Source: Ipomoea triloba
Lineage: Eukaryota > Streptophyta > Magnoliopsida > Solanales > Convolvulaceae
Length of the DNA stretch: 64,000 bases
Reading direction: 5' to 3'
Assembly: GCF_003576645.1 (NCBI RefSeq)
Contig: NC_044919.1
Location: 20,149,068 to 20,213,067, forward strand
Both the position numbers and the translations under genes were made by a program. Positions 1-64,000 of the stretch are shown one piece after another. Positions within the stretch are counted from its first letter, which is position 1; the number at the start of each line of letters is the position of its first letter. The notes beneath the pieces are model-generated. The model was not told where the DNA came from. It did not search any database and saw only the letters and a list, made by a program, of their open reading frames with translations.

Positions 1-1
1 A

Positions 2-1423
2 AGACTTGAACAAATAGAAATTATAGGAGAAAATCCTGTAAAATTCTGGGAAAAGAATAAAACTGAATGTAAACTTGAAATTATTAACCCAGATATAACT
101 ATTAAATCCCAAAACTTTAAATATGGACCTTGGGAACAAGATGAGTTTAAAATGCACATCGACCAACTTTTAAAACTGGGTATTATAACAAGATCAACTT
201 CTAGACACAGAACTCCTGCTTTTATAGTCCAGAAAGAAGCAGAAAAGAAACGTGGTCAATCCAGAATGGTATTCGACTACAGAAGACTTAATGATAATAC
301 TTATGAAGACGGGTATTGTATCCCTGACAAAGATACTTTAATTAACAAAATACAAAATAGAAACTGGTTTTCAAAATTCGACTTAAAATCTGGATTTTGG
401 CAAGTTAGAATGCATCCAGAGAGCATAGAATGGACAGCCTTTTCATGTCCATTGGGACTTTTTGAAAGGAAAGTAATGCCATTTGGACTTAAAAACGCTC
501 CTCAAAAATTTCAAAGAATGATGGATGAATTTTTTAAGGATTTCTATGACTTTACTTGTATCTATATAGACGATATACTTGTTTTTTCAAAAACTAAAGA
601 AGAGCATAGAGCTCATCTTTACACTATATTTACTATTTTTGAAAAATATGGACTTATTGTTTCTAAAAAGAAAATGGAACTTTGCAAAAACCATATTTCT
701 TTTTTAGGAGCTGAGATAGGAGAAGGCACTATTAAACTTCAACCACATATTTCTAGGAAGATACTTGAATTCCCAGATAAACTTGAAAACTTAAAACAAT
801 TACAATCCTTTCTAGGATTAGTAAACTACACTAGACCTTATTTTAAAGATCTTGCAAAACTCACTACACCACTTTACAATAAATCACAAACTAAAGGATA
901 TAGAAACTTTAATGACCAAGATATTAAAATTGTTCAACAAATAAAAGAAAAAATCCAACAACTTGAACCTATGGCATTGCCATTAGATTCAGATTACTTA
1001 ATAGTACAAACTGATGGAAGTAAAGATGGATGGGGAGGAATACTTATTAAGAAACCAACTGAATACTCTCCTAAATCTACTGAAAAACTCTGCAGATACA
1101 CTTCTGGTGTATTTAAGGAAAAAGGATACTTAACTTCTATGGATTATGAATTACTTGCTATTATTTATGTCCTAGAAAAATTTGCACTTTTTATACTTTC
1201 AAGAAAATTTTTTACTATAAGAACAGATTGCGAGTCCATAGTAAAATTTGCAGACACTAAAAACGAAAGGAAACTTACTGCAAACAGATGGCTCAAATTC
1301 AGGGAATTTGTGCTAACTAGAGGTTTCCATATTAAATGGGAACATACTAAAGGAAAAGATAATCGACTTGCTGATATCCTTTCCAGAAACATTTTGGATT
1401 ACAAACTTTATGATCCTCCATAA
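2..1423 (+). CDS. Endogenous caulimovirid polymerase: RT and RNase H (5'-truncated by window)
   Basis: The frame is open from base 2, so the start lies outside the window; the first internal ATG is at 152. The product is the C-terminal part of a plant pararetrovirus polyprotein that copies pregenomic RNA into DNA. Visible motifs are the RT catalytic box CIYIDDILVFS (about 545-577), the upstream RT block MVFDYRRLND and the thumb motif FLGLVNYTRPYF. RNase H follows with its acidic residues in VQTDGSKDGWGG, DYELLAI, IRTDCES and KGKDNRLADILSR. No integrase follows, and a transactivator-like ORF starts 50 bp downstream, which is caulimovirid gene order rather than Ty3/Gypsy order. The frame has no stop or frameshift, so this is a little-decayed copy. 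The closest type is probably the solendovirus/cavemovirus/petuvirus group; the genus is inferred, not shown. Confidence 0.88.
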   Translation, partial: RLEQIEIIGENPVKFWEKNKTECKLEIINPDITIKSQNFKYGPWEQDEFKMHIDQLLKLGIITRSTSRHRTPAFIVQKEAEKKRGQSRMVFDYRRLNDNTYEDGYCIPDKDTLINKIQNRNWFSKFDLKSGFWQVRMHPESIEWTAFSCPLGLFERKVMPFGLKNAPQKFQRMMDEFFKDFYDFTCIYIDDILVFSKTKEEHRAHLYTIFTIFEKYGLIVSKKKMELCKNHISFLGAEIGEGTIKLQPHISRKILEFPDKLENLKQLQSFLGLVNYTRPYFKDLAKLTTPLYNKSQTKGYRNFNDQDIKIVQQIKEKIQQLEPMALPLDSDYLIVQTDGSKDGWGGILIKKPTEYSPKSTEKLCRYTSGVFKEKGYLTSMDYELLAIIYVLEKFALFILSRKFFTIRTDCESIVKFADTKNERKLTANRWLKFREFVLTRGFHIKWEHTKGKDNRLADILSRNILDYKLYDPP

Positions 1424-1473
1424 ATTATTTTAACAATTAATCTGAGTTTTGCAGAACTTTCCTAGACTTCACT

Positions 1474-3162
1474 ATGGAGAAAACTTTCAAGGTGGACAGA
1501 TATGAACTTGCTGTTATTCCTGAAAGGAATCAGTTCAAAACTCCACTTCGTGAGAAACTTACTGAAGAAGAACAATGCTTAGTTGACAATATTTGGAGCT
1601 TGTCAACTATAGCCCAGTCTTCTGGAAGGAAGGCTACTTGCGTAAACTACTTAATCCAACTTTTGGTTTCTGGAAGGCATAAGACCAAGAAACCATTTAC
1701 TTGTTATGCACTTTATACTGGCAAGAATGCTGGTTTATACTTGACTTGGGAGGAAATGATCACTGAACTTGAGGAACTTAAGAAAGATCCAAAATCTGGA
1801 AATCCTTTGTATAAAGGATATTACAGTATTGAGGAGGCCACTTCTATGCTAACTCAAAAGTTTGGAAACGACTTTGTTGTTTCTGAACAGATACTTAGGT
1901 ATAAAGAATACCTAAAACACTTGGATCAGTTCTCTGATCAAGAACTTCTGAAAAACTTGGAAACTGGAGCTTCCAGCTCAATGGAACTTCTGAAAAACTT
2001 GGAAACTGGAGCTTCCAGCTCAATGAAACTTCAGAGGTTTGAAGAAACTGGAGCTTCCAGCTCAATGAAACTTCAGAGGTTTGAACCTCAAACTCCCAAA
2101 AAGAAACTTGAGAATCAGAGGTTTGAACCTCAAACTCCCAAAAAGAAACTTGAGAATACTTTTTCTGAACCTCAAACTCCCAAAAAGAAACTTGAGAATA
2201 CTTTTTCTGAAGTAATGAAAACTTCCTCGAAACTTAAGGAAAAGGAGATTCCTTCACTTGGAAAGATCCCAACTCCAGCTACTTCTCTCAAATCCATTAC
2301 TTCACCTTCACTGACCAAGACTCTAGTTTGTCCTGGAGAATGTTCTTTAAGAACCTTTGCTTTACTTCAGGAATGTTTAGCCCAATTGGCTAATTCAAAC
2401 ATTTCTACTCCCGGAATCTCAGTCTCCTGGGATTTCAATTATAATCCCTATAAAACCTGTTCTTTACTTTTCTCAGACTGCCCTGAAAACCAACAATTTG
2501 AAGACTTTGAATGTCTGTGCAAATTAGAATTTGCTATCAGAAAGGCAAGACTTCTTATTCCTGAGTTTAAAGCTTTTAGATTTCAGGATTATCCAGTTAG
2601 CTTTGTTACACTTTTAAAGCATGGGTTGATTAGTTCAGCCAATGTTTCACCACTTCATGAATTCTCTGGAATTCTCCCAGAAACTTTGGCAGAAACTTTT
2701 GAAACAATCATTCCTGAATTCCCCAAAAAATTTAGACTGGATTTCACTTCCCTTTATCCTGACTTCAAAGAAACTAAACCTTCTTATCATCTAGTTGAAG
2801 TTAACTTCCAAAAAATTGATGATGAGTACAAAAGCTTTGAGGTAGAACACCAACAACCTAAAGCTTTGAAGCTTGAAGAAACTTTGGAAAAACAACTTGA
2901 CCAAGCTAGGGCCAAAATACTTGCAGAAAACTTCAATCGGACCAGGTCTAAATTCGCAAACAAAAACATACTTAGGGAAGACTCTCAAGGGAAAATTTAT
3001 TGTGATCCAAACATTGCAGCAAGACACTTCTTTCCCTTTGATGTTGCTCACTCCAACTTAAGACTTGTCAACTCTTACAGGAGAAGATTTGAGTCACGAT
3101 CCAAGAGAGTACTGCCGAGAACTTTGTCTTCTTCTGAATCAGAAGATATGAATATATCTTGA
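1474..3162 (+). CDS. Endogenous caulimovirid viroplasmin/translational transactivator (TAV)
   Basis: Uninterrupted 562-residue ORF beginning at ATG 1474, 50 bp after the polymerase stop. Residues about 75-125 carry the viroplasmin signature (KPFTCYALYTGKNAGLYLTW, then GNPLYKGYYSIEEATSML), the RNase-H-N-like fold of caulimovirid inclusion-body proteins. In related viruses this protein forms virus factories and permits translation of downstream ORFs on the polycistronic RNA. A Ser/Pro/Lys-rich middle with tandem repeats (about residues 157-246) separates this domain from a C-terminal half of unclear fold and a basic tail. Position after RT/RNase H and before the intergenic promoter matches ORF4/ORF VI in related genomes. 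Domain identity is well supported; activity is not tested. Confidence 0.82.
   Translation: MEKTFKVDRYELAVIPERNQFKTPLREKLTEEEQCLVDNIWSLSTIAQSSGRKATCVNYLIQLLVSGRHKTKKPFTCYALYTGKNAGLYLTWEEMITELEELKKDPKSGNPLYKGYYSIEEATSMLTQKFGNDFVVSEQILRYKEYLKHLDQFSDQELLKNLETGASSSMELLKNLETGASSSMKLQRFEETGASSSMKLQRFEPQTPKKKLENQRFEPQTPKKKLENTFSEPQTPKKKLENTFSEVMKTSSKLKEKEIPSLGKIPTPATSLKSITSPSLTKTLVCPGECSLRTFALLQECLAQLANSNISTPGISVSWDFNYNPYKTCSLLFSDCPENQQFEDFECLCKLEFAIRKARLLIPEFKAFRFQDYPVSFVTLLKHGLISSANVSPLHEFSGILPETLAETFETIIPEFPKKFRLDFTSLYPDFKETKPSYHLVEVNFQKIDDEYKSFEVEHQQPKALKLEETLEKQLDQARAKILAENFNRTRSKFANKNILREDSQGKIYCDPNIAARHFFPFDVAHSNLRLVNSYRRRFESRSKRVLPRTLSSSESEDMNIS
1942..2210 (+). repeat. In-frame tandem repeats inside TAV ORF
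   Basis: Three 42-bp units (starting 1942, 1984 and 2026) encode LLKNLETGASSSM-type blocks. They are followed by three overlapping 45-54-bp units encoding PQTPKKKLEN blocks. All keep the frame, so repeat expansion has been tolerated or is recent. The blocks overlap and share edges, which suggests stepwise slippage or unequal crossing over. Confidence 0.85.
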
Positions 3163-3400
3163 GAAGACAGCATTATTTTACTTTGGCCAAGATAAGGGGG
3201 CCTGTCCCTTTCAACTTTACTTTAAATGTACCACTTTAGCTGTACACTTTTTGACTATAGGGTAAGGAGATAAGATTCCTTATCTTTCTGTTACTTCAAC
3301 CGAAGATATGAGATAAGATTACATCTTATCTTCGAGATGTCAATAATGTAAATAGTTGTAGACAGTTGTAAAGTTAGTTCTAGGTTCTTCTTCTTCCCTC

Positions 3401-3408
3401 TATATAAG
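3401..3408 (+). promoter_or_regulatory. Pararetroviral pregenomic promoter TATA box (35S-like)
   Basis: TATATAAG sits in the context CCCTCTATATAAGAAGAAGC, closely resembling the CaMV 35S core promoter. Upstream (3255-3335) are several GATAAG/CTTATC motifs, including a short hairpin at about 3311-3331. It lies 239 bp after the TAV stop, where caulimovirid genomes place the pregenomic RNA promoter. The transcript would start around 3430. Confidence 0.75.
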
Positions 3409-3539
3409 AAGAAGCTTGTACATTTGTAAAGACACACAAGAAGAACACAAGAAAGTTATCAATGAAAAACCCTTTTCAGAAAACACTTCACTTCTAAAAA
3501 CTTTCTTCTTTTCTCTGCAAAACAGATTGCTACTAAGAG

Positions 3540-3880
3540 GTAATATTACTTAAACCAGATCTCTTTACTTTGTGTTTGTTCTTATTATTATGCTTTATTG
3601 TTCTTATTGTTCATATTTAAAAGACGTAAATCCTGCTTGAGCCGAAGCAACCTGTGTAGTCTAAGTTTGTATGTCAGGTAGAGAAAGTACCCAAGTGGGG
3701 AAAAGAGAAACCTGAGTTTGAATACTTAGATGTTGTTAAGGTTGTAGACGGAGGGTCATGGGATCCTTTGGTTAGTAGGTTAGGGATGATAAGGTGAAAA
3801 TAAAAAGAACAAATCTGATAATAAAGCAATAAAAGTAAGAACAAACATAAACTAAAAAGATCTAGATAAGTAATAAAATT
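3540..3880 (+). promoter_or_regulatory. Pregenomic RNA leader: long imperfect hairpin
   Basis: About 80 bases at 3540-3620 are imperfectly complementary to 3797-3880; for example TTTGTGTTTGTTCTTATTAT pairs with the reverse complement of a stretch near 3838. They enclose about 175 bases with short uORF-like segments. Caulimovirids have such a stem in the leader, where it drives ribosome shunting and holds the packaging region. The stem ends about 95 bp before the next ORF. A tRNA-Met primer site was not found here. Confidence 0.6.
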
Positions 3881-3976
3881 CTTAGTATAACAGCCTGTGA
3901 TGCAAGAGAAAAGAAGAATCTTTAAACCAGAAGGTTTTCATAAAACTTAAACTTCTTGAAAAACTTATCTATCACC

Positions 3977-4468
3977 ATGGATAAAAAACTTATTCAACAA
4001 TACTTTGGAAGTACTAAAAACTTTTTAACCGAAAGAATACATCAGGAAACTGATGGAATCCATACTTTTTACCGAGACCCAAACTCAGAAACATATTTCG
4101 ACTACGATATTACTGTACCAAACCATAACTTAATCAAAGAAGGATTAGACAAAATCTTTCCTACTGAAATTTCAAATACAATACTTTCAAAGTTAGAATT
4201 TCAAACTTTTCAAGAAACTTTATTTCTAGATTCAATTAAAGAATCTGTTGGTCAACTTTTTGAAAAACACGAACTAGAACTTAAACTCAAAGAGTTATCT
4301 CACTTTGTTATTACTTCAAATCACATATCCAACTTCAGAGGTTTTCTTAGACCTTTTGAGGTGAACGCCACTTATCATCTTGGTAATAACCTCCAAATTT
4401 TAAACTTCCCCACTTATAATAATCATCATGAAACTGATGATTGGGATAACTTTACTGAAGGAAACTAG
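3977..4468 (+). CDS. First ORF downstream of pararetroviral leader (unknown function)
   Basis: 163-residue ORF. The start chosen is ATG 3977 because it sits in ACCATGG, a very strong plant context; the frame also runs upstream to a TTG at 3956. The protein is acidic and hydrophilic, with short charged helices in the middle (for example FEKHELELKLKELSHF) and no membrane segment. It occupies the position of ORF1 of solendovirus-like genomes, where a protein of unknown function precedes the capsid/movement ORF. It could instead be a truncated N-terminus of a capsid/movement polyprotein. After the stop the viral sequence continues only about 100 bp before a (TA)n tract. Confidence 0.5.
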   Translation: MDKKLIQQYFGSTKNFLTERIHQETDGIHTFYRDPNSETYFDYDITVPNHNLIKEGLDKIFPTEISNTILSKLEFQTFQETLFLDSIKESVGQLFEKHELELKLKELSHFVITSNHISNFRGFLRPFEVNATYHLGNNLQILNFPTYNNHHETDDWDNFTEGN

Positions 4469-4582
4469 AATAACAATAATTATTCCAGTGGACCAGAGAC
4501 AGACTAAAACTTTCTTTTTATAAACCTTTACTAAAGGCATACTCCACTCCTGCGGGAGCATCCCCCCCTCTTTACTTGGTAT

Positions 4583-4583
<1 letters not shown>

Positions 4584-4617
<34 letters not shown>
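4584..4617. repeat. (TA)n microsatellite at the virus/transposon boundary
   Basis: Uninterrupted AT dinucleotide tract directly after the last recognisable viral sequence. TA tracts are frequent boundaries of integrated pararetroviruses. Confidence 0.9.
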
Positions 4618-4618
<1 letters not shown>

Positions 4619-4764
4619 CGGAAAGGCATTTATAGGTGTAGTGTATGTGTTATTTTGTACTAGTGCGTTGACAATATATATCTACTGCTAATAACCTAGT
4701 CTTGTAATTTCATGTTATTACCGATATTGTTAGCTTTACAGGTGAATTTGATTTTTGTATGTAG

Positions 4765-4872
4765 GTTCCAATAATGGTTGTTATGAAGGCCATGGGAATG
4801 GAGAGTGATCAAGAGGTTGTGCAGATGGTTCGAAGAGATCCTCGGTATAGTGCTCTGCTTTTGCCTTCCATT
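4765..4872 (+). pseudogene. Captured exon of RNA polymerase III second-largest subunit (RPC2/NRPC2)
   Basis: 36 codons open after a good acceptor (TTTTTGTATGTAG). They encode VPIMVVMKAMGMESDQEVVQ and continue MVRRDPRYSALLLPSI. The block KAMGMESDQEVVQM is characteristic of the Pol III subunit RPC2 in plants and has a clear equivalent in animals. After PSI the similarity stops and TGA follows at codon 51. One Arg (MVRRDP) stands where a Gly is usual. The exon lies between two copies of a CACTA-type terminus, so gene capture by the transposon is the likely origin. It is a non-functional fragment. Confidence 0.7.
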
Positions 4873-5180
4873 GGGATAATACAAATCACAAAATGCTCCG
4901 GATGAAGCTAATGATTCGTGAGCACAATAAACCCATAATTTACTCTTTATGTTAAGATAGTCTTTTCAAAATTCTTGCTTTTGTGTTAGATGTGTCATTT
5001 GTAGATTGACTTTGCTTTTGTCAAGGAACAGAAAATGTGAGAATCAATAATTTATATAGCTATATGTATTTTTTTTTGTATTGTAGTGTATTTTGATATA
5101 GTTTGCGTATTTTAGTTTTCTTCGTATATTAGAGAGTATATATATATATATATATATATTATTCTTTTAAAAAAAACGTA

Positions 5181-5224
5181 TGACTTTCCGCTACACCCGC
5201 TCGAGCGGGTGTAGCGGAAAGTCA
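5181..5224. repeat. Perfect 44-bp palindrome
   Basis: TGACTTTCCGCTACACCCGC is followed by the central XhoI-like CTCGAG and its exact reverse complement. Two degenerate relatives follow at about 5235-5281 and 5305-5335. It is part of the CACTA subterminal repeats. Confidence 0.9.
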
Positions 5225-5430
5225 TTTTTTTTAATTACTTTACGCTACACCTGCTTCAGAGCGGGTGTAACATAAAGTAATTTTTTTAATTAAAAAAATA
5301 CTTTACGCTACACCTCTACAGGTGTAGCGGAAAGTTAAGGACTTTTAGAGTCACCTCCATACGCTATACTTGTACAGGTGTAGCGAAAACACTTTTACAG
5401 GTGTAGCGTATGTGCTTTTTTGTACTAGTG

Positions 5431-6756
5431 TAAGCCTCCGAGATACCCTTAAATCAAGCTCATATTAGGGTGTTTTGTCACGTCTATAGCATCCTTACAT
5501 GATAAATTGTGCTCATAAATGCTTGAAAATCACTAACCAACACACGAAAGCTACTTTTAGCCTAAAGGAGGTGAAACAGGAGCCCCGGGAAGCAAATAGG
5601 AGCAAAAGTTGAGCTTAAAGAGCGAACCAGGCAAGATCGGAGCCCCGGAGGACCCAACAGGATGGCCACACGCGTGTGAGCATGCGTGGAAATAATCCAG
5701 TAGCCTCCCACGCACACTCACACGCGTGTGAGCAGGCGTGGAGACTGCATTGCGTGAAAATTGACTAGGGTTGCTTTTTCGGAGACTATTTAAACCCCTT
5801 TGATAGATTTTCAGAGGAGGTTCCCAGAAATTTAGTTTTCCTTTCCTTAGTTTTTCCTTTGGAGAACTTTCTCCATTTTCTTAGTTTTTCATTTCTTAGT
5901 TTAGATAAAACTCCATTGTAGAAGACAACAAGCTTGGATTGAAGGATTACTTCACTCTAGGTGATCTCTATTTCATTTCTATTATATTTTGTTATCTTGT
6001 TCTTGGATTAAATTAGCTTTTGTCTTGAATTTCATATCATGAGTGGCTAGTTTAATGGGATTTGGATTGTGTGATTGTATGATGCTAGTGTGATGATCTT
6101 ATCTCTATTTTGGATCTAAATGCTTAAATTGTTGGATTATCTATTCTTGTCTATTGATTGTTGTTTTGATGAGATCTTGTTTGGATTTGGCCAATCTAGA
6201 TGAGAGATTGAGCTCTTGACTCTTTCATGTCTTTGATTAGAGTTAGGATTTGAAGCTTGATACAATCACAGTTCCTATGGACTTCTTAAGAATAGTAGGA
6301 TAGTGTGTAGCTTAAGTGTTTGAAAAAATTCATCTTAGAGCTTTGGATGCTTGAAGGCACTCCTTAGTCAAAGAAGCCTTAGTACACAAAGGTGGAAAAG
6401 GACTAAGACAACACACTCTTGAATAGCCAACATCCTAGCATTATCTATCCATTACCTTAGTCACACCAAGATGCAACATACATGAACACTATCCAATCCC
6501 TACCCCTTTTACTTATTTACAAACTCTTTTACTTTACTACTTTCTTGCACACAAATCAAACCTAATGAACTCCTTTCACTCACAATCCACCATTCACCAC
6601 ACTCGAATCCCATGCATGACTCAATCAAGTAAACTCCCGAACCTTTGACACACCTCCACGTCCCTCCTTCGAGACCGACACTCGGGGAGTCACTGACTTT
6701 CCGTTTTAACATAAATATCTTTTGACGAATCAACCCCTGCACAATACTGCATTCTT
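5431..6756 (+). other. Non-coding LTR/UTR-like sequence of an LTR retrotransposon (Athila/Tat-like)
   Basis: No coding sequence. A TATA-like GACTATTTAAACCCC at about 5785 is followed by long T/C-rich leader-like DNA and an extended TTGTTTTGATGAGATC-style region resembling the long LTR and leader of Athila/Tat Gypsy elements. GC-rich inverted motifs (CACACGCGTGTGAGCA) occur twice at 5670-5735. Exact LTR borders and a target duplication were not found. Near 6750 it joins the chromovirus reverse transcriptase frame. Confidence 0.35.
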
Positions 6757-7881
6757 CATGTGTAATGAGCAAAAGATTGTCCTACGAGGACCAAAGGGGA
6801 AGAGAATATCATACCAAAGAATTGAAAAGCAACCCGAACCAAAGTTAATGACAATGCAGGAATTGAGGAAGTATGCTCGCAAGGGATGTGAGGTATATCT
6901 CTGTTTGGTGCAAGATGCTGAGATAGGAGAACTTGAAATTAACCGAATCCCAGTTGTGTGTGAATTTCCTAACGTGTTTCTAGATGACCTCACGGAAATA
7001 CCGCCGAAGAGGGAAGTGGAATTTACTATCAATCTCGTACTAGGAACCTCACCTATCTCGAGAGCGCCTTATCGAATGGCACCCAAAGAGATGGAGGAGT
7101 TGAAGGCACAATTGGCGGAACTATTGGAGAAGGGATTCATCAGACCAAGTGTATCACCTTGGGGCGCACCAGTATTGTTTGTGAAAAAGAAAGATGGAAG
7201 CCTTAGACTGTGCATCGATTATAGAGAACTCAATCGAGTCACAGTAAAGAACAAGTACCCATTGCCCAGGATCGACGATCTGTTTGATCAATTAAGGGGA
7301 GCTGGCGTATTTTCAAAGAAATATTTACGTTCAGGGTATCACCAAGTACGAGTCACGAAGCAGGACATTTCCAAAACGGCGTTCCGGACTAGATATGGGC
7401 ACTACGAATTCACAGTCATGCCGTTCGGAGTGACTAATGCACCAGGAACTTTTATGGACCTGATGAACAGGATTTTTCTTCCGTATCTGGATAAGTTCAT
7501 CGTTGTCTTTATAGACGACATTCTAGTTTACTCAAAGACACCGGAGGAGCACGAAGAACATCTCAGAACGGTGTTACAGATGCTGAGAGAAAAGAAACTT
7601 TTCGCAAAATTGTCAAAATGCGAATTTTGGAAGGATGAAGTAGCATTTCTTGGTCACATAATCACCAAGGAAGGAATAGCAGTGGACCCGACTAAAATAC
7701 GGGCGGTAACTAAATGGGAAGCACCCAAATCGGTCACTGAAATCCGAAGTTTCTTAGGTTTGGCGGGTTATTACCGAAGATTTGTCTAGGACTTCTCGAA
7801 GATAGCAAAGCCGTTGACAAATCTTCTCAAAAAGACTACCAAGTATAGTTGGAATAAAGAATGCGAGCAGGCATTCCAAGA
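6757..7881 (+). pseudogene. Ty3/Gypsy chromovirus reverse transcriptase (truncated, one stop)
   Basis: The frame runs from a short post-protease linker into a complete RT core. Motifs visible are [13 protein letters not shown], the fingers block [27 protein letters not shown] and the catalytic [10 protein letters not shown], followed by thumb [16 protein letters not shown] at 7787 interrupts RRFV*DFSKIA, probably from CAG, after which the frame continues 30 codons to the start of RNase H and is cut at 7881. The usual DLRSGYHQ reads [10 protein letters not shown]. Protease and gag are missing on the left. Its downstream half is most likely the integrase at 17206, now 9.3 kb away. It resembles Tekay/Del-type chromoviruses; it is inactive. 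Confidence 0.88.
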
Positions 7882-8746
7882 ATTTTGGATCTTTTCCCCC
7901 AATTTACTCAAAACCCTAAGATCAAAATCAACACCATAACAACAAATATTAAGAACTTAAGCTTAGATTCATGCTCTAGGAGGAAAAACAAAGCTTTCCA
8001 CCGAATAAAATCGAAGTTTTACCGAATAGTTTGACACTTGTGAAGAAACTTGGCTATGGAAGCAAGCTTTAATGGAGGAAAAAATGGTGAAGAAGATGAA
8101 GATGATCACACTTTCTCTCTCTCTCTTTGATTTCGGCAATTTGAAGGGAAATGGAAAAAAAATTAAAGACAAAGCTTATATATTATATGAGGGAGCTTGT
8201 AGGATAAGCCACATTATTTGGATCATCTTCAAGAATTAATTAAATAATAACATGTGGCTAGAAATGGTGACAAGTGTCAAAATTTTATGATAACTCAAGA
8301 AAAATATCTTCAATTGGACTGGTAAGGGTCAAAACAGATATAATTTCGGTAGGAAATAATTTAAATAGGAATAATTCCGAAACTAAAAATTTATCTCAGA
8401 CTGAAACTCAAAATTGGGCTAGGTTCGGTACACCGCGAAATTTTGCGATGTTACGGTCAAAATAAATTTTCACCCTTGTAGTCCGTCTAATTCCAACTTA
8501 ACTAAGCAGGAAGTTCATACTTAGTCATAATATGCATAATCATCCATTTCCTAGGAAATCCGAGCTGAAAATTCGTTCCTTAAAAATTTTACGGTTCGCG
8601 ACCGGTACGTATGATCGCAGCTTAATAACAACTATACTCCCTTATAAAAAATTCCTTTGAAGCATCGGGAGATCATCTTATGAATTTCATAGCCTAAAGA
8701 TATATTTTTCGAACCTTAGTCTTATAGGAATAGGCGAGGGGTTACA
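7882..8746 (-). mobile_element. Chromovirus LTR, minus orientation, truncated (copy A)
   Basis: Read on the minus strand it starts TGTAACCCCTCGCC at 8746 and matches the first 860 bp of the LTR ending at 17205 with few differences. Its other end is cut at 7882 against the RT frame. Minus-strand polypurine sequence (GGAGGGTAGAC) directly precedes it at 8747-8761, so it is the 3' LTR of a minus-strand element. Bases 8348-8746 recur at 9973-10371 after the single N at 9972. Confidence 0.8.
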
Positions 8747-8857
8747 GTCTACCCTCCTTAAAAATAGTTTCGTCCCCGAAACTTACTTCCTAGCATCTAC
8801 GGTTTCACAGAAGACCGCTTCCTACTTTCATGCACACATTCGACATTTATCACTTCG

Positions 8858-9311
8858 ATGCCTTCTAGCTCAAAACGGATAAGGTTTCCGGGACAATTGA
8901 ATCCCTCAATTTTTATTGTGATATTATCATATCCCTCCTTTCAGGCTACTACTATTCCCGGAGCAGTTCTTTCATTCAAATCTAACTCAATAGTAGGCCT
9001 TAACTTTAACCTATCCGTAATTGTAGAGGATATAAACGAATTGGTAGCTCCCGTATCAAACAATACTAAGCCAAACACTGAGTTAATAAGAAATGTACCG
9101 GTCACAACGTCGTTAGCCTGAGCTTGCCTGCTATTGACGACGTAGATCTTGCTTTGGTTTCCTGCACTGCTTTCTCCCATGGGTGCTTTCCCTTTGTCGT
9201 TGGGATTTGGAGCTGCGCTAGTCGGCCTCCCCCGATTTCCTTGTTGAAAGTTGCCTCTTCCATTTCCTGCCCCCACGGGTCTCTGGTTGGTGTTCCCTCC
9301 GAATCCTCTAG
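8858..9311 (-). pseudogene. Gag C-terminus/aspartic protease fragment of chromovirus
   Basis: On the minus strand from 9311 the frame reads a Gly/Asn/Gln-rich gag tail (GNGRGNFQQGNRGRP), then the protease active site VLFDTGATNSFIS. A stop after TAPGIVVA at 8941 and remnants IEGFNCPGNLIRFELEGIEV follow. The protease would mature the polyprotein. Reverse transcriptase and integrase are absent: about 100 bp after the protease the sequence reaches the polypurine tract and 3' LTR. The element therefore has a large internal deletion. On its gag side it is fused at 9311/9312 to a plus-strand LTR piece. Confidence 0.75.
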
Positions 9312-9971
9312 CTAGGAATCATTCCAACGCTCCTATAAGTCCAAGGGATCAGTATTAGACCGGGCGATGACCACTGAACCCGAGTTGAACGATCCAAGTG
9401 GTCAGTCAAAAGTGGAGAAAGGATACTCTGAGGCCTCACACTCACTTTCTATCTAGGACCAAGTGGATTTTTAAATATGAATGTAGTTACGCTGTAGCTA
9501 CGGAAAGGAGATATGTGACAAGTAGTGAAAATACCCAAAGGTTGTGGGTGATCTCTCTTTGAAAGGTGAAAAGTGATGAGAATTCCCTTTTGAGGGAAAG
9601 TTTTTGCAAATAAAGTGATTGAGAGCAAGGTGTGGAATTTGTGTTTTTCCATTACTTGCTTGCATGCCTAAATGTTTAGCCTTATATTCTTTGGGTGAGT
9701 AAATGATCTTCAAATGACCTCGTCTAGAGGGAAAATGATTCAAGATGATGTTGAATTTTGCCTAATATGTTTGCAAGTTGCCATTTATAACTGTTGCAGG
9801 TAGAATCCCTGCTGATGAGTAAGGTATAGGGTTTCCATGTAAAAAGTTTTACCAAAACCTTTATTTAGTTTTGAATAACCCGCGGATATCCTTGCTTAGC
9901 CGTCGCGCTAACTACACTTCGATGTGTTTTTTAACAGATGATGAGCGATGAAAGTTCATCTGAGTTTGGGG
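9312..9971 (+). mobile_element. Chromovirus LTR fragment, plus orientation
   Basis: GCTAGGAATCATTCCAACGC and the following 660 bp match the 3' half of the plus LTR at 13368-13994 and the complement of 15095-14480. It ends at the N at 9972, inside the start of the LTR-encoded ORF. Confidence 0.75.
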
Positions 9972-9972
9972 N

Positions 9973-11595
9973 GGTAGGAAATAATTTAAATAGGAATAAT
10001 TCCGAAACTAAAAATTTATCTCAGACTGAAACTCAAAATTGGGCTAGGTTCGGTACACCGCGAAATTTTGCGATGTTACGGTCAAAATAAATTTTCACCC
10101 TTGTAGTCCGTCTAATTCCAACTTAACTAAGCAGGAAGTTCATACTTAGTCATAATATGCATAATCATCCATTTCCTAGGAAATCCGAGCTGAAAATTCG
10201 TTCCTTAAAAATTTTACGGTTCGCGACCGGTACGTATGATCGCAGCTTAATAACAACTATACTCCCTTATAAAAAATTCCTTTGAAGCATCGGGAGATCA
10301 TCTTATGAATTTCATAGCCTAAAGATATATTTTTCGAACCTTAGTCTTATAGGAATAGGCGAGGGGTTACAGTCTACCCTCCTTAAAAATAGTTTCGTCC
10401 CCGAAACTTACTTCCTAGCATCTACGGTTTCACAGAAGACCGCTTCCTACTTTCATGCACACATTCGACATTTATCACTTCGATGCCTTCTAGCTCAAAA
10501 CGGATAAGGTTTCCGGGACAATTGAATCCCTCAATTTTTATTGTGATATTATCATATCCCTCCTTTCAGGCTACTACTATTCCCGGAGCAGTTCTTTCAT
10601 TCAAATCTAACTCAATAGTAGGCCTTAACTTTAACCTATCCGTAATTGTAGAGGATATAAACGAATTGGTAGCTCCCGTATCAAACAATACTAAGCCAAA
10701 CACTGAGTTAATAAGAAATGTACCGGTCACAACGTCGTTAGCCTGAGCTTGCCTGCTATTGACGACGTAGATCTTGCTTTGGTTTCCTGCACTGCTTTCT
10801 CCCATGGGTGCTTTCCCTTTGTCGTTGGGATTTGGAGCTGCGCTAGTCGGCCTCCCCCGATTTCCTTGTTGAAAGTTGCCTCTTCCATTTCCTGCCCCCA
10901 CGGGTCTCTGGTTGGTGTTCCCTCCGAATCCTCTAGCTAGGAATCATTCCAACGCTCCTATAAGTCCAAGGGATCAGTATTAGACCGGGCGATGACCACT
11001 GAACCCGAGTTGAACGATCCAAGTGGTCAGTCAAAAGTGGAGAAAGGATACTCTGAGGCCTCACACTCACTTTCTATCTAGGACCAAGTGGATTTTTAAA
11101 TATGAATGTAGTTACGCTGTAGCTACGGAAAGGAGATATGTGACAAGTAGTGAAAATACCCAAAGGTTGTGGGTGATCTCTCTTTGAAAGGTGAAAAGTG
11201 ATGAGAATTCCCTTTTGAGGGAAAGTTTTTGCAAATAAAGTGATTGAGAGCAAGGTGTGGAATTTGTGTTTTTCCATTACTTGCTTGCATGCCTAAATGT
11301 TTAGCCTTATATTCTTTGGGTGAGTAAATGATCTTCAAATGACCTCGTCTAGAGGGAAAATGATTCAAGATGATGTTGAATTTTGCCTAATATGTTTGCA
11401 AGTTGCCATTTATAACTGTTGCAGGTAGAATCCCTGCTGATGAGTAAGGTATAGGGTTTCCATGTAAAAAGTTTTACCAAAACCTTTATTTAGTTTTGAA
11501 TAACCCGCGGATATCCTTGCTTAGCCGTCGCGCTAACTACACTTCGATGTGTTTTTTAACAGATGATGAGCGATGAAAGTTCATCTGAGTTTGGG
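9973..11595. repeat. Apparently identical 1623-bp copy of 8348-9970 after a single N
   Basis: Base 9973 onward repeats base 8348 onward with an offset of 1625. All translated frames in the two copies are identical (including the protease fragment, here at 10483-10936 minus). The first copy stops at the single N at 9972, and the second continues into unique sequence. This pattern points to unmerged contig overlap rather than biology. Confidence 0.85.
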
Positions 11596-11604
11596 TTTTA
11601 ACAG

Positions 11605-12006
11605 ATGATGAGCGATGAAAGTTCATCTGAGTTTGGGGTTCCACAGATGATGAGCGATGAAAGTTCATCTGAGTTTGGGGTTCCAGTGATGATGAGCGAT
11701 GAAAGTTCATCTGAGTTTGGGGTTCCAGTATTGGAGAGCGATGAAAGTTCATCTGAGTTTGGGGTTCCAGTATTGGACTACGATGAAAGTTCATCTGAGT
11801 TTGGGGTTCCAGTATTGGACTATGATAACTATGTGCAGTTCTTGTTAGATGACGATCCCTATGTTCCTGGCTGCGCTACTGACCCTCCTGCTCCTCCCTC
11901 TCCGAAGTATACTCCTTTTTGTGTATATATCTTTTGTAGCCATGCTAATTCCAAATGGCTAGTAAAGGTCGGGTCTAGCTCAAACTTCTTTATGGGCTGT
12001 AATTAA
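11605..12006 (+). CDS. LTR-embedded ORF with 42-bp repeats
   Basis: 133 residues from ATG 11605. Five 14-residue repeats (MSDESSSEFGVPV type, 42 bp each) precede DYDNYVQFLLDDDPYVPGCA and a proline-rich stretch. An additional upstream repeat begins at ATG 11563 but reaches TAA after 12 codons. The ORF follows a TTTTTTAACAG sequence that looks like a splice acceptor, and lies in the 3' part of a plus-strand chromovirus LTR. The YVQF...DPY.P block recurs in the ORF at 21976-22413 of a divergent LTR. No known function; acidic and probably disordered. Whether it is translated is unknown. Confidence 0.5.
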   Translation: MMSDESSSEFGVPQMMSDESSSEFGVPVMMSDESSSEFGVPVLESDESSSEFGVPVLDYDESSSEFGVPVLDYDNYVQFLLDDDPYVPGCATDPPAPPSPKYTPFCVYIFCSHANSKWLVKVGSSSNFFMGCN

Positions 12007-12053
12007 ACCATGGTACCTTTTAGTAGCTAACTTAGCTACTCTTTTACTGATGC

Positions 12054-12099
<46 letters not shown>

Positions 12100-12288
12100 T
12101 GATGGTTATGATTACGGGGTACAGTTTCTTCATCTTTAGCCTGTGCACCTAGAGTGGATTCTTCTTGTATTTGATTGGGTTCAGTCTAGGTGTGGCGGTA
12201 ACTACTCCGGTTGTTCGGTACAGCCGAGCAAACCTTGGATAATAAGAAGGAAGTTTCGAGGACGAAACTCTTTTTAAGAGGGGTAGAG
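12007..12288 (+). other. LTR 3' part joined to an internal 3' end with polypurine tract
   Basis: Contains an (AT)n tract (12057-12096) and LTR sequence (GTGCACCTAGAGTGGA, TGTGGCGGTAACTACTCCGG). Near 12233 it switches from LTR to internal 3' DNA (GTTTCGAGGACGAAACTC) and ends with the polypurine tract AAGAGGGGTAGAG just before the LTR at 12289. The switch lacks the normal GGGGTGTTACA terminus, so it is a recombination junction. Confidence 0.65.
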
Positions 12289-14257
12289 TGTAATACCCCG
12301 TATTTTCCTAACATTATTATTTTATCCTAAGGCGTTGACATTCATAAGTTATGATCTTCAGATATTTCAAAAGAATTTTTATAAGTGAGTATAGTTGTTA
12401 TTAAGCTGCGATCGTACGTCCCGGTCACGAACCGTAAAAACATTGTAGGAGCTAGTATTCGGACCCGTTTGTCCTAGGAAATGGATTTTTAGACACCATA
12501 CTATTATTCTGGAATTTCCTATTTAATTAAATTAGCCTATAGCAGCAAAAATTTATTTTTGATCGTACATCGCGAAATTTCGCGGTGTACCGAACCTAGC
12601 CCAATTTTGAGTTTCAGTCTGAGATAAATTTTTAGTTTCGGAATTATTCCTATTTAAATTATTTCCTACCGAAATTATATCTGTTTTGACCCTTACCAGT
12701 CCAATTGAAGATATTTTTCTTGAGTTACCATAAGATTTTGACACTTGTCACCATTTCTAGCCACATGTTATTATTTAATTAATTCTTGAAGATGATCCAA
12801 ATAATGTGGCTTATCCTACAAGCTCCCTCATATAATATATAAGCTTTGTCTTTAATTTTTTTTCCATTTCCCTTCAAATTGCCGAAATCAAAGAGAGAGA
12901 GAGAAAGTGTGATCATCTTCATCTTCTTCACCATTTTTTCCTCTATTAAAGCTTGCTTCCATAGCCAAGTTTCTTAACAAGTGTCAAACTATTCGGTAAA
13001 ACTTCAATTTTATTCGGTGGAAAGCTTTGTTTTTCCTCCTAGAGCATGAATCTAAGCTTAAGTTCTTAATATTTGTTGTTATGGTGTTGATTTTGATCTT
13101 AGGGTTTTGAGTAGATTGGGGGAAAAGATCCAAAATTCATCCTACGGTGTTAATATACTCTCAAGGAGGTAAGGAATCCCTTTATTTGGTTGAGGTTATT
13201 TGAAACTAGATAATTGATAGCTAGGTTGTGAATTGTGGTTGATTGGTGTACATGAAATCTATGTGTTATGTGAAAATTATGTGTTTAACTTGAGGAACTC
13301 TTAGATGGTTCAAGAAATTACTCTTTGAATTTTTNGTCGTTCTTATGAACCTAGTGAGGCTAGCTAGGAATCATTCCAACGCTCCTATAAGTCCAGGGGA
13401 TCAGTATTAGACCGGGCGATGACCACTAAACCCGAGTTGAACGATCCAAGTGGTCAGTCAAAAGTGGAGAAAGGATACTCTGAGGCCTCACACTCACTTT
13501 CTATCTAGGACTAAGTGGAATTTTGAAATATGAATGTAGTTACTCCGTAACTACGGGGGAGAGAGATGTGACAAGTATTTAAGTACCCAAAGGTTGTGGG
13601 TGATCTCTCTCTTTGAAAAGTGAAAAGTGATGAGAATTTCATTATGAGGGAAAGGTTTTTCTACTAAAGTGATTACATGCAAGATGTGTGATTTATGTTT
13701 CTGCTACTTACTAGTATGCTTAATTGCTTAACAATATATTTTTGGGTATGTAAATGATTACCAAATGACCTTGTCAAGAGGGAAAATGATTTGAGACGTC
13801 ATTGAATGTTGCTCATAGTGTATGCAAGTTGCTATTTATAACTGTTGCGGGTAGAATCTCTGCCGATGAGTAAGGTATAGGGTTTTCTATGTAACAATTT
13901 TTACAAAGCCTTTATTTAGTTTTGAATAACCCATGGATATCCTTACTTAGTCGTCGTGCTAACTACACTTCAATGTGTTTTCTGTTAACAGATGTTATAT
14001 AGGGTGGGTTCCTATAGCCCGATGAGCTCTGAATAGGATGGAAGTTGAGGTTGGGGTCTACTCTTTGATGTAGACAGGGATTGTTATTAATGTTGTAAGT
14101 TTAGCCTGTGCACTTAGAGTGGAGTTGTCAAAGAGGTGATAGAATTCACTCTAGGTGTGGCGGTAGCACCCAGTTTTCTGCTGATAAGATGTAAGCTTCC
14201 GCAGCATATGAATACTGATTTGTAATAAATGTAAGAGTTGAAAATTGGGGTGTTACA
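12289..14257 (+). mobile_element. Chromovirus LTR, plus orientation
   Basis: Starts TGTAATACCCCG directly after a polypurine tract and ends GGGGTGTTACA. The N at 13335 replaces about 1 kb present in the minus copy (15127-16150), so the copy is incomplete in the assembly. Its first 850 bp are the inverted counterpart of 16343-17205. Confidence 0.85.
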
Positions 14258-14267
14258 AATACCAATT

Positions 14268-17205
14268 TGTAACACCCCAATTCTCACATCTTGGATTTAT
14301 TACAAAATCCCTAATAATACATTGCGGAAGCATCTAATCAGCAGAAAACTGGGTGTTACCGCCACGCTTAGGTATCTTTCCTATACCTAAACGCACAGGC
14401 TAAACTTACAACATCGACATCCACTTCCATCCTGTCCAGAGCTCATCGGGCTACTAGAGCCCACACTAGATGACATCTGTTAATAAAACACATTGAAGTG
14501 CAGTTAGCGCGACGGCTAAGTAAGGATATCCGCTGGTTATTCAAAACTAAATAAAGGTTTTGTAAAAATGGTTACATGGGAACCCTATACCTTACTCATC
14601 AGCAGAGGTTCTACCTGCAACAGTTATAAATGGCAACTTGCACACACAATGGCAAAATCCAATATCATTTCGAATCATTTCCCCTCTAGACGAGGTCATT
14701 TATCAATTATTTACTTACCCAAAGAATGTATTGCTAAACATTTAAGCATGCAAGTAAGTAATGGAAAAAAAAACACAAATCTCACATTTTTACTCTCAAT
14801 CACTTTATTTGTAAAACCTTTCCCTCATAAGGTAATTCTCATCACTTTTCACTTTTCAAAGAGAGATCACCCACAACCTTTGGGTATTTAAATACTTGTC
14901 ACATATCTCTTTCCCGTAGCTACAGCGTAACTACATTCATATTTCAAAATCCACTTGGTTCTAGATAGAAAGTGTGAGGCCTTTGGAGTATCCTTTCTCC
15001 ACTTTTGACTGACCACTTGGATCGTTCAACTCGGGTTCAGTGGTCATCGCCCGGTCTAATACTGATCCCCTGGACTTATAGGAGCGTTAGAATGATTCCT
15101 AGCTAGCCTCACTAGGTTCATAAGAACGACTCCTACCAGAAAATAGAGTTACTATACTTAAGTGTGCACACCCCCGCAGGAGACCCTTTTCCTTCCGGGT
15201 GATATACTCGGCGAATAGATTTCGCCCACAGTATGAACTGGTCATACAATAACATAACCACCATACGGGAAGGCACTTTAAGCTCTCTATCCCGTAGGCT
15301 ACAAGACAAGGTCCTTCACCACTTTTACTAGAACTAAGGTTTGAAAACATTTTTCCACCTTTTCCCTTTTCTTGCTTTGAAAATATTTTGGACATACTTG
15401 AGTCAATTCCAATACTCGGAAATCGATTCCCTCTTTTAACCAAATCCGGAAATTTCCCTTTTCTCTTGCAAAACATTTAGATAATCCACTAACAACCCTT
15501 CACAATGGTAAATCAAGTGTAACCATTCTACACTTCCAACCCCACATTTTTCACATAAGTTCCATACTTGACACATACATCTCAATACATATAACATATG
15601 TACTTCCCAACCTTAACATAGGCATAATACACAAAATACATTTACTCTTTACATGTACATAATACCACCTCCTTATAAGAAAATTTCAGCTTGGCGCAGT
15701 CCGAAAGATTGAGCCGGTAAAAATAATTCCCGAACTCTTTTTCACTTGAAATTTTTAGGGTAGAACCCCAACTCATAGTACTTGATGTCCATAAAAAGTT
15801 TTGATCATTTTGATCCGCGAATAAACACAGAAAATTCCATTTTTGCCCTTGGCAGTGTGCTGTCCAGAAATTTTCTCTCTGGACCAGTTTTGGAAAAAAA
15901 TTCGAAAACCATACTTATACTACTCCGATCATTATGAAATTTTATATGCAGGTTCTACACTTATTGAATTACATATCTGAAGAAAATAGGATCAAAATAC
16001 CTTACCAAATTTTCCCAATAAATCTCGGAAGTTACTGCCAGAAATCTATCTTGATTTTCAATATTTTCACAAGTATAAGCCTATATGGACATAAATACAA
16101 CATATACATGCATATATTAGCTATGAACATGTACACAAAAACTACCAAAAATTCAAAGAGTAATTTCTTGAACCATCTAAGAGTTCCTCAAGTTAAACAC
16201 ATAATTTTCACATAACACATAGATTTCATGTACACCAATCAACCACAATTCACAACCTAGCTATCAATTATCTAGTTTCAAATAACCTCAACCAAATAAA
16301 GGGATTCCTTACCTCCTTGAGAGTATATTAACACCGTAGGATGAATTTTGGATCTTTTCCCCCAATCTACTCAAAACCCTAAGATCAAAATCAACACCAT
16401 AACAACAACTATTAAGAACTTAAGCTTAGATTCATGCTCTAGGAGGAAAAACAAAGCTTTCCACCGAATAAAATCGAAGTTTTACCGAATAGTTTGACAC
16501 TTGTGAAGAAACTTGGCTATGGAAGCAAGCTTTAATAGAGGAAAAAATGGTGAAGAAGATGAAGATGATCACACTTTCTCTCTCTCTCTTTGATTTCGGC
16601 AATTTGAAGGGAAATGGAAAAAAAATTAAAGACAAAGCTTATATATTATATGAGGGAGCTTGTAGGATAAGCCACATTATTTGGATCATCTTCAAGAATT
16701 AATTAAATAATAACATGTGGCTAGAAATGGTGACAAGTGTCAAAATCTTATGGTAACTCAAGAAAAATATCTTCAATTGGACTGGTAAGGGTCAAAACAG
16801 ATATAATTTCGGTAGGAAATAATTTAAATAGGAATAATTCCGAAACTAAAAATTTATCTCAGACTGAAACTCAAAACTGGGCTAGGTTCGGTACACCGCG
16901 AAATTTTGCGATGTTACGGTCAAAATAAATTTTCACCCTTGTAGTCCGTCTAATTCCAACTTAACTAAGCAGGAAGTTCATACTTAGTCATAATATGCAT
17001 AATCATCCATTTCCTAGGAAATCCGAGCTGAAAATTCGTTCCTTAAAAATTTTACGGTTCGCGACTGGTACGTATGATCGCAGCTTAATAACAACTATAC
17101 TCCCTTATAAAAAATTCTTTTGAAGCATCGGGAGATCATCTTATGAATTTCATAGCCTAAAGACATATTTTTCGAACCTTAATCTTATAGGAATAGGGGG
17201 TTACA
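14268..17205 (-). mobile_element. Chromovirus LTR, minus orientation (near full length, 2.9 kb)
   Basis: On the minus strand it begins TGTAACCCCCTATTCC at 17205 and ends GGGGTGTTACA at 14268. The ten bases beyond its end read AATTGGTATT, a remnant of the tRNA-Met primer site, before the inverted LTR 12289-14257 begins. Together the two LTRs form an inverted repeat with a 10-bp spacer. Bases 14476-14387 on the minus strand keep the first codons of the LTR ORF (MSSSVGSSSPMSS), then stop. Confidence 0.85.
14387..14476 (-). pseudogene. Remnant of LTR-embedded ORF
   Basis: Begins ATG at 14476 in the same LTR position as the 145-residue ORF at 21976. It encodes MSSSVGSSSPMSSGQDGSG and ends at TAG after 29 codons, having lost the downstream YVQF-containing part. 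The shared N-terminus across divergent LTRs supports a real ancestral frame. Confidence 0.5.
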
Positions 17206-18719
17206 CTCAATCTGGAGATAAAAAGGTGTGGTTAGGTGGAACAAGAGGTGAAATTATATTACTTGTCGGCCACTCCAATTCTATTTGAAGAGATCAGACA
17301 AGCACAAAGGGAGAACGATTGGTTAAATAATATCAAGGAGAAAATGGTTGATGGAAAACATGGTCCGTTTGAGTTACACCCGGATGGGAGTGTAAGATTT
17401 TAAGGTAGATGGGTGATACCTGCAAGTTATAAGAAGATAACAGACCAATTAATGAAAGAAGGTCACTATACACCCTATTCAGTCCATCCTGGTGGGGACA
17501 AACTTTACAAAGACCTGAAACAAAACTTCTGGTGGTCAGGCATGAAGAAAGACGTTGCTGAATTTGTTGCCAGGTGTTTAAAATGTCAAAAGGTCAAAGC
17601 ATAGAGAAGTAAACCAAAGGGATTACTACAACCATTAGAGATCCCTCAGTGGAAGTGGGACTCAATCTCTATGGATTTTGTGGGAGGATTGCCTAGAACT
17701 AAAGCTGGAAACGATCAAGTGTGGGTTATCGTTGATCGACTGACCAAAACAGCAAGGTTCATTCCAATGAGCAAAACTTGGTCGATGGAGAAGATGGCAA
17801 TAGCCTACATTAAACACGTGGTTAAATATCACGGGGTAGCACATGATATCATTTCAGACAGGGACTCATGATTTCTGTCAAGATTTGGGAAACGTTGCAA
17901 GTGGCAATAGGCACTCAACTCAAACTAAGTACAGCTTTTCATCCTGCCACTGATGGCCAAACGGAGCGAACGATACAAACATTGGAAGATATGCTCAGAG
18001 GTTGTGTACTTGACTTTCAGGGTTCATGGGACGAGCAGTTGGATCTAATAGAATTTTCATATAACAATAGCTATCATACGAGTATAGGAATGGCTCCTTA
18101 TGAAGCATTGTATGGGCGGAAATGTCGAAGTCCTCTATGTTGGAGCGACAAAAGTGATGTTGTCATTCTTGGACCTCAATACTTACAAGAGACTACTGAG
18201 GCAATCAAGGTAATTCGAGGGAGGATGAAGGTCGCGCAGGATTGTCAAAAGTCTTATGCCGATTTGAAGCGACGATTCACGAAATATCAAGTTGGAGAGA
18301 ATATATAATTGAAAGTCTCACCTACTAAAGGAGTCAAGAGATTTGGGAAGAAGGGAAAGTTGAGTCCTCGTTATATAGGACCTTACGAAATTTTAGAAAG
18401 GGTAGGAAATTTAGCCTATCGATTGGCCCTACCGATTGAGCTCAACAAAGTACATAATGTATTTCACGTCTCTCAACTTAAGCGATATGTACCTGATACA
18501 TCCCATGTATTGGAACCTGAGGAATTAGAAATGGATGATTCGTTGGCATATGAAGAAAGACCAATTCGAGTCTTGGATTCTAAAACCCGAGACACAAGGA
18601 GAAAATCAGTCAGAATGATCAAGGTTCAGTGGTCGAACCACAGCCCAGATGAAGCTACGTGGGAGTTGGAGGACGTTATGATGGAACGTTATCCTGAACT
18701 GTTTAACTCAGGTGCGTAG
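17206..18719 (+). pseudogene. Chromovirus integrase and chromodomain (several stops, one frameshift)
   Basis: Pieces in order: pre-integrase linker, HHCC zinc finger (HYTPYSVHPGGDKL to CLKCQKVK, 17463-17600), catalytic core with D in ISMDFVGGLP and D in IISDRDS. Next come HPATDGQTERTIQTLEDMLR carrying the third acidic residue, then the GPY-type segment PRYIGPYEIL. A C-terminal chromodomain-like region (RPIRVLDSKT to EATWELEDVM) closes the protein at the TAG ending 18719. Stops occur at TAA 17401, TAG 17603, TGA 17869 and TAA 18306, and a single-base loss near 17889 shifts the frame. The protein would insert element cDNA and direct it to chromatin; this copy cannot. Confidence 0.9.
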
Positions 18720-18861
18720 AGTCGCTCTACTTGTTATATACCTAAATTAATTTGTGTGCTAGATTAGGCGTACTAAATGCCGTTATGTGTAAATGGAAGT
18801 AAGTAGTGGTCTACCTTGAAACCTTAAGATGCTAAGAAGGACATTTCAGGGACGAAACCAT

Positions 18862-18878
18862 TCTTAAGGAGGGTAGAC
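18862..18878 (+). other. Polypurine tract
   Basis: TCTTAAGGAGGGTAGAC lies immediately before TGTAACCC of the LTR and after the conserved GGGACGAAACCA motif. It is the priming site for plus-strand DNA synthesis. Confidence 0.8.
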
Positions 18879-19876
18879 TGTAACCCTTCACTCATTCCAA
18901 TAAGTCTAGTGTTCGAAAAAAAAAATTTAAGGCATTGACATACATGGGTTATGTTCAGTAGATATTTCAAGACGATTTTGCGAGTTAGAATTGTTGATAA
19001 TAAGCTGTGAACATGCGTGTCGGTCACGAACCGTAAAAATTTTAGGAACATGTGTTCAGTTCAGATTGCCCTAGGAAGTGGACTGTATGCACTATACCAT
19101 TAACCATGAACTTCCTACTTAGTTAAGTTTAAATTAGATTAACCCATAAGAGTGAAAATTTATTACAACCTTGGTATCGCTGTATTTCGCGATGTACCGA
19201 AAATTGTACGATTTTAGGATTTAATGATAGGATCAAGTTCGGAATAATTTTGGTTTCGAAATCATTCTTAACTAAATTATTTTCTACCGTAACTATATCT
19301 GTTTAACCCATAACTGGCAAGCCAAAAATATTTTTCCATGATCTACCACAAGAAATTGACAAGTGTCACTTTAATTAGCCACATACCCTTATAAAAATAT
19401 TAAAAGAGTAGATTTTATTGGGTTTGTCTTCCATTTCCACCCCTTGGCCGAAATTCTAAGAGAGAAAAGAGGGAGAGGAGAACTTCATCTTCAACCTTGA
19501 GCAACAACTTCCATAGCCAAGCTTCTACACAAAGTTGATCATCCTTCGGTAAAATTCTAATTTTATTCGGTTAAAAAGTCTTGATTTCTTCCCTAGAACT
19601 TGATTGTAGGTAAAGATTTCTTAAATATGTTGTTATGGTGGTGTATTCAACCTAGGGTTTTTCGGTAAAAATTGGGGATAAAGGTTCAAGACTACTTTTA
19701 CGGTGATATTACACACTTGTAAGGTAAGGAATCCCTTAAGTCGGTTATTGTCACTTGAAATTAGACAACTGATAAGTTGAATTATGAAATTAGGAGTTCT
19801 ATGTTGGAATTTATGTGTCAATCTTGAGGATTTCATACTAAACCTATGTAAGCACTCTATGGACTTCGAAATTTGT

Positions 19877-20060
19877 TGTATTACATGTTCGTAGATAATG
19901 TACGCATACATAGGTTATATGAATGTTATATTGTAGATAATGTACGCATACATAGGTTATATGAATGTTATATTTTGTAAGTATGTACATTACATAGGTT
20001 ATATGAATGTTATATTTTGTAAGTATGTACATATATTCACAGTATGAGTGTTTTGTACGT

Positions 20061-20102
<42 letters not shown>

Positions 20103-20698
20103 CATGCTTATGTAGGAAAAATATATATATATATATATATATATCATGCTTATGTAGGAAAAATATATATGCACCAGGATATATATCATGCTTATGTAGG
20201 AAAAATATATATGCACCAGGAAAGATATCATGCTTATGTAGGAAAAATATATATGCACCAGGAAAGTGTTATATTATATACATGATTATATGTACAACTG
20301 TGTGTAATATATATATATATACATATATATATTGTGAAGAGGTTATATTATATATATATATGGTATATTTGTCGTACGTATATATATAAATGTTGTGAGG
20401 TGTTATGTTATATATATATGTTGTATGTTACGTGCGTATGAAATGTGATACTGAAAAATTCATGATAGTTACACTTAATTACCACGTTGGATGGTAATTA
20501 ATGTACTATCAAATTTGTTGTATACATGTTTGTAGATAATGTACGCATACATAGGTTATATGAATGTTATATTGTAGATAATGTACGCATACATAGGTTA
20601 TATGAATGTTATATTTTGTAAGTATGTACATTACATAGGTTATATGAATGTTATATTTTGTAAGTATGTACATATATTCACAGTATGAGTGTTTTGTA

Positions 20699-20735
<37 letters not shown>

Positions 20736-20740
20736 CAAAG
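19877..20740. repeat. Microsatellites and duplicated block inside LTR
   Basis: A roughly 200-bp block (GTAGATAATGTACGCATACA onward, ending in an (AC)n run) occurs at 19890-20095 and again at 20533-20732. Between them are (TA)n runs and four copies of an ATCATGCTTATGTAGGAAAA unit (20101-20260). No coding potential; frames here are repeat artefacts. Confidence 0.85.
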
Positions 20741-21439
20741 TGTCTTAAGAAAGGAAACTCTTGACATTGGTTAAAGTGTTAACCGGTTTCAAGTATTGGA
20801 CTTGAGCATAATGTATATCTAAAAACGCTAATTGATTCAAGAAAAGAAAGAAAGAATAAATGTCTTTAAAAACCTTAGTTTCTAGTAAGTTGAGGAGGAC
20901 CTTAATTAGCCTACGGGATAAAGTGTGGCTGAAAGTGCCATTTCCCAGTGGTTGTTATGTTGTATGATCCATTCATACTTATGGGCGAAGTCTATTCGCC
21001 GAGTATTGTATAACTCATAGGACGAGGTAATCCTATGGGGGTGTGCACACTTAAAGTATAGTTACTCCAATAAAGTTCAGGTAGGTGTCATTTTAATGAA
21101 CCTAGTTAGGCCAGCTAGGAATCATTCTAATGATCCTATAAGTCCAGGGGATCCGTCTTAGACCGGGGGATGACCACTGAACCCGAGTCAAGATCCAAGT
21201 GGTCAAAACAAAAGGAAGAAGGAGGAAACTCCAAAGGCCTCACGCTTTCTAAGAAGAAACTAAGTGAAATTTGAATATGAGAATATAGTTACTCTGTAAC
21301 TAAGCTAAAGAAAGATGTAATGAATATTTGAGCACCAAAGCGTACTGATGAACACTCTCTCCTTAAGATGAAATCTGGTGGAAATTCCTTGTGATGAAAG
21401 GTTGAATAAACTAGTCTGGAAAGACTAAAATTCTAATCT

Positions 21440-21912
21440 TACACGATTAATAACGTGTCAAGTAATGAATTCCTTAGTGAGTAAAGGATTATTAACGTGT
21501 CAAGTAATGAATTCCTTAGTGAGTAAAGGATTATTACGAGACCTCGTCGAAGAGGGATGAGATTTCAAAGGATTATTACGAGACCTCGTCGAAGAGGGAT
21601 GAGATTTCATAATGTTATTACGAGACCTCGTCGAAGAGGGATGAGATTTCATAATGTTGTTTCAATTCATATTCACTACTTGTACAAGCCACAGTTGATA
21701 ACTTGTTTGCAAGTAGGGTCTCAACCAATGGGTTAAGTTATAAAGCTTTCCAATGTCTATATTGCAAAACCTTTGTAAGTTATAAAGCTTTCCAATGTCT
21801 ATATTGCAAAACCTTTGTTAGTTATAAAGCTTTCCAATGTCTATATTGCAAAACCTTTGTTTAGTTTTGAGTGACCCAATGTCTATATTGCAAAACCTTT
21901 GTTTAGTTTTGA
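21440..21912. repeat. Serial short tandem duplications inside LTR
   Basis: Four neighbouring sequences are each locally duplicated. ATTAACGTGTCAAGTAATGA is present twice, TTACGAGACCTCGTCGAAGA three times, GTTATAAAGCTTTCCAATGT three times, and TTTGTTTAGTTTTGAGTGAC twice. Units are about 37-45 bp. Confidence 0.85.
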
Positions 21913-21975
21913 GTGACCCATGGATTTCCTTACTTAGCCGTCGTGCTAACTACACTTCGTTGTGTAAAATAACAA

Positions 21976-22413
21976 ATGTCATCTAGTGTGGGTTCATGTA
22001 GCCCGGTGAACTCCAAGGGTTCGCCGGAGTATGTGTGTCGAGGGATGGATTATGACATGTATGTACAGTTCATGGAGAGTGCCGACCCTTATGCACCCGA
22101 TTATGCTGCTCCTGTTCCAGTTAACTCTCTTGTTTCAGATAGTTCTCCCGTCCCTGATGGTCTAGCTAATTATTCTGAAGAAGTCCAAGCTCGTTTCGGC
22201 TTTTATCCTATTGAAGTGTTAAAGGGAAGTAATCCCCTAGAGTTCATCGTTCACTACCCCTACCTCTGGGACCCAAGTCCTCCGGAGACATGGGCCGAGT
22301 GGTCCATGGAGAATGTCACGTGTCGCTTTTTGGACCACCTTACATGGTTCGAGGGTGAATGGCATGCGGTGTGGGGCACGTACACCGGTCCAGTGTACCG
22401 TCAGATAGAATAG
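21976..22413 (+). CDS. LTR-embedded ORF, 145 residues
   Basis: Starts ATG 21976, 14 bases after the LTR motif ACTACACTTCGTTGTG that also precedes the ORF at 11605. The N-terminus MSSSVGSCSPVNS matches the remnant at 14476; the next block DYDMYVQFMESADPYAPDYA matches DYDNYVQFLLDDDPYVPGCA in the other LTR. The C-terminal 80 residues are rich in Trp, Tyr and Phe (HYPYLWDPSPPETWAEW, LDHLTWFEGEWHAVWGTY), suggesting a folded domain. No family is recognised. It lies wholly inside the LTR, so each element would carry it twice. Translation is unproven. Confidence 0.55.
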   Translation: MSSSVGSCSPVNSKGSPEYVCRGMDYDMYVQFMESADPYAPDYAAPVPVNSLVSDSSPVPDGLANYSEEVQARFGFYPIEVLKGSNPLEFIVHYPYLWDPSPPETWAEWSMENVTCRFLDHLTWFEGEWHAVWGTYTGPVYRQIE

Positions 22414-22602
22414 GTGATGTACCCTTAAGAAACGCCATGGGTAGCTCTTTTGTGTAAATGTTCCTTTTTGTAACCATAGTGGTTTCTAAACCTGATCAGT
22501 AGGGTCGTGAACAACCCGAAACTTGTATTTTTGGCCCAATGGGCAGATCTATGTATATATATGTTGCTATGTATGTGCAGCTTAGCTAACCCTAGTCAGC
22601 TG

Positions 22603-22629
22603 AGATATATATATATATATATATATATN

Positions 22630-22675
<46 letters not shown>
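22603..22675. repeat. (TA)n microsatellite with an N
   Basis: Dinucleotide tract interrupted by N at 22629; its length is probably unresolved by the assembly. Confidence 0.9.
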
Positions 22676-22678
<3 letters not shown>

Positions 22679-22824
22679 TATGTTGGGTGGTAGTTGCTGT
22701 AAAGCAGAGTTCCCTTTTAGCCTGTGCACCTAGAGTGGAGTTTGTCAATGGATGAAAGAATTCACTCTAGGTGTGGCGGTAACTACTCCGGATGTACGGT
22801 AAGCCGAGCCGGGGTGTTACAAGT

Positions 22825-22836
22825 TGGTATCAGAGC
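22825..22836 (+). other. Primer binding site (initiator tRNA-Met)
   Basis: TGGTATCAGAGC, complementary to the 3' end of initiator tRNA-Met, starts three bases after the LTR terminus TTACA. It is not a tRNA gene. Confidence 0.9.
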
Positions 22837-23300
22837 CCTAGGTTAAAGTCCTAGGATGTTAAGAAGTTGACTTTATGAACCAAGTTTCGAGTCAGCCTAA
22901 GTTTCTTAAGACTGACCTAAGTCGCTAATTCAGCTTAGTTTAAGTACAAGCTTTTGGAACAGAGCTGGAACTAAGACCAGGCAGCATAAAAAAGGGGGTA
23001 CCTCATTTTTACCTTACAGAATTTCTTGATTCTGGTTGTTGAATGATTTGATCAGTACTTGTGATTTCTTATATGTGTTAATCATTGCTTATGATTATTG
23101 TGAGTAAGTTTGATAGTATAATGCATTACTAATTGTTATGCTATAATTGAGACACCTGCTTGGTGGGTATAACGAAGTGAATATTGGAAATTGCTGAATA
23201 GAACTTGAGTAGCTGCTATACTAACTGTTTAGTTAGTTAATTTCTTAAGAACTTTTATACTTCAGGCGCTAATTCGAAACTGTCGTCTAGTGAACATGCC
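22837..23300 (+). other. Chromovirus 5' leader and first codons of gag
   Basis: Untranslated leader after the primer site, ending at ATG 23296 (MPP, a usual chromovirus gag start). The frame breaks within three codons, where sequence switches to an LTR end through shared CACCTAGAGTG. Confidence 0.6.
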
Positions 23301-23394
23301 ACCTAGAGTGTAGTTTGTCAAGGGATGATAGAATTTACTCTAGGTGTGGCGGTAACTACTCCGGATGTACGGTAAGCCGAGCCGGGGTGTTACA
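23301..23394 (+). mobile_element. LTR 3'-end fragment
   Basis: ACCTAGAGTGTAGTTTGTCA through GGGGTGTTACA repeats bases 22728-22821 with few changes and stops exactly at the LTR terminus 23394. There it abuts an unrelated antisense gag. Confidence 0.8.
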
Positions 23395-23585
23395 CTTTCA
23401 GCCGAACCACTCGGTACCGTAGGTACCCGCATCGTGGGGATGTACCCCTCGGTGCTCCCACCGTCCTGTGAACCAACATTCACTGGTGGAGTCTGGGATT
23501 GGGCAACATTATTGCCGTTCCCACCATTGTTGTTCTCAACAACATTTTCGTTCTCATTGTGAACTGGCAAAACGGGGTTCTCCAT
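23395..23585 (-). pseudogene. Gag N-terminus of an antisense LTR retrotransposon, truncated
   Basis: From ATG 23585 on the minus strand: MENPVLPVHNENENVVENNN, then a Gly/Asn/Ser/Pro-rich stretch to GSAESV. There the chromovirus LTR end cuts it; the following 16 residues are antisense LTR. It starts about 50 bp inside the LTR at 23635-24889 and belongs to that element. Low-complexity gag leaders are poorly conserved, so the lineage is not assigned. Confidence 0.6.
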
Positions 23586-23634
23586 TTCTTCGACGAAATT
23601 AGAGACAAAACAGAAAGGTATAAGGTTTTAAGAC

Positions 23635-24889
23635 TGTTGGGAATATTACTACGAAAATAATATTTTTGGGATAATAAACAATGATAAGAACGAAAGGGAT
23701 AATTTGGAAAGGGTTAACACGAGTCGAGCGAAGCACTCTTTCCTTAAAACCTTATTTGCTACCTCCCAAAAGTGATTAGAGCGTTGTAGCCTAGGTTTTC
23801 TAGGATAAAACGTTTTACGATTCACAGTTTGAGCACCCAAACTAATGAACCCAACGAACTAGAGCAAATGGATGAACACAGTTTAGAGAAAAGGAGTAGA
23901 AGTAGAGTTTCGAGAGAGCAAACAAATTCTTTGTTTTTTGGTAAGTGTGTATTTATTGTGTAAATCTGCTGCTTCTACCAACGAAATATATAGGAGTTGA
24001 AGATTAAATAGCAATTAACCATGGCATTAATCTGATAATTAAATCAGACTTTTAACTCCTGTAACAGCTGACCATTACTTGAGATTTAATTCAAAATTTA
24101 AAAATTAGAATTAATATTAATTCTGTAACAGATGAATTAAGTCTCTAAACGGTCACAGACGAGAACGATACTTACCACGAGTACTTAAGACCGAGTCCTC
24201 TTGGTGGTCAAGCTTTTTCGGACTCATTTTGGGATTTGATTTGCACCCCCCCCCCCCCTGCGCGTGAAAGANNNNNNNNNNNNNNNNNNNNNNNNNNNNN
24301 NNNNNNNNNNNNNNNNNNNNNNNNNNNNNNNNNNNNNNNNNNNNNNNNNNNNNNNNNNNNNNNNNNNNNNNNNNNNNNNNNNNNNNNNNNNNNNNNNNNN
24401 NNNNNNNNNNNNNNNNNNNNNNNNNNNNNNNNNNNNNNNNNNNNNNNNNNNNNNNNNNNNNNNNNNNNNNNNNNNNNNNNNNNNNNNNNNNNNNNNNNNN
24501 NNNNNNNNNNNNNNNNNNNNNNNNNNNNNNNNNNNNNNNNNCCCCCCCCCCCCCCCTGCGCGTGAAAGAGAGCCTCTATGCTATACAATTCACTAAGCCA
24601 TAAAAAGGCTCTTGTATAAATAGTGGTGCAAACCCACTTCCCAAACCAATGTGAGACAAAAGCTTACTTCAAAGCTTTCCACCGTTTTTCCAACTCAAAT
24701 GGGTCAACTTTGAGAACCAATTTCTCATTCACCCATTATCCGTTTTGTGCGTACCATATATCAATCTCTTCGTCTAACTACGAAAAACCCGAATCCACTT
24801 TGACCCAACCCAAATCGGGAGTGGACCCCACATATATTTGTACCACAAAATAGCCACTAAAAATGTCATTTTATGCCAGTTTTCCAACA
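23635..24889 (-). mobile_element. LTR of antisense retrotransposon (with assembly gap)
   Basis: Termini TGTTGG (23635) and CCAACA (24889) are inverted, and a gag ORF starts just beyond the minus-strand 3' end, so this is the 5' LTR of a minus-strand element. It contains a TATA-like CTATATATTTCG on the minus strand near 23990. A 270-N gap lies inside. Confidence 0.65.
24272..24541. other. Assembly gap with repeated edges
   Basis: 270 N. Both sides carry a C homopolymer followed by TGCGCGTGAAAGA, so the gap may be spurious and the two edges may be the same sequence. Confidence 0.9.
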
Positions 24890-26428
24890 GTTATATGAAT
24901 TTACCACTAGGGTTTCATACCCTATTTTGTGGAGTACTCGACAGGAACTCTACTTGTCATTGAGTCACTTCTCGATCTTCTCTAGTCTCTCCAAAACTAA
25001 AAGACTCTCAGGCTCTTAGTCTCTCACAGTCTCCTGTAGTCCCGTTCGACACCGTTGTTGCCGTGGTGGAAGCCTCTGCCTCTCAATCTCTGACATAGTG
25101 ATATTCGCTGATAAAAGCCAAAAAGGTGATTGGTTGTTGATTGAAGCCCTAGTTCTCACGGGAAAATTGTGAGAAAACAATTAAATTTGAAATTTTTTTT
25201 AATGTTCGTGTTGTATACGTTATACTAGGGTTCTTGAATCCTGACTAACTGACTTCATGTTTGATGTATTGATTGTATTCTGCAAAAATGTAATGTGTAA
25301 TTAGAGATTATTACCGAAATGGTCCCTCGACTATTGCGAAATTACCAATTTAGTCCTCGACAATTTTTTGTGCCCAATTAAGTCTCTCGACTTTGAAAAT
25401 TTTAACCAATTTGGTCCTCCGTTTATTTTGCCGTTAAACATCCGTTAAAATGGGGACTAAATTGGTAATTTTGCTATAGTCAAGGGACCAAATTGGTAAT
25501 TTTGCTATAGTCAAGGGACCATTTCAGTGAAAAAATAATTACCAATTTTGTCCCTTGACTATAGAAAAATTACCAATTTGGTCCCTTGACTATAGCAAAA
25601 TTACCAATTTGGTCCCAATTTGACGGATGTTTAACGGTAAAATAAACGGAGGACCAAATTGGTTAAAATTTTCAAAGTCGAGGGACTTAATTGGGCACGA
25701 AAAATTGTCGAGGATCAAATTGGTAATTTCGCAATAGTCGAGGGACCATTTCGATAATAAGCTCGTGTAATTATGAAATGTCTATAATGTTGCATGAACC
25801 CTAATATGTAATTCAGCCCTAATTTTGGGCGTTTTCCATATGCATGGTAAACTTTGAAAAGTTCTGATATATGATTGTAAATTTATGGTTAGAGGACCGT
25901 TAATTTGTATATGATTGTAAGTTTATGGTGGAAGCCTACTGACTATGTATGTTGAGACCTAATTTTTGGGCATTTCTATATTAATGGTGAATTCTGATTA
26001 AAGTATGGATTTATGGTATTGAATTATTGATATGTTTCATTATTATGCTTGAATGATATACTATGTTGAATTAAATGAAATGTGAATGTTGGAATGTGGT
26101 GGAAGCATATTGTTGGTACTGTGTATGTTGAGCCCTAATTTTTGGGCATTTCTATTAAGATGATGAATTGTGATTAAGATCTAAATTTTTGATTATGTAA
26201 ATATTCTGTATGACTATGATTGTATCTATCTTATTGTATGAGCCCAAAATTTTGGGCAATTCCATATACATGATGATGAAAGTCTGATTATGGAAGTAAA
26301 TGCAACAATGTATAAATGTTGGTGTATGTTTAATGTTTTACATGTGGTGAAAGCCTTATACTGTATAGTAGATGTATAGTATATTGTATGTTTATTATAG
26401 TTTGTAATATTGATGCCCATCCTTATAG
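24890..26428 (+). other. 5' region of hAT transposon gene
   Basis: Pyrimidine-rich leader-like sequence (24960-25110), a possible donor (AAAAAGGTGATTGG near 25120) and long AT-rich DNA with repeated GAGCCCTAATTTTTGGGCAT-like motifs. It reads as leader and intron ahead of the ATG at 26429. The foldback element 25304-25764 is inserted in it. Confidence 0.4.
25304..25764. mobile_element. Foldback MITE, Mutator-like (461 bp, 9-bp TSD)
   Basis: The left end GAGATTATTACCGAAATGGT is the inverted match of the right end. The arms cover nearly the whole element. Flanks are GTGTAATTA at 25295-25303 and 25765-25773, an exact 9-bp duplication, as made by Mutator-like transposases. No ORF. Confidence 0.85.
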
Positions 26429-26888
26429 ATGCAAAGCAATCAAAGCATCAGTGGAACTGGACATCTTTCATCCTCAACGATAGATGAACAAGGAGTACAA
26501 ACTCCAAGCATTGAGACAAATACTCAACAGCCTAAGGTCACTCTTACTGTTCCTGCTAAGAAAATGAATGAGATTGAGTCTAGATCTAAAGTTTGGAATC
26601 AATTTGAAAAGATCTTAGATTCTGAGGGCAAAGTGGTGAAGGGGAAGTGCCTATATTGCGCAAAAATGTTTTCATGTGAGACAAAAAACATGGCACTTCC
26701 TCTTTGAGACATCATATGTTGAGCTGCTTAAATCCTCATTCAAAGGATTCAAGGCAGTCCCTACTTACATTTAATACTGTTTCAACCTCTGTAATAGAGG
26801 GTTTCGAGGGGTTTTGGGGACATGGGTGTTTAATCAAGAGGCTACTAGGAGGCCTTTGAGTGAAATGATAATAATAGATTAGATGAGC
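26429..26888 (+). pseudogene. hAT transposase 5' part: BED zinc finger
   Basis: ATG 26429 opens a frame with a Ser/Thr/Gln-rich leader and then SKVWNQFEKILDSEGKVVKG with CLYCAKMF, the first half of a BED finger. The metal-binding His/Cys (SLRHHMLSCL) follow in another frame after a one-base insertion near 26690. BED fingers bind transposon ends in Ac/hAT transposases. The frame is split at 26888 by a solo LTR; the remainder resumes at 30395. Confidence 0.8.
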
Positions 26889-29800
26889 TGTAATACCCCC
26901 AAATTCTAAAGCCATAAATATCAAAATAAAAGATTTTCTTACTAAAATACTGAATATAAAAGCAAAAAGCGAAACCAAAACTTAAACAAAGGAGTGCTAT
27001 GCCACGCTTGGGCTAAAACTAAGCTCAAACGCACAGGCTATAAGGTTCTATCTATATCCGCATACACATGTCATTGGACCATTCAGAACCAACTATAACA
27101 TCAACAGATCAAATTCTAATCTATACATCTATACCATAATCAATTCTCAGGCACAAGTTCTACTCCGTGCTCTCAACTAGCCACAAGTCTAGGTCCTGAA
27201 AACATTCAAGGTTTGGAAAACAAGTAAAAGGATTAGCATATAATGCTAAGTAAGCTCTACCCCGCCCCGTAAAATAAGTACATATATACTTTTGAAAAAA
27301 GGTATGCCTTGTAAATAGGTTTTGGAACCATTCAGTAAAAGAATTTAACTCACCCAAAGATATAATATAGGTCTTTCCAAAAATCGTTTTCCCACACCTA
27401 ACTTAAATAGTCAAGAATAAAACACACTCTACTCAAAGTCTTAATAAGCTCATATAAGTAATATGTCTTAGCGAAATACTTCATCCGGTTAAAACAACAT
27501 AATACCTTTATAAAATATCACTGCTCGCTTTCAAGATAATAAGTACGGAATATAAAATAGCATTTCCCAATACTTCTCAATATCATTTAAAGGCATAGTT
27601 CTACAAATAATCACTTTCCAAATAGATTCGAATGTATATAAATATGAGGAATTCACAACCATATAGTCATTTTCAAAACATAGCTTTTCTCCATATCCTT
27701 CTCAACACGTATTTATAGTCATAGATAACTCAAGTCTCATTCTCGAATATCAAAATAGCATAATATTGCTCAAGTGGAGGTATCCAACAATTCTTAGTTT
27801 ATAGTTAAATCAACAAGTAAAACATAAGTATGGAGGTACTCAAATCACCAATAGGAGGATAGGAACAGAGCTTACCTCCACTACCGGACCTTCACACCTA
27901 TACAATATAAATGGAAACAGGAACTAGAAACCTAAGTGCGCACACCCCGGGGATTCCAAGCCCCAAAAGTAGTTACTAGCCCTAGTAACCCAGGATTTTT
28001 GCTACCAGGTTACCCACCCAATCAATAACCAATAGGACCGCAGCCCTAGGTTCTCATATCAATAGCAAATAGAACCGCAGCCCTAAGTGCTCACAATAAT
28101 CTGGACCGCAGCCCAAGATTCTCCTAACCTCCAATAATAAAAATATAGATAACCTCCATATAGATTATAACATAAGTATATTCTCCAAAATAGGTACATT
28201 ATTATATAATTCCTCCAAGATAGTAATATTCCTTCAAAATAGTTTTCATAGATATTTTCCATTGCCCGTAGGCTATTCAAGTACACTTCCCAAAACAAGA
28301 TAGAGTATATATATATAATATATACATTTCCAAAATAGGGTTTACATCAAACATATGATTTATCATCCAATCATAATATAGTTTACATCTCACAATAAAT
28401 ATAGTTTATACCTTCCAAAAGCCATATAGTTTCATACTCAAATAGTTTACCATAATGTACTCACTATATAACCACACACATATTCATACTTTGTAAATCA
28501 TAAGGTAACACCGAAATATACTCATTTGCTATTTATCACACTTTTAAACTCAAACACATTTCCGAAATAGTTTAAGGACACAAATTAGATAAATAGCCCA
28601 TTTGATAGGGAAAGGTAGTTTTGATGGACATAAAAACTTACCTCACAACTAAAGCTCCAAAGCAGCATCCAATTCTAGGCTCAACTCAAAAGCTAGTCCA
28701 CGATAAGGAACCTGTGAATCCATCCAATCTTTATTTAATATCAATACTATTATTATTATTATTAGTATTACTCCTTGATCAATTCGTCCTTAACCAATCA
28801 TAACCAATTCATAGCATTCTTAATAATTCTTAATCCCACCATCAATAATTAAATACTAACCATCATTAATTAATAATTACCCATCACCATCATTAGTCCA
28901 ATAATTACCTCATTAGCTCATAATCACTATCAAAGTCTCATTAACCATTTAATCATTATTTAATAAACCTTAATCATCGTTAATTGAAATTTAACCATTA
29001 ATCCAACATTATCCTCCCATAATCATCATCATCATAATCTAGTCATCATCCTTAATCATCCCTAATTACCAACTAATCTTCACTAATTGAATAATTACCT
29101 TCTCAATCATCAATTAAACCATAATCCCATAACATTAAACACTAATTACCATGACTAAGCTTAATCAAGTCCCTTAATCATCATTAATAGTAACCATTAA
29201 CACACCCTCATCATCATCACGCCATAACATCATCTTCATTCTATCACCCTTTGTAATCGCCATTATTCATAATTAATAACTAATCATAGATCTTAAATAC
29301 CATGGTAATCCATCTTTAATTCATCATTAACCAATAATCCATACCTAATTCGTAATTTTCAACTAATAATTCATAATCCATTATTATAATTCATATTTAA
29401 CTAATCAACATCATTATTCTGTCATCAACAACTACTAATCGTTAATAACAATTAACCCACATTATTAAAGCCAAAATCACACCATTATTAATAATTATTC
29501 ATCATTAATGCTAATAATCCACTAATTACCTCTTAATCCAAAGTCTTAATTCATCTTAATCTGGCTCCTTCTCTGCTTTCGTCCAAGGTCCGCCGAGCCA
29601 CCACCACCAACACTGCTGTCTACCGCCGGTCACCACCGCGACTCGCTGGAGAAGAAAGAGCACAGACCTCGCCGGATCTGTCACCTGCTACCCAACCGTC
29701 GAGAAAATCAAAGCCTCGCTGCTGCCACGCATCCCTGCTGCGCTGCCGGAGCTCCGCCGTGAGAGGGAGAGAGACGGAGCTCACCGCGAGAGAGGAAGAC

Positions 29801-30394
29801 GCCGCCGGAGTAACGGAGGTCCATGGTCGCCGGTCGCTGCGTCGATCTGCTTCTGTCGTCGTCTGCTATCTTCACGTCGAGAGGGAGAGACCAGAGAGAA
29901 GAAAGAATCGAGAGAGAGACAAATTTTAGGGATGTTGATTTGGGATATTTTAGTGATGAACAATACCAAGGAAGCAAATGAACATACATATAGCTAGGTT
30001 TATATTTGTCTTGGGCTTGGGCCAAATAAAAACAATTGGACTCAAGAAGTACTATTTAGGCTTAGGAAATTAAATAATTTGGATTTAGGTTTAGTTTGAG
30101 TGCAAACTTAGACCCAAAACAATAATATAAAGGTCACAGGTTCATCGACTTTTGGGTCAAATTTTTAATAAATAAATTTATTCCTAAATAGGGCTTTTAA
30201 AACTATATATAACTATATCAATAGTTTGTACCAAACCAGTTGATATAAGAAATTAAAATATTTTATTTATAAGCTCATTCGGTAAAATAATTAGATTTAG
30301 TAACATTTTACTAAAATATTTAATAATAAGAAAATAAGCTCTTTTTGAAATATTATATTAAAATAATGATGTTTTGAAAATACGGGGTGTTACA
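26889..30394 (-). mobile_element. Solo LTR (3.5 kb) with 5-bp TSD
   Basis: Ends TGTAATACCCCC and GGGGTGTTACA are inverted, and TGAGC flanks both sides (26884-26888 and 30395-30399). It interrupts the hAT transposase. No gag, pol or primer site is inside, so it is a solo LTR. Orientation is minus, because a CACGCTTGGG...GCACAGGCT motif corresponds to that in the minus LTR at 14360. It holds repeated ACCGCAGCCCTAGG units (28027-28120), a G-poor tract (28790-29570) and a GC-rich leader-like segment (29570-29940) with minus frames of up to 105 codons. Confidence 0.85.
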
Positions 30395-32216
30395 TGAGCT
30401 CCCATTTAGGTTTGTTGAGAGCTAGGGGTTTAAGAGATTTATTCTTGTTGCTTGTTCTAGGTTTCAAATCCCTTCTAGGTGGACAATTTCTAGAGATCTG
30501 TACCAAATATACCTAGATGAGAGGTTGAACCTTAAGAAGTTGTTTAGGGTGAGCACGCAATTCAAAGGGTAAGCTTAACTGCTGATACATGGAATTTTGT
30601 TCAAAGGATAAATTATATGTGCATTACTACACATTTTATTGATAATTAGTGAAAGCTTAAAAATAATCTACTTGAGTATATAGGGGGAGTATATAGCATA
30701 AGCCATAAAGAGTTGTCTACTTGAGTGGGTAATTAAGAATGTGTTCACTGTTATAGTGAACATTGCTTCTTCTAATGATACAGCTTTGGAGTGTTTTAAA
30801 AGCTAGTTGTTGTCTTGGGATACATCTTCTGTTAGGGTTCAGTACATGCACATGAGGTGCATAACCCATATTCTCAACTTAGTGATGCAAGATGATTTTA
30901 GGTTTGCTGATAGTTTTGTCAAAAGGGTTAGGATGCAGTGAGATGGGTTAGGAACTCACTTGCAGGATTGAAAAAGTTTAGAGATCTTGCTGATCTCATT
31001 GGGGTGGAAGCTAAATTTGCTTTACAGCTTGATGTCCCAACAATATGGAATAGCACTTACATTAAGCTTAACACTGCAATTCAATACCAAAAGGTGTTTG
31101 AAGCATATGAGGAAAATGATCCATCATTTTCTGGTGATTTAGCTAAATATGTTCCTTCTCATCTGGACTGGTGTTCTGTGCAAAGCTTAGTCATGCTTCT
31201 GAAAAGTTTTTATGAGATGACAGTGAGAATTTATGGTTCTCTTTATGTCACATCTAACACTTTCTTATCTGAAATCTCTTATCTAAGTTGCATGTTGGAA
31301 GATATGGTTCAATCTAAAACTGGTTATGAAAAGGTAACCAATTTAAATAATTATATGTTTTTTTTATTTATTGATTTGATTTGTTTTCTGATTTTTTAAA
31401 ACTTGTGCATTGTTTATATCTTTAATGTTTTTAACAGGCAATGAGGACACAAATGAAAAACAAGTTTGAGAAATATTGGGGGATCCAAAAAACTCATTTT
31501 GTTGCCAATATTTTGGACCCTAGAGATATGGAGGAGTATATGTCATACCAATTTGTCCAACTCTATCGAGAAGTGAAAGGCAAAGCTTGTTTTGTCAAGG
31601 TTCAAGCTGCAATGATTGAGTTATATAATGACTATGCATCCACATAATCTGTCAGTTCTATGTAGTCTGAATCATCTAGTAAGTCTACTCAATCTGTCCA
31701 GTCTAAGACTACAATTTGTAGGCCTCAATCAAAGTGGAAGAGCTGAGTCAATTGAAAAAAAACTGAGAATGGAGAGTAGTGGTGGAAGTAGTAAATAAAC
31801 TGAGCTGCAAGTTTACTTGAGTGAAAAGATTATGTTTGAGGATGTATATGGTGATTTTGATGTTCTAAGGTAGTGGAAGGTGAACACAAGAGATTTCCTA
31901 TTCTCTCCAAAATGACTAGAGATGTGCTTGCAATTCCTATATCCACAATTGCCTCTAAAAGTGCATTTAATACAAGTGAAAGGGTCCTAGATGCATTTAG
32001 GAGTTCCTTAACTCCTAAAATTGTGGGAGCCCTACTTTGTGCACAAGATTGGTTGAGATTACCCAATCAACCAATCTCAATTGAGGAAAACTTGGATGAG
32101 GTCATTTTCTCTTATTTATACTTTTTCAACCTGTTGAAACACAAAGAGTCAATATCGCCTCCACTGAGGCTTGATCTCATGACCTCCCATATGGGAGAGC
32201 CACTACATGCTATTTG
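30395..32216 (+). pseudogene. hAT transposase 3' part: catalytic region and dimerisation domain
   Basis: After the solo LTR the coding similarity continues in short frames: VSLTADTWNFVQRINYMCIT (catalytic core), RCITHILNLVMQDD, then a 130-codon frame with QLDVPTIWNSTYIKLNTAIQ. An intron with GT-AG borders (31334-31437) separates it from QMKNKFEKYWG...FVANILDPR. The hAT dimerisation domain lies at about 31900-32100 (FPILSKMTRDVLAIPISTIA, then ERVLDAFRSSLTPKIVGALL). Several stops (30650, 30940, 31645 and others) make it non-functional. The intron being intact suggests a full-length genomic ancestor. Confidence 0.85.
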
Positions 32217-33276
32217 AGCACAAGATGCTTGGCTATTCTTTCCCAAATACTTCTAAGTGGCTCGGCAACTATCTCTTTTGAAAATGTTGCTACCCTTGAG
32301 AAGTTGAGCCCAACTGATGTCTGATTTCAGGAATTCTAGTAAGAAATACTGAAACCTCTACATGACTGCCTTTCTGCCTTTCTGGAAATCTGGTATACCC
32401 AATCACTCTCCCTTGCTCTCTTTTATCACATTCACTACTTAATGCCTTAATTTGTTTAGTAAGTTGTTAACATGTGTGTTTCTTAGCTATGCTGATGCTT
32501 CCACCTTTGTCTGAATAAAAAGAATGGAGTTGGTATGTTGCTAATGTGATTTGGTGCTACCATAACACAAGCAGCAATTTGCCCCATCCTTACTTGATAT
32601 GGAAAAAATGCATTCTTAGCTTAACTGTTGAACTAGAAATAGATATTTATATTTTTACTATTTTACTTGCCTAATATCTAATGTATTTAACATTTTAACT
32701 TCTGATATTAACTGGAAGAAGAAGACTAGAACAGGCTGAACAATAGATGAATTCCTGACTTGTTGAACTGAATCTAATTGTCTGTCACTCTCATTTAGTC
32801 ATTTAACTAATTTATGTTTTGTGAAATTGGATTTTTGGGCAGTAAATTAGAACTTGTAAAGTTGTAATAGTTGTGAATTTGTAAGTTTAATTCTGTTTAA
32901 TTATTTTTGCTAGCAGTTTGTAAATTAAAATTGTATTGCATTTTGAATTGTTTGCCAATTTTCATACATTTTCTTTTAAAAATTATTTTTTAAAATATCT
33001 GAATTGAATCCGAAATCTAATATAGCTTATCCAAAATATGATATTAATTAACCGGATAGGTTTAGCATGCAAATATTGAAAGGGTGGGTACCAAAAACTT
33101 AATATGAAATATGATCGGAGTAACGGATAGGACATCCGCTAGGACATACGATCCGTCCAAACCCGTCTGATATACTTGCTTAGACTGACTAAATGGACCG
33201 GTCCAAAAAAGTAACTGGATCAAGAAGGTCCAAGAAGAATACCCAGTACGGAGCAACTTAGGAGTTTAATAAGGAT
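32217..33276. other. AT-rich intergenic sequence
   Basis: No gene. The start (about 32119-32220) includes a dispersed repeat TCAACCTGTTGAAACACAAA that recurs, diverged, at 38957-39020. The hAT right terminus should lie here but was not identified. Confidence 0.5.
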
Positions 33277-33286
33277 TGTTTATTAT

Positions 33287-33879
33287 GAGCAAATACCAAT
33301 TTTGGTCCCACGAGTATTAGTAAAATGACAGTTTTGGTCCACATGTTTAATTTCTACCAATTTTCATTCACGACTATTGTTTTAGTACCAATTTTCATCC
33401 ACACCTATTGTTTTTAGTGCCAAAATTCATCGCGTCGGTCACCCATCCATTTAAAACGTGTCGTAATCTAAAATTGTAAGGGTTTTTCCGTCCTTTTCAA
33501 CTTAATATCCCAATTTGAGCATTAATAAATGGATTTAAGCCCTAAGATTGATCACAATTCGCAGTTTTCCTTCCCATCTTACCTTAATTTGATAAGGAGA
33601 ACTGTGAATTGTGATTGATATTAGGACTTAAATCCTTTTATTCATGCTCAAATTGAGATCTTAATTTGGAAAGGACGAAAATATCCTTAAAATTTTAAAT
33701 TTTAGCATGTTTTTAAACGGATGGGTGATTGGCATGATGAATTTTGACACTAAAATAATAGTTGTGGATAAAAATTGGTACAAAAACAATAGTCGTGGAT
33801 GAAAATTGGTAGAAATTAAACATGTGGATCAAAACTGTCATTTTTCTAATACTCGTGGGACTAATATTGATATTTTCTC
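33287..33879. mobile_element. Foldback MITE, Mutator-like (593 bp, 10-bp TSD)
   Basis: Left GAGCAAATACCAATTTTGGT and right inverted GAGAAAATATCAATATTAGT begin long inverted arms with the phrase CATGTTTAATTTCTACCAAT in both. TGTTTATTAT flanks both sides (33277-33286 and 33880-33889). No coding capacity. Confidence 0.87.
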
Positions 33880-33889
33880 TGTTTATTAT

Positions 33890-35320
33890 TTATAATGTAA
33901 CAACGGACTCTCAATATGAGGCAGTCTATGATTTCTATTTCTTGTAGGGTTCCTAATCCAAAATATATATAAATAGACCTCATACATGGAGAGGGACAAG
34001 TAATTTTTAGTAATACAAAATATTTATTATTTCAAAATTTTCTTTATATTTTTCCCATATACTCGTTATTTTAAATGTTTATTGGTCAACTGTTGACTGC
34101 CCAAAAGTTATAAAACAAACACTATCAATTTGAAAATATCTAATGGATCTTATACAATTTGAAAAAAAATGATGTGATATTTTGATAATTTTCTCAAACT
34201 TCAAAAGTGTAATTTTTAATACTATAGAGTGCCATTTTAACAATATACAGTGCATTAGTGTGAATTCTAATTGGATTTTTTATTTATCACATTATGACTT
34301 CTTCTTTTTTTTTTCTTTTTTAATATTAATAGTGAGGTAAATGATTTATAATGTGTTTTTCATTCAAACTATTTTATCAAATTAATTATGTTTTATATTT
34401 TGTTTTAAATATTTTTTATCTTGATGTATTTTGATTTTTCATCACTAGTCAACAATATTTATTACTCGGTATCTAAATTTTTCATTTGTTTTTTTCAAAA
34501 TATATCGTTAGTTTTAATCTTTCGCCCCCACTAGAGAAAATTTCTAGCTCCGCCACTGATGCTACAGTAATATGTAATATGTAGTGCAATTGTTGAAAAG
34601 CGCTCATAGTTTCGTCAAGTTTTTCAACACCATATCAATTATCAAGTATTCAATTTCAAGTTTTCAACTTTTTGACCCACCCAAATCCCTATATTTATAA
34701 ATAATCAAGTTGTTATACAAAAATATTTAAAATTTTTATGGCTTGTTAAATGTGACCTATAATTAACTTTGACAAATTGAAATTTGAAAATTTGATTTTT
34801 CAACACATAAAAAATGTGCCTATTTGCCACCTGTAATTTATCATGGCCATAAATTGCAGGTCTTAATATTTTGGTCTCTTTAGTGGGCTGTAATTATCAA
34901 ATGAAAGCATAAAACCCTCCATTTTCCATGTGTTGCTTGCTAGGTGTCTATTGATGAGACTGGAAATGTTGATGTTTTACCAGCATTCTTGTCTTGATAG
35001 GCATCTAACTGTGAACCAAAATTTTGGTTTAATCAAGAAAACAATACCCCTTGTGAGGAAAGTTCAAATCGTTCTTGTCCTTGAACAAATGTAGCTAGGA
35101 TCATGCCATACCGAATCAGATCAGCTATTGATCAAAACTCAAAAGAGAGATTTCACAATAATAATAATAGTGGCTTCTTCTGAGTAAATAAGAGTCTCCC
35201 ATCCAAACTACAATACAGCTTTAGCTCTTTTTCTATATTTAACACTACTAGTTTTGCAGTTGCTGGTAAAATTTTAACAAAAATTTCACATTACAATATC
35301 TTATCTATACTATAATACTA
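33890..35320. other. AT-rich sequence with a possible hAT-type MITE end
   Basis: No gene. The segment to 34558 ends CTAGCTCCGCCACTG, which resembles Tip100-type hAT termini. It is homologous to 38735-39093, which ends GGATCCGCCACTA. The left terminus is not visible. From about 34890 onward lies the 3' flank of the beta-amylase gene. Confidence 0.4.
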
Positions 35321-35345
35321 GGCAGGGCAGGGCAGGGCAGGGCAG
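35321..35345. repeat. (GGCAG)5 pentanucleotide repeat
   Basis: Five perfect units directly after the BAM9 stop codon, in its 3' untranslated region. CTGCC-rich on the mRNA strand. Confidence 0.9.
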
Positions 35346-35352
35346 GGCATGT

Positions 35353-38327
35353 CTAAGCAGCTTGCTCTTGTAGGTTCCTGGCAGAAAGAGATGATCCAGC
35401 AGTTGTTTCCTCCTTTCCTGGCTGATCATCTGAATCGAGTTCCAGTTCGAGTTCCCTGAGATTGCGCATGAATTTGGTGAAAGAAGGAAAATGGTTAGGG
35501 GAGAAGAAATATGCCCCCATCCGTTGATAGGTGAACAAGCTGATGGCTGCTGCACTTTCACCCACTAAGTTTTTTCTGATCTGTTCGAAACCACTGGCAG
35601 CAGCATTGGAAGCCGTTGAGTTCTGCCCAAGGATTTCAACTCCATGCTTTCTGCAACACAATGTAACTTGTGCAAGTAATGATTCTGGACTCGAGAGGGA
35701 TTCCTTTGGCTGCTGCTCGTCAGACAGGTCCATTCCTGGCAAGATTATTTTGCACTTGTTCTTCGAGAACATCTCAACTATCGCTTCATAGCCATCTCTG
35801 TTCTCCGTGTTGTAGATCCCAGCAACCAGCTCTGCTGGGTGGGAACGAGTTTTGTACCAACAATGGATTAGAGGAACTTTTCCAGAAACCGTAATCTGGG
35901 GGACATCACTGAAAGTGGAGGCACCAACCGAAAGAAGTTGATCTCCGTGTGTAATAAGCTGGTTGGAGTACCAAGAAAGGAAAAAATCACCGTAAGTAGT
36001 CTCCCATGATCCACCATGCTCCTTGAAGAAGTTGTTTGAGATAGGTGGCTCGTTACAGGCAGGAGCATCATGGGGACCACCAAGTCCCCACAAAGGGTTA
36101 CCAAACATTTCAGCGTGCTGTTTGAGATGACTTAGCATGTTTTTATCGTAACACTGGAATTCCCCAGCACCAACGTGCTTATGATTGCTTTTGGCTGGTT
36201 GGTGGTGAGAAGGATACCGAAGCTCTCCGTCTGGTCCTAGACCAATTGATATGCCCTATACAAAACAAAACCATAATCTATTGTCAATCAATATGGAAGG
36301 AATTTCATAAATGAAAATGAGCTTAGTGAGTGGAGTAATAATTGTCAAAATTCCTTACAGTAATTGTCGAATCCATGAACTTGGAAAATGCACTCTTGAA
36401 GCTCTCGCAGAACCCTTTGTACACTTGCAAAGGAGTTTTCCCATCAAGAACTGGAAGATCATCCACAACTAAAGACAAACAATCTTTATATTGGTGCCCT
36501 GATCGATCTGTAAAGAAGATGCTAGGATCTGATTCACCGATTTGACAAACCCATTCAGGAAGTGAGATTTTATGTTCCATTGATGCATGGAAGCATAGTG
36601 ACACGTGAAGCTTCAAGCCAAGCTTCTGGATCATTTCAGCCACAGCAAGGTAGCCAGTCCAGTCATACTTTCCCATAGCTTCCTTCTCAGCAATACCCCA
36701 CCAGATTGGCAGTTCCACACCATCTACACCTAGTAACTTCAAAGCTTTCAGTCCAGCTGCAATTGCTCGGGCATGGTTTATGGTGTTAGAAACAGAGACT
36801 GTATCCATTGGCAGCCCAACATATAGTTTCACACTATCAATCTGCATAAGCATTTTGCAACTAATCAATGTCAGCTGTCAGCATAAGATTGGATCATTTA
36901 GAATTTAATATGAAAATGAAAATGAAAATCTACATGATATCTAGTCTAGACTTGTTGGGCGGAGGCCAGTAAAGGTCAAGTCTAGCACCCGGTGGCTGGG
37001 GGATTGTTGGACGGAGGCCAGTGAAGGGCCAAGTCCAACACCCAGTGTCTCGAAAATGTTTGGCAGTATAAGGGAATAAAGTTGTGCATTCGCTACTAGC
37101 TATAGCTTTTGGTGTAAGTAGTAAGCATTTGATCCAAACAAGACTAGACTTTATAAAAGAGAAAAGAGATCACTAAAGTAGAACTAAGGATGATATAGCA
37201 AAAGGTGAAAAAAAAAACCACTAAGCACCCGAAGGATCTCTAAAATTCACACCATATATGCTCCACAGAATGATAGTAATGAAGGAGTTTTCATTCTTTA
37301 AATTTCTTTTCATACAAGCTGGTGATGAGACTTTTTTTTTTTTTTTTGGATACCTCACGCTACACTCCAATTCAATTGTTAACGTAAAGACTTGATCAGT
37401 GGTTATAAAGTGAGTTTATCTTATTTACACCATGTATAGAAACAGTTGCCCAGTTTAGCTGTTAGGGAGGTAGTTCTAGATAACTCATTTATCTTAGTAC
37501 CAAATGTAGCAATCAAAATAAGCTTTACCCAACTGTTCTTCAAGCAACATATTCCTTGGTAAAGTTTTCAAGAATTTTCAATTAATCAACTCCATAAATG
37601 CTTCAACAACAATGAAAAAGACTAATTCTTATAAATTCACCAACCCGGCCTGCTAGTTACCAGCCTAAACAAAATAGAGTTTCCCATTAATTTGGGGATT
37701 GTAAGCTCAATTCCTTTTTAAATACAGAGGACCACAATCAGTATTAAGCACCAAAGACCTGTCTTTGGAGAAATTAAGATCTATTTATGTGTTTACTTTT
37801 TTCAAGTTTTCTCGACCAACAACGCTACAACTCTAAAAAAGCTCCAAAAAGAAAGAAACAGAAAAGCAAAATTTGATTATAAAACTTGATTTAACTCTAT
37901 CAGAGCAGATTATACACGATCAACAGTTATGCCCTTATGTTTTTCCGAAACTTTATCTTTCACCATAAAACAAAACAATCAAAGCACCACAACAAAATAA
38001 ATAACTAATTAAAAGGCGATTAGCATAATCAAAATTGTTTATGAGAAAAAAGAAAGAAAGATGACTTACAGGTTTAGATCTTTTTGCTCCACAAACTTTG
38101 TCAGAAACGACAGCCTCAGTTTGGGAAGCAGCAGAGGCTTTAAGGCTTAAGCAAGCAGAAGTTCTTGAAGGCCATGAAAAAGTCTGACCAAAACACAACT
38201 TTGGATTCTTCAAAGAAGAGGTCTTAGCATTGAAGTTTCTGCCAAAACTACAAACCCCAATCTCTCTAGAACCCAAATCACTTCTGCCCAGATGCGCCTG
38301 AGAGCTTCCAATCATTGAAACCTCCAT
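35353..38327 (-). CDS. BAM9: BAM9-type (catalytically inactive) plastid beta-amylase
   Basis: Three exons with GT-AG borders: 38327-38070 (86 codons), 36841-36359 (161 codons), 36255-35353 (300 codons plus TAG). The protein is 547 residues, close to the Arabidopsis BAM9 length. The N-terminus MEVSMIGSSQA and Ser-rich leader look like a plastid transit peptide. The GH14 fold is clear: KLYVGLPMDTVS, GVDGVELPIWWG, GLGPDGELRYPSH and NPLWGLGGPHDAP. The first catalytic Glu is kept (GELRYPS, about residue 258), but the second is replaced (ILPGMDLSDEQ, Gly where active enzymes have Glu). The flexible GGNVGD loop is absent after SLCFHAS. Known family members do not hydrolyse starch and are linked to starch regulation; that role is by homology. 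All three frames are intact. Confidence 0.93.
36955..37080. repeat. Short direct repeat in BAM9 intron 1
   Basis: GGCGGAGGCCAGTAAAGGTC...CACCCGGTG and GACGGAGGCCAGTGAAGGGC...CACCCAGTG lie side by side, units of about 57 bp. Probably a small tandem duplication or TE fragment. Confidence 0.7.
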
Positions 38328-38604
38328 AGCTACGGCTCAAAATCTGGAAGAGAAATTAAATTATTTACAAATAAATTCAAGATTCAAATACAGAACTCGC
38401 AAAATATGCAATCTTGGGTGGGTATTGGAAAGATTTGGAGCAAAGGGTAGGGAGAAACTAAATATAGTGTTTGTGAAAAAGATTTGAAATTTTGAGAGCT
38501 AGAAATGCAGAGAATTTAGGGAGAAAAAAGTTGTTTGGATGCTCCTGAGAAATTGTTCCGTGATTTAAAGAAGGCAGTGGAATGCTGATTTTAAAGAAAC
38601 GGGC

Positions 38605-38610
38605 CACGTG
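38605..38610 (-). promoter_or_regulatory. G-box upstream of BAM9
   Basis: CACGTG within GACACGTGGCC (gene strand), 278 bp before the start codon. This ACGT core with CC/GTC flanks is a bZIP/ABRE-type site and would fit light, sugar or ABA control; that is inference. No convincing TATA box was seen. Confidence 0.5.
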
Positions 38611-38734
38611 TCGCCCCCACAGAAAATATAAAAAAACAGCCGCATAATTTTTTAGCTTCTACTGTACCAATTTTACAAAATAAAAAAATGTTTTATTTTA
38701 TTAATTTGAATATACCTTTTATAATATATATATT

Positions 38735-39093
38735 CAACAAATTAAATAATAAGATGTGTAATTTATAATATGTTTTCTATTTGAATTAGTTTATCAACTT
38801 AATTATGTTTCATATATTGTTATTTATATTTGTATAAAGTTTTGATGTGTTTTATTTTTCATCTATATCCAACAATATTTATGACTATATTACTTTTAAG
38901 TGTTTCATCTTTTTAATACTACCGTTATATTACAATGCAATATATGTTCATTATTACTTTCTCAACCTATTGAAGTACAAAGAGTCAATATCGTTGAGGC
39001 TCAAACTCACAACCTTCCATGGAAGAAAGCAACTTGGTGTTATCTCTTTTATGTTTTCGCCCCCGCTGAGACATTTTTCTGGATCCGCCACTA
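38735..39093. mobile_element. Relic of non-autonomous element shared with 34200-34558
   Basis: Shares ATTTATAATATGTTTTCTAT-like sequence and a CGCCCCCGCTGAGACATTTT...CCGCCACTA end with the upstream copy. It contains an insertion (about 38950-39050) related to the repeat at 32119. No ORF of interest. Confidence 0.4.
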
Positions 39094-39733
39094 TATATAT
39101 ATATATATATAGTAAAGAAATGAGAACGATCCCGTTAAAATAATGAGTATATAAAAAATAGAGAGAATATAAGTATTGTATTACCTTGAATTACTTTCCT
39201 TTCTCGGTGGGACGATTTATACAAGTAACCTTAGAGTCCTAAAAGGAATAAATTTCTAGATAATTTCATATTGAGAGTTTTTGTTACATTATTAGGACAA
39301 AGAAATCCAATTTTTTTATCTCATTATGAATAGGAAGCACAATCCTACTACATTACACATAGGTCCAAGATATTTATGCTTCACTGGGGCTATGGTTTTC
39401 TTGGGCTCGCTGAAGTTTTGGGCTGAGCTCGGTTATTTCCTTGGTTCGCTCGCTCTTGAGTTCCTCCAGTTTGATAATCGGCTGTCCAAAGGGATTGTCA
39501 AACCGGTCAACTCTCTAGTCCCCTATCCATTACAATTATATTGTAATAACAATCTAGTTACTATTTTCAAAAAAAAAAAAAACAATCTAGTTACTAATCA
39601 TTTTAGATGGTTGGTTTAATAATATTATTTTTTGATGATGCTTTAAATGAAAGAAATTTATTTGTTTTTCATAAAAATGCTAGAAACATTTTATAATAAA
39701 CATTAAGTGTTATCTGTCAATATTTTTTCTAAA
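39094..39733. other. AT-rich intergenic sequence
   Basis: No gene recognised. Short (AT)n run at 39092-39112 and an A11 run near 39570. Confidence 0.6.
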
Positions 39734-40253
39734 GAGTTAATTCCAGCAATGGTCCTCCGACTATGTTGATTTTTCAAAATTAGTCCCCGACTTTTAATTT
39801 GGACAATTTAGGTCCCTTGACTTTCAAATTCTTTCCAATGTTAGTCCTTTCGTCAAATTTTGGTTAAATTGAGGTCAAATAAAGGGGTAAAATTGTCCGT
39901 TCACATGTTTAGTGTATTATTACTCGTATTTCTCCTATCCTATACGCTGTATATATGAATATAATCTCAGTCGAAGTCTCAATCGAAGCCATATAATCTC
40001 ATTCGATGTCTCTTCGACTGATATTATATTCATATATATAGCGTATAAGACAGAAGAAATACGAGTATACAAGTGAACAGACGATTTTACCCCTTCATTT
40101 GACCTCAATTTAACCAAAATTTGACGAAAGGACCAACATTGGAAAGAATTTAAAAGTCAAGGGACCTAAACTGTCCAAATTAAAAGTCGATAACTAATTT
40201 TAGAAAATCAACATAGTCGGAGGACCATCGCTGGAATTAACTCTTTTCTAAAT
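39734..40253. mobile_element. Foldback MITE, Mutator-like (520 bp, 9-bp TSD)
   Basis: Ends GAGTTAATTCCAGCAATGGT and its inverted partner; arms about 200 bp long. TTTTCTAAA flanks both sides (39725-39733 and 40254-40262). A GAGTTAATT start and GGTCC motif link it to the elements at 25304 and 33287. Confidence 0.87.
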
Positions 40254-40262
40254 ATATAGAGT

Positions 40263-41239
40263 AACTTTATAAGGTTTATACTCTTAATTATATATAATGG
40301 AAAATGACATCCATTATCCAAAAAAAACGCGTGGGGACCATTTTCCATGGACTGTTGAATGACGTTGAAATTCTAGAATAATTTGGGGGAAAAAATAGAA
40401 TTTTTTTCCTGTGGATATTAAAGGACAGTGATGATGTGGAAAAGATAAAGTGTCGGCCCGGCCCGTGCCTCGTGCCAACCAATTTAACGACCATTTTTTA
40501 TTTATTGTTTTAGGTAATTCCTTTTGGAGATTAAATTATGTTCAGTCATAGCGTGACTTATTTTTGCTCATGATTGGGGTGACACGTGGCAAGATAATCT
40601 ACTGTCCCCTGTAGATGCCATGGGTGCTGACTCAGCGCCATGCCAGCGTGTGTCATTCTGCCATTAGATTCTCTGACCATTGATTGCATCCATGGAAAAA
40701 ACCAATGGATTGGGATTTATTTCCTCCGTATTTCATCTCTGAAAATTAAAGATGTGGATAAGTGCTCTTGCCTCTTGATGCATTATGTGGTTATGTTTTG
40801 GATTACTTATTTTTAACTTTTCTCCTCCAAAAAAAGTTAAATCCCCAACTCCAAAGACATCCATATCTCGGCCTGTAAATCACAGTTATCCATAATCAAA
40901 TGTTAATACACACAAGATATTTACCCACTTTAGGCATAATCTACACAGTGTTGCTGGTGAGCTTTGAACCTTAATTTTTTTTCTCAAATACTGCATACTA
41001 AACCACTAAGCTAAGTACGTATAGTCTTATATTTAACTTTTCTATTATACTATTTCCGTATCATTTTATATTTCTACTTCAATTAATGATTTTTCACCAA
41101 AAATATTTACAATTCAATTTTTAATAATATTTAAGTTTTAGTATTTAAAATTTATATATTTTGAAACTGTATTGATAGTACTATTAACTTTTTTAAAATT
41201 AAATTTTAAAAACAACAACAACAACAACTAATAATAAAA
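40263..41239. other. Intergenic sequence with G-box/I-box cluster
   Basis: No gene. GACACGTGGCAAGATAATCT at 40581-40600 joins a G-box and a GATAA motif, a promoter-like pair, but no gene is recognisable on either side. Ends with (AAC)n and AATAATAAAA. Confidence 0.4.
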
Positions 41240-41549
41240 TCTACTATACTAATAAGAGCCAAAGAGAGTTAGGCCTAAAATGGGTAGAAAAAATGGCAGT
41301 CAAATTATTTAATCAAATGGATGGTTCAGATGAATTATTTAATCGAATAGATGGTTAAGATAATTCAGATTAATATTATTAATAGAGATTACCTAATTTA
41401 ACCTTACTTTTATGATTATCCATTAAGTTTTCCATTAAATATTCTCTTTTCCGTTAATATTCCGTTAACTTTTAACTTACCCATTAATTTCTATAAGAAA
41501 GGTCTTAGGTTCGAACCATATCTCAATCAAATTTGACATAATTAAGTTT

Positions 41550-42130
41550 CTCACTCTATTTTACTCTTATTAAATTAAATAAATTAGTAGCTACAACAAA
41601 AAATGATACATATGTATTTCTTTAATTTAGAATTATGTGTCTACAATACCTTTATTTGAAAAAATTATTCATTATCAAAAAATTAAATTAAATAAGAGAA
41701 ATAATTTTATTAGTTATATTGTCTTTATTTTCTCTCATGCAAAGATTCTTTACATTTAAATTTATCAATTGATATTCATTACATTGTCTATTATCTTATT
41801 TTTACAATATCTTGTAATTAAATATCAAAGTTATAGTACAAAATAATGTTATATATTTATNCTCACTCTATTTTACTCTTATTAAATTAAATAAATTAGT
41901 AGCTACAACAAAAAATGATACATATGTATTTCTTTAATTTAGAATTATGTGTCTACAATACCTTTATTTGAAAAAATTATTCATTATCAAAAAATTAAAT
42001 TAAATAAGAGAAATAATTTCATTAGTTATATTGTCTTTATTTTCTCTCATGCAAAGATTCTTATCTTATTTTTACAATATCTTGTAATTAAATATCAAAG
42101 TTATAGTACAAAATAATGTTATATATTCAT
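41550..42130. repeat. Near-identical 0.3-kb duplication around a single N
   Basis: 41550-41860 recurs from 41862 with one substitution and a deletion of roughly 50 bp near 42060. Looks like two haplotypes or unmerged contig ends. Confidence 0.75.
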
Positions 42131-42300
42131 TTACCAAGTATTTTATTAATACTATGAAAAAAAATTTAAAATTTACCAAGTATTTTATTAATACTATGAA
42201 AAAAAATTTAAAATAATTTGAGTATTTTATTAATACTATGAAAAAAAATTTAAAATAATTTGAAGCTAATTATATTAACTACTTGGGGATTGGTTGACAA
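42130..42300. repeat. Tandem AT-rich units inside the Helitron
   Basis: TATTTTATTAATACTATGAA is repeated three times at about 45-bp spacing, with the last units ending in AATAATTTGA. Confidence 0.8.
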
Positions 42301-43221
42301 AGAGAGTATTCAAATAATAATCCAACAAATTGAAACGGAATCACTCTATTTTACTCCTATTCAATTAAATAAATTAGTAGTTACACCAAAAAATGATACA
42401 TATGTATTTCTTTAATACCATGAAAAAAATAAAAAAGAATAGTTTGAAACCAATCATATTAACTACTTGGGGGATTTGTTGACAATGAAAGTACTCAAAT
42501 AATCCATTACCCAGCAAATTGAAGCGAGAAACTACCTTTTAATATCTTTAGAATACATAATATTTTAAATTTTCAAATTTTTATTAATTTATTTAATATT
42601 TTTTCGTAAACTAGGGATTTCTTTATCCACAATAATTCATTCAACAATAATGGTTAAACCAAATGAACCCCAAGCAGAACACCTAAAGGAAAGTCCATAT
42701 CTCCAAATCATAATCTCATTGCATGACGTTGTCATCTATGCTACCAACAATAATCGAATTGCAAACAACACACTACCAACAAAAAGGAAGAAAACAAATA
42801 GTAAAGATGAAGACAATGACAATGTTACTCAAAAGAGAATTAAGAACACTTAGAAAAATTCAAATTAAAAGTAGTATTTATTTAGACTATCATTTTTAGA
42901 CTATCGATTTTACAAGGTTGCAAACATTTATTTTAGTAATAATTATAATGAATTTTCTATATTATCTTGGATTCATATACTTTGAATTAGATATTTAAAT
43001 AAAAAAATTCGACATTCAATTACCCATGTATAAACTTCTCATGTATAATCTTGCATTGATATACTTTCAAATATTTATTTAAATATAAACATTGGGCATT
43101 AACCCATTCGCGCAATGCGCGTATAAAACTAATATTAAGAATAAACAAAGAAAAAAAAGTTGTTTGACTAATGAATAATAAATATAACATATAAATAAAA
43201 TAGAGGGAGTAATAAAAAAAT

Positions 43222-44113
43222 GGGCAAATTGCCATTTTGGTCCACTGACTATAGGGGTCCTCTTAGTTTCAGTCCACAACTTTCAAAAGTGTTAATTGCA
43301 TACCATGACTTTTCAATCTGTATCAATTTTGGTCACTCCGGCCAAATTGCCAGCCAAATTTCGACAGAAAATTTTAAAAGTTAAAATAATGAGGGTATTT
43401 TAGTCATTTCACATTTTTTTATTCTTCTCCGGCGAATTCTTCTTCTTCTCCGGTGACTTCTTCTTCTCCGGTGACTTGCCATTGCGAAGGCGTCACCAAA
43501 AAAGCCATAAAGCTAAGGACAGGACATATTCAACCTGCAGAATCATAAAGCCATAAAGGTTCTCACCAAAAAAAAATAAAGCTATAAAGGTAAAAATATT
43601 ATATTAATACAAAATAAAGTAACAGAGAGCACTTCGTCCTGTAGCTATAGTGTTCACGGACAATCGCACAAACGAACAGAGCACCGTTTACAGACGTTCG
43701 CCAGCGCAGGTCGGGTTAAAAGCTGAACTTCTTCCACGAGCTTTTGGAGTGTCAGAATTCTTCTTGTATGTTGAACTAGTTGTCCTTGCCTGAAATCGTG
43801 ACTTTCAGTGGGAGATCTCCGGCCACGTGCCAATACGGGTTCTGCTACTCTGTTCATTGCGAAGGCGTCGCCGGAAAAATGTTAGAAAAAGTGGGAGGTC
43901 GCCGGAGAAGAAGACAAGCATGTGAAATGACTAAAATACCCTTGTTATTTTAGGGTTTAGGAAATTCCGGTGAGATTTGACCGGCAATTTGGCCGGAGTG
44001 ATCAAAATTGATAAAAATTGAATAGTTATAGTATGCAATTAACACTTTTGAAAGTCGTCGACTGCAATTAAGAGGACCCCTATAGTCAGTGGACCAAAAT
44101 GACAATTTATAAG
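43222..44113. mobile_element. Mutator-like foldback element with non-repeat core
   Basis: The left arm from GGGCAAATTGCCATTTTGGT and the right arm share TGGTCCACTGACTATAGGGG, inverted, plus about 200 bp of further pairing. The core (43480-43860) is less AT-rich, with CTTCTCCGGCGAATTCTTC-type codon-like sequence and a 67-codon minus frame (43857-43654). No exact target duplication was found. Possibly a Pack-MULE carrying a gene piece, but the piece is not recognised. Confidence 0.65.
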
Positions 44114-45314
44114 CATTTGTAAAAACAATCTAAATGTTGTGCATTATTGCCTATATTGTAACGTGGGTCACTAACATACAAGTTAATTTTAGATATACGA
44201 TATACTTTTTTTTTTTTGAAAATTCTTTCATAATGTATTGCATGTTTATTTTGTGTGCACTACCTAAAAATAAATATTTAGTACACTAAATTAAAAATGA
44301 ATCTTTAGTATATTAACAATAAGTATTTATCAATAATTCATCTTAAAATATGGACCATGGTTTAGTTGTGGGAAATCTTAAAGAAAAAAGATTATGATGC
44401 TTTAGAGGCAATATATTGTTTTCATATATTCTTCTTGCTTAGCTTACTGGCAAATTATACCGTGCACCACGTACGTAAACGACGTCGTTTTGAGCATTGT
44501 AAATTAACCATGCCTTTTTTTGGAAATCACGTTTCCCGTTTCGCCGGTCTGTGTATTTATGTTAATATTATGTGTATTCTAGGTAATCGTTCTGTGTATT
44601 TCAGGCAATCAATCTTTGTATTCTAGGCAACCGTTCTGTGTATTCATGTTAGTAACACATGTTGTGATGTGTTTGTGCATTCGAATGTTTAGGAGGATGA
44701 GTTCTGTGTATTTTGTGTCAATATTATGTGTATTCATGTTATTAACACATGTTGTGATGTGTTTGTGCATTCGAATGTTAGGAGGATGATTTTTGTGTAT
44801 TTTGTGTCAATATTTTGTGTATTCTGGGCAAATATTCTGTGTATTCTAGGCAAACGTTCTGTGTATTTTAGATAATGATTATGTGTATTATAGATAATGA
44901 ATTCCCTGTAGTCATTCGCGCCCGCGTCCACTAACATCAAAACGACATCGTTTTGAACCAAGGTGTGCATTGCTATGTGCACCGTGGTCCACGATATAAG
45001 GATTTCACCATAGATACCAATTGTGGCGTACATCTCCTAACATAAATAGCCCAAAACATTCGCTGAACCAACGCAATGAGAAAGTAGTCAAGAACTATGT
45101 ACGTAAGAAAGTATGCTATAAAACATGGATTGCCTCGAGTACGGACAAAAAAATTCAAGTAAAGATATATTTTGAAAGCCCACACGGATCTCTAAACTTC
45201 AAAGGTTGGCTCCGTTTGGTCTACGTAATATATTTATGGAATGTTGTTAAATTATGTGATTGTAATTAAAAGTATTTTATTAGTCAATTCAACTTATTAT
45301 TATTATTATTATTA
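44114..45314. other. Intergenic with TGTGTATT minisatellite
   Basis: Between 44550 and 44900 the phrase TCTGTGTATTCTAGGCAA and variants recur about ten times. A roughly 115-bp block with CACATGTTGTGATGTGTTTG is tandemly duplicated (44646-44790). AAACGACGTCGTTTTGA (44478) and its variant (44938) flank the region, so it may be one repeat-rich MITE. Ends in (TTA)n. Confidence 0.55.
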
Positions 45315-45329
45315 CTAGTATTTTCGCCC

Positions 45330-46120
45330 GTGCGTTGCACGGAATGAATTTGTTATAATACTTTAAGAATATTTGGATCGATATACAATTACATAAATTA
45401 TAACATCGAATATTATATAGCGCAATTGATGAAATTAGTTGGATTGATTATGTTTTCTGATGTTTTCTTTGCTTGAATTAGAACAAATAATTGTTCAATT
45501 ACCCGTCCGATTCACGGATAAATTTTTGTATTATTTATTTAAATAATAAAACTAAAGATAAAATTATTTAAAAAAAAAAATAATATTGAACATGTACATT
45601 TATTTGATTATAAGATTAGTGCAAAAGTATCACTCAATTAATTGAATAATATATGACTTGTTTGTTTACAATTATCTTAAAAAGATCTATATTTAATATA
45701 ACTTAAGTAATTATATTATTACAAAAATAAATATAGAAAAATGAGAAATAATTTAACTTTAATTATTACGGAGTATACAAATAAATTCAACGACCAATAT
45801 TTAGCTTAATTACCATAATAATTATTAGACAATTATTATTAGTCAATTACACTAAATTAATTATTTTTCATTAATAGGAATATCAATTCGTATATACAAA
45901 AATTATTATTATTATATATTAAATATGTTCAATTTTCTGCAGTGTTCATGTCACACGTGTACTAATTAATTTGATCAACGACATCTAAAGTTGGTGAGAG
46001 AATTGCTCAACCTTCTAGTTAATAAATATTAATTATTATGGAGTACTATTTATTAATATATAATTAATAATTAATATAATTAATTAATTAATATTTAATT
46101 TATATAATTATAATAATATA
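45330..46120. other. AT-rich Helitron interior
   Basis: No coding sequence; very AT-rich with repeated AATTAATTATT motifs. Confidence 0.6.
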
Positions 46121-46130
46121 ATTGCCGATT

Positions 46131-47640
46131 ATATTTCCAATGAAATATTAATATATTCATTTTATTTTTCCTAATATTTTAATTTCCTTTTGAATATATT
46201 CATTTCCTTTTTCCTTTATAAAATGAATTATTGATTGTCATTCATTTTTCCTTCATAATTTTTTCCTAATATTTCATTTGTTGGTTACTAATTCTTTTGT
46301 AGGGAAAGCTGCTATATTTCCAGTGAAATATTAATATATTTATTTTGTTTTTCCTAATATTTCATTTGCTTTTAAATATATTCATTTCATTTTTCCTTCA
46401 TACAAAGAATTAATATTGATCTCCGTTCATTTTTCCTTCATAATTTTTCCTAATATTTCATTTGTTGGTTACTAATTTTTTCATATGGAAAGTTGTGTTA
46501 TATTTCCAGTGAATTATTAATATATTCCTTTCGTGTTTCCTAATATTTCATTTTCTTATAAATATATTTATTTCCATTTTCCTTCATAAAAAATTAATAT
46601 TCATTTCCATTCTTTTTTCCTTCACAATTTTTTCCTAATATTTCATTTGGTGGTTACTAATTTGTTTGTAGAGAAAGCCGTGTTATATTTCCAATGAAAT
46701 ATTAATATGTTCATTTCGTTTTTTCTAATATTTCATTTCCTTTTGAATATATTTATTTCATTTTTCCTTCATAAAAAGAATTAATATTATTTTACATTCC
46801 TTTTTCCTTTATAATTTTTTCCTAATCATTCCTTTGGTGGTTACTAATTTTTTCGTAGGAAAAAGTTGTGTTATATTTCCAGTGAAATATTAATATATTC
46901 ATTTCATTTTTCATAATATTCCATTTTCTTTTTAGTATATTCATTTCCTTTTTCCTTCATCAAAAGAATCAATATTGCTTTCCATCCATTCCTTTTTCCT
47001 GATAATAATTGTCAATTAATTGGCCTGATTCCTTGCCAATTAGTAAGAAAATATTAATAACAGATTCCCGTGTATATTTATTTTCTTTTTGTTCATAAAA
47101 ATTTATTATTAATTTCCATATGATTAAAAAGTAATATAATTATAAAAATATAATTGTTGAATATATTTTCAGTGAAATATTAGTTAATTCATTTTTTTCA
47201 TTCTAAATAATTAATATAATTATAATTATAATATAATTTTTGATTATATTTCCAGTAAAATATGAATATATTCATTTCCTTTTTCCTTCATATATTCATT
47301 TCCATTTCTTTTTTCCTTCATAATTTTTTGCTAATATTTCATTTCGTGGTTAATAATTTTTGCATAGGGAAAGTTGTGTTATATTTATAGCGAATTTTTA
47401 TTATTTATCTCCTTTTTCATTTGGTCTGATTCTTGTGCCAATTAGTTACATTAGTAACATAATATTAATAACAGATTTCCGTGTGTAATATTTATTTCCT
47501 TTTTCATTCATAAAAAGATTTTAATATTCATTTCCATATAATTAATAAGTAATATAATTATAAAAATATAATTTCCAATTATATTTCCAATGAAATATTA
47601 ATATATTCATTTTCTTTTTCCTTCATAAATATTAATATGA
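46131..47640. repeat. Diverged minisatellite, unit about 185 bp
   Basis: ATATTTCCAGTGAAATATTA begins units at 46131, 46314, 46500, 46685 and 46873 (spacing 183-188). More degenerate, irregular copies follow to about 47640. Each unit also contains TTTCATTTGTTGGTTACTAA. Confidence 0.85.
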
Positions 47641-48505
47641 TTAATGTAATTAAAATAATTTAATTGTCTCTTCTCAAAAAAAAAAAAAATTTAATTGTCA
47701 AAATAAATTCAATTTTTTTTGTTCAATTTTCAATCAAATATTAATATTAATTTACTTTTTCAAATGGATTAAATTCAGTGCCGTTTAATTTCCAGTTAAT
47801 TATTTTTTTAATATTCTTTTTTTGAACTATAATTTCACCTCTGAACATGGTATGAATATACGAATAAAACAACTACATATTTAAAGTAATGTAAAACCAT
47901 GAAATGTTAAGATTTAAACAAATTACACAAATTTAAAATTTGAAATCTTTAATGCCCAAAAACATAAAATGTCTATGATTTCAACAGGAAAATATTTTAT
48001 TAATTGCTTCTCAACTTTCACATCTCTTAACANCAAAAAAAAAAAAAAGAAGAGATAAGATAAGAACAGTAAAAAAAAAAAGTAAATATGTCACACTTTT
48101 ATGGAGAATGGTGGTTCTTCCTATGTACATTGATGCTTTCAGAAACGAAAAACAACAAACTAAGAGAGTATAAAATTGGTGGTGGTAGTTGGCTGGTTTT
48201 CTTCTTGTATTTATAGCCATAAAGAGATAGAGGTAGAGCTATTATTGGTAATTGGTAATAAATAAATGGAATTGTAAACAAATATATATTGGAATATATA
48301 ATATATATGGAATTCAATTATAATTAATAGAATTCCATACAATTATAACTAATATATTTTTATATATTATTATATAGATATAGATATAGATATAGATTAT
48401 TATTCTACCATAATAAATAAATAAATAAATCTATACCATAAACATTTGTCAGTGGTATTACATTAATGAACGTATATGTATACGTATATGTATTAATCTA
48501 TAAAA
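47641..48505. other. AT-rich sequence, no gene
   Basis: A- and T-homopolymer runs, N at 48033 and a (GATATA)n run near 48375. Minus-strand frames here are low-complexity. Confidence 0.6.
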
Positions 48506-48838
48506 TATAAATATAGGGAAAATCGCAGTTTTGGTCCCCCAATTAGTATCAATTCTGCAATGTTGTACTCATCTCCCAATTTGAACACATTTGGTCCCCC
48601 AGTTATTGACCCATTAGTCAATTTAGTCTCTCCGTCAGTTGACAACCGTGACCTCCGTTTAGACCATGGGTAATTAAGGAATNCATTACATTGAATATAA
48701 TACGCTACTTTCTTCCCCTTCCTCCGCCGAGTCGACCATTTCCGCCACCTCTGGACTTCAACCCTAAACCCGTATAACAGTTGTAACCCATTCGAAAAGA
48801 GCCGCCATTGACGCCATTGAGGACGCTATTGCTGAGCA

Positions 48839-51800
48839 ATGACTAGTAGGAGGATTAGTGGGTTTGATACTACTCCTACCTGTAAGTAATCGAACCTAAT
48901 TTTTTAGAACTATATGTTTGTTTGTTTTCTAGTTCGCATATGCAGTGTATATATATTGTCGGGTTCTTTATGTTAATGTTTGGTGGGGGCCTATGTTGGG
49001 TTCTTTATGTTAATGTTTGGTGGGGGCCTGTGTTGAATAGAAAAAGGGTAGAAAAAGGGGAAAAGCATACATTGTTGAATATAAAAAGGGGAAAGCATAT
49101 GGGGACCATTTTGTTGGGTTGTTATGTTAAACCAAACACACTGTCAATTTTTCAATAGTTCATTTAAAGCAGTGCATAAAGTCTGTGTTGTTATTGTTTT
49201 GTGGGGACCAATGGAATTTGCCTATTTGACTTGAAGTAGTTGTTAGGTACTGTAAATATTACTTCTTTTACTGTTTTGTATAGATGTTGGTGAAGAACCC
49301 TCTGTCTTTACCATAAAACTCCATATTGGTGGAGATTTAGTATGGCATCCAACCACTGGTTATAAGGATGGAGGAGTTGAGTACTTTGACCATTTCAACT
49401 GCCATGAGGGTAGTTTACTAGATTTAAGGAGAATGGTAAAGCAACTCAGGTTTTGTGATAAAAAGGTGCAGTTTTGGGTTCTGGTTAAGGGTAAGGGTAG
49501 AAAGAACTCAAGAAAACCTGAACTTAAGCCTTTAATAAATGATGCAGACATTGTCAATTTAGTTGGAGATGTTCCACCTAACAAGGAGTTAGATATTTTT
49601 GTTGAACATTTATTTGATGATCAATGGGATTACGATGTAGAGATATCTAGGGAATTGGGAGATGATTGCTTACTATATGATGAGAGTAGTGAGAATGAAG
49701 TTGAGGTTGAGCAAGAAAGTGAAAATGAAGTTGAGGAAGACAACCTTATAGACTCTGGGACTAGTTCTAAGCAGGTTAATCCTAAGACTGGGCTGGACTG
49801 TGATGAGGTACAGGAAGTTGATTGTGAATTGTCTGAAGAGGTGTTGAGGAGTTTGGAGAATTCAGATGACTCTGATGGGGAATTGAATGTACTGGAGAAT
49901 GTTTTCCAAGAGAGTGACCTTAAAAAAGAAGGCTTTAAGTTTGTGATTGGAATGATTTTCAAATCAGCAGATGAGTTTAAATGGGCTGTTAAGTATCATG
50001 AGGCAACAAGGAGAAAGGATATCCATTTTATAAAGAATGAAGGCAGGAGAGTAAGGGTGATTTGTAGACACAGTAGCATATGCAAGTGGACTATTTTTGC
50101 CTCAAGAAGCAATCCAGGAAGTCCATTTGCTGTTAAGACTTACTGTCCAGAGCACACATGTGGGGATCAAGATGAAAATAAAACAGTGAATTCTGGTTTT
50201 CTTGCCAAAATGTATAAAGATGACATCAAACTGAACACTGAATGGGGGAGAACACAGTTTCAAGAACATGTGAAGGCAAAGTTGAAATGTCATGTAAGTA
50301 AACACCAAGCTTATAGGGAAAAGCACAAGGTTCTAAAGCAACTAGAAGGGGATGATTCAGAGCAGTTCAAGCTACTTAACAGTTACTGTGATGAATTAAG
50401 AAGAAGCAACCCTAGAACTTATGTGAAGATGAAGGTTGACAGTGAGTTTAGTGTGAATGGAAGACCTAGGTTTCTGAGATTATATATTTGTTTTGCAGCC
50501 TGCAAAGAAGGATTTTTGAGGGGCTGTAGACCCTTTTTTGGGTTAGATGGTTGTCATCTAAAGGGTGCCCAGAAGGGAGGGCAGTTGTTGACTGCTGTAG
50601 GTGTAGATGGAGATAACAGCTTGTTCCCTATAGCCTTTGCTATTGTTGAGGGAGAATTAAAGGATAGCTGGACATGGTTTTTGGAGCAATTGGATAATGA
50701 TCTTGATATATCAAGTAATCCTAATGCTTAGACACTTATTTCAGACAAACAAAAAGGACTTATACCAGCAGTTGAAGGCATGTTTCCTGGAATGGAGCAT
50801 AGATTTTGTGTAAGGCATATGCATGCCAACTTTGTCAAGGATGGTTTCACTGGGAATGTACTGAAGCAAAAACTGTGGGCAGTGTGTAAAGCAACAACAG
50901 AGGCAGAGTACAAGAAGCAATTGGATGAATTAAAAGAGTTAAATGCTAAGGCTGCTGATTGGTTAGCTGCAAGAGATGCTAAACACTATTGTAAGGCATA
51001 TTTCAGTACATTTCCTAAGACTGACATGCTTTTGAACAATTTGTGTGAATAATGGAATAGCAGTATCCTAAATTTCAGAGACAAACCTATTTTAACACTG
51101 TGTGAGAGATTAAGAATCTACCTTATGACTAGAATGCAAAAAAATAGAGAAAGGTTGAAGAGTCATAGTATGAAGATTTGTCCCAAGATATGCAAGTTGA
51201 TTGAACAAGAAAAGGATAGGGCATCAAGATTCATTACTTATAAGTCTCATGAAAACATTTACCAAGTTGATGATGAGGACTTTAAGGCCTACAGGGTGGA
51301 TTTAATGAATAGAAATTGCAGTTGTAGAAGATGGGACCTCACAGGCATCCCTTGTAGTCATGCCATTGCAGCTATAAGAAAACAAAGAGAAAGTCCAGAA
51401 GACTATGTACACAACTGTTATACAGTGGAGGCTTATTTGAGAGCATATGAGCCTGCAATTCAGCCTATCCTATCTTCAGTGTTGTGGCCCAAGTCCAATC
51501 TTCCAGATCCACTCCCCCCAAAATATAAGGCACAACCCGGGAGACCTAAGAAAAAGAGAAAGATCAACCCAATTGAAGAAAGCAAGAAAGGTACCACTGA
51601 AATGAAGACAAGGAAAGTTGGGGAAGTGAAAAGGTGCACTGTTTGTGGAGTTCAAGGCCATAATAAAAAAACTTGCAAAGGACTCAATCCACAGGTATTT
51701 TGTAAGTTCAATATATGTTATTCATTCTGGCCATAAGAGATTTTATTATGATAATGTTATGGACTGCTTTTGACTGTTGTAGGGAACTGATATGGATGAG

Positions 51801-52189
51801 GTAATTGCTGGGGAGAGTGATGTAGGAATTGAAGGCCAGTTTGAGGATATAGCAGTTGAGACACAAGTCCCATCTTTTGTTCTTGAGGAGATGGTAAGTA
51901 CTAAACAAGTTTCATGAAATATTACTAGTATTATCTCAGTTCTAGTTACAATTTTTTTTTACTGAAATTTCAGGAGGTAATGAACTCTCAACCATCACAA
52001 GTAGTTCTGAACCAAGGCCCTCCAATGTCAAGCTTTATATCTTCTCAAATGCCAACTGGAAGTAGCAACCCCAGTGTCATCACAAGATTAGGGAGAAACT
52101 ATGTAACTGTGGCAACCCTACAACAATCAAAAGCAGTCCAGAGAGAAACCAGAAAAAAGAAAGCAATTGAAAAGAAGAAGCAAAACTGA
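48839..52189 (+). pseudogene. MULE transposase (mudrA-like), four exons, two in-frame stops
   Basis: Exons 48839-48881, 49284-51694, 51783-51893 and 51974-52189, all with GT-AG borders and consistent phase. Domain order: N-terminal PB1-like region (FTIKLHIGGDLVWHP), acidic linker, MuDR DNA-binding domain (GFKFVIGMIFKSADEFKWAV), then the MULE catalytic core. The core shows GCRPFFGLDGCHLKG and AVGVDGDNSLFPIAFAIVEG with two acidic residues. A SWIM finger (NRNCSCRRWDLTGIPCSHAI) and a CCHC knuckle (CTVCGVQGHNKKTC) follow, then a Gln/Lys-rich tail. Stops at TAG 50729 and TAA 51050 interrupt the core region; otherwise the frame is open. It would cut and join element ends; this copy needs another source of enzyme. 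Confidence 0.9.
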
Positions 52190-52239
52190 CATTGGTGTTG
52201 CCTGGAAGTTGGATGTATTGCAAATATTTTGAACACATT

Positions 52240-52860
52240 ATATTAGGGAAAACTGACATTTGGTCTGGTTTGGAGATTTGGAAATATTTTGTTAATATTA
52301 GATTAGGGAAAACTATGTCCCTTTGGTCTGGTTTGGTGATTTAGAAATATTTTTGTGAATATTAGATTAGGGAAAACTATGTCCCTTTGGTATGTGTTTG
52401 TAAACCAAGCTAATGTGTTAATGAATTGCTTTTGTCTAGTTTGTGGCTGTTGTTTTATTTGAATATGTTTGACAGGGTTGGTCATTTCTAAACACTAAAC
52501 CAAGCTGCAGTGTTAATGAATGAATTGCTTTTGGTTTGGTTTGTGGCAAATATTTTATTTGAATATGTTTGACAACTTTGGTCATTTCTAAAGACTAAAC
52601 CAAGCTGCAGTGTTAATGAATGAATTGCTTTTGGTTTTAAACCAAGCTGCAGTGTTAATGAATGAATTGCTTTTGGTTTGGTTTGTGGCAGCAGTGTTAA
52701 TGAATGAATTGCTTTTGGTTTGGTTTGTGGCAAATATTTTATTTGAATATGTTTGACAGCTTTGGTCATTTCTAAACACTAAACCAAGCTGCAGTGTTAA
52801 TGAATTGCTTTTGGTTTGGTTTGGTTTTAGTGGTTTTAAACAATACTGACAACTTTGGTA
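52240..52860. repeat. Tandem repeats between the convergent MULE genes
   Basis: TTAGGGAAAACTATGTCCCT-type units (three copies, 52243-52390) are followed by five or more copies of a block containing AAACCAAGCTGCAGTGTTAA and GAATTGCTTTTGGTTTGGTT (52430-52830). They occupy the shared 3' region of both genes. Confidence 0.85.
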
Positions 52861-53042
52861 AGCAAACTAATGTACTCTGTTAAACAATACTGACAGGAGT
52901 TTCAATATGTAAGCCAAGTAATGCAACATGCCATTCAACATAGAAGTTGAGTTGGTTTAGCAGTGTTCACCCACAAAAAAAAAAACACATTGCTTACATA
53001 GTGAAATGCTACATCACTACCACTACCACTAATGTTTCAATC

Positions 53043-53546
53043 CTAGTTGAGTTGGAAAAACTTTGGAGTTGGTTCACCAGTGTTCCCCCACACCTTCAAA
53101 CAAACAAGGGCAACTACAATTCCAACTGTAAACCCATAACAAAACTGAAATTTAGATTCCAACATCATCTTCTTAATCACACCATTGTCTTTCTCAATTA
53201 CAGTTTGTAGCCTTTTGATTTCATTGTCCTTCTTGTCCAACCTCTTCAACAACCCTCTAATAATTCTGGATACACGTTCGGAGACATCGGAGTCAATCCA
53301 TTCAAAAAACCAACAATTCCCATTACCCTGAAATTAAGGTATGGAGTTAAATTGTCATTCGAAACTTTCACAAATGGATTTAAAGTAAAATGCTTAAACT
53401 GTTATACTTACTCCATAATGTGGACAAGCTCTATATCTCTTCCCTGGATTGGCATCACTCCACGACATCTTTATCGGTGCCACTTCTCCGCACCAACAAC
53501 GCACTTCGGGCATCCATTGCGTTGATTTGATAGAGCTTGAAGACAT
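53043..53546 (-). CDS. GRF-type zinc finger, coiled-coil, membrane protein in MULE
   Basis: Two exons, 53546-53412 (45 codons) and 53327-53043 (94 codons plus stop), joined in phase 0 by a GT-AG intron. The 139-residue product is intact. Residues about 17-60 form a GRF zinc finger: RCWCGEVAP, then NPGKRYRACP, then GNCWFFEWID, with the finger split by the intron. A charged coiled-coil helix follows (LLKRLDKKDNEIKRLQTVIE), then a hydrophobic segment FTVGIVVALVCL likely to span a membrane, and a short tail. It starts about 105 bp inside the right TIR and converges on the transposase, the layout of maize MuDR mudrA/mudrB, though it is not related to mudrB in sequence. Function is unknown. Confidence 0.8.
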
Positions 53547-54129
53547 TGTCGAGCTTGGACCTGCTTCTATTCAAACGGGTTAGGGTTGAAATCCAATGGT
53601 TGCGAAAATGGTAGACTTGGCGGAGGAAGGGAAAAAATAAGTTTGCTTTTGTTCTAACTGGTTAGGGTTGAAGTCCAGAGGTGGCGGAAATGGTCGACTC
53701 GGCGGAGGAAGGGGAAGAAATAAGCGTATTATCTTCAAGGCAATGTGAAATTCCTTAATTACCCATGGTCTTAACGGAGGTCACGGTTGTCAACTGACGG
53801 AGGGACTAAATTGACTAATGGGTCAATAACTGGGGGACCAAATGTGTCCAAATTGGGAGATGAGTACAACATTGCAGAATTGATACTAATTGGGGAACCA
53901 AAACTGCGATTTTCCCTATAAATATACTATCATAATAATTTTATTTTTTGAAAAAATCATAATAATTAATTACCATAAACATTTTTCAGTGGTATTACAT
54001 TAATGCATGTATATGTATTAATCTATAAAATACAAATATACTATCATAATAATTTTTTTTTGATAAAACACTATCATAATAATTAGCATAATTACTAATA
54101 AGGAATTACCATAATTACTAATAACTAAT

Positions 54130-55937
54130 TGTTGGTCCCAAGGGGATGGGGTACAAGTCTAGAGGGGGGGGGGGGGNGGGGGGGGGGGGGTGAATAGACT
54201 TGTATAAGATTTTGCAAATCTTTTTCGACTTCTCGTGTGTATTGGACTTAGGATGTTTAGGTCCGATACCTCATAAGATGAAGACAAAGTTTTATGCGCA
54301 GCGGAAAGGTTATCCCCTTTTAGTTAGCATGAGTTTGAGTTAGTTCGAGAGGTGCGGTTATATGTAGTGCAGTTCGAGAGTTAGATAGCGAGAGATAAAA
54401 GCAGAAAGTAAATGCGAGAGAGATTTTTAAGTGGTTCGGCCAACCTGCCTACATCCACTCTTCTTCCAGAAACTCCCTGGAAGGATTGCACTAAAACTTC
54501 CCTTTTTAGTACAATATCGAGCGCTTGAGCTTTGATCACGAAGCCCGCCTCAAGCCTCAGGTTTTTCGCCCCGCTTCTTGTTACTCCACCTATCGAGCAC
54601 TTGAGCTTTGATCACCAAGCCCGCCTCAAGCCTCAGGATCTTCACAAGACAGCTCCTAGGTTACTCCGCCTCTCCTCAGGTTTTTCTCCCCGCTTCCAGT
54701 TACTCCACCTCTCGAGCAGTTGAGCTTTGATCACCAAGCCCGCCTCAAGCCTCAGGATCTTCACTAGACAGCTGCCAGGTTACTCCGCCTCTTCTTGCTT
54801 AATCCAAAGCAAGGACCTTTGGTTGTCACAGTTGAGTGTAACAAGCTCCAATCTGACCAAAAGCTATCGTTGAATCAACTTCGATGTAGAGCTGCTTCGG
54901 TCACCTTCTAGATGTATAGCAGTTTAAGCTTTGTAACTCTCTCAAACACTAAGATGTGTTTTCTCGCTATTTTGAATATCAGGATGATATTCCGGATTGA
55001 GCTCAGGCACTTGAACGTTTTAAATAGACACCTCTTAAGATTTTCAGAATGAACTTACTTCTTCTGACCAAGACTTCCCCCTCTCTCTTTTAACTTGTGT
55101 CTTCACGTCCTTTTTATATGAGAGTTAAGGAATAATTCCGTTGGAGGGAAAATTATTCCGTTTGAAATTTGTCTCCCATGATGTGTATGGGACTTGCATC
55201 GTTTCAGCATTTTTCATGGAGTGGTGGTCTTGTAACTTGAACCTTTTGTTTGGTAGTGGATATTCCATAATCCACTTTCTTGAGTCCATGCTCCACTTGC
55301 TACTTTTGGTAAAAGTTACTCTTTTTAAATTCCCATTGATCCTCGTTTTAGGGAATAAGACTAACTTTGGACTAGTGCACCTTCTATCCGTTTGTTGTGG
55401 AATTCTGATGTGGCATCCACTTCTGGCACCTCCTTAATATTTTATCTCCATGATATTCTTCTTCTCCAAACTTTATTCATGCTTCCTGACCGTCATTCAG
55501 CCTTTTGGAGAAATGTCAGTTTATCGAGACCAAGATTAATGTCTCGATTTTTTGATGTCTTGATCCCCATGTATCGAGAGATCTATCTCTCGAACTCTGC
55601 TTATGTCTCGAACTGGGTTATTGTATCGAGAGATCCTATCTCTCGGACTCTGCTTATGTCTCGAGACTTAGTTGATGTCTCGCAGACCCTTATTCCTCCA
55701 GTGTTGTCCCGTGCCTTCTTCTGATCTATCTATGGGATTACAACACGAGACTTTCTAAGATGTTCACACAAGTTTACCTTAAGCTTAAATATTTTCTGAG
55801 TTGAGCTCAAGTTACCCGGTTGTATTTTCGCTCTTAGTTTACTTGTCGAACTTACATTGATTCCTATCTTTCGAGACTTAGGGGATTCTAAGATACATTT
55901 TGGTATCATCAAAACCTAATACATTATGTTCCTAACA
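54130..55937 (-). mobile_element. Copia (SIRE-like) solo LTR with 5-bp TSD
   Basis: Ends TGTTGGTCCC and TTCCTAACA; CTAAT flanks both sides (54125-54129 and 55938-55942). It is the inverse of the LTR just before the primer site at 58102. It carries an expanded G tract with an N (54164-54190; only seven C in the other copy) and tandem units with TTGAGCTTTGATCACCAAGC (54520-54800). A TCTCGAGAC-rich stretch lies at 55510-55690. No internal region. Confidence 0.88.
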
Positions 55938-56110
55938 CTAATTACCAATCTATACTATATATAATATATTATGATTACCATAATTACTAATATTATGATA
56001 AAATAATATTAATTAATTATAATTAGAATAATAATTACCATATTACTAAAATGCCCCAACGTTTGGGCGGGAAATTTTTGAGAAGGATAATGCTTTTATA
56101 TATAGTATAG

Positions 56111-56111
<1 letters not shown>

Positions 56112-56149
<38 letters not shown>

Positions 56150-57411
56150 TTTTTCATCATCATCATCATCGTCATCGTCATCTTATAAATTTAAATTTTT
56201 ATTTTTGTGTTTACAATACTTTTGATGTAGTTTTATATACTAATTAGTGTTTTTTTAGTTACAGATGCACCTAAGAAATTAGGTTATCACGAATAAAAAA
56301 AAAAAGAAAGTAAAATAATAAGGCATTAAAATGTATGATATAATAATATAGTTTAACTTTCTATATATTTAGTCAAGTGTGTATTTTTTAATTTATAGCA
56401 TACAAAATTAAAACTAAATTATTTATGGTTAATATATAGTCCATAATCATGTACATATTTAAATAAATTTATAAACAAAATTTATATTTATTCCTAATTA
56501 TATTTTTTATATATTATAATTTCAACAAATATAAATAATATTTAAGGAAATTATACTTAGAAAAATCAAAATATGTAAATTTTAAATTTTGTATGAGAAG
56601 ATTTAGACCCTAATATGACATATTTAGGGATTTTCGAATTAAGGGTTCATTTGAAAACCCGAAAAATGAGGCCCAGAAGTCATTTTCTAAATTTTCCTAT
56701 GTTTGGGTATTTAAGAAAAATAAAGTCAAAGGAAAATATTCATTTTGGTCAATGGAAAAAGACTCAATTTGACGAAAAATGTCTTTCTCGATTTTTAGTT
56801 GGAAGAAATTTTTCGAATTCTTTATTTTCCCGTATTTATTTTCTCTCTCATCTCTTTTCGAGTTAAGGCATGTTTTAAAATTAAATTTTCTTAACGAGTA
56901 ACCATTTTAGAAATCAATGTGTATAATTATAACAATGATCACAATTCTATATAAAAAATGTACATATTTTCATAGCGTACAAAATACTATAAATATAACA
57001 TATGCCTACATAAATAGATAAAAAGTGATATTGATAATACTTTTGTTATTATATAGATATAGATAAGTATCCTATCATATTCTTTCTTGTATGCAAAAAC
57101 ATTTCTATTTTAAAATTTTGCATAAACTTTTGTTTGTTATCATAAATAGCAAATAAATCATAGATGTTTGAAAACCCCTTAGTTTTGTTATTACTCTCTA
57201 AACATTTTCCAAATCCTTAAATAATGTAGCATAATTAAAATGATCATCATTTAAATAGTATGTCCATGTTTACTAAGTTCATAGCAGACGTTGGTTCAAC
57301 GTTTGTGGATATAAGATAAGTTTTTAACAAATATGTTGAAATTTTATTTCTTCTAGTTCTATTATTTCTTCTTCATTTTAAATGGATAGATCTAATGAGA
57401 TATCATTCTTA
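56112..57411. other. (ATT)n/(CAT)n microsatellites and AT-rich intergenic DNA
   Basis: (ATT)n at 56112-56149 and (CAT)n/(CGT CAT)n to 56182. The rest is AT-rich without recognisable genes; a frame at 56615-56866 has no family features. Confidence 0.6.
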
Positions 57412-58099
57412 AATATGTGTTTTTGAGAGAGTAACATAGCTACAACTCATATACATCTAGAAGGTGATCAAAGCTGCTCAACAAAGAAGATTATCCAACG
57501 ATAGCTCTTGATCAGATTGGAGATTGTTACACAACCTGTGAAAACTGGAACAACCTTGCTTTGGAGAAGGCAAGAAGAGGCGGAGTAACCTGGGAGTTGT
57601 CTTGTGAAGATCTTGAGTCTTGAGGCGGGCTTGGTGATCAAAGCTCAAGTGCTCGAGAGGTGGAGTAACAAGAAGCGGGGTGAAAAACCTGAGGCTTGAG
57701 GCGGGCTTCGTGATCAAAGCTCAAGCGCTCGATATTGTACTAAACAGGGAAGTTTTAGTGCAATCCTTCTAGGGAGTTTCTAGAAGAAGAGTGGACGTAG
57801 GCGGGTTGGCCGAACCACTTAAAAATCTCTCTCGCATTTACTTTCTGCTTTTATCTCTCGCTAACCTATCTCTCGAACTGCACTGCATATAATCACACCT
57901 CTCGAACTAACTCAAACTCGTGCTAATTAAAAGGGGATAACTTTTCCGCTGCACATAAAACTTTGTCTTCATCTTGTGAGGTGTTGGACCTAAACATCCT
58001 AAGTCCAATACACACGAGAGGTCGAAAAGATTTGCAAAATCTTATACAAGTCTATTCACCCCCCCTCTAGACTTGTACCCCATCCCCTCGGGACCAACA
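57412..58099 (+). mobile_element. 5'-truncated Copia (SIRE-like) LTR
   Basis: Homologous, in inverse orientation, to the 3' part of the solo LTR 54130-55937; similarity begins near 57412. Ends GGGACCAACA at 58099, followed by a primer site. The TGTTAGGAACA start seen in the solo copy is missing. Confidence 0.75.
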
Positions 58100-58101
58100 A
58101 T

Positions 58102-58113
58102 TGGTATCAGAGC
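58102..58113 (+). other. Primer binding site (initiator tRNA-Met)
   Basis: TGGTATCAGAGC two bases after the LTR end; the usual Copia primer site. Confidence 0.9.
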
Positions 58114-58214
58114 CAGGTTCTCTGATCGATATAAACCTTCGCTTATATTTCCTAGCGATCTTTCTTTGAAATTTCCTCAAAAGTTTTTTTCTAAAGCACG
58201 AGATAAATTTTTAA

Positions 58215-59779
58215 TATGGATAGCATGTTGTTGAGACATCTCCTTTTTGATCTTAGCAGGTTCGATAACTGGAAAACACGCATGCTTGCGTACTTATCAG
58301 CCCTCCATGATGAGATGGCCTTTTATAAAGTCTGGACCAGTCAAAATCCTAATGGTCAGCACTGCTGCAGAACAAACTAAAGACACACCAAAGTACGTTC
58401 CAAAACCTAAGGAAGAATGGACGAGCGATGATAAGAAGAGAAACAACCTTGACAACATTGCCAAGGACATTCTCTTCAGAGCAATAGACGAAACCGTCTT
58501 CCCCAGAGTAAGAAAGTGCAACACAGCCAAAGAGGTATGGGACACCTTGATGTTAATTAGTGAAGGTGACGAACAGGAAAAGGAGAACAAGCTCACCGTG
58601 GCAATGAAGAGATTCGAGGACTTCAAGATGAAGCCAGGAGAGAGCATCGACAGCATGGAATCTCGGTTCATGAAGCTCTCAACCGAGATCAGCGACCTCG
58701 AGAAGGAGATCCCACAGAAGGAGTTGAACCTGAAGGTCCTACGAGGCCTTACCAAGGAGTGGGAAATGAAGGTGATCACAATGCGAGATCACAGAGATCT
58801 AAAGAACACCACAACCGACTAACTCTTCTGAGATCTCAAAGCCTTCGAATTCGAGATGTTCCCGAGAGATGAGGACGTAGTGGACCGTCGGAACGTTGCA
58901 CTTGTTGCTGATCAACCATCCTCATCCTCAAGGTCAGACCCTAATCCTATGAATCTTATGTCTGACGAACAATTTGCTCTCTTCATGAGGAAGTTCAAGA
59001 AATTCATGAAGAAGAAGACACCAGAGAGCAACACAAGTTCACCTTCCTCCTCAAGAAGGAAAAATGAGAGATATCCATCCAGAAGGACGGAGGAAGACAA
59101 TCAGGGTCTATGCTACAATTGTAGAAGACTGGGACATTTCAAGGCCGAATGCCCTTACCCTCCAGTAAGCAAATATCAAGGCCAAGAAGGTAAGGATTCC
59201 AAGAGAATGGAGGAGTCTAGGGAGAAGCCAACACAAGGTGGCTTCAAAGGAGCATCAAAGACACATTTGCGCAGGAAGGCGCTTGTTGCTGAGGAACTCG
59301 AGAAGGCAGTCGAGGAATCCAAGACATCGAGCTCAAGCGAAGATAACAGCAGCTCAGAGGATGAGAGGGGGCTCATCTACCTATACACTACAGAAGAGGA
59401 GGATCAATGCTTAATGGCCATAGATAATGAGGTAACCTCCACTTCTACATCTCGCTGCTCTACTTCTACCTCTCGATGTTCTTCTTTTAGAAGCGATGAG
59501 GACCCCTTCGAGACCATAGAATTGCTTGGAAGGGATCTCAATATCGCTAACAGCACTCATGCTAAGATAATGGAAGAAAACAGCAAGCTAATTGCTGAAC
59601 GAGAGATGCTTAAGAATGTCTCAAAAGAGAATTCAGAGCTAACTCTCAAAATAAGCAACTTAGAAGCTGAAATAATCCAGCTTAAGGAAGAGTGCAAAGC
59701 TCGAGAGACTAGAGAGCTTAATCTTAGAGAGGTCATTGCATCATACACTAATTCCTCCAAAGTTATGGAGAAATGGTAA
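58215..59779 (+). pseudogene. Copia SIRE/Maximus-type gag with frameshifts
   Basis: ATG 58215 opens MDSMLLRHLLFDLSRFDNWK and reaches a stop after a frameshift at about 58330. The second frame carries the UBN2 gag region (TSDDKKRNNLDNIAKDILFR, SRFMKLSTEISDLEKEI). After another stop (58820), the third frame has the CCHC knuckle CYNCRRLGHFKAEC, Ser/Glu-rich linkers, CLMAIDNE and a long coiled coil (ENSELTLKISNLEAEIIQLK) ending at TAA 59779. An extended gag with post-knuckle coiled coil is typical of SIRE-lineage elements. Gag would form the particle shell. This copy is decayed. Confidence 0.82.
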
Positions 59780-60449
59780 ATGATCATAGGCCTACCAGTG
59801 ACAGAACCAGTCTCGGGTTTCGTCAAAACTGTCTCTCGAGAGATAAGCAGACCAACGGTTTGGGAACTTCAAATAATGAAGGATCTCAACCCAAACCGAA
59901 TAAGGGTCGTAAATGACCAACCGAAAAGACCAGAGTAGCTATTCATAAACTGTCCCTATACACCAGCAATGGAAAGTATAGGAAAGCTACGAAGAATGGC
60001 CGGGTTAATCATATCGAGAGGTCACCTAGCCACCTCTCGCAAGGCCATTCTAAGTACAAGAGAAGCTACATTCCATATAATGCGCCTCAAGGCAAATATG
60101 GAAGGTTTGAGATCCATAAAGATAGGAACTCACGGATGTGGGAAGACAGACACTACCCATCCGATGAGGATTGGTCACAAGAATATGAACCATGGAAGAA
60201 ACCTCAGTTGCAACGGTACCACGTGACCAAACAGGCCATGAAGGGCATGTTGTGAAAATTCGAGGTCAGGCCTCAACCAAAACTGATCTATGCACCAAAA
60301 AGGCCCAGAGTCTTTGCTAGCATTTCTTATGATTATCAATCGTTTAATGGCTACATTGCACCTAAGCCTGGAGTAATGGGCTCAAGGTATAAATGGATGC
60401 CTAAACTCACTAATCATTTAGGACCCAAAGTTTGGGTACCTAAATCTGC
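59780..60449 (+). pseudogene. Decayed gag C-terminus/gag-pol junction
   Basis: No long frame; pieces across frames include MGSRYKWMPKLTNHLGPKVW followed by VPKSA, a segment that precedes protease in Copia elements. A second copy is at 61590-62259. Confidence 0.6.
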
Positions 60450-61217
60450 TTGATTTCCTTGCAGGACACCAGGGACATATGGTTCATTGACAGTGGATGT
60501 TCGAGACATATGACGGGAAATCTTACATTGCTGGAGAACATCCATCCTATCGAAGGTCCCTTGGTGACATTTGGCGACAATGAGAAGAAAGGACGCACGA
60601 AGGCTGTTGGTGAGATCCATAAGAATGAATTGGTGATCAAGGAGGTATCTTATGTTGAAGGGCTCAAGTTCAACCTCCTGAGCACAAGTCAATTTTGTGA
60701 CAAAGGCTACAAGGTCATCTTCACCAAAAGCAAGTGCCGGATCATTCAAGAGGAATCTCTCGAAGTCGTCTTGGAAGCAGCAAGGAAAGGAAACATGTAC
60801 ATAGTGGATTGGAGATCTGCCAAACCATCCCTATGTATGCTAGCAAGGAGCAAAGAAGACTTATGCTGGGATTGGCACAATAAGCTTAGTCATCTAAACT
60901 TCAAAACCATCAACAAGCTTACTAAGAGGAACTTGGTGGAAGGACTGCCTAAAGTAACGTTTCGAAAAGACAAGATTTGCGAGGCATGTCAACGTTGCAA
61001 ACAGATCAAATCCTCTTTCAAAACCAAAGCCGAGACATCGTCTACTAGACCATTAAGTCTTCTCCATATGGACTTATTTGGCCCAGTAGACCCACCCAAC
61101 ATGAGAGGAAGGAAGTACACTCTTGTGGTAGTAGATGACTACACAAGATTCACCTGGACCGTGTTCTTAACCAAGAAAAGCGAGACAAAAGTTGCCTTAC
61201 CAAATCTTCTAAGGCAA
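60450..61217 (+). pseudogene. Copia protease/integrase N-part, cut by N (duplicate of 62260-63027)
   Basis: Protease motif FIDSGCSRHMTG, the HHCC region (HNKLSHLN to CEACQRCK) and the integrase start LLHMDLFGP are identical to 62260-63027. At the N at 61218 the sequence jumps back to gag, so this is probably the same locus assembled twice. Confidence 0.8.
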
Positions 61218-61218
61218 N

Positions 61219-63027
61219 GCTTAATGGCCATAGATAATGAGGTAACCTCCACTTCTACATCTCGCTGCTCTACTTCTACCTCTCGATGTTCTTCTTTTAG
61301 AAGCGATGAGGACCCCTTCGAGACCATAGAATTGCTTGGAAGGGATCTCAATATCGCTAACAGCACTCATGCTAAGATAATGGAAGAAAACAGCAAGCTA
61401 ATTGCTGAACGAGAGATGCTTAAGAATGTCTCAAAAGAGAATTCAGAGCTAACTCTCAAAATAAGCAACTTAGAAGCTGAAATAATCCAGCTTAAGGAAG
61501 AGTGCAAAGCTCGAGAGACTAGAGAGCTTAATCTTAGAGAGGTCATTGCATCATACACTAATTCCTCCAAAGTTATGGAGAAATGGTAAATGATCATAGG
61601 CCTACCAGTGACAGAACCAGTCTCGGGTTTCGTCAAAACTGTCTCTCGAGAGATAAGCAGACCAACGGTTTGGGAACTTCAAATAATGAAGGATCTCAAC
61701 CCAAACCGAATAAGGGTCGTAAATGACCAACCGAAAAGACCAGAGTAGCTATTCATAAACTGTCCCTATACACCAGCAATGGAAAGTATAGGAAAGCTAC
61801 GAAGAATGGCCGGGTTAATCATATCGAGAGGTCACCTAGCCACCTCTCGCAAGGCCATTCTAAGTACAAGAGAAGCTACATTCCATATAATGCGCCTCAA
61901 GGCAAATATGGAAGGTTTGAGATCCATAAAGATAGGAACTCACGGATGTGGGAAGACAGACACTACCCATCCGATGAGGATTGGTCACAAGAATATGAAC
62001 CATGGAAGAAACCTCAGTTGCAACGGTACCACGTGACCAAACAGGCCATGAAGGGCATGTTGTGAAAATTCGAGGTCAGGCCTCAACCAAAACTGATCTA
62101 TGCACCAAAAAGGCCCAGAGTCTTTGCTAGCATTTCTTATGATTATCAATCGTTTAATGGCTACATTGCACCTAAGCCTGGAGTAATGGGCTCAAGGTAT
62201 AAATGGATGCCTAAACTCACTAATCATTTAGGACCCAAAGTTTGGGTACCTAAATCTGCTTGATTTCCTTGCAGGACACCAGGGACATATGGTTCATTGA
62301 CAGTGGATGTTCGAGACATATGACGGGAAATCTTACATTGCTGGAGAACATCCATCCTATCGAAGGTCCCTTGGTGACATTTGGCGACAATGAGAAGAAA
62401 GGACGCACGAAGGCTGTTGGTGAGATCCATAAGAATGAATTGGTGATCAAGGAGGTATCTTATGTTGAAGGGCTCAAGTTCAACCTCCTGAGCACAAGTC
62501 AATTTTGTGACAAAGGCTACAAGGTCATCTTCACCAAAAGCAAGTGCCGGATCATTCAAGAGGAATCTCTCGAAGTCGTCTTGGAAGCAGCAAGGAAAGG
62601 AAACATGTACATAGTGGATTGGAGATCTGCCAAACCATCCCTATGTATGCTAGCAAGGAGCAAAGAAGACTTATGCTGGGATTGGCACAATAAGCTTAGT
62701 CATCTAAACTTCAAAACCATCAACAAGCTTACTAAGAGGAACTTGGTGGAAGGACTGCCTAAAGTAACGTTTCGAAAAGACAAGATTTGCGAGGCATGTC
62801 AACGTTGCAAACAGATCAAATCCTCTTTCAAAACCAAAGCCGAGACATCGTCTACTAGACCATTAAGTCTTCTCCATATGGACTTATTTGGCCCAGTAGA
62901 CCCACCCAACATGAGAGGAAGGAAGTACACTCTTGTGGTAGTAGATGACTACACAAGATTCACCTGGACCGTGTTCTTAACCAAGAAAAGCGAGACAAAA
63001 GTTGCCTTACCAAATCTTCTAAGGCAA
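61219..63027. repeat. Apparently identical 1809-bp copy of 59409-61217 after a single N
   Basis: Offset 1810 throughout, with identical translations in all frames. The unique continuation occurs only after 63027. Likely unmerged overlap of two contigs. Confidence 0.88.
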
Positions 63028-64000
63028 GTTCAAGTAGAGAAGGATGTCTCGATACTCAAAATTCGGTCAGATCAAGTTGGAGAGTTCGTTAATCAAGTTA
63101 TCGAAAGCTATTGCAACGAGAACGGGATCCATCATCAGTTGTCAGCTGCTCGAACACCTCAACAAAATGGCGTTGCTGAAAGGAGGAACAGAACTCTCAA
63201 GGAAGCTGCAAGGACCATGCTTTCACAAGCCAACATACCACAAGGATTTTGGGCTGAAGCAGTCAACACAGCATGCTACACCCAAAATCGGTCCTTGATC
63301 GTGAAAGGAGCTGGAAAGACTCCGTATGAGCTGTGGAACGGAAAGAAACCGAATGTAAGCTACTTTCACACATTTGGATGCAAATGCTATGTCCACAACA
63401 ATGGAAAGACTCATCTAAGAACCTTTGACGAGAAAGTAGACGATGGAGTAGTTCTGGGATACTCATCGACAAGCAAGGCATTCAGAGTCTTCAACAAGCG
63501 GAGATTGGTGGTTGAAGAGTCCATACATGTCTCTTTTGATGATAAGGCATCAGTAGATCAACCATCAAAGCCAGTAGAAACAGCTGAAAACTCTGGAGAA
63601 ATTCAGCCAGAAACATTCGAGAGATCAAATGTACCTCTCGATGGGAAGCAACCAACAGTTCGAGACGCAGCAGAACTTCAGTTAGAATCAGATGATGAAG
63701 AGATCGCAATGAAGAATGTTCCTGACTCAGTTGATCCAATCCAGATCATAGATGAACCTCCCACATCTCAACCTACAACCGAGGAGTCAACTGAGGAGCC
63801 ACAACCCGATCTAAGATGGTTGAGAAGTCACCCCGCTGGTCAAGTAATCGGAGATATACGTGATAAAGTTTGAACCAGATTAGCATATAGAGAAAGCATG
63901 ATCGCTTGCTTTTTGTCTCAAATAGAGCCTAAGGTGATTGATGAGGCTCTAAATGATCCAGATTGGGTGCAAGCCATGCAAGAGAAACTCCATCAATTCG
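62260..64000 (+). pseudogene. Copia SIRE/Maximus-type pol: protease, integrase, start of RT
   Basis: A long frame to TGA 63871. In order: protease WFIDSGCSRHMTG (about residues 10-22), GAG-pre-integrase HHCC (WHNKLSHLNFKT, CEACQRCK), then the integrase core. The core has D in LHMDLFGP, D in IRSDQVGEF and E in NGVAERRNRTLKE. The GKTPYELWNGKKP segment and the C-terminal FGCKCYVHNNGK follow, then an acidic linker. TGA at 63871 (GDIRDKV*TRLAYRE) probably replaces CGA. Beyond it the RT N-terminal region (EALNDPDWVQAMQEKLHQF) continues off the window. The integrase acidic triad is complete. One stop and the frameshifted gag make this copy non-autonomous. Confidence 0.88.

What the first reader, a model, noticed from the sequence alone, without database searches (positions are those of the whole stretch)
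48516..53916. Two-gene MULE with convergent transposase and GRF-finger membrane protein
The element is fully delimited by 10-bp TSDs and roughly 265-bp TIRs. It holds a mudrA-type gene and, on the other strand, an intact two-exon gene for a 139-residue GRF zinc-finger/coiled-coil/TM protein. Each gene starts just inside its own TIR. The layout copies maize MuDR mudrA/mudrB but with an unrelated second protein. The transposase has two stops while the second gene is intact. The second protein may be an accessory factor or a captured host gene. I cannot say whether this pairing has been described.
Basis: partly seen in the sequence, partly recalled or inferred. Interest (0 to 1): 0.8.

Follow-up and report, generated by a model that had tools for sequence, protein, structure and literature searches.

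The report
Sweet-potato jumping gene with membrane-anchor partner
This is a Mutator-type jumping gene in a morning-glory/sweet-potato genome that carries, beside its transposase, a second gene for a small zinc-finger protein with a predicted membrane anchor; relatives of the pair turn up together in other copies, so the second gene looks like a standing part of the transposon family and not a one-time capture.

Summary
The element is real: 48516-53916 (5,401 bp), exact 10-bp duplications, TIRs 242/255 identical, and a neighbouring copy of the target without the insert. It holds a MuDR-type transposase gene with two in-frame stops and, converging on it, an intact two-exon gene for a 139-residue protein: GRF finger, long helix, C-terminal hydrophobic segment. 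The host is an Ipomoea.

Open question: one-off capture or family feature? The genome search did not complete, so I used database proteins. The GRF protein has 62 relatives, nearly all Ipomoea. Four of them (three locus groups) run on into the ANTISENSE of this element's transposase 3' part (E 4e-16 to 5e-10), a fifth only weakly. One of 120 transposase models carries antisense GRF exon 1 near its end (4e-9). I. nil LOC109193258 (transposase) and LOC109193259 (GRF) share a scaffold length. Linked cases lie in separate branches of the GRF tree: the pairing looks old.

Convergent second genes are known in plant MULEs (mudrB, PMD, Abermu ORFR); a GRF-TM second protein was not found in the papers searched. 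Its function is inferred; TIRs, dN/dS and transcripts of other copies are untested.

The parts
48506..48515 (.). left target-site duplication TATAAATATA
   Evidence: identical to 53917-53926
48516..48779 (+). left TIR (contains a single N at 48683)
48839..48881 (+). transposase exon 1 (ATG just inside the TIR)
   Evidence: matched from residue 1 by P0063
49284..51694 (+). transposase exon 2: DBD_Tnp_Mut, MULE and SWIM domains; stops at read-through codons 497 and 604
51783..51893 (+). transposase exon 3
51974..52189 (+). transposase exon 4 with stop
52218..52823 (.). tandem-repeat spacer between the two convergent genes
53043..53327 (-). GRF gene exon 2 (end of finger, long helix, hydrophobic segment, C-terminal FQLN)
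53328..53411 (-). GT-AG intron of GRF gene
53412..53546 (-). GRF gene exon 1 (start and most of the zinc finger)
53562..53719 (.). 76-nt direct duplication (83%) of the inner end of the right TIR
   Evidence: family D4
53650..53916 (-). right TIR
53917..53926 (.). right target-site duplication TATAAATATA
53961..54040 (+). tandem copy of the target without the element (natural empty site)

Best explanation
A MuDR-type MULE family of Ipomoea with two resident genes; in this copy each starts just inside its own TIR. Shown here: one complete but probably non-autonomous copy (two stops in the transposase) with an intact second gene; the same convergent GRF-transposase arrangement in other, diverged copies in I. 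batatas and I. nil; conservation of the finger ligands, helix, hydrophobic segment and C-terminal QL end in the complete relatives. Inferred: the TIRs act as promoters for both genes, as in MuDR; the second protein is a tail-anchored dimer whose GRF finger binds single-stranded or forked DNA, and it helps a late step of transposition (holding element or target ends, or bringing the complex to the nuclear envelope), that is, it fills the slot that MURB fills in maize without being shown to be its homologue. The stated confidence is for the resident-gene reading; for the helper role itself I would give about 0.45, and the second and third rivals concern only that role.
For: Anatomy. Multicopy GRF family in Ipomoea: 29 hits, all Ipomoea; 62 with the profile. 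Linkage in the same order and orientation: of 47 non-GRF tails of at least 20 aa from 41 of 62 proteins, P0009 (3.8e-16), P0054 (1.4e-12) and P0015 and P0048 (both 4.9e-10, one shared tail) match the minus strand of the transposase 3' part within 51089-52022, and P0057 weakly (0.001) (P0009 and P0015 alignments). Reciprocal: of 120 listed transposases one, P0068 of I. nil (855 aa), matches antisense GRF exon 1 at residues 784-813, 23/30 identical, 4e-9. I. nil LOC109193258 (P0083) and LOC109193259 (P0034) have consecutive numbers and the same scaffold length 845,894; P0005 (GRF) and P0076 (transposase) share scaffold length 3,601,536. Two id pairs differ by one among 14 GRF and 9 transposase ids; 1 of 200,000 random draws did as well. 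P0009, P0054 and P0015/P0048 fall in three different starred groups of the GRF tree and P0034 outside the starred set that holds those three. Constraint: 38 invariant columns of 139 in 12 rows at mean identity 0.591, against mean 17.9 and maximum 25 in 20 neutral runs at identity 0.583. Hydrophobic 19-mer near the C end with 12-18 residues after it in 17 of 17 chosen full-length rows, one of them scoring only 1.46. Model: one helix 62-127, mean pLDDT 77, pTM 0.44; first fold match the NEIL3 GRF pair. [quoted passage not shown] MuDR TIRs serve as promoters and mudrB is needed for integration (PMC8224964, passages).
Against: No DNA of other copies was available, so their TIRs, completeness and dN/dS are untested, and there is no transcript evidence. 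Linkage rests on chimeric gene models and gene numbers, not on genomic context that I read; orientation is unknown for the pairs seen by number. 36 of the 41 tailed proteins gave no match to the transposase antisense at E 0.05. Reversed tails gave one match at 0.001 elsewhere in the window, and shuffled tails 7 at 0.005 or better in 20 runs, so P0057 counts for little. 119 of 120 transposases show no antisense GRF at 1e-3; the looser search adds only matches at E 0.02-0.98. In the neutral runs at higher identity (0.67) up to 41 invariant columns arose, so that test depends on matching identity. No PDB fold match reaches E 0.001 (first 0.18, probability 0.98). Many relatives are truncated or chimeric models without the hydrophobic segment. 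Membrane insertion and DNA binding are predictions. Rice Abermu elements without the reverse gene seem to have moved recently (PMC9168764, section 23), so such genes need not be essential.
Confidence: 0.72

Rival explanations
1. The GRF gene is a host gene captured once by this copy, hitchhiking without function for the element.
For: MULEs often take up host gene fragments (PMC6446971, PMC9168764, passages); the transposase here is broken while the GRF gene is intact.
Against: Convergent GRF-transposase pairing in diverged copies; a multicopy, lineage-specific family; no well-conserved host orthologue outside Ipomoea turned up: among named plants only P0059 (Erythranthe, 31%) and P0061 (Lithospermum, 31%). 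Both searches see only relatives of similar length that share short exact words, so distant ones may be missed.
Confidence: 0.08
2. The second protein is an anti-silencing or regulatory factor (works like VANC of VANDAL elements): it keeps the element's TIR promoters active, the membrane anchor holding it at the nuclear periphery.
For: Second genes of plant MULEs include an anti-silencing protein (PMC6446971, passages); the protein diverges between subfamilies (45-99% identity to the window's).
Against: Pfam shows no family other than GRF at E below 0.01; no VANC sequence was compared. GRF fingers bind DNA without known sequence preference (recalled), so specific targeting would be unexplained.
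Confidence: 0.2
3. The GRF protein is a conserved passenger with a host-side role (for example in membrane or DNA-damage signalling) and none in transposition.
For: Tail-anchored proteins usually work at the ER or organelle membranes (recalled); a C-terminal QL[NKQS] end in 20 of 62 rows (21 pattern hits, of which P0009 is an accident of its antisense tail) points to an unknown targeting or partner signal.
Against: Place just inside a TIR in this copy, and head-on to the transposase in the copies linked by antisense tails.
Confidence: 0.12

Closest known systems
Maize MuDR (mudrA/mudrB)
   Same: Two genes transcribed towards each other from promoters in the two TIRs; long TIRs; MuDR-type transposase; 9-10 bp TSD for the group (PMC8224964, PMC6446971, PMC9168764, passages).
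   Different: The second protein here is a GRF-finger protein; mudrB was not compared by sequence. Maize versus Ipomoea.
Abermu MULEs, type II (PMC9168764; abstract passages and sections 15, 16, 23 seen)
   Same: Transposase ORF plus a reverse ORF (ORFR) between it and the 3' TIR; ORFR diverges faster than the transposase; function unknown.
   Different: The words GRF, transmembrane and Ipomoea do not occur in the paper; 'zinc finger' occurs once, for the transposase. Complete elements are from 37 monocots and one dicot by the text. Whether any ORFR is a GRF protein was not tested.
Plant MULEs with an antisense PMD gene (several of groups 42-50 of PMC6446971, passages seen)
   Same: Second ORF antisense to the transposase, SWIM-type transposase, similar TIR and TSD sizes.
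   Different: Second protein is a plant mobile domain protein; 'GRF' does not occur in the main text.
VANDAL/Hiun with vanB and vanC (PMC6446971, passages)
   Same: MULE with extra genes.
   Different: VANDALs are described as lacking TIRs or having short degenerate ones (the table gives 46-174 bp for the group); here the TIRs are 252-267 bp.
GRF zinc fingers of NEIL3, APE2 and others (PF06839)
   Same: Finger sequence and predicted fold.
   Different: No enzyme domain; the finger is joined to a 66-residue helix with a hydrophobic end.

Membership tests
MULE superfamily | 8-11 bp target-site duplication | tested here: met
   exact 10 bp
MULE superfamily | long terminal inverted repeats | tested here: met
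   242/255
MULE superfamily | MULE transposase domain, here with DBD_Tnp_Mut and SWIM | tested here: met
MULE superfamily | intact DDE catalytic triad | tested here: inconclusive
   domain matched in two pieces either side of a stop; residues not checked one by one
MuDR (mudrA/mudrB) proper | two convergent genes starting at the TIRs | tested here: met
MuDR (mudrA/mudrB) proper | mudrB homologue | not tested
   no mudrB sequence was compared
MULE with antisense PMD gene | plant mobile domain in second gene | tested here: not met
   Pfam finds only GRF at E below 0.01
VANDAL | no or short degenerate TIRs | tested here: not met
Abermu | DNA similarity to Hvu_Abermu | not tested
   no Abermu sequence was held
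GRF zinc finger (PF06839) | Pfam gathering score 25.9 | tested here: inconclusive
   25.8 for the window protein; relatives P0013 27.2 and P0059 28.4 pass, P0001 25.8 and P0022 24.1 do not, P0061 has no match
GRF zinc finger (PF06839) | four zinc ligands | tested here: met
   C17, C19, C41 in 14 of 14 rows of A1, C50 in 13 of 14; that these are the ligands is read from the family pattern, not from a structure with zinc
Tail-anchored membrane protein | single TM within about 30 residues of the C end | tested here: inconclusive
   hydropathy only: best 19-mer 1.46-2.23 with 12-18 residues after it in 17 of 17 chosen full-length rows; no TM predictor, insertion not testable

The most novel reading that the evidence does not exclude
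Membrane-anchored GRF-finger proteins are a general second protein of dicot MuDR-clade transposons: many plant genes annotated as 'GRF-type', 'DNA-(apurinic or apyrimidinic site) lyase' or 'uncharacterized' with a finger, helix and C-terminal TM would then be transposon genes, and transposition of these elements would involve a membrane-tethered single-strand DNA binding helper, a kind of helper I know of in no other cut-and-paste transposon (recalled).
Probability: 0.25. Interest if true: 0.78.

Novelty: new variant of a known kind. Interest (0 to 1): 0.56.

Why it matters
What the second genes of plant MULEs do is an old open question (mudrB, PMD, ORFR). Here the second protein has a readable design, a DNA-binding finger on a long helix with a likely membrane anchor, which makes definite tests possible. 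It also suggests that many Ipomoea gene models named as DNA repair enzymes or topoisomerases are transposon genes.

Tried and rejected
Own-genome search for further TIR copies: the machine did not answer in seven tries of the same request, so copy number, TIRs of relatives and dN/dS remain open.

Viral contig collection for DNA of relatives: 27 pattern matches, none a relative. Genome contigs and the plasmid, phage and E. coli collections, all prokaryotic or viral, were not searched.

Other elements of this family in the window: none seen; the listed matches of the element to the window are itself, its own TIRs and its internal repeats.

One-off capture was tested first and is disfavoured on the linkage evidence. 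P0020's tail gave only E 0.11 and P0026's a match outside the element; P0062's match is on the other strand and overlaps its GRF part. None was counted. In one search, P0012's tail match is GRF exon 2 in another frame, and P0011, P0018 and P0055 match the GRF exon 1 region in another frame; these were not counted as links. In one search five further transposases have matches in the element outside the transposase frame at E 0.02-0.98 (P0088, P0101, P0123, P0136, P0171); not counted.

It is a quick tree; 27 of 56 inner branches are under 80% support, and P0054 and others are long or gappy. P0057 is not on it.

Gene-number test: noticed after the fact; 14 GRF and 9 transposase I. nil ids, four more distant transposase ids of the list left out (109149253, 109159120, 109177396, 109179346); the list itself shows 120 of 208 hits. 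The assumed id range of 45,000 is mine. LOC109150411 appears only as a name carried over to I. batatas and I. trifida proteins.

The 17 rows of the hydropathy test were chosen by eye as complete at the C end, out of 62; two outside rows (P0059, P0061) were also run and differ (1 and 38 residues after the segment). NCBIfam gave nothing above cut-off for the GRF protein.
Full report
WHAT IS THERE. The element runs from 48516 to 53916 (5,401 bp). The ten bases before and after it are the same, TATAAATATA, and both ends read GGGAAAATCG inward. The TIRs align over 255 columns with 242 identities. The right flank carries a tandem copy of the target in which the bases either side of the insertion are adjacent; the flanks joined in a script match it at 95 of 112 columns, 14 of them gaps. 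This is a natural empty-site paralogue and fits insertion with a 10-bp duplication. One caution: a single N lies in the left TIR at 48683. Of the seven other single Ns in the window, three (9972, 41861, 61218) abut duplications of 99.5-100% identity, which look like assembly joins. The exact TSD argues that this join is sound.

THE TWO GENES. The plus-strand gene starts at 48839, about 60-70 bp inside the left TIR, and has four exons. Pfam finds DBD_Tnp_Mut, MULE and SWIM. Read through it has 926 codons with stops at 497 and 604. Long relatives are held in the protein database: I. nil P0063 (922 aa, 79% over residues 1-913) and I. triloba P0066 (935 aa, 66%); these are gene models whose DNA I did not see. 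The minus-strand gene starts at 53546, about 100-115 bp inside the right TIR, and has two exons with a GT-AG intron; it encodes 139 residues. The two genes converge and are about 850 bp apart, with tandem repeats between them.

THE HOST. The best match to the GRF protein is 99% identical and is named from I. trifida and I. batatas (P0001), and the closest transposase piece is 97% over 347 residues from I. batatas (P0064). The window is thus from Ipomoea, probably the sweet-potato group; the species was not fixed.

IS THE SECOND GENE A FAMILY FEATURE? A single-sequence search gave 29 relatives, all Ipomoea; a profile search gave 62, of which two named ones lie outside Ipomoea (P0059 Erythranthe, P0061 Lithospermum) and three come from unnamed metagenome contigs. 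I then asked whether the parts of these proteins that are not GRF match anything in the window. Forty-one proteins have 47 tails of at least 20 residues. Four proteins match the minus strand of the transposase 3' part: P0009 (51958-51764 and 52022-51966, 3.8e-16 together), P0054 (51564-51421, 1.4e-12), and P0015 and P0048 (51388-51089, both 4.9e-10). The last two share a tail and count as one locus group. P0057 matches weakly (51539-51294, 0.001). Reversed tails gave nothing in the transposase region at 0.05, though one match elsewhere at 0.001; shuffled tails gave 7 matches at 0.005 or better in 20 runs, so P0057 is within chance. The other 36 tailed proteins show no such match. The four are gene models that begin in a GRF gene and run on into the antisense of a transposase like this one, in the order and orientation seen here. 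The reciprocal case also exists: of 120 listed transposases, one, the I. nil model P0068 (855 aa), has at residues 784-813 the antisense of GRF exon 1, 23 of 30 identical, 4e-9.

GENE NUMBERS. The I. nil GRF gene LOC109193259 (P0034) and transposase gene LOC109193258 (P0083) have consecutive numbers and the same scaffold length, 845,894; GRF LOC109150395 (P0005) and transposase LOC109150412 (P0076) share scaffold length 3,601,536, and LOC109150411 is the name carried over to two GRF proteins of other species (P0025, P0039). Two pairs differ by one among 14 GRF and 9 transposase ids; 1 of 200,000 random draws reached that. That consecutive ids mean neighbouring genes is a working rule (recalled), not a proof, the orientation is not known from it, and I noticed the pairs before I tested them.

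AGE OF THE PAIRING. On a quick tree of 59 GRF rows P0009 falls in the window's own starred group of 12, P0015/P0048 in a second, P0054 in a third (a long, gappy row), and P0034 outside the starred set of 41 that holds these three. The GRF-transposase partnership therefore seems at least as old as the split of these subfamilies (45-99% identity to the window's protein). Where a pair can be named, the two members are about equally far from the window's: P0083 64% and P0034 59%; P0076 63% and the LOC109150411-type P0025 and P0039 63% and 57%.

CONSTRAINT. In a set of 12 rows, 38 of 139 columns are invariant (one gap allowed) at a mean identity of 0.591; neutral codon evolution without stops on the same tree at mean identity 0.583 gave 17.9 on average and at most 25 in 20 runs, while at the less divergent setting (0.67) it gave 32.8 and at most 41. 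Invariant columns gather in the finger (C17, C19, C41, F53, W55), at the start of the helix (RGLLK), and include three in the hydrophobic part and the final QL. This shows uneven constraint and speaks for purifying selection, but it is not a dN/dS; only DNA of other copies can give that, and database proteins are biased to open frames.

WHAT THE PROTEIN LOOKS LIKE. AlphaFold2 on 19 rows with P0001 first (mean pLDDT 77, pTM 0.44) gives a small beta finger followed by one helix from 62 to 127. Foldseek's first match is the NEIL3 GRF pair (probability 0.98, E 0.18; nothing reaches 0.001), and a profile search of PDB sequences also puts NEIL3 first (E 0.043). The last third of the helix is hydrophobic with 12-18 residues after it in 17 of 17 rows chosen as complete, 16 from Ipomoea and one unnamed; the two outside plants differ (1 and 38 residues). 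Twenty of 62 rows end in QL[NKQS] (without P0009, whose end is antisense sequence).

HOW IT MOST LIKELY WORKS. By analogy with MuDR, whose TIRs are promoters for both genes and whose mudrB is needed for integration (PMC8224964, passages), I take the GRF protein as a helper of the transposase. [quoted passage not shown] A dimer through the helix, anchored in a membrane continuous with the nuclear envelope, could hold element or target ends at a late step. Anatomy, pairing and constraint are shown as far as the above goes; DNA binding, anchoring, dimerisation, TIR promoters and the helper role are inferred. An anti-silencing role like VANC is the main functional rival.

WHAT IS KNOWN. Plant MULEs often have a second gene antisense to the transposase: mudrB, PMD genes in several groups (PMC6446971, passages), and ORFR in Abermu, for which the authors report no known function and rapid divergence (PMC9168764, passages and sections 15, 16, 23). 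'GRF' occurs in neither paper's main text, nor in a sweet-potato transposon survey (PMC3946583, passages). Searches for GRF with MULE, Mutator or transposon terms gave 0 papers, one unrelated paper, or, in a looser search, 1,383 papers of which 20 were listed, none on this pairing by title. Searches on MULE second genes and on Ipomoea MULEs listed nothing on it by title either. Most subscription papers and Repbase were not searched. I therefore call it a new variant of a known kind.

Noticed in passing
window 8348-11595, 41550-42062 and 59405-63027: Direct duplications of 1,623 bp (100%), 201 bp (99.5%) and 1,813 bp (99.9%), each with a single N at the junction (9972, 41861, 61218); likely false duplications from assembly joins.
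   Followed up: partly
window 54184-54949 and 57419-58065: Long inverted repeat arms (about 490 bp at 95% plus 280 bp at 85%) just right of the MULE, 2.5 kb apart; may bound another element.
   Followed up: no
window 7880-17197: Nest of direct and inverted repeats of 0.4-1 kb at 74-99% identity.
   Followed up: no
P0035, P0036, P0039, P0042, P0043, P0046, P0053: GRF proteins of one Ipomoea subfamily share another tail (VGSLAA...IKSET or similar) in place of the hydrophobic segment; it matches nothing in this window at E 0.05.
   Followed up: partly
P0001, P0002, P0008, P0062: GRF family proteins are filed in public databases as DNA topoisomerase, DNA-(apurinic or apyrimidinic site) lyase, MAP kinase kinase and MSH6-like; these names seem to come from the GRF finger or from fused neighbours.
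   Followed up: partly
window 48424-48515 and 53961-54040: The element sits in one unit of an AT-rich tandem duplication of the host; the other unit is empty.
   Followed up: yes
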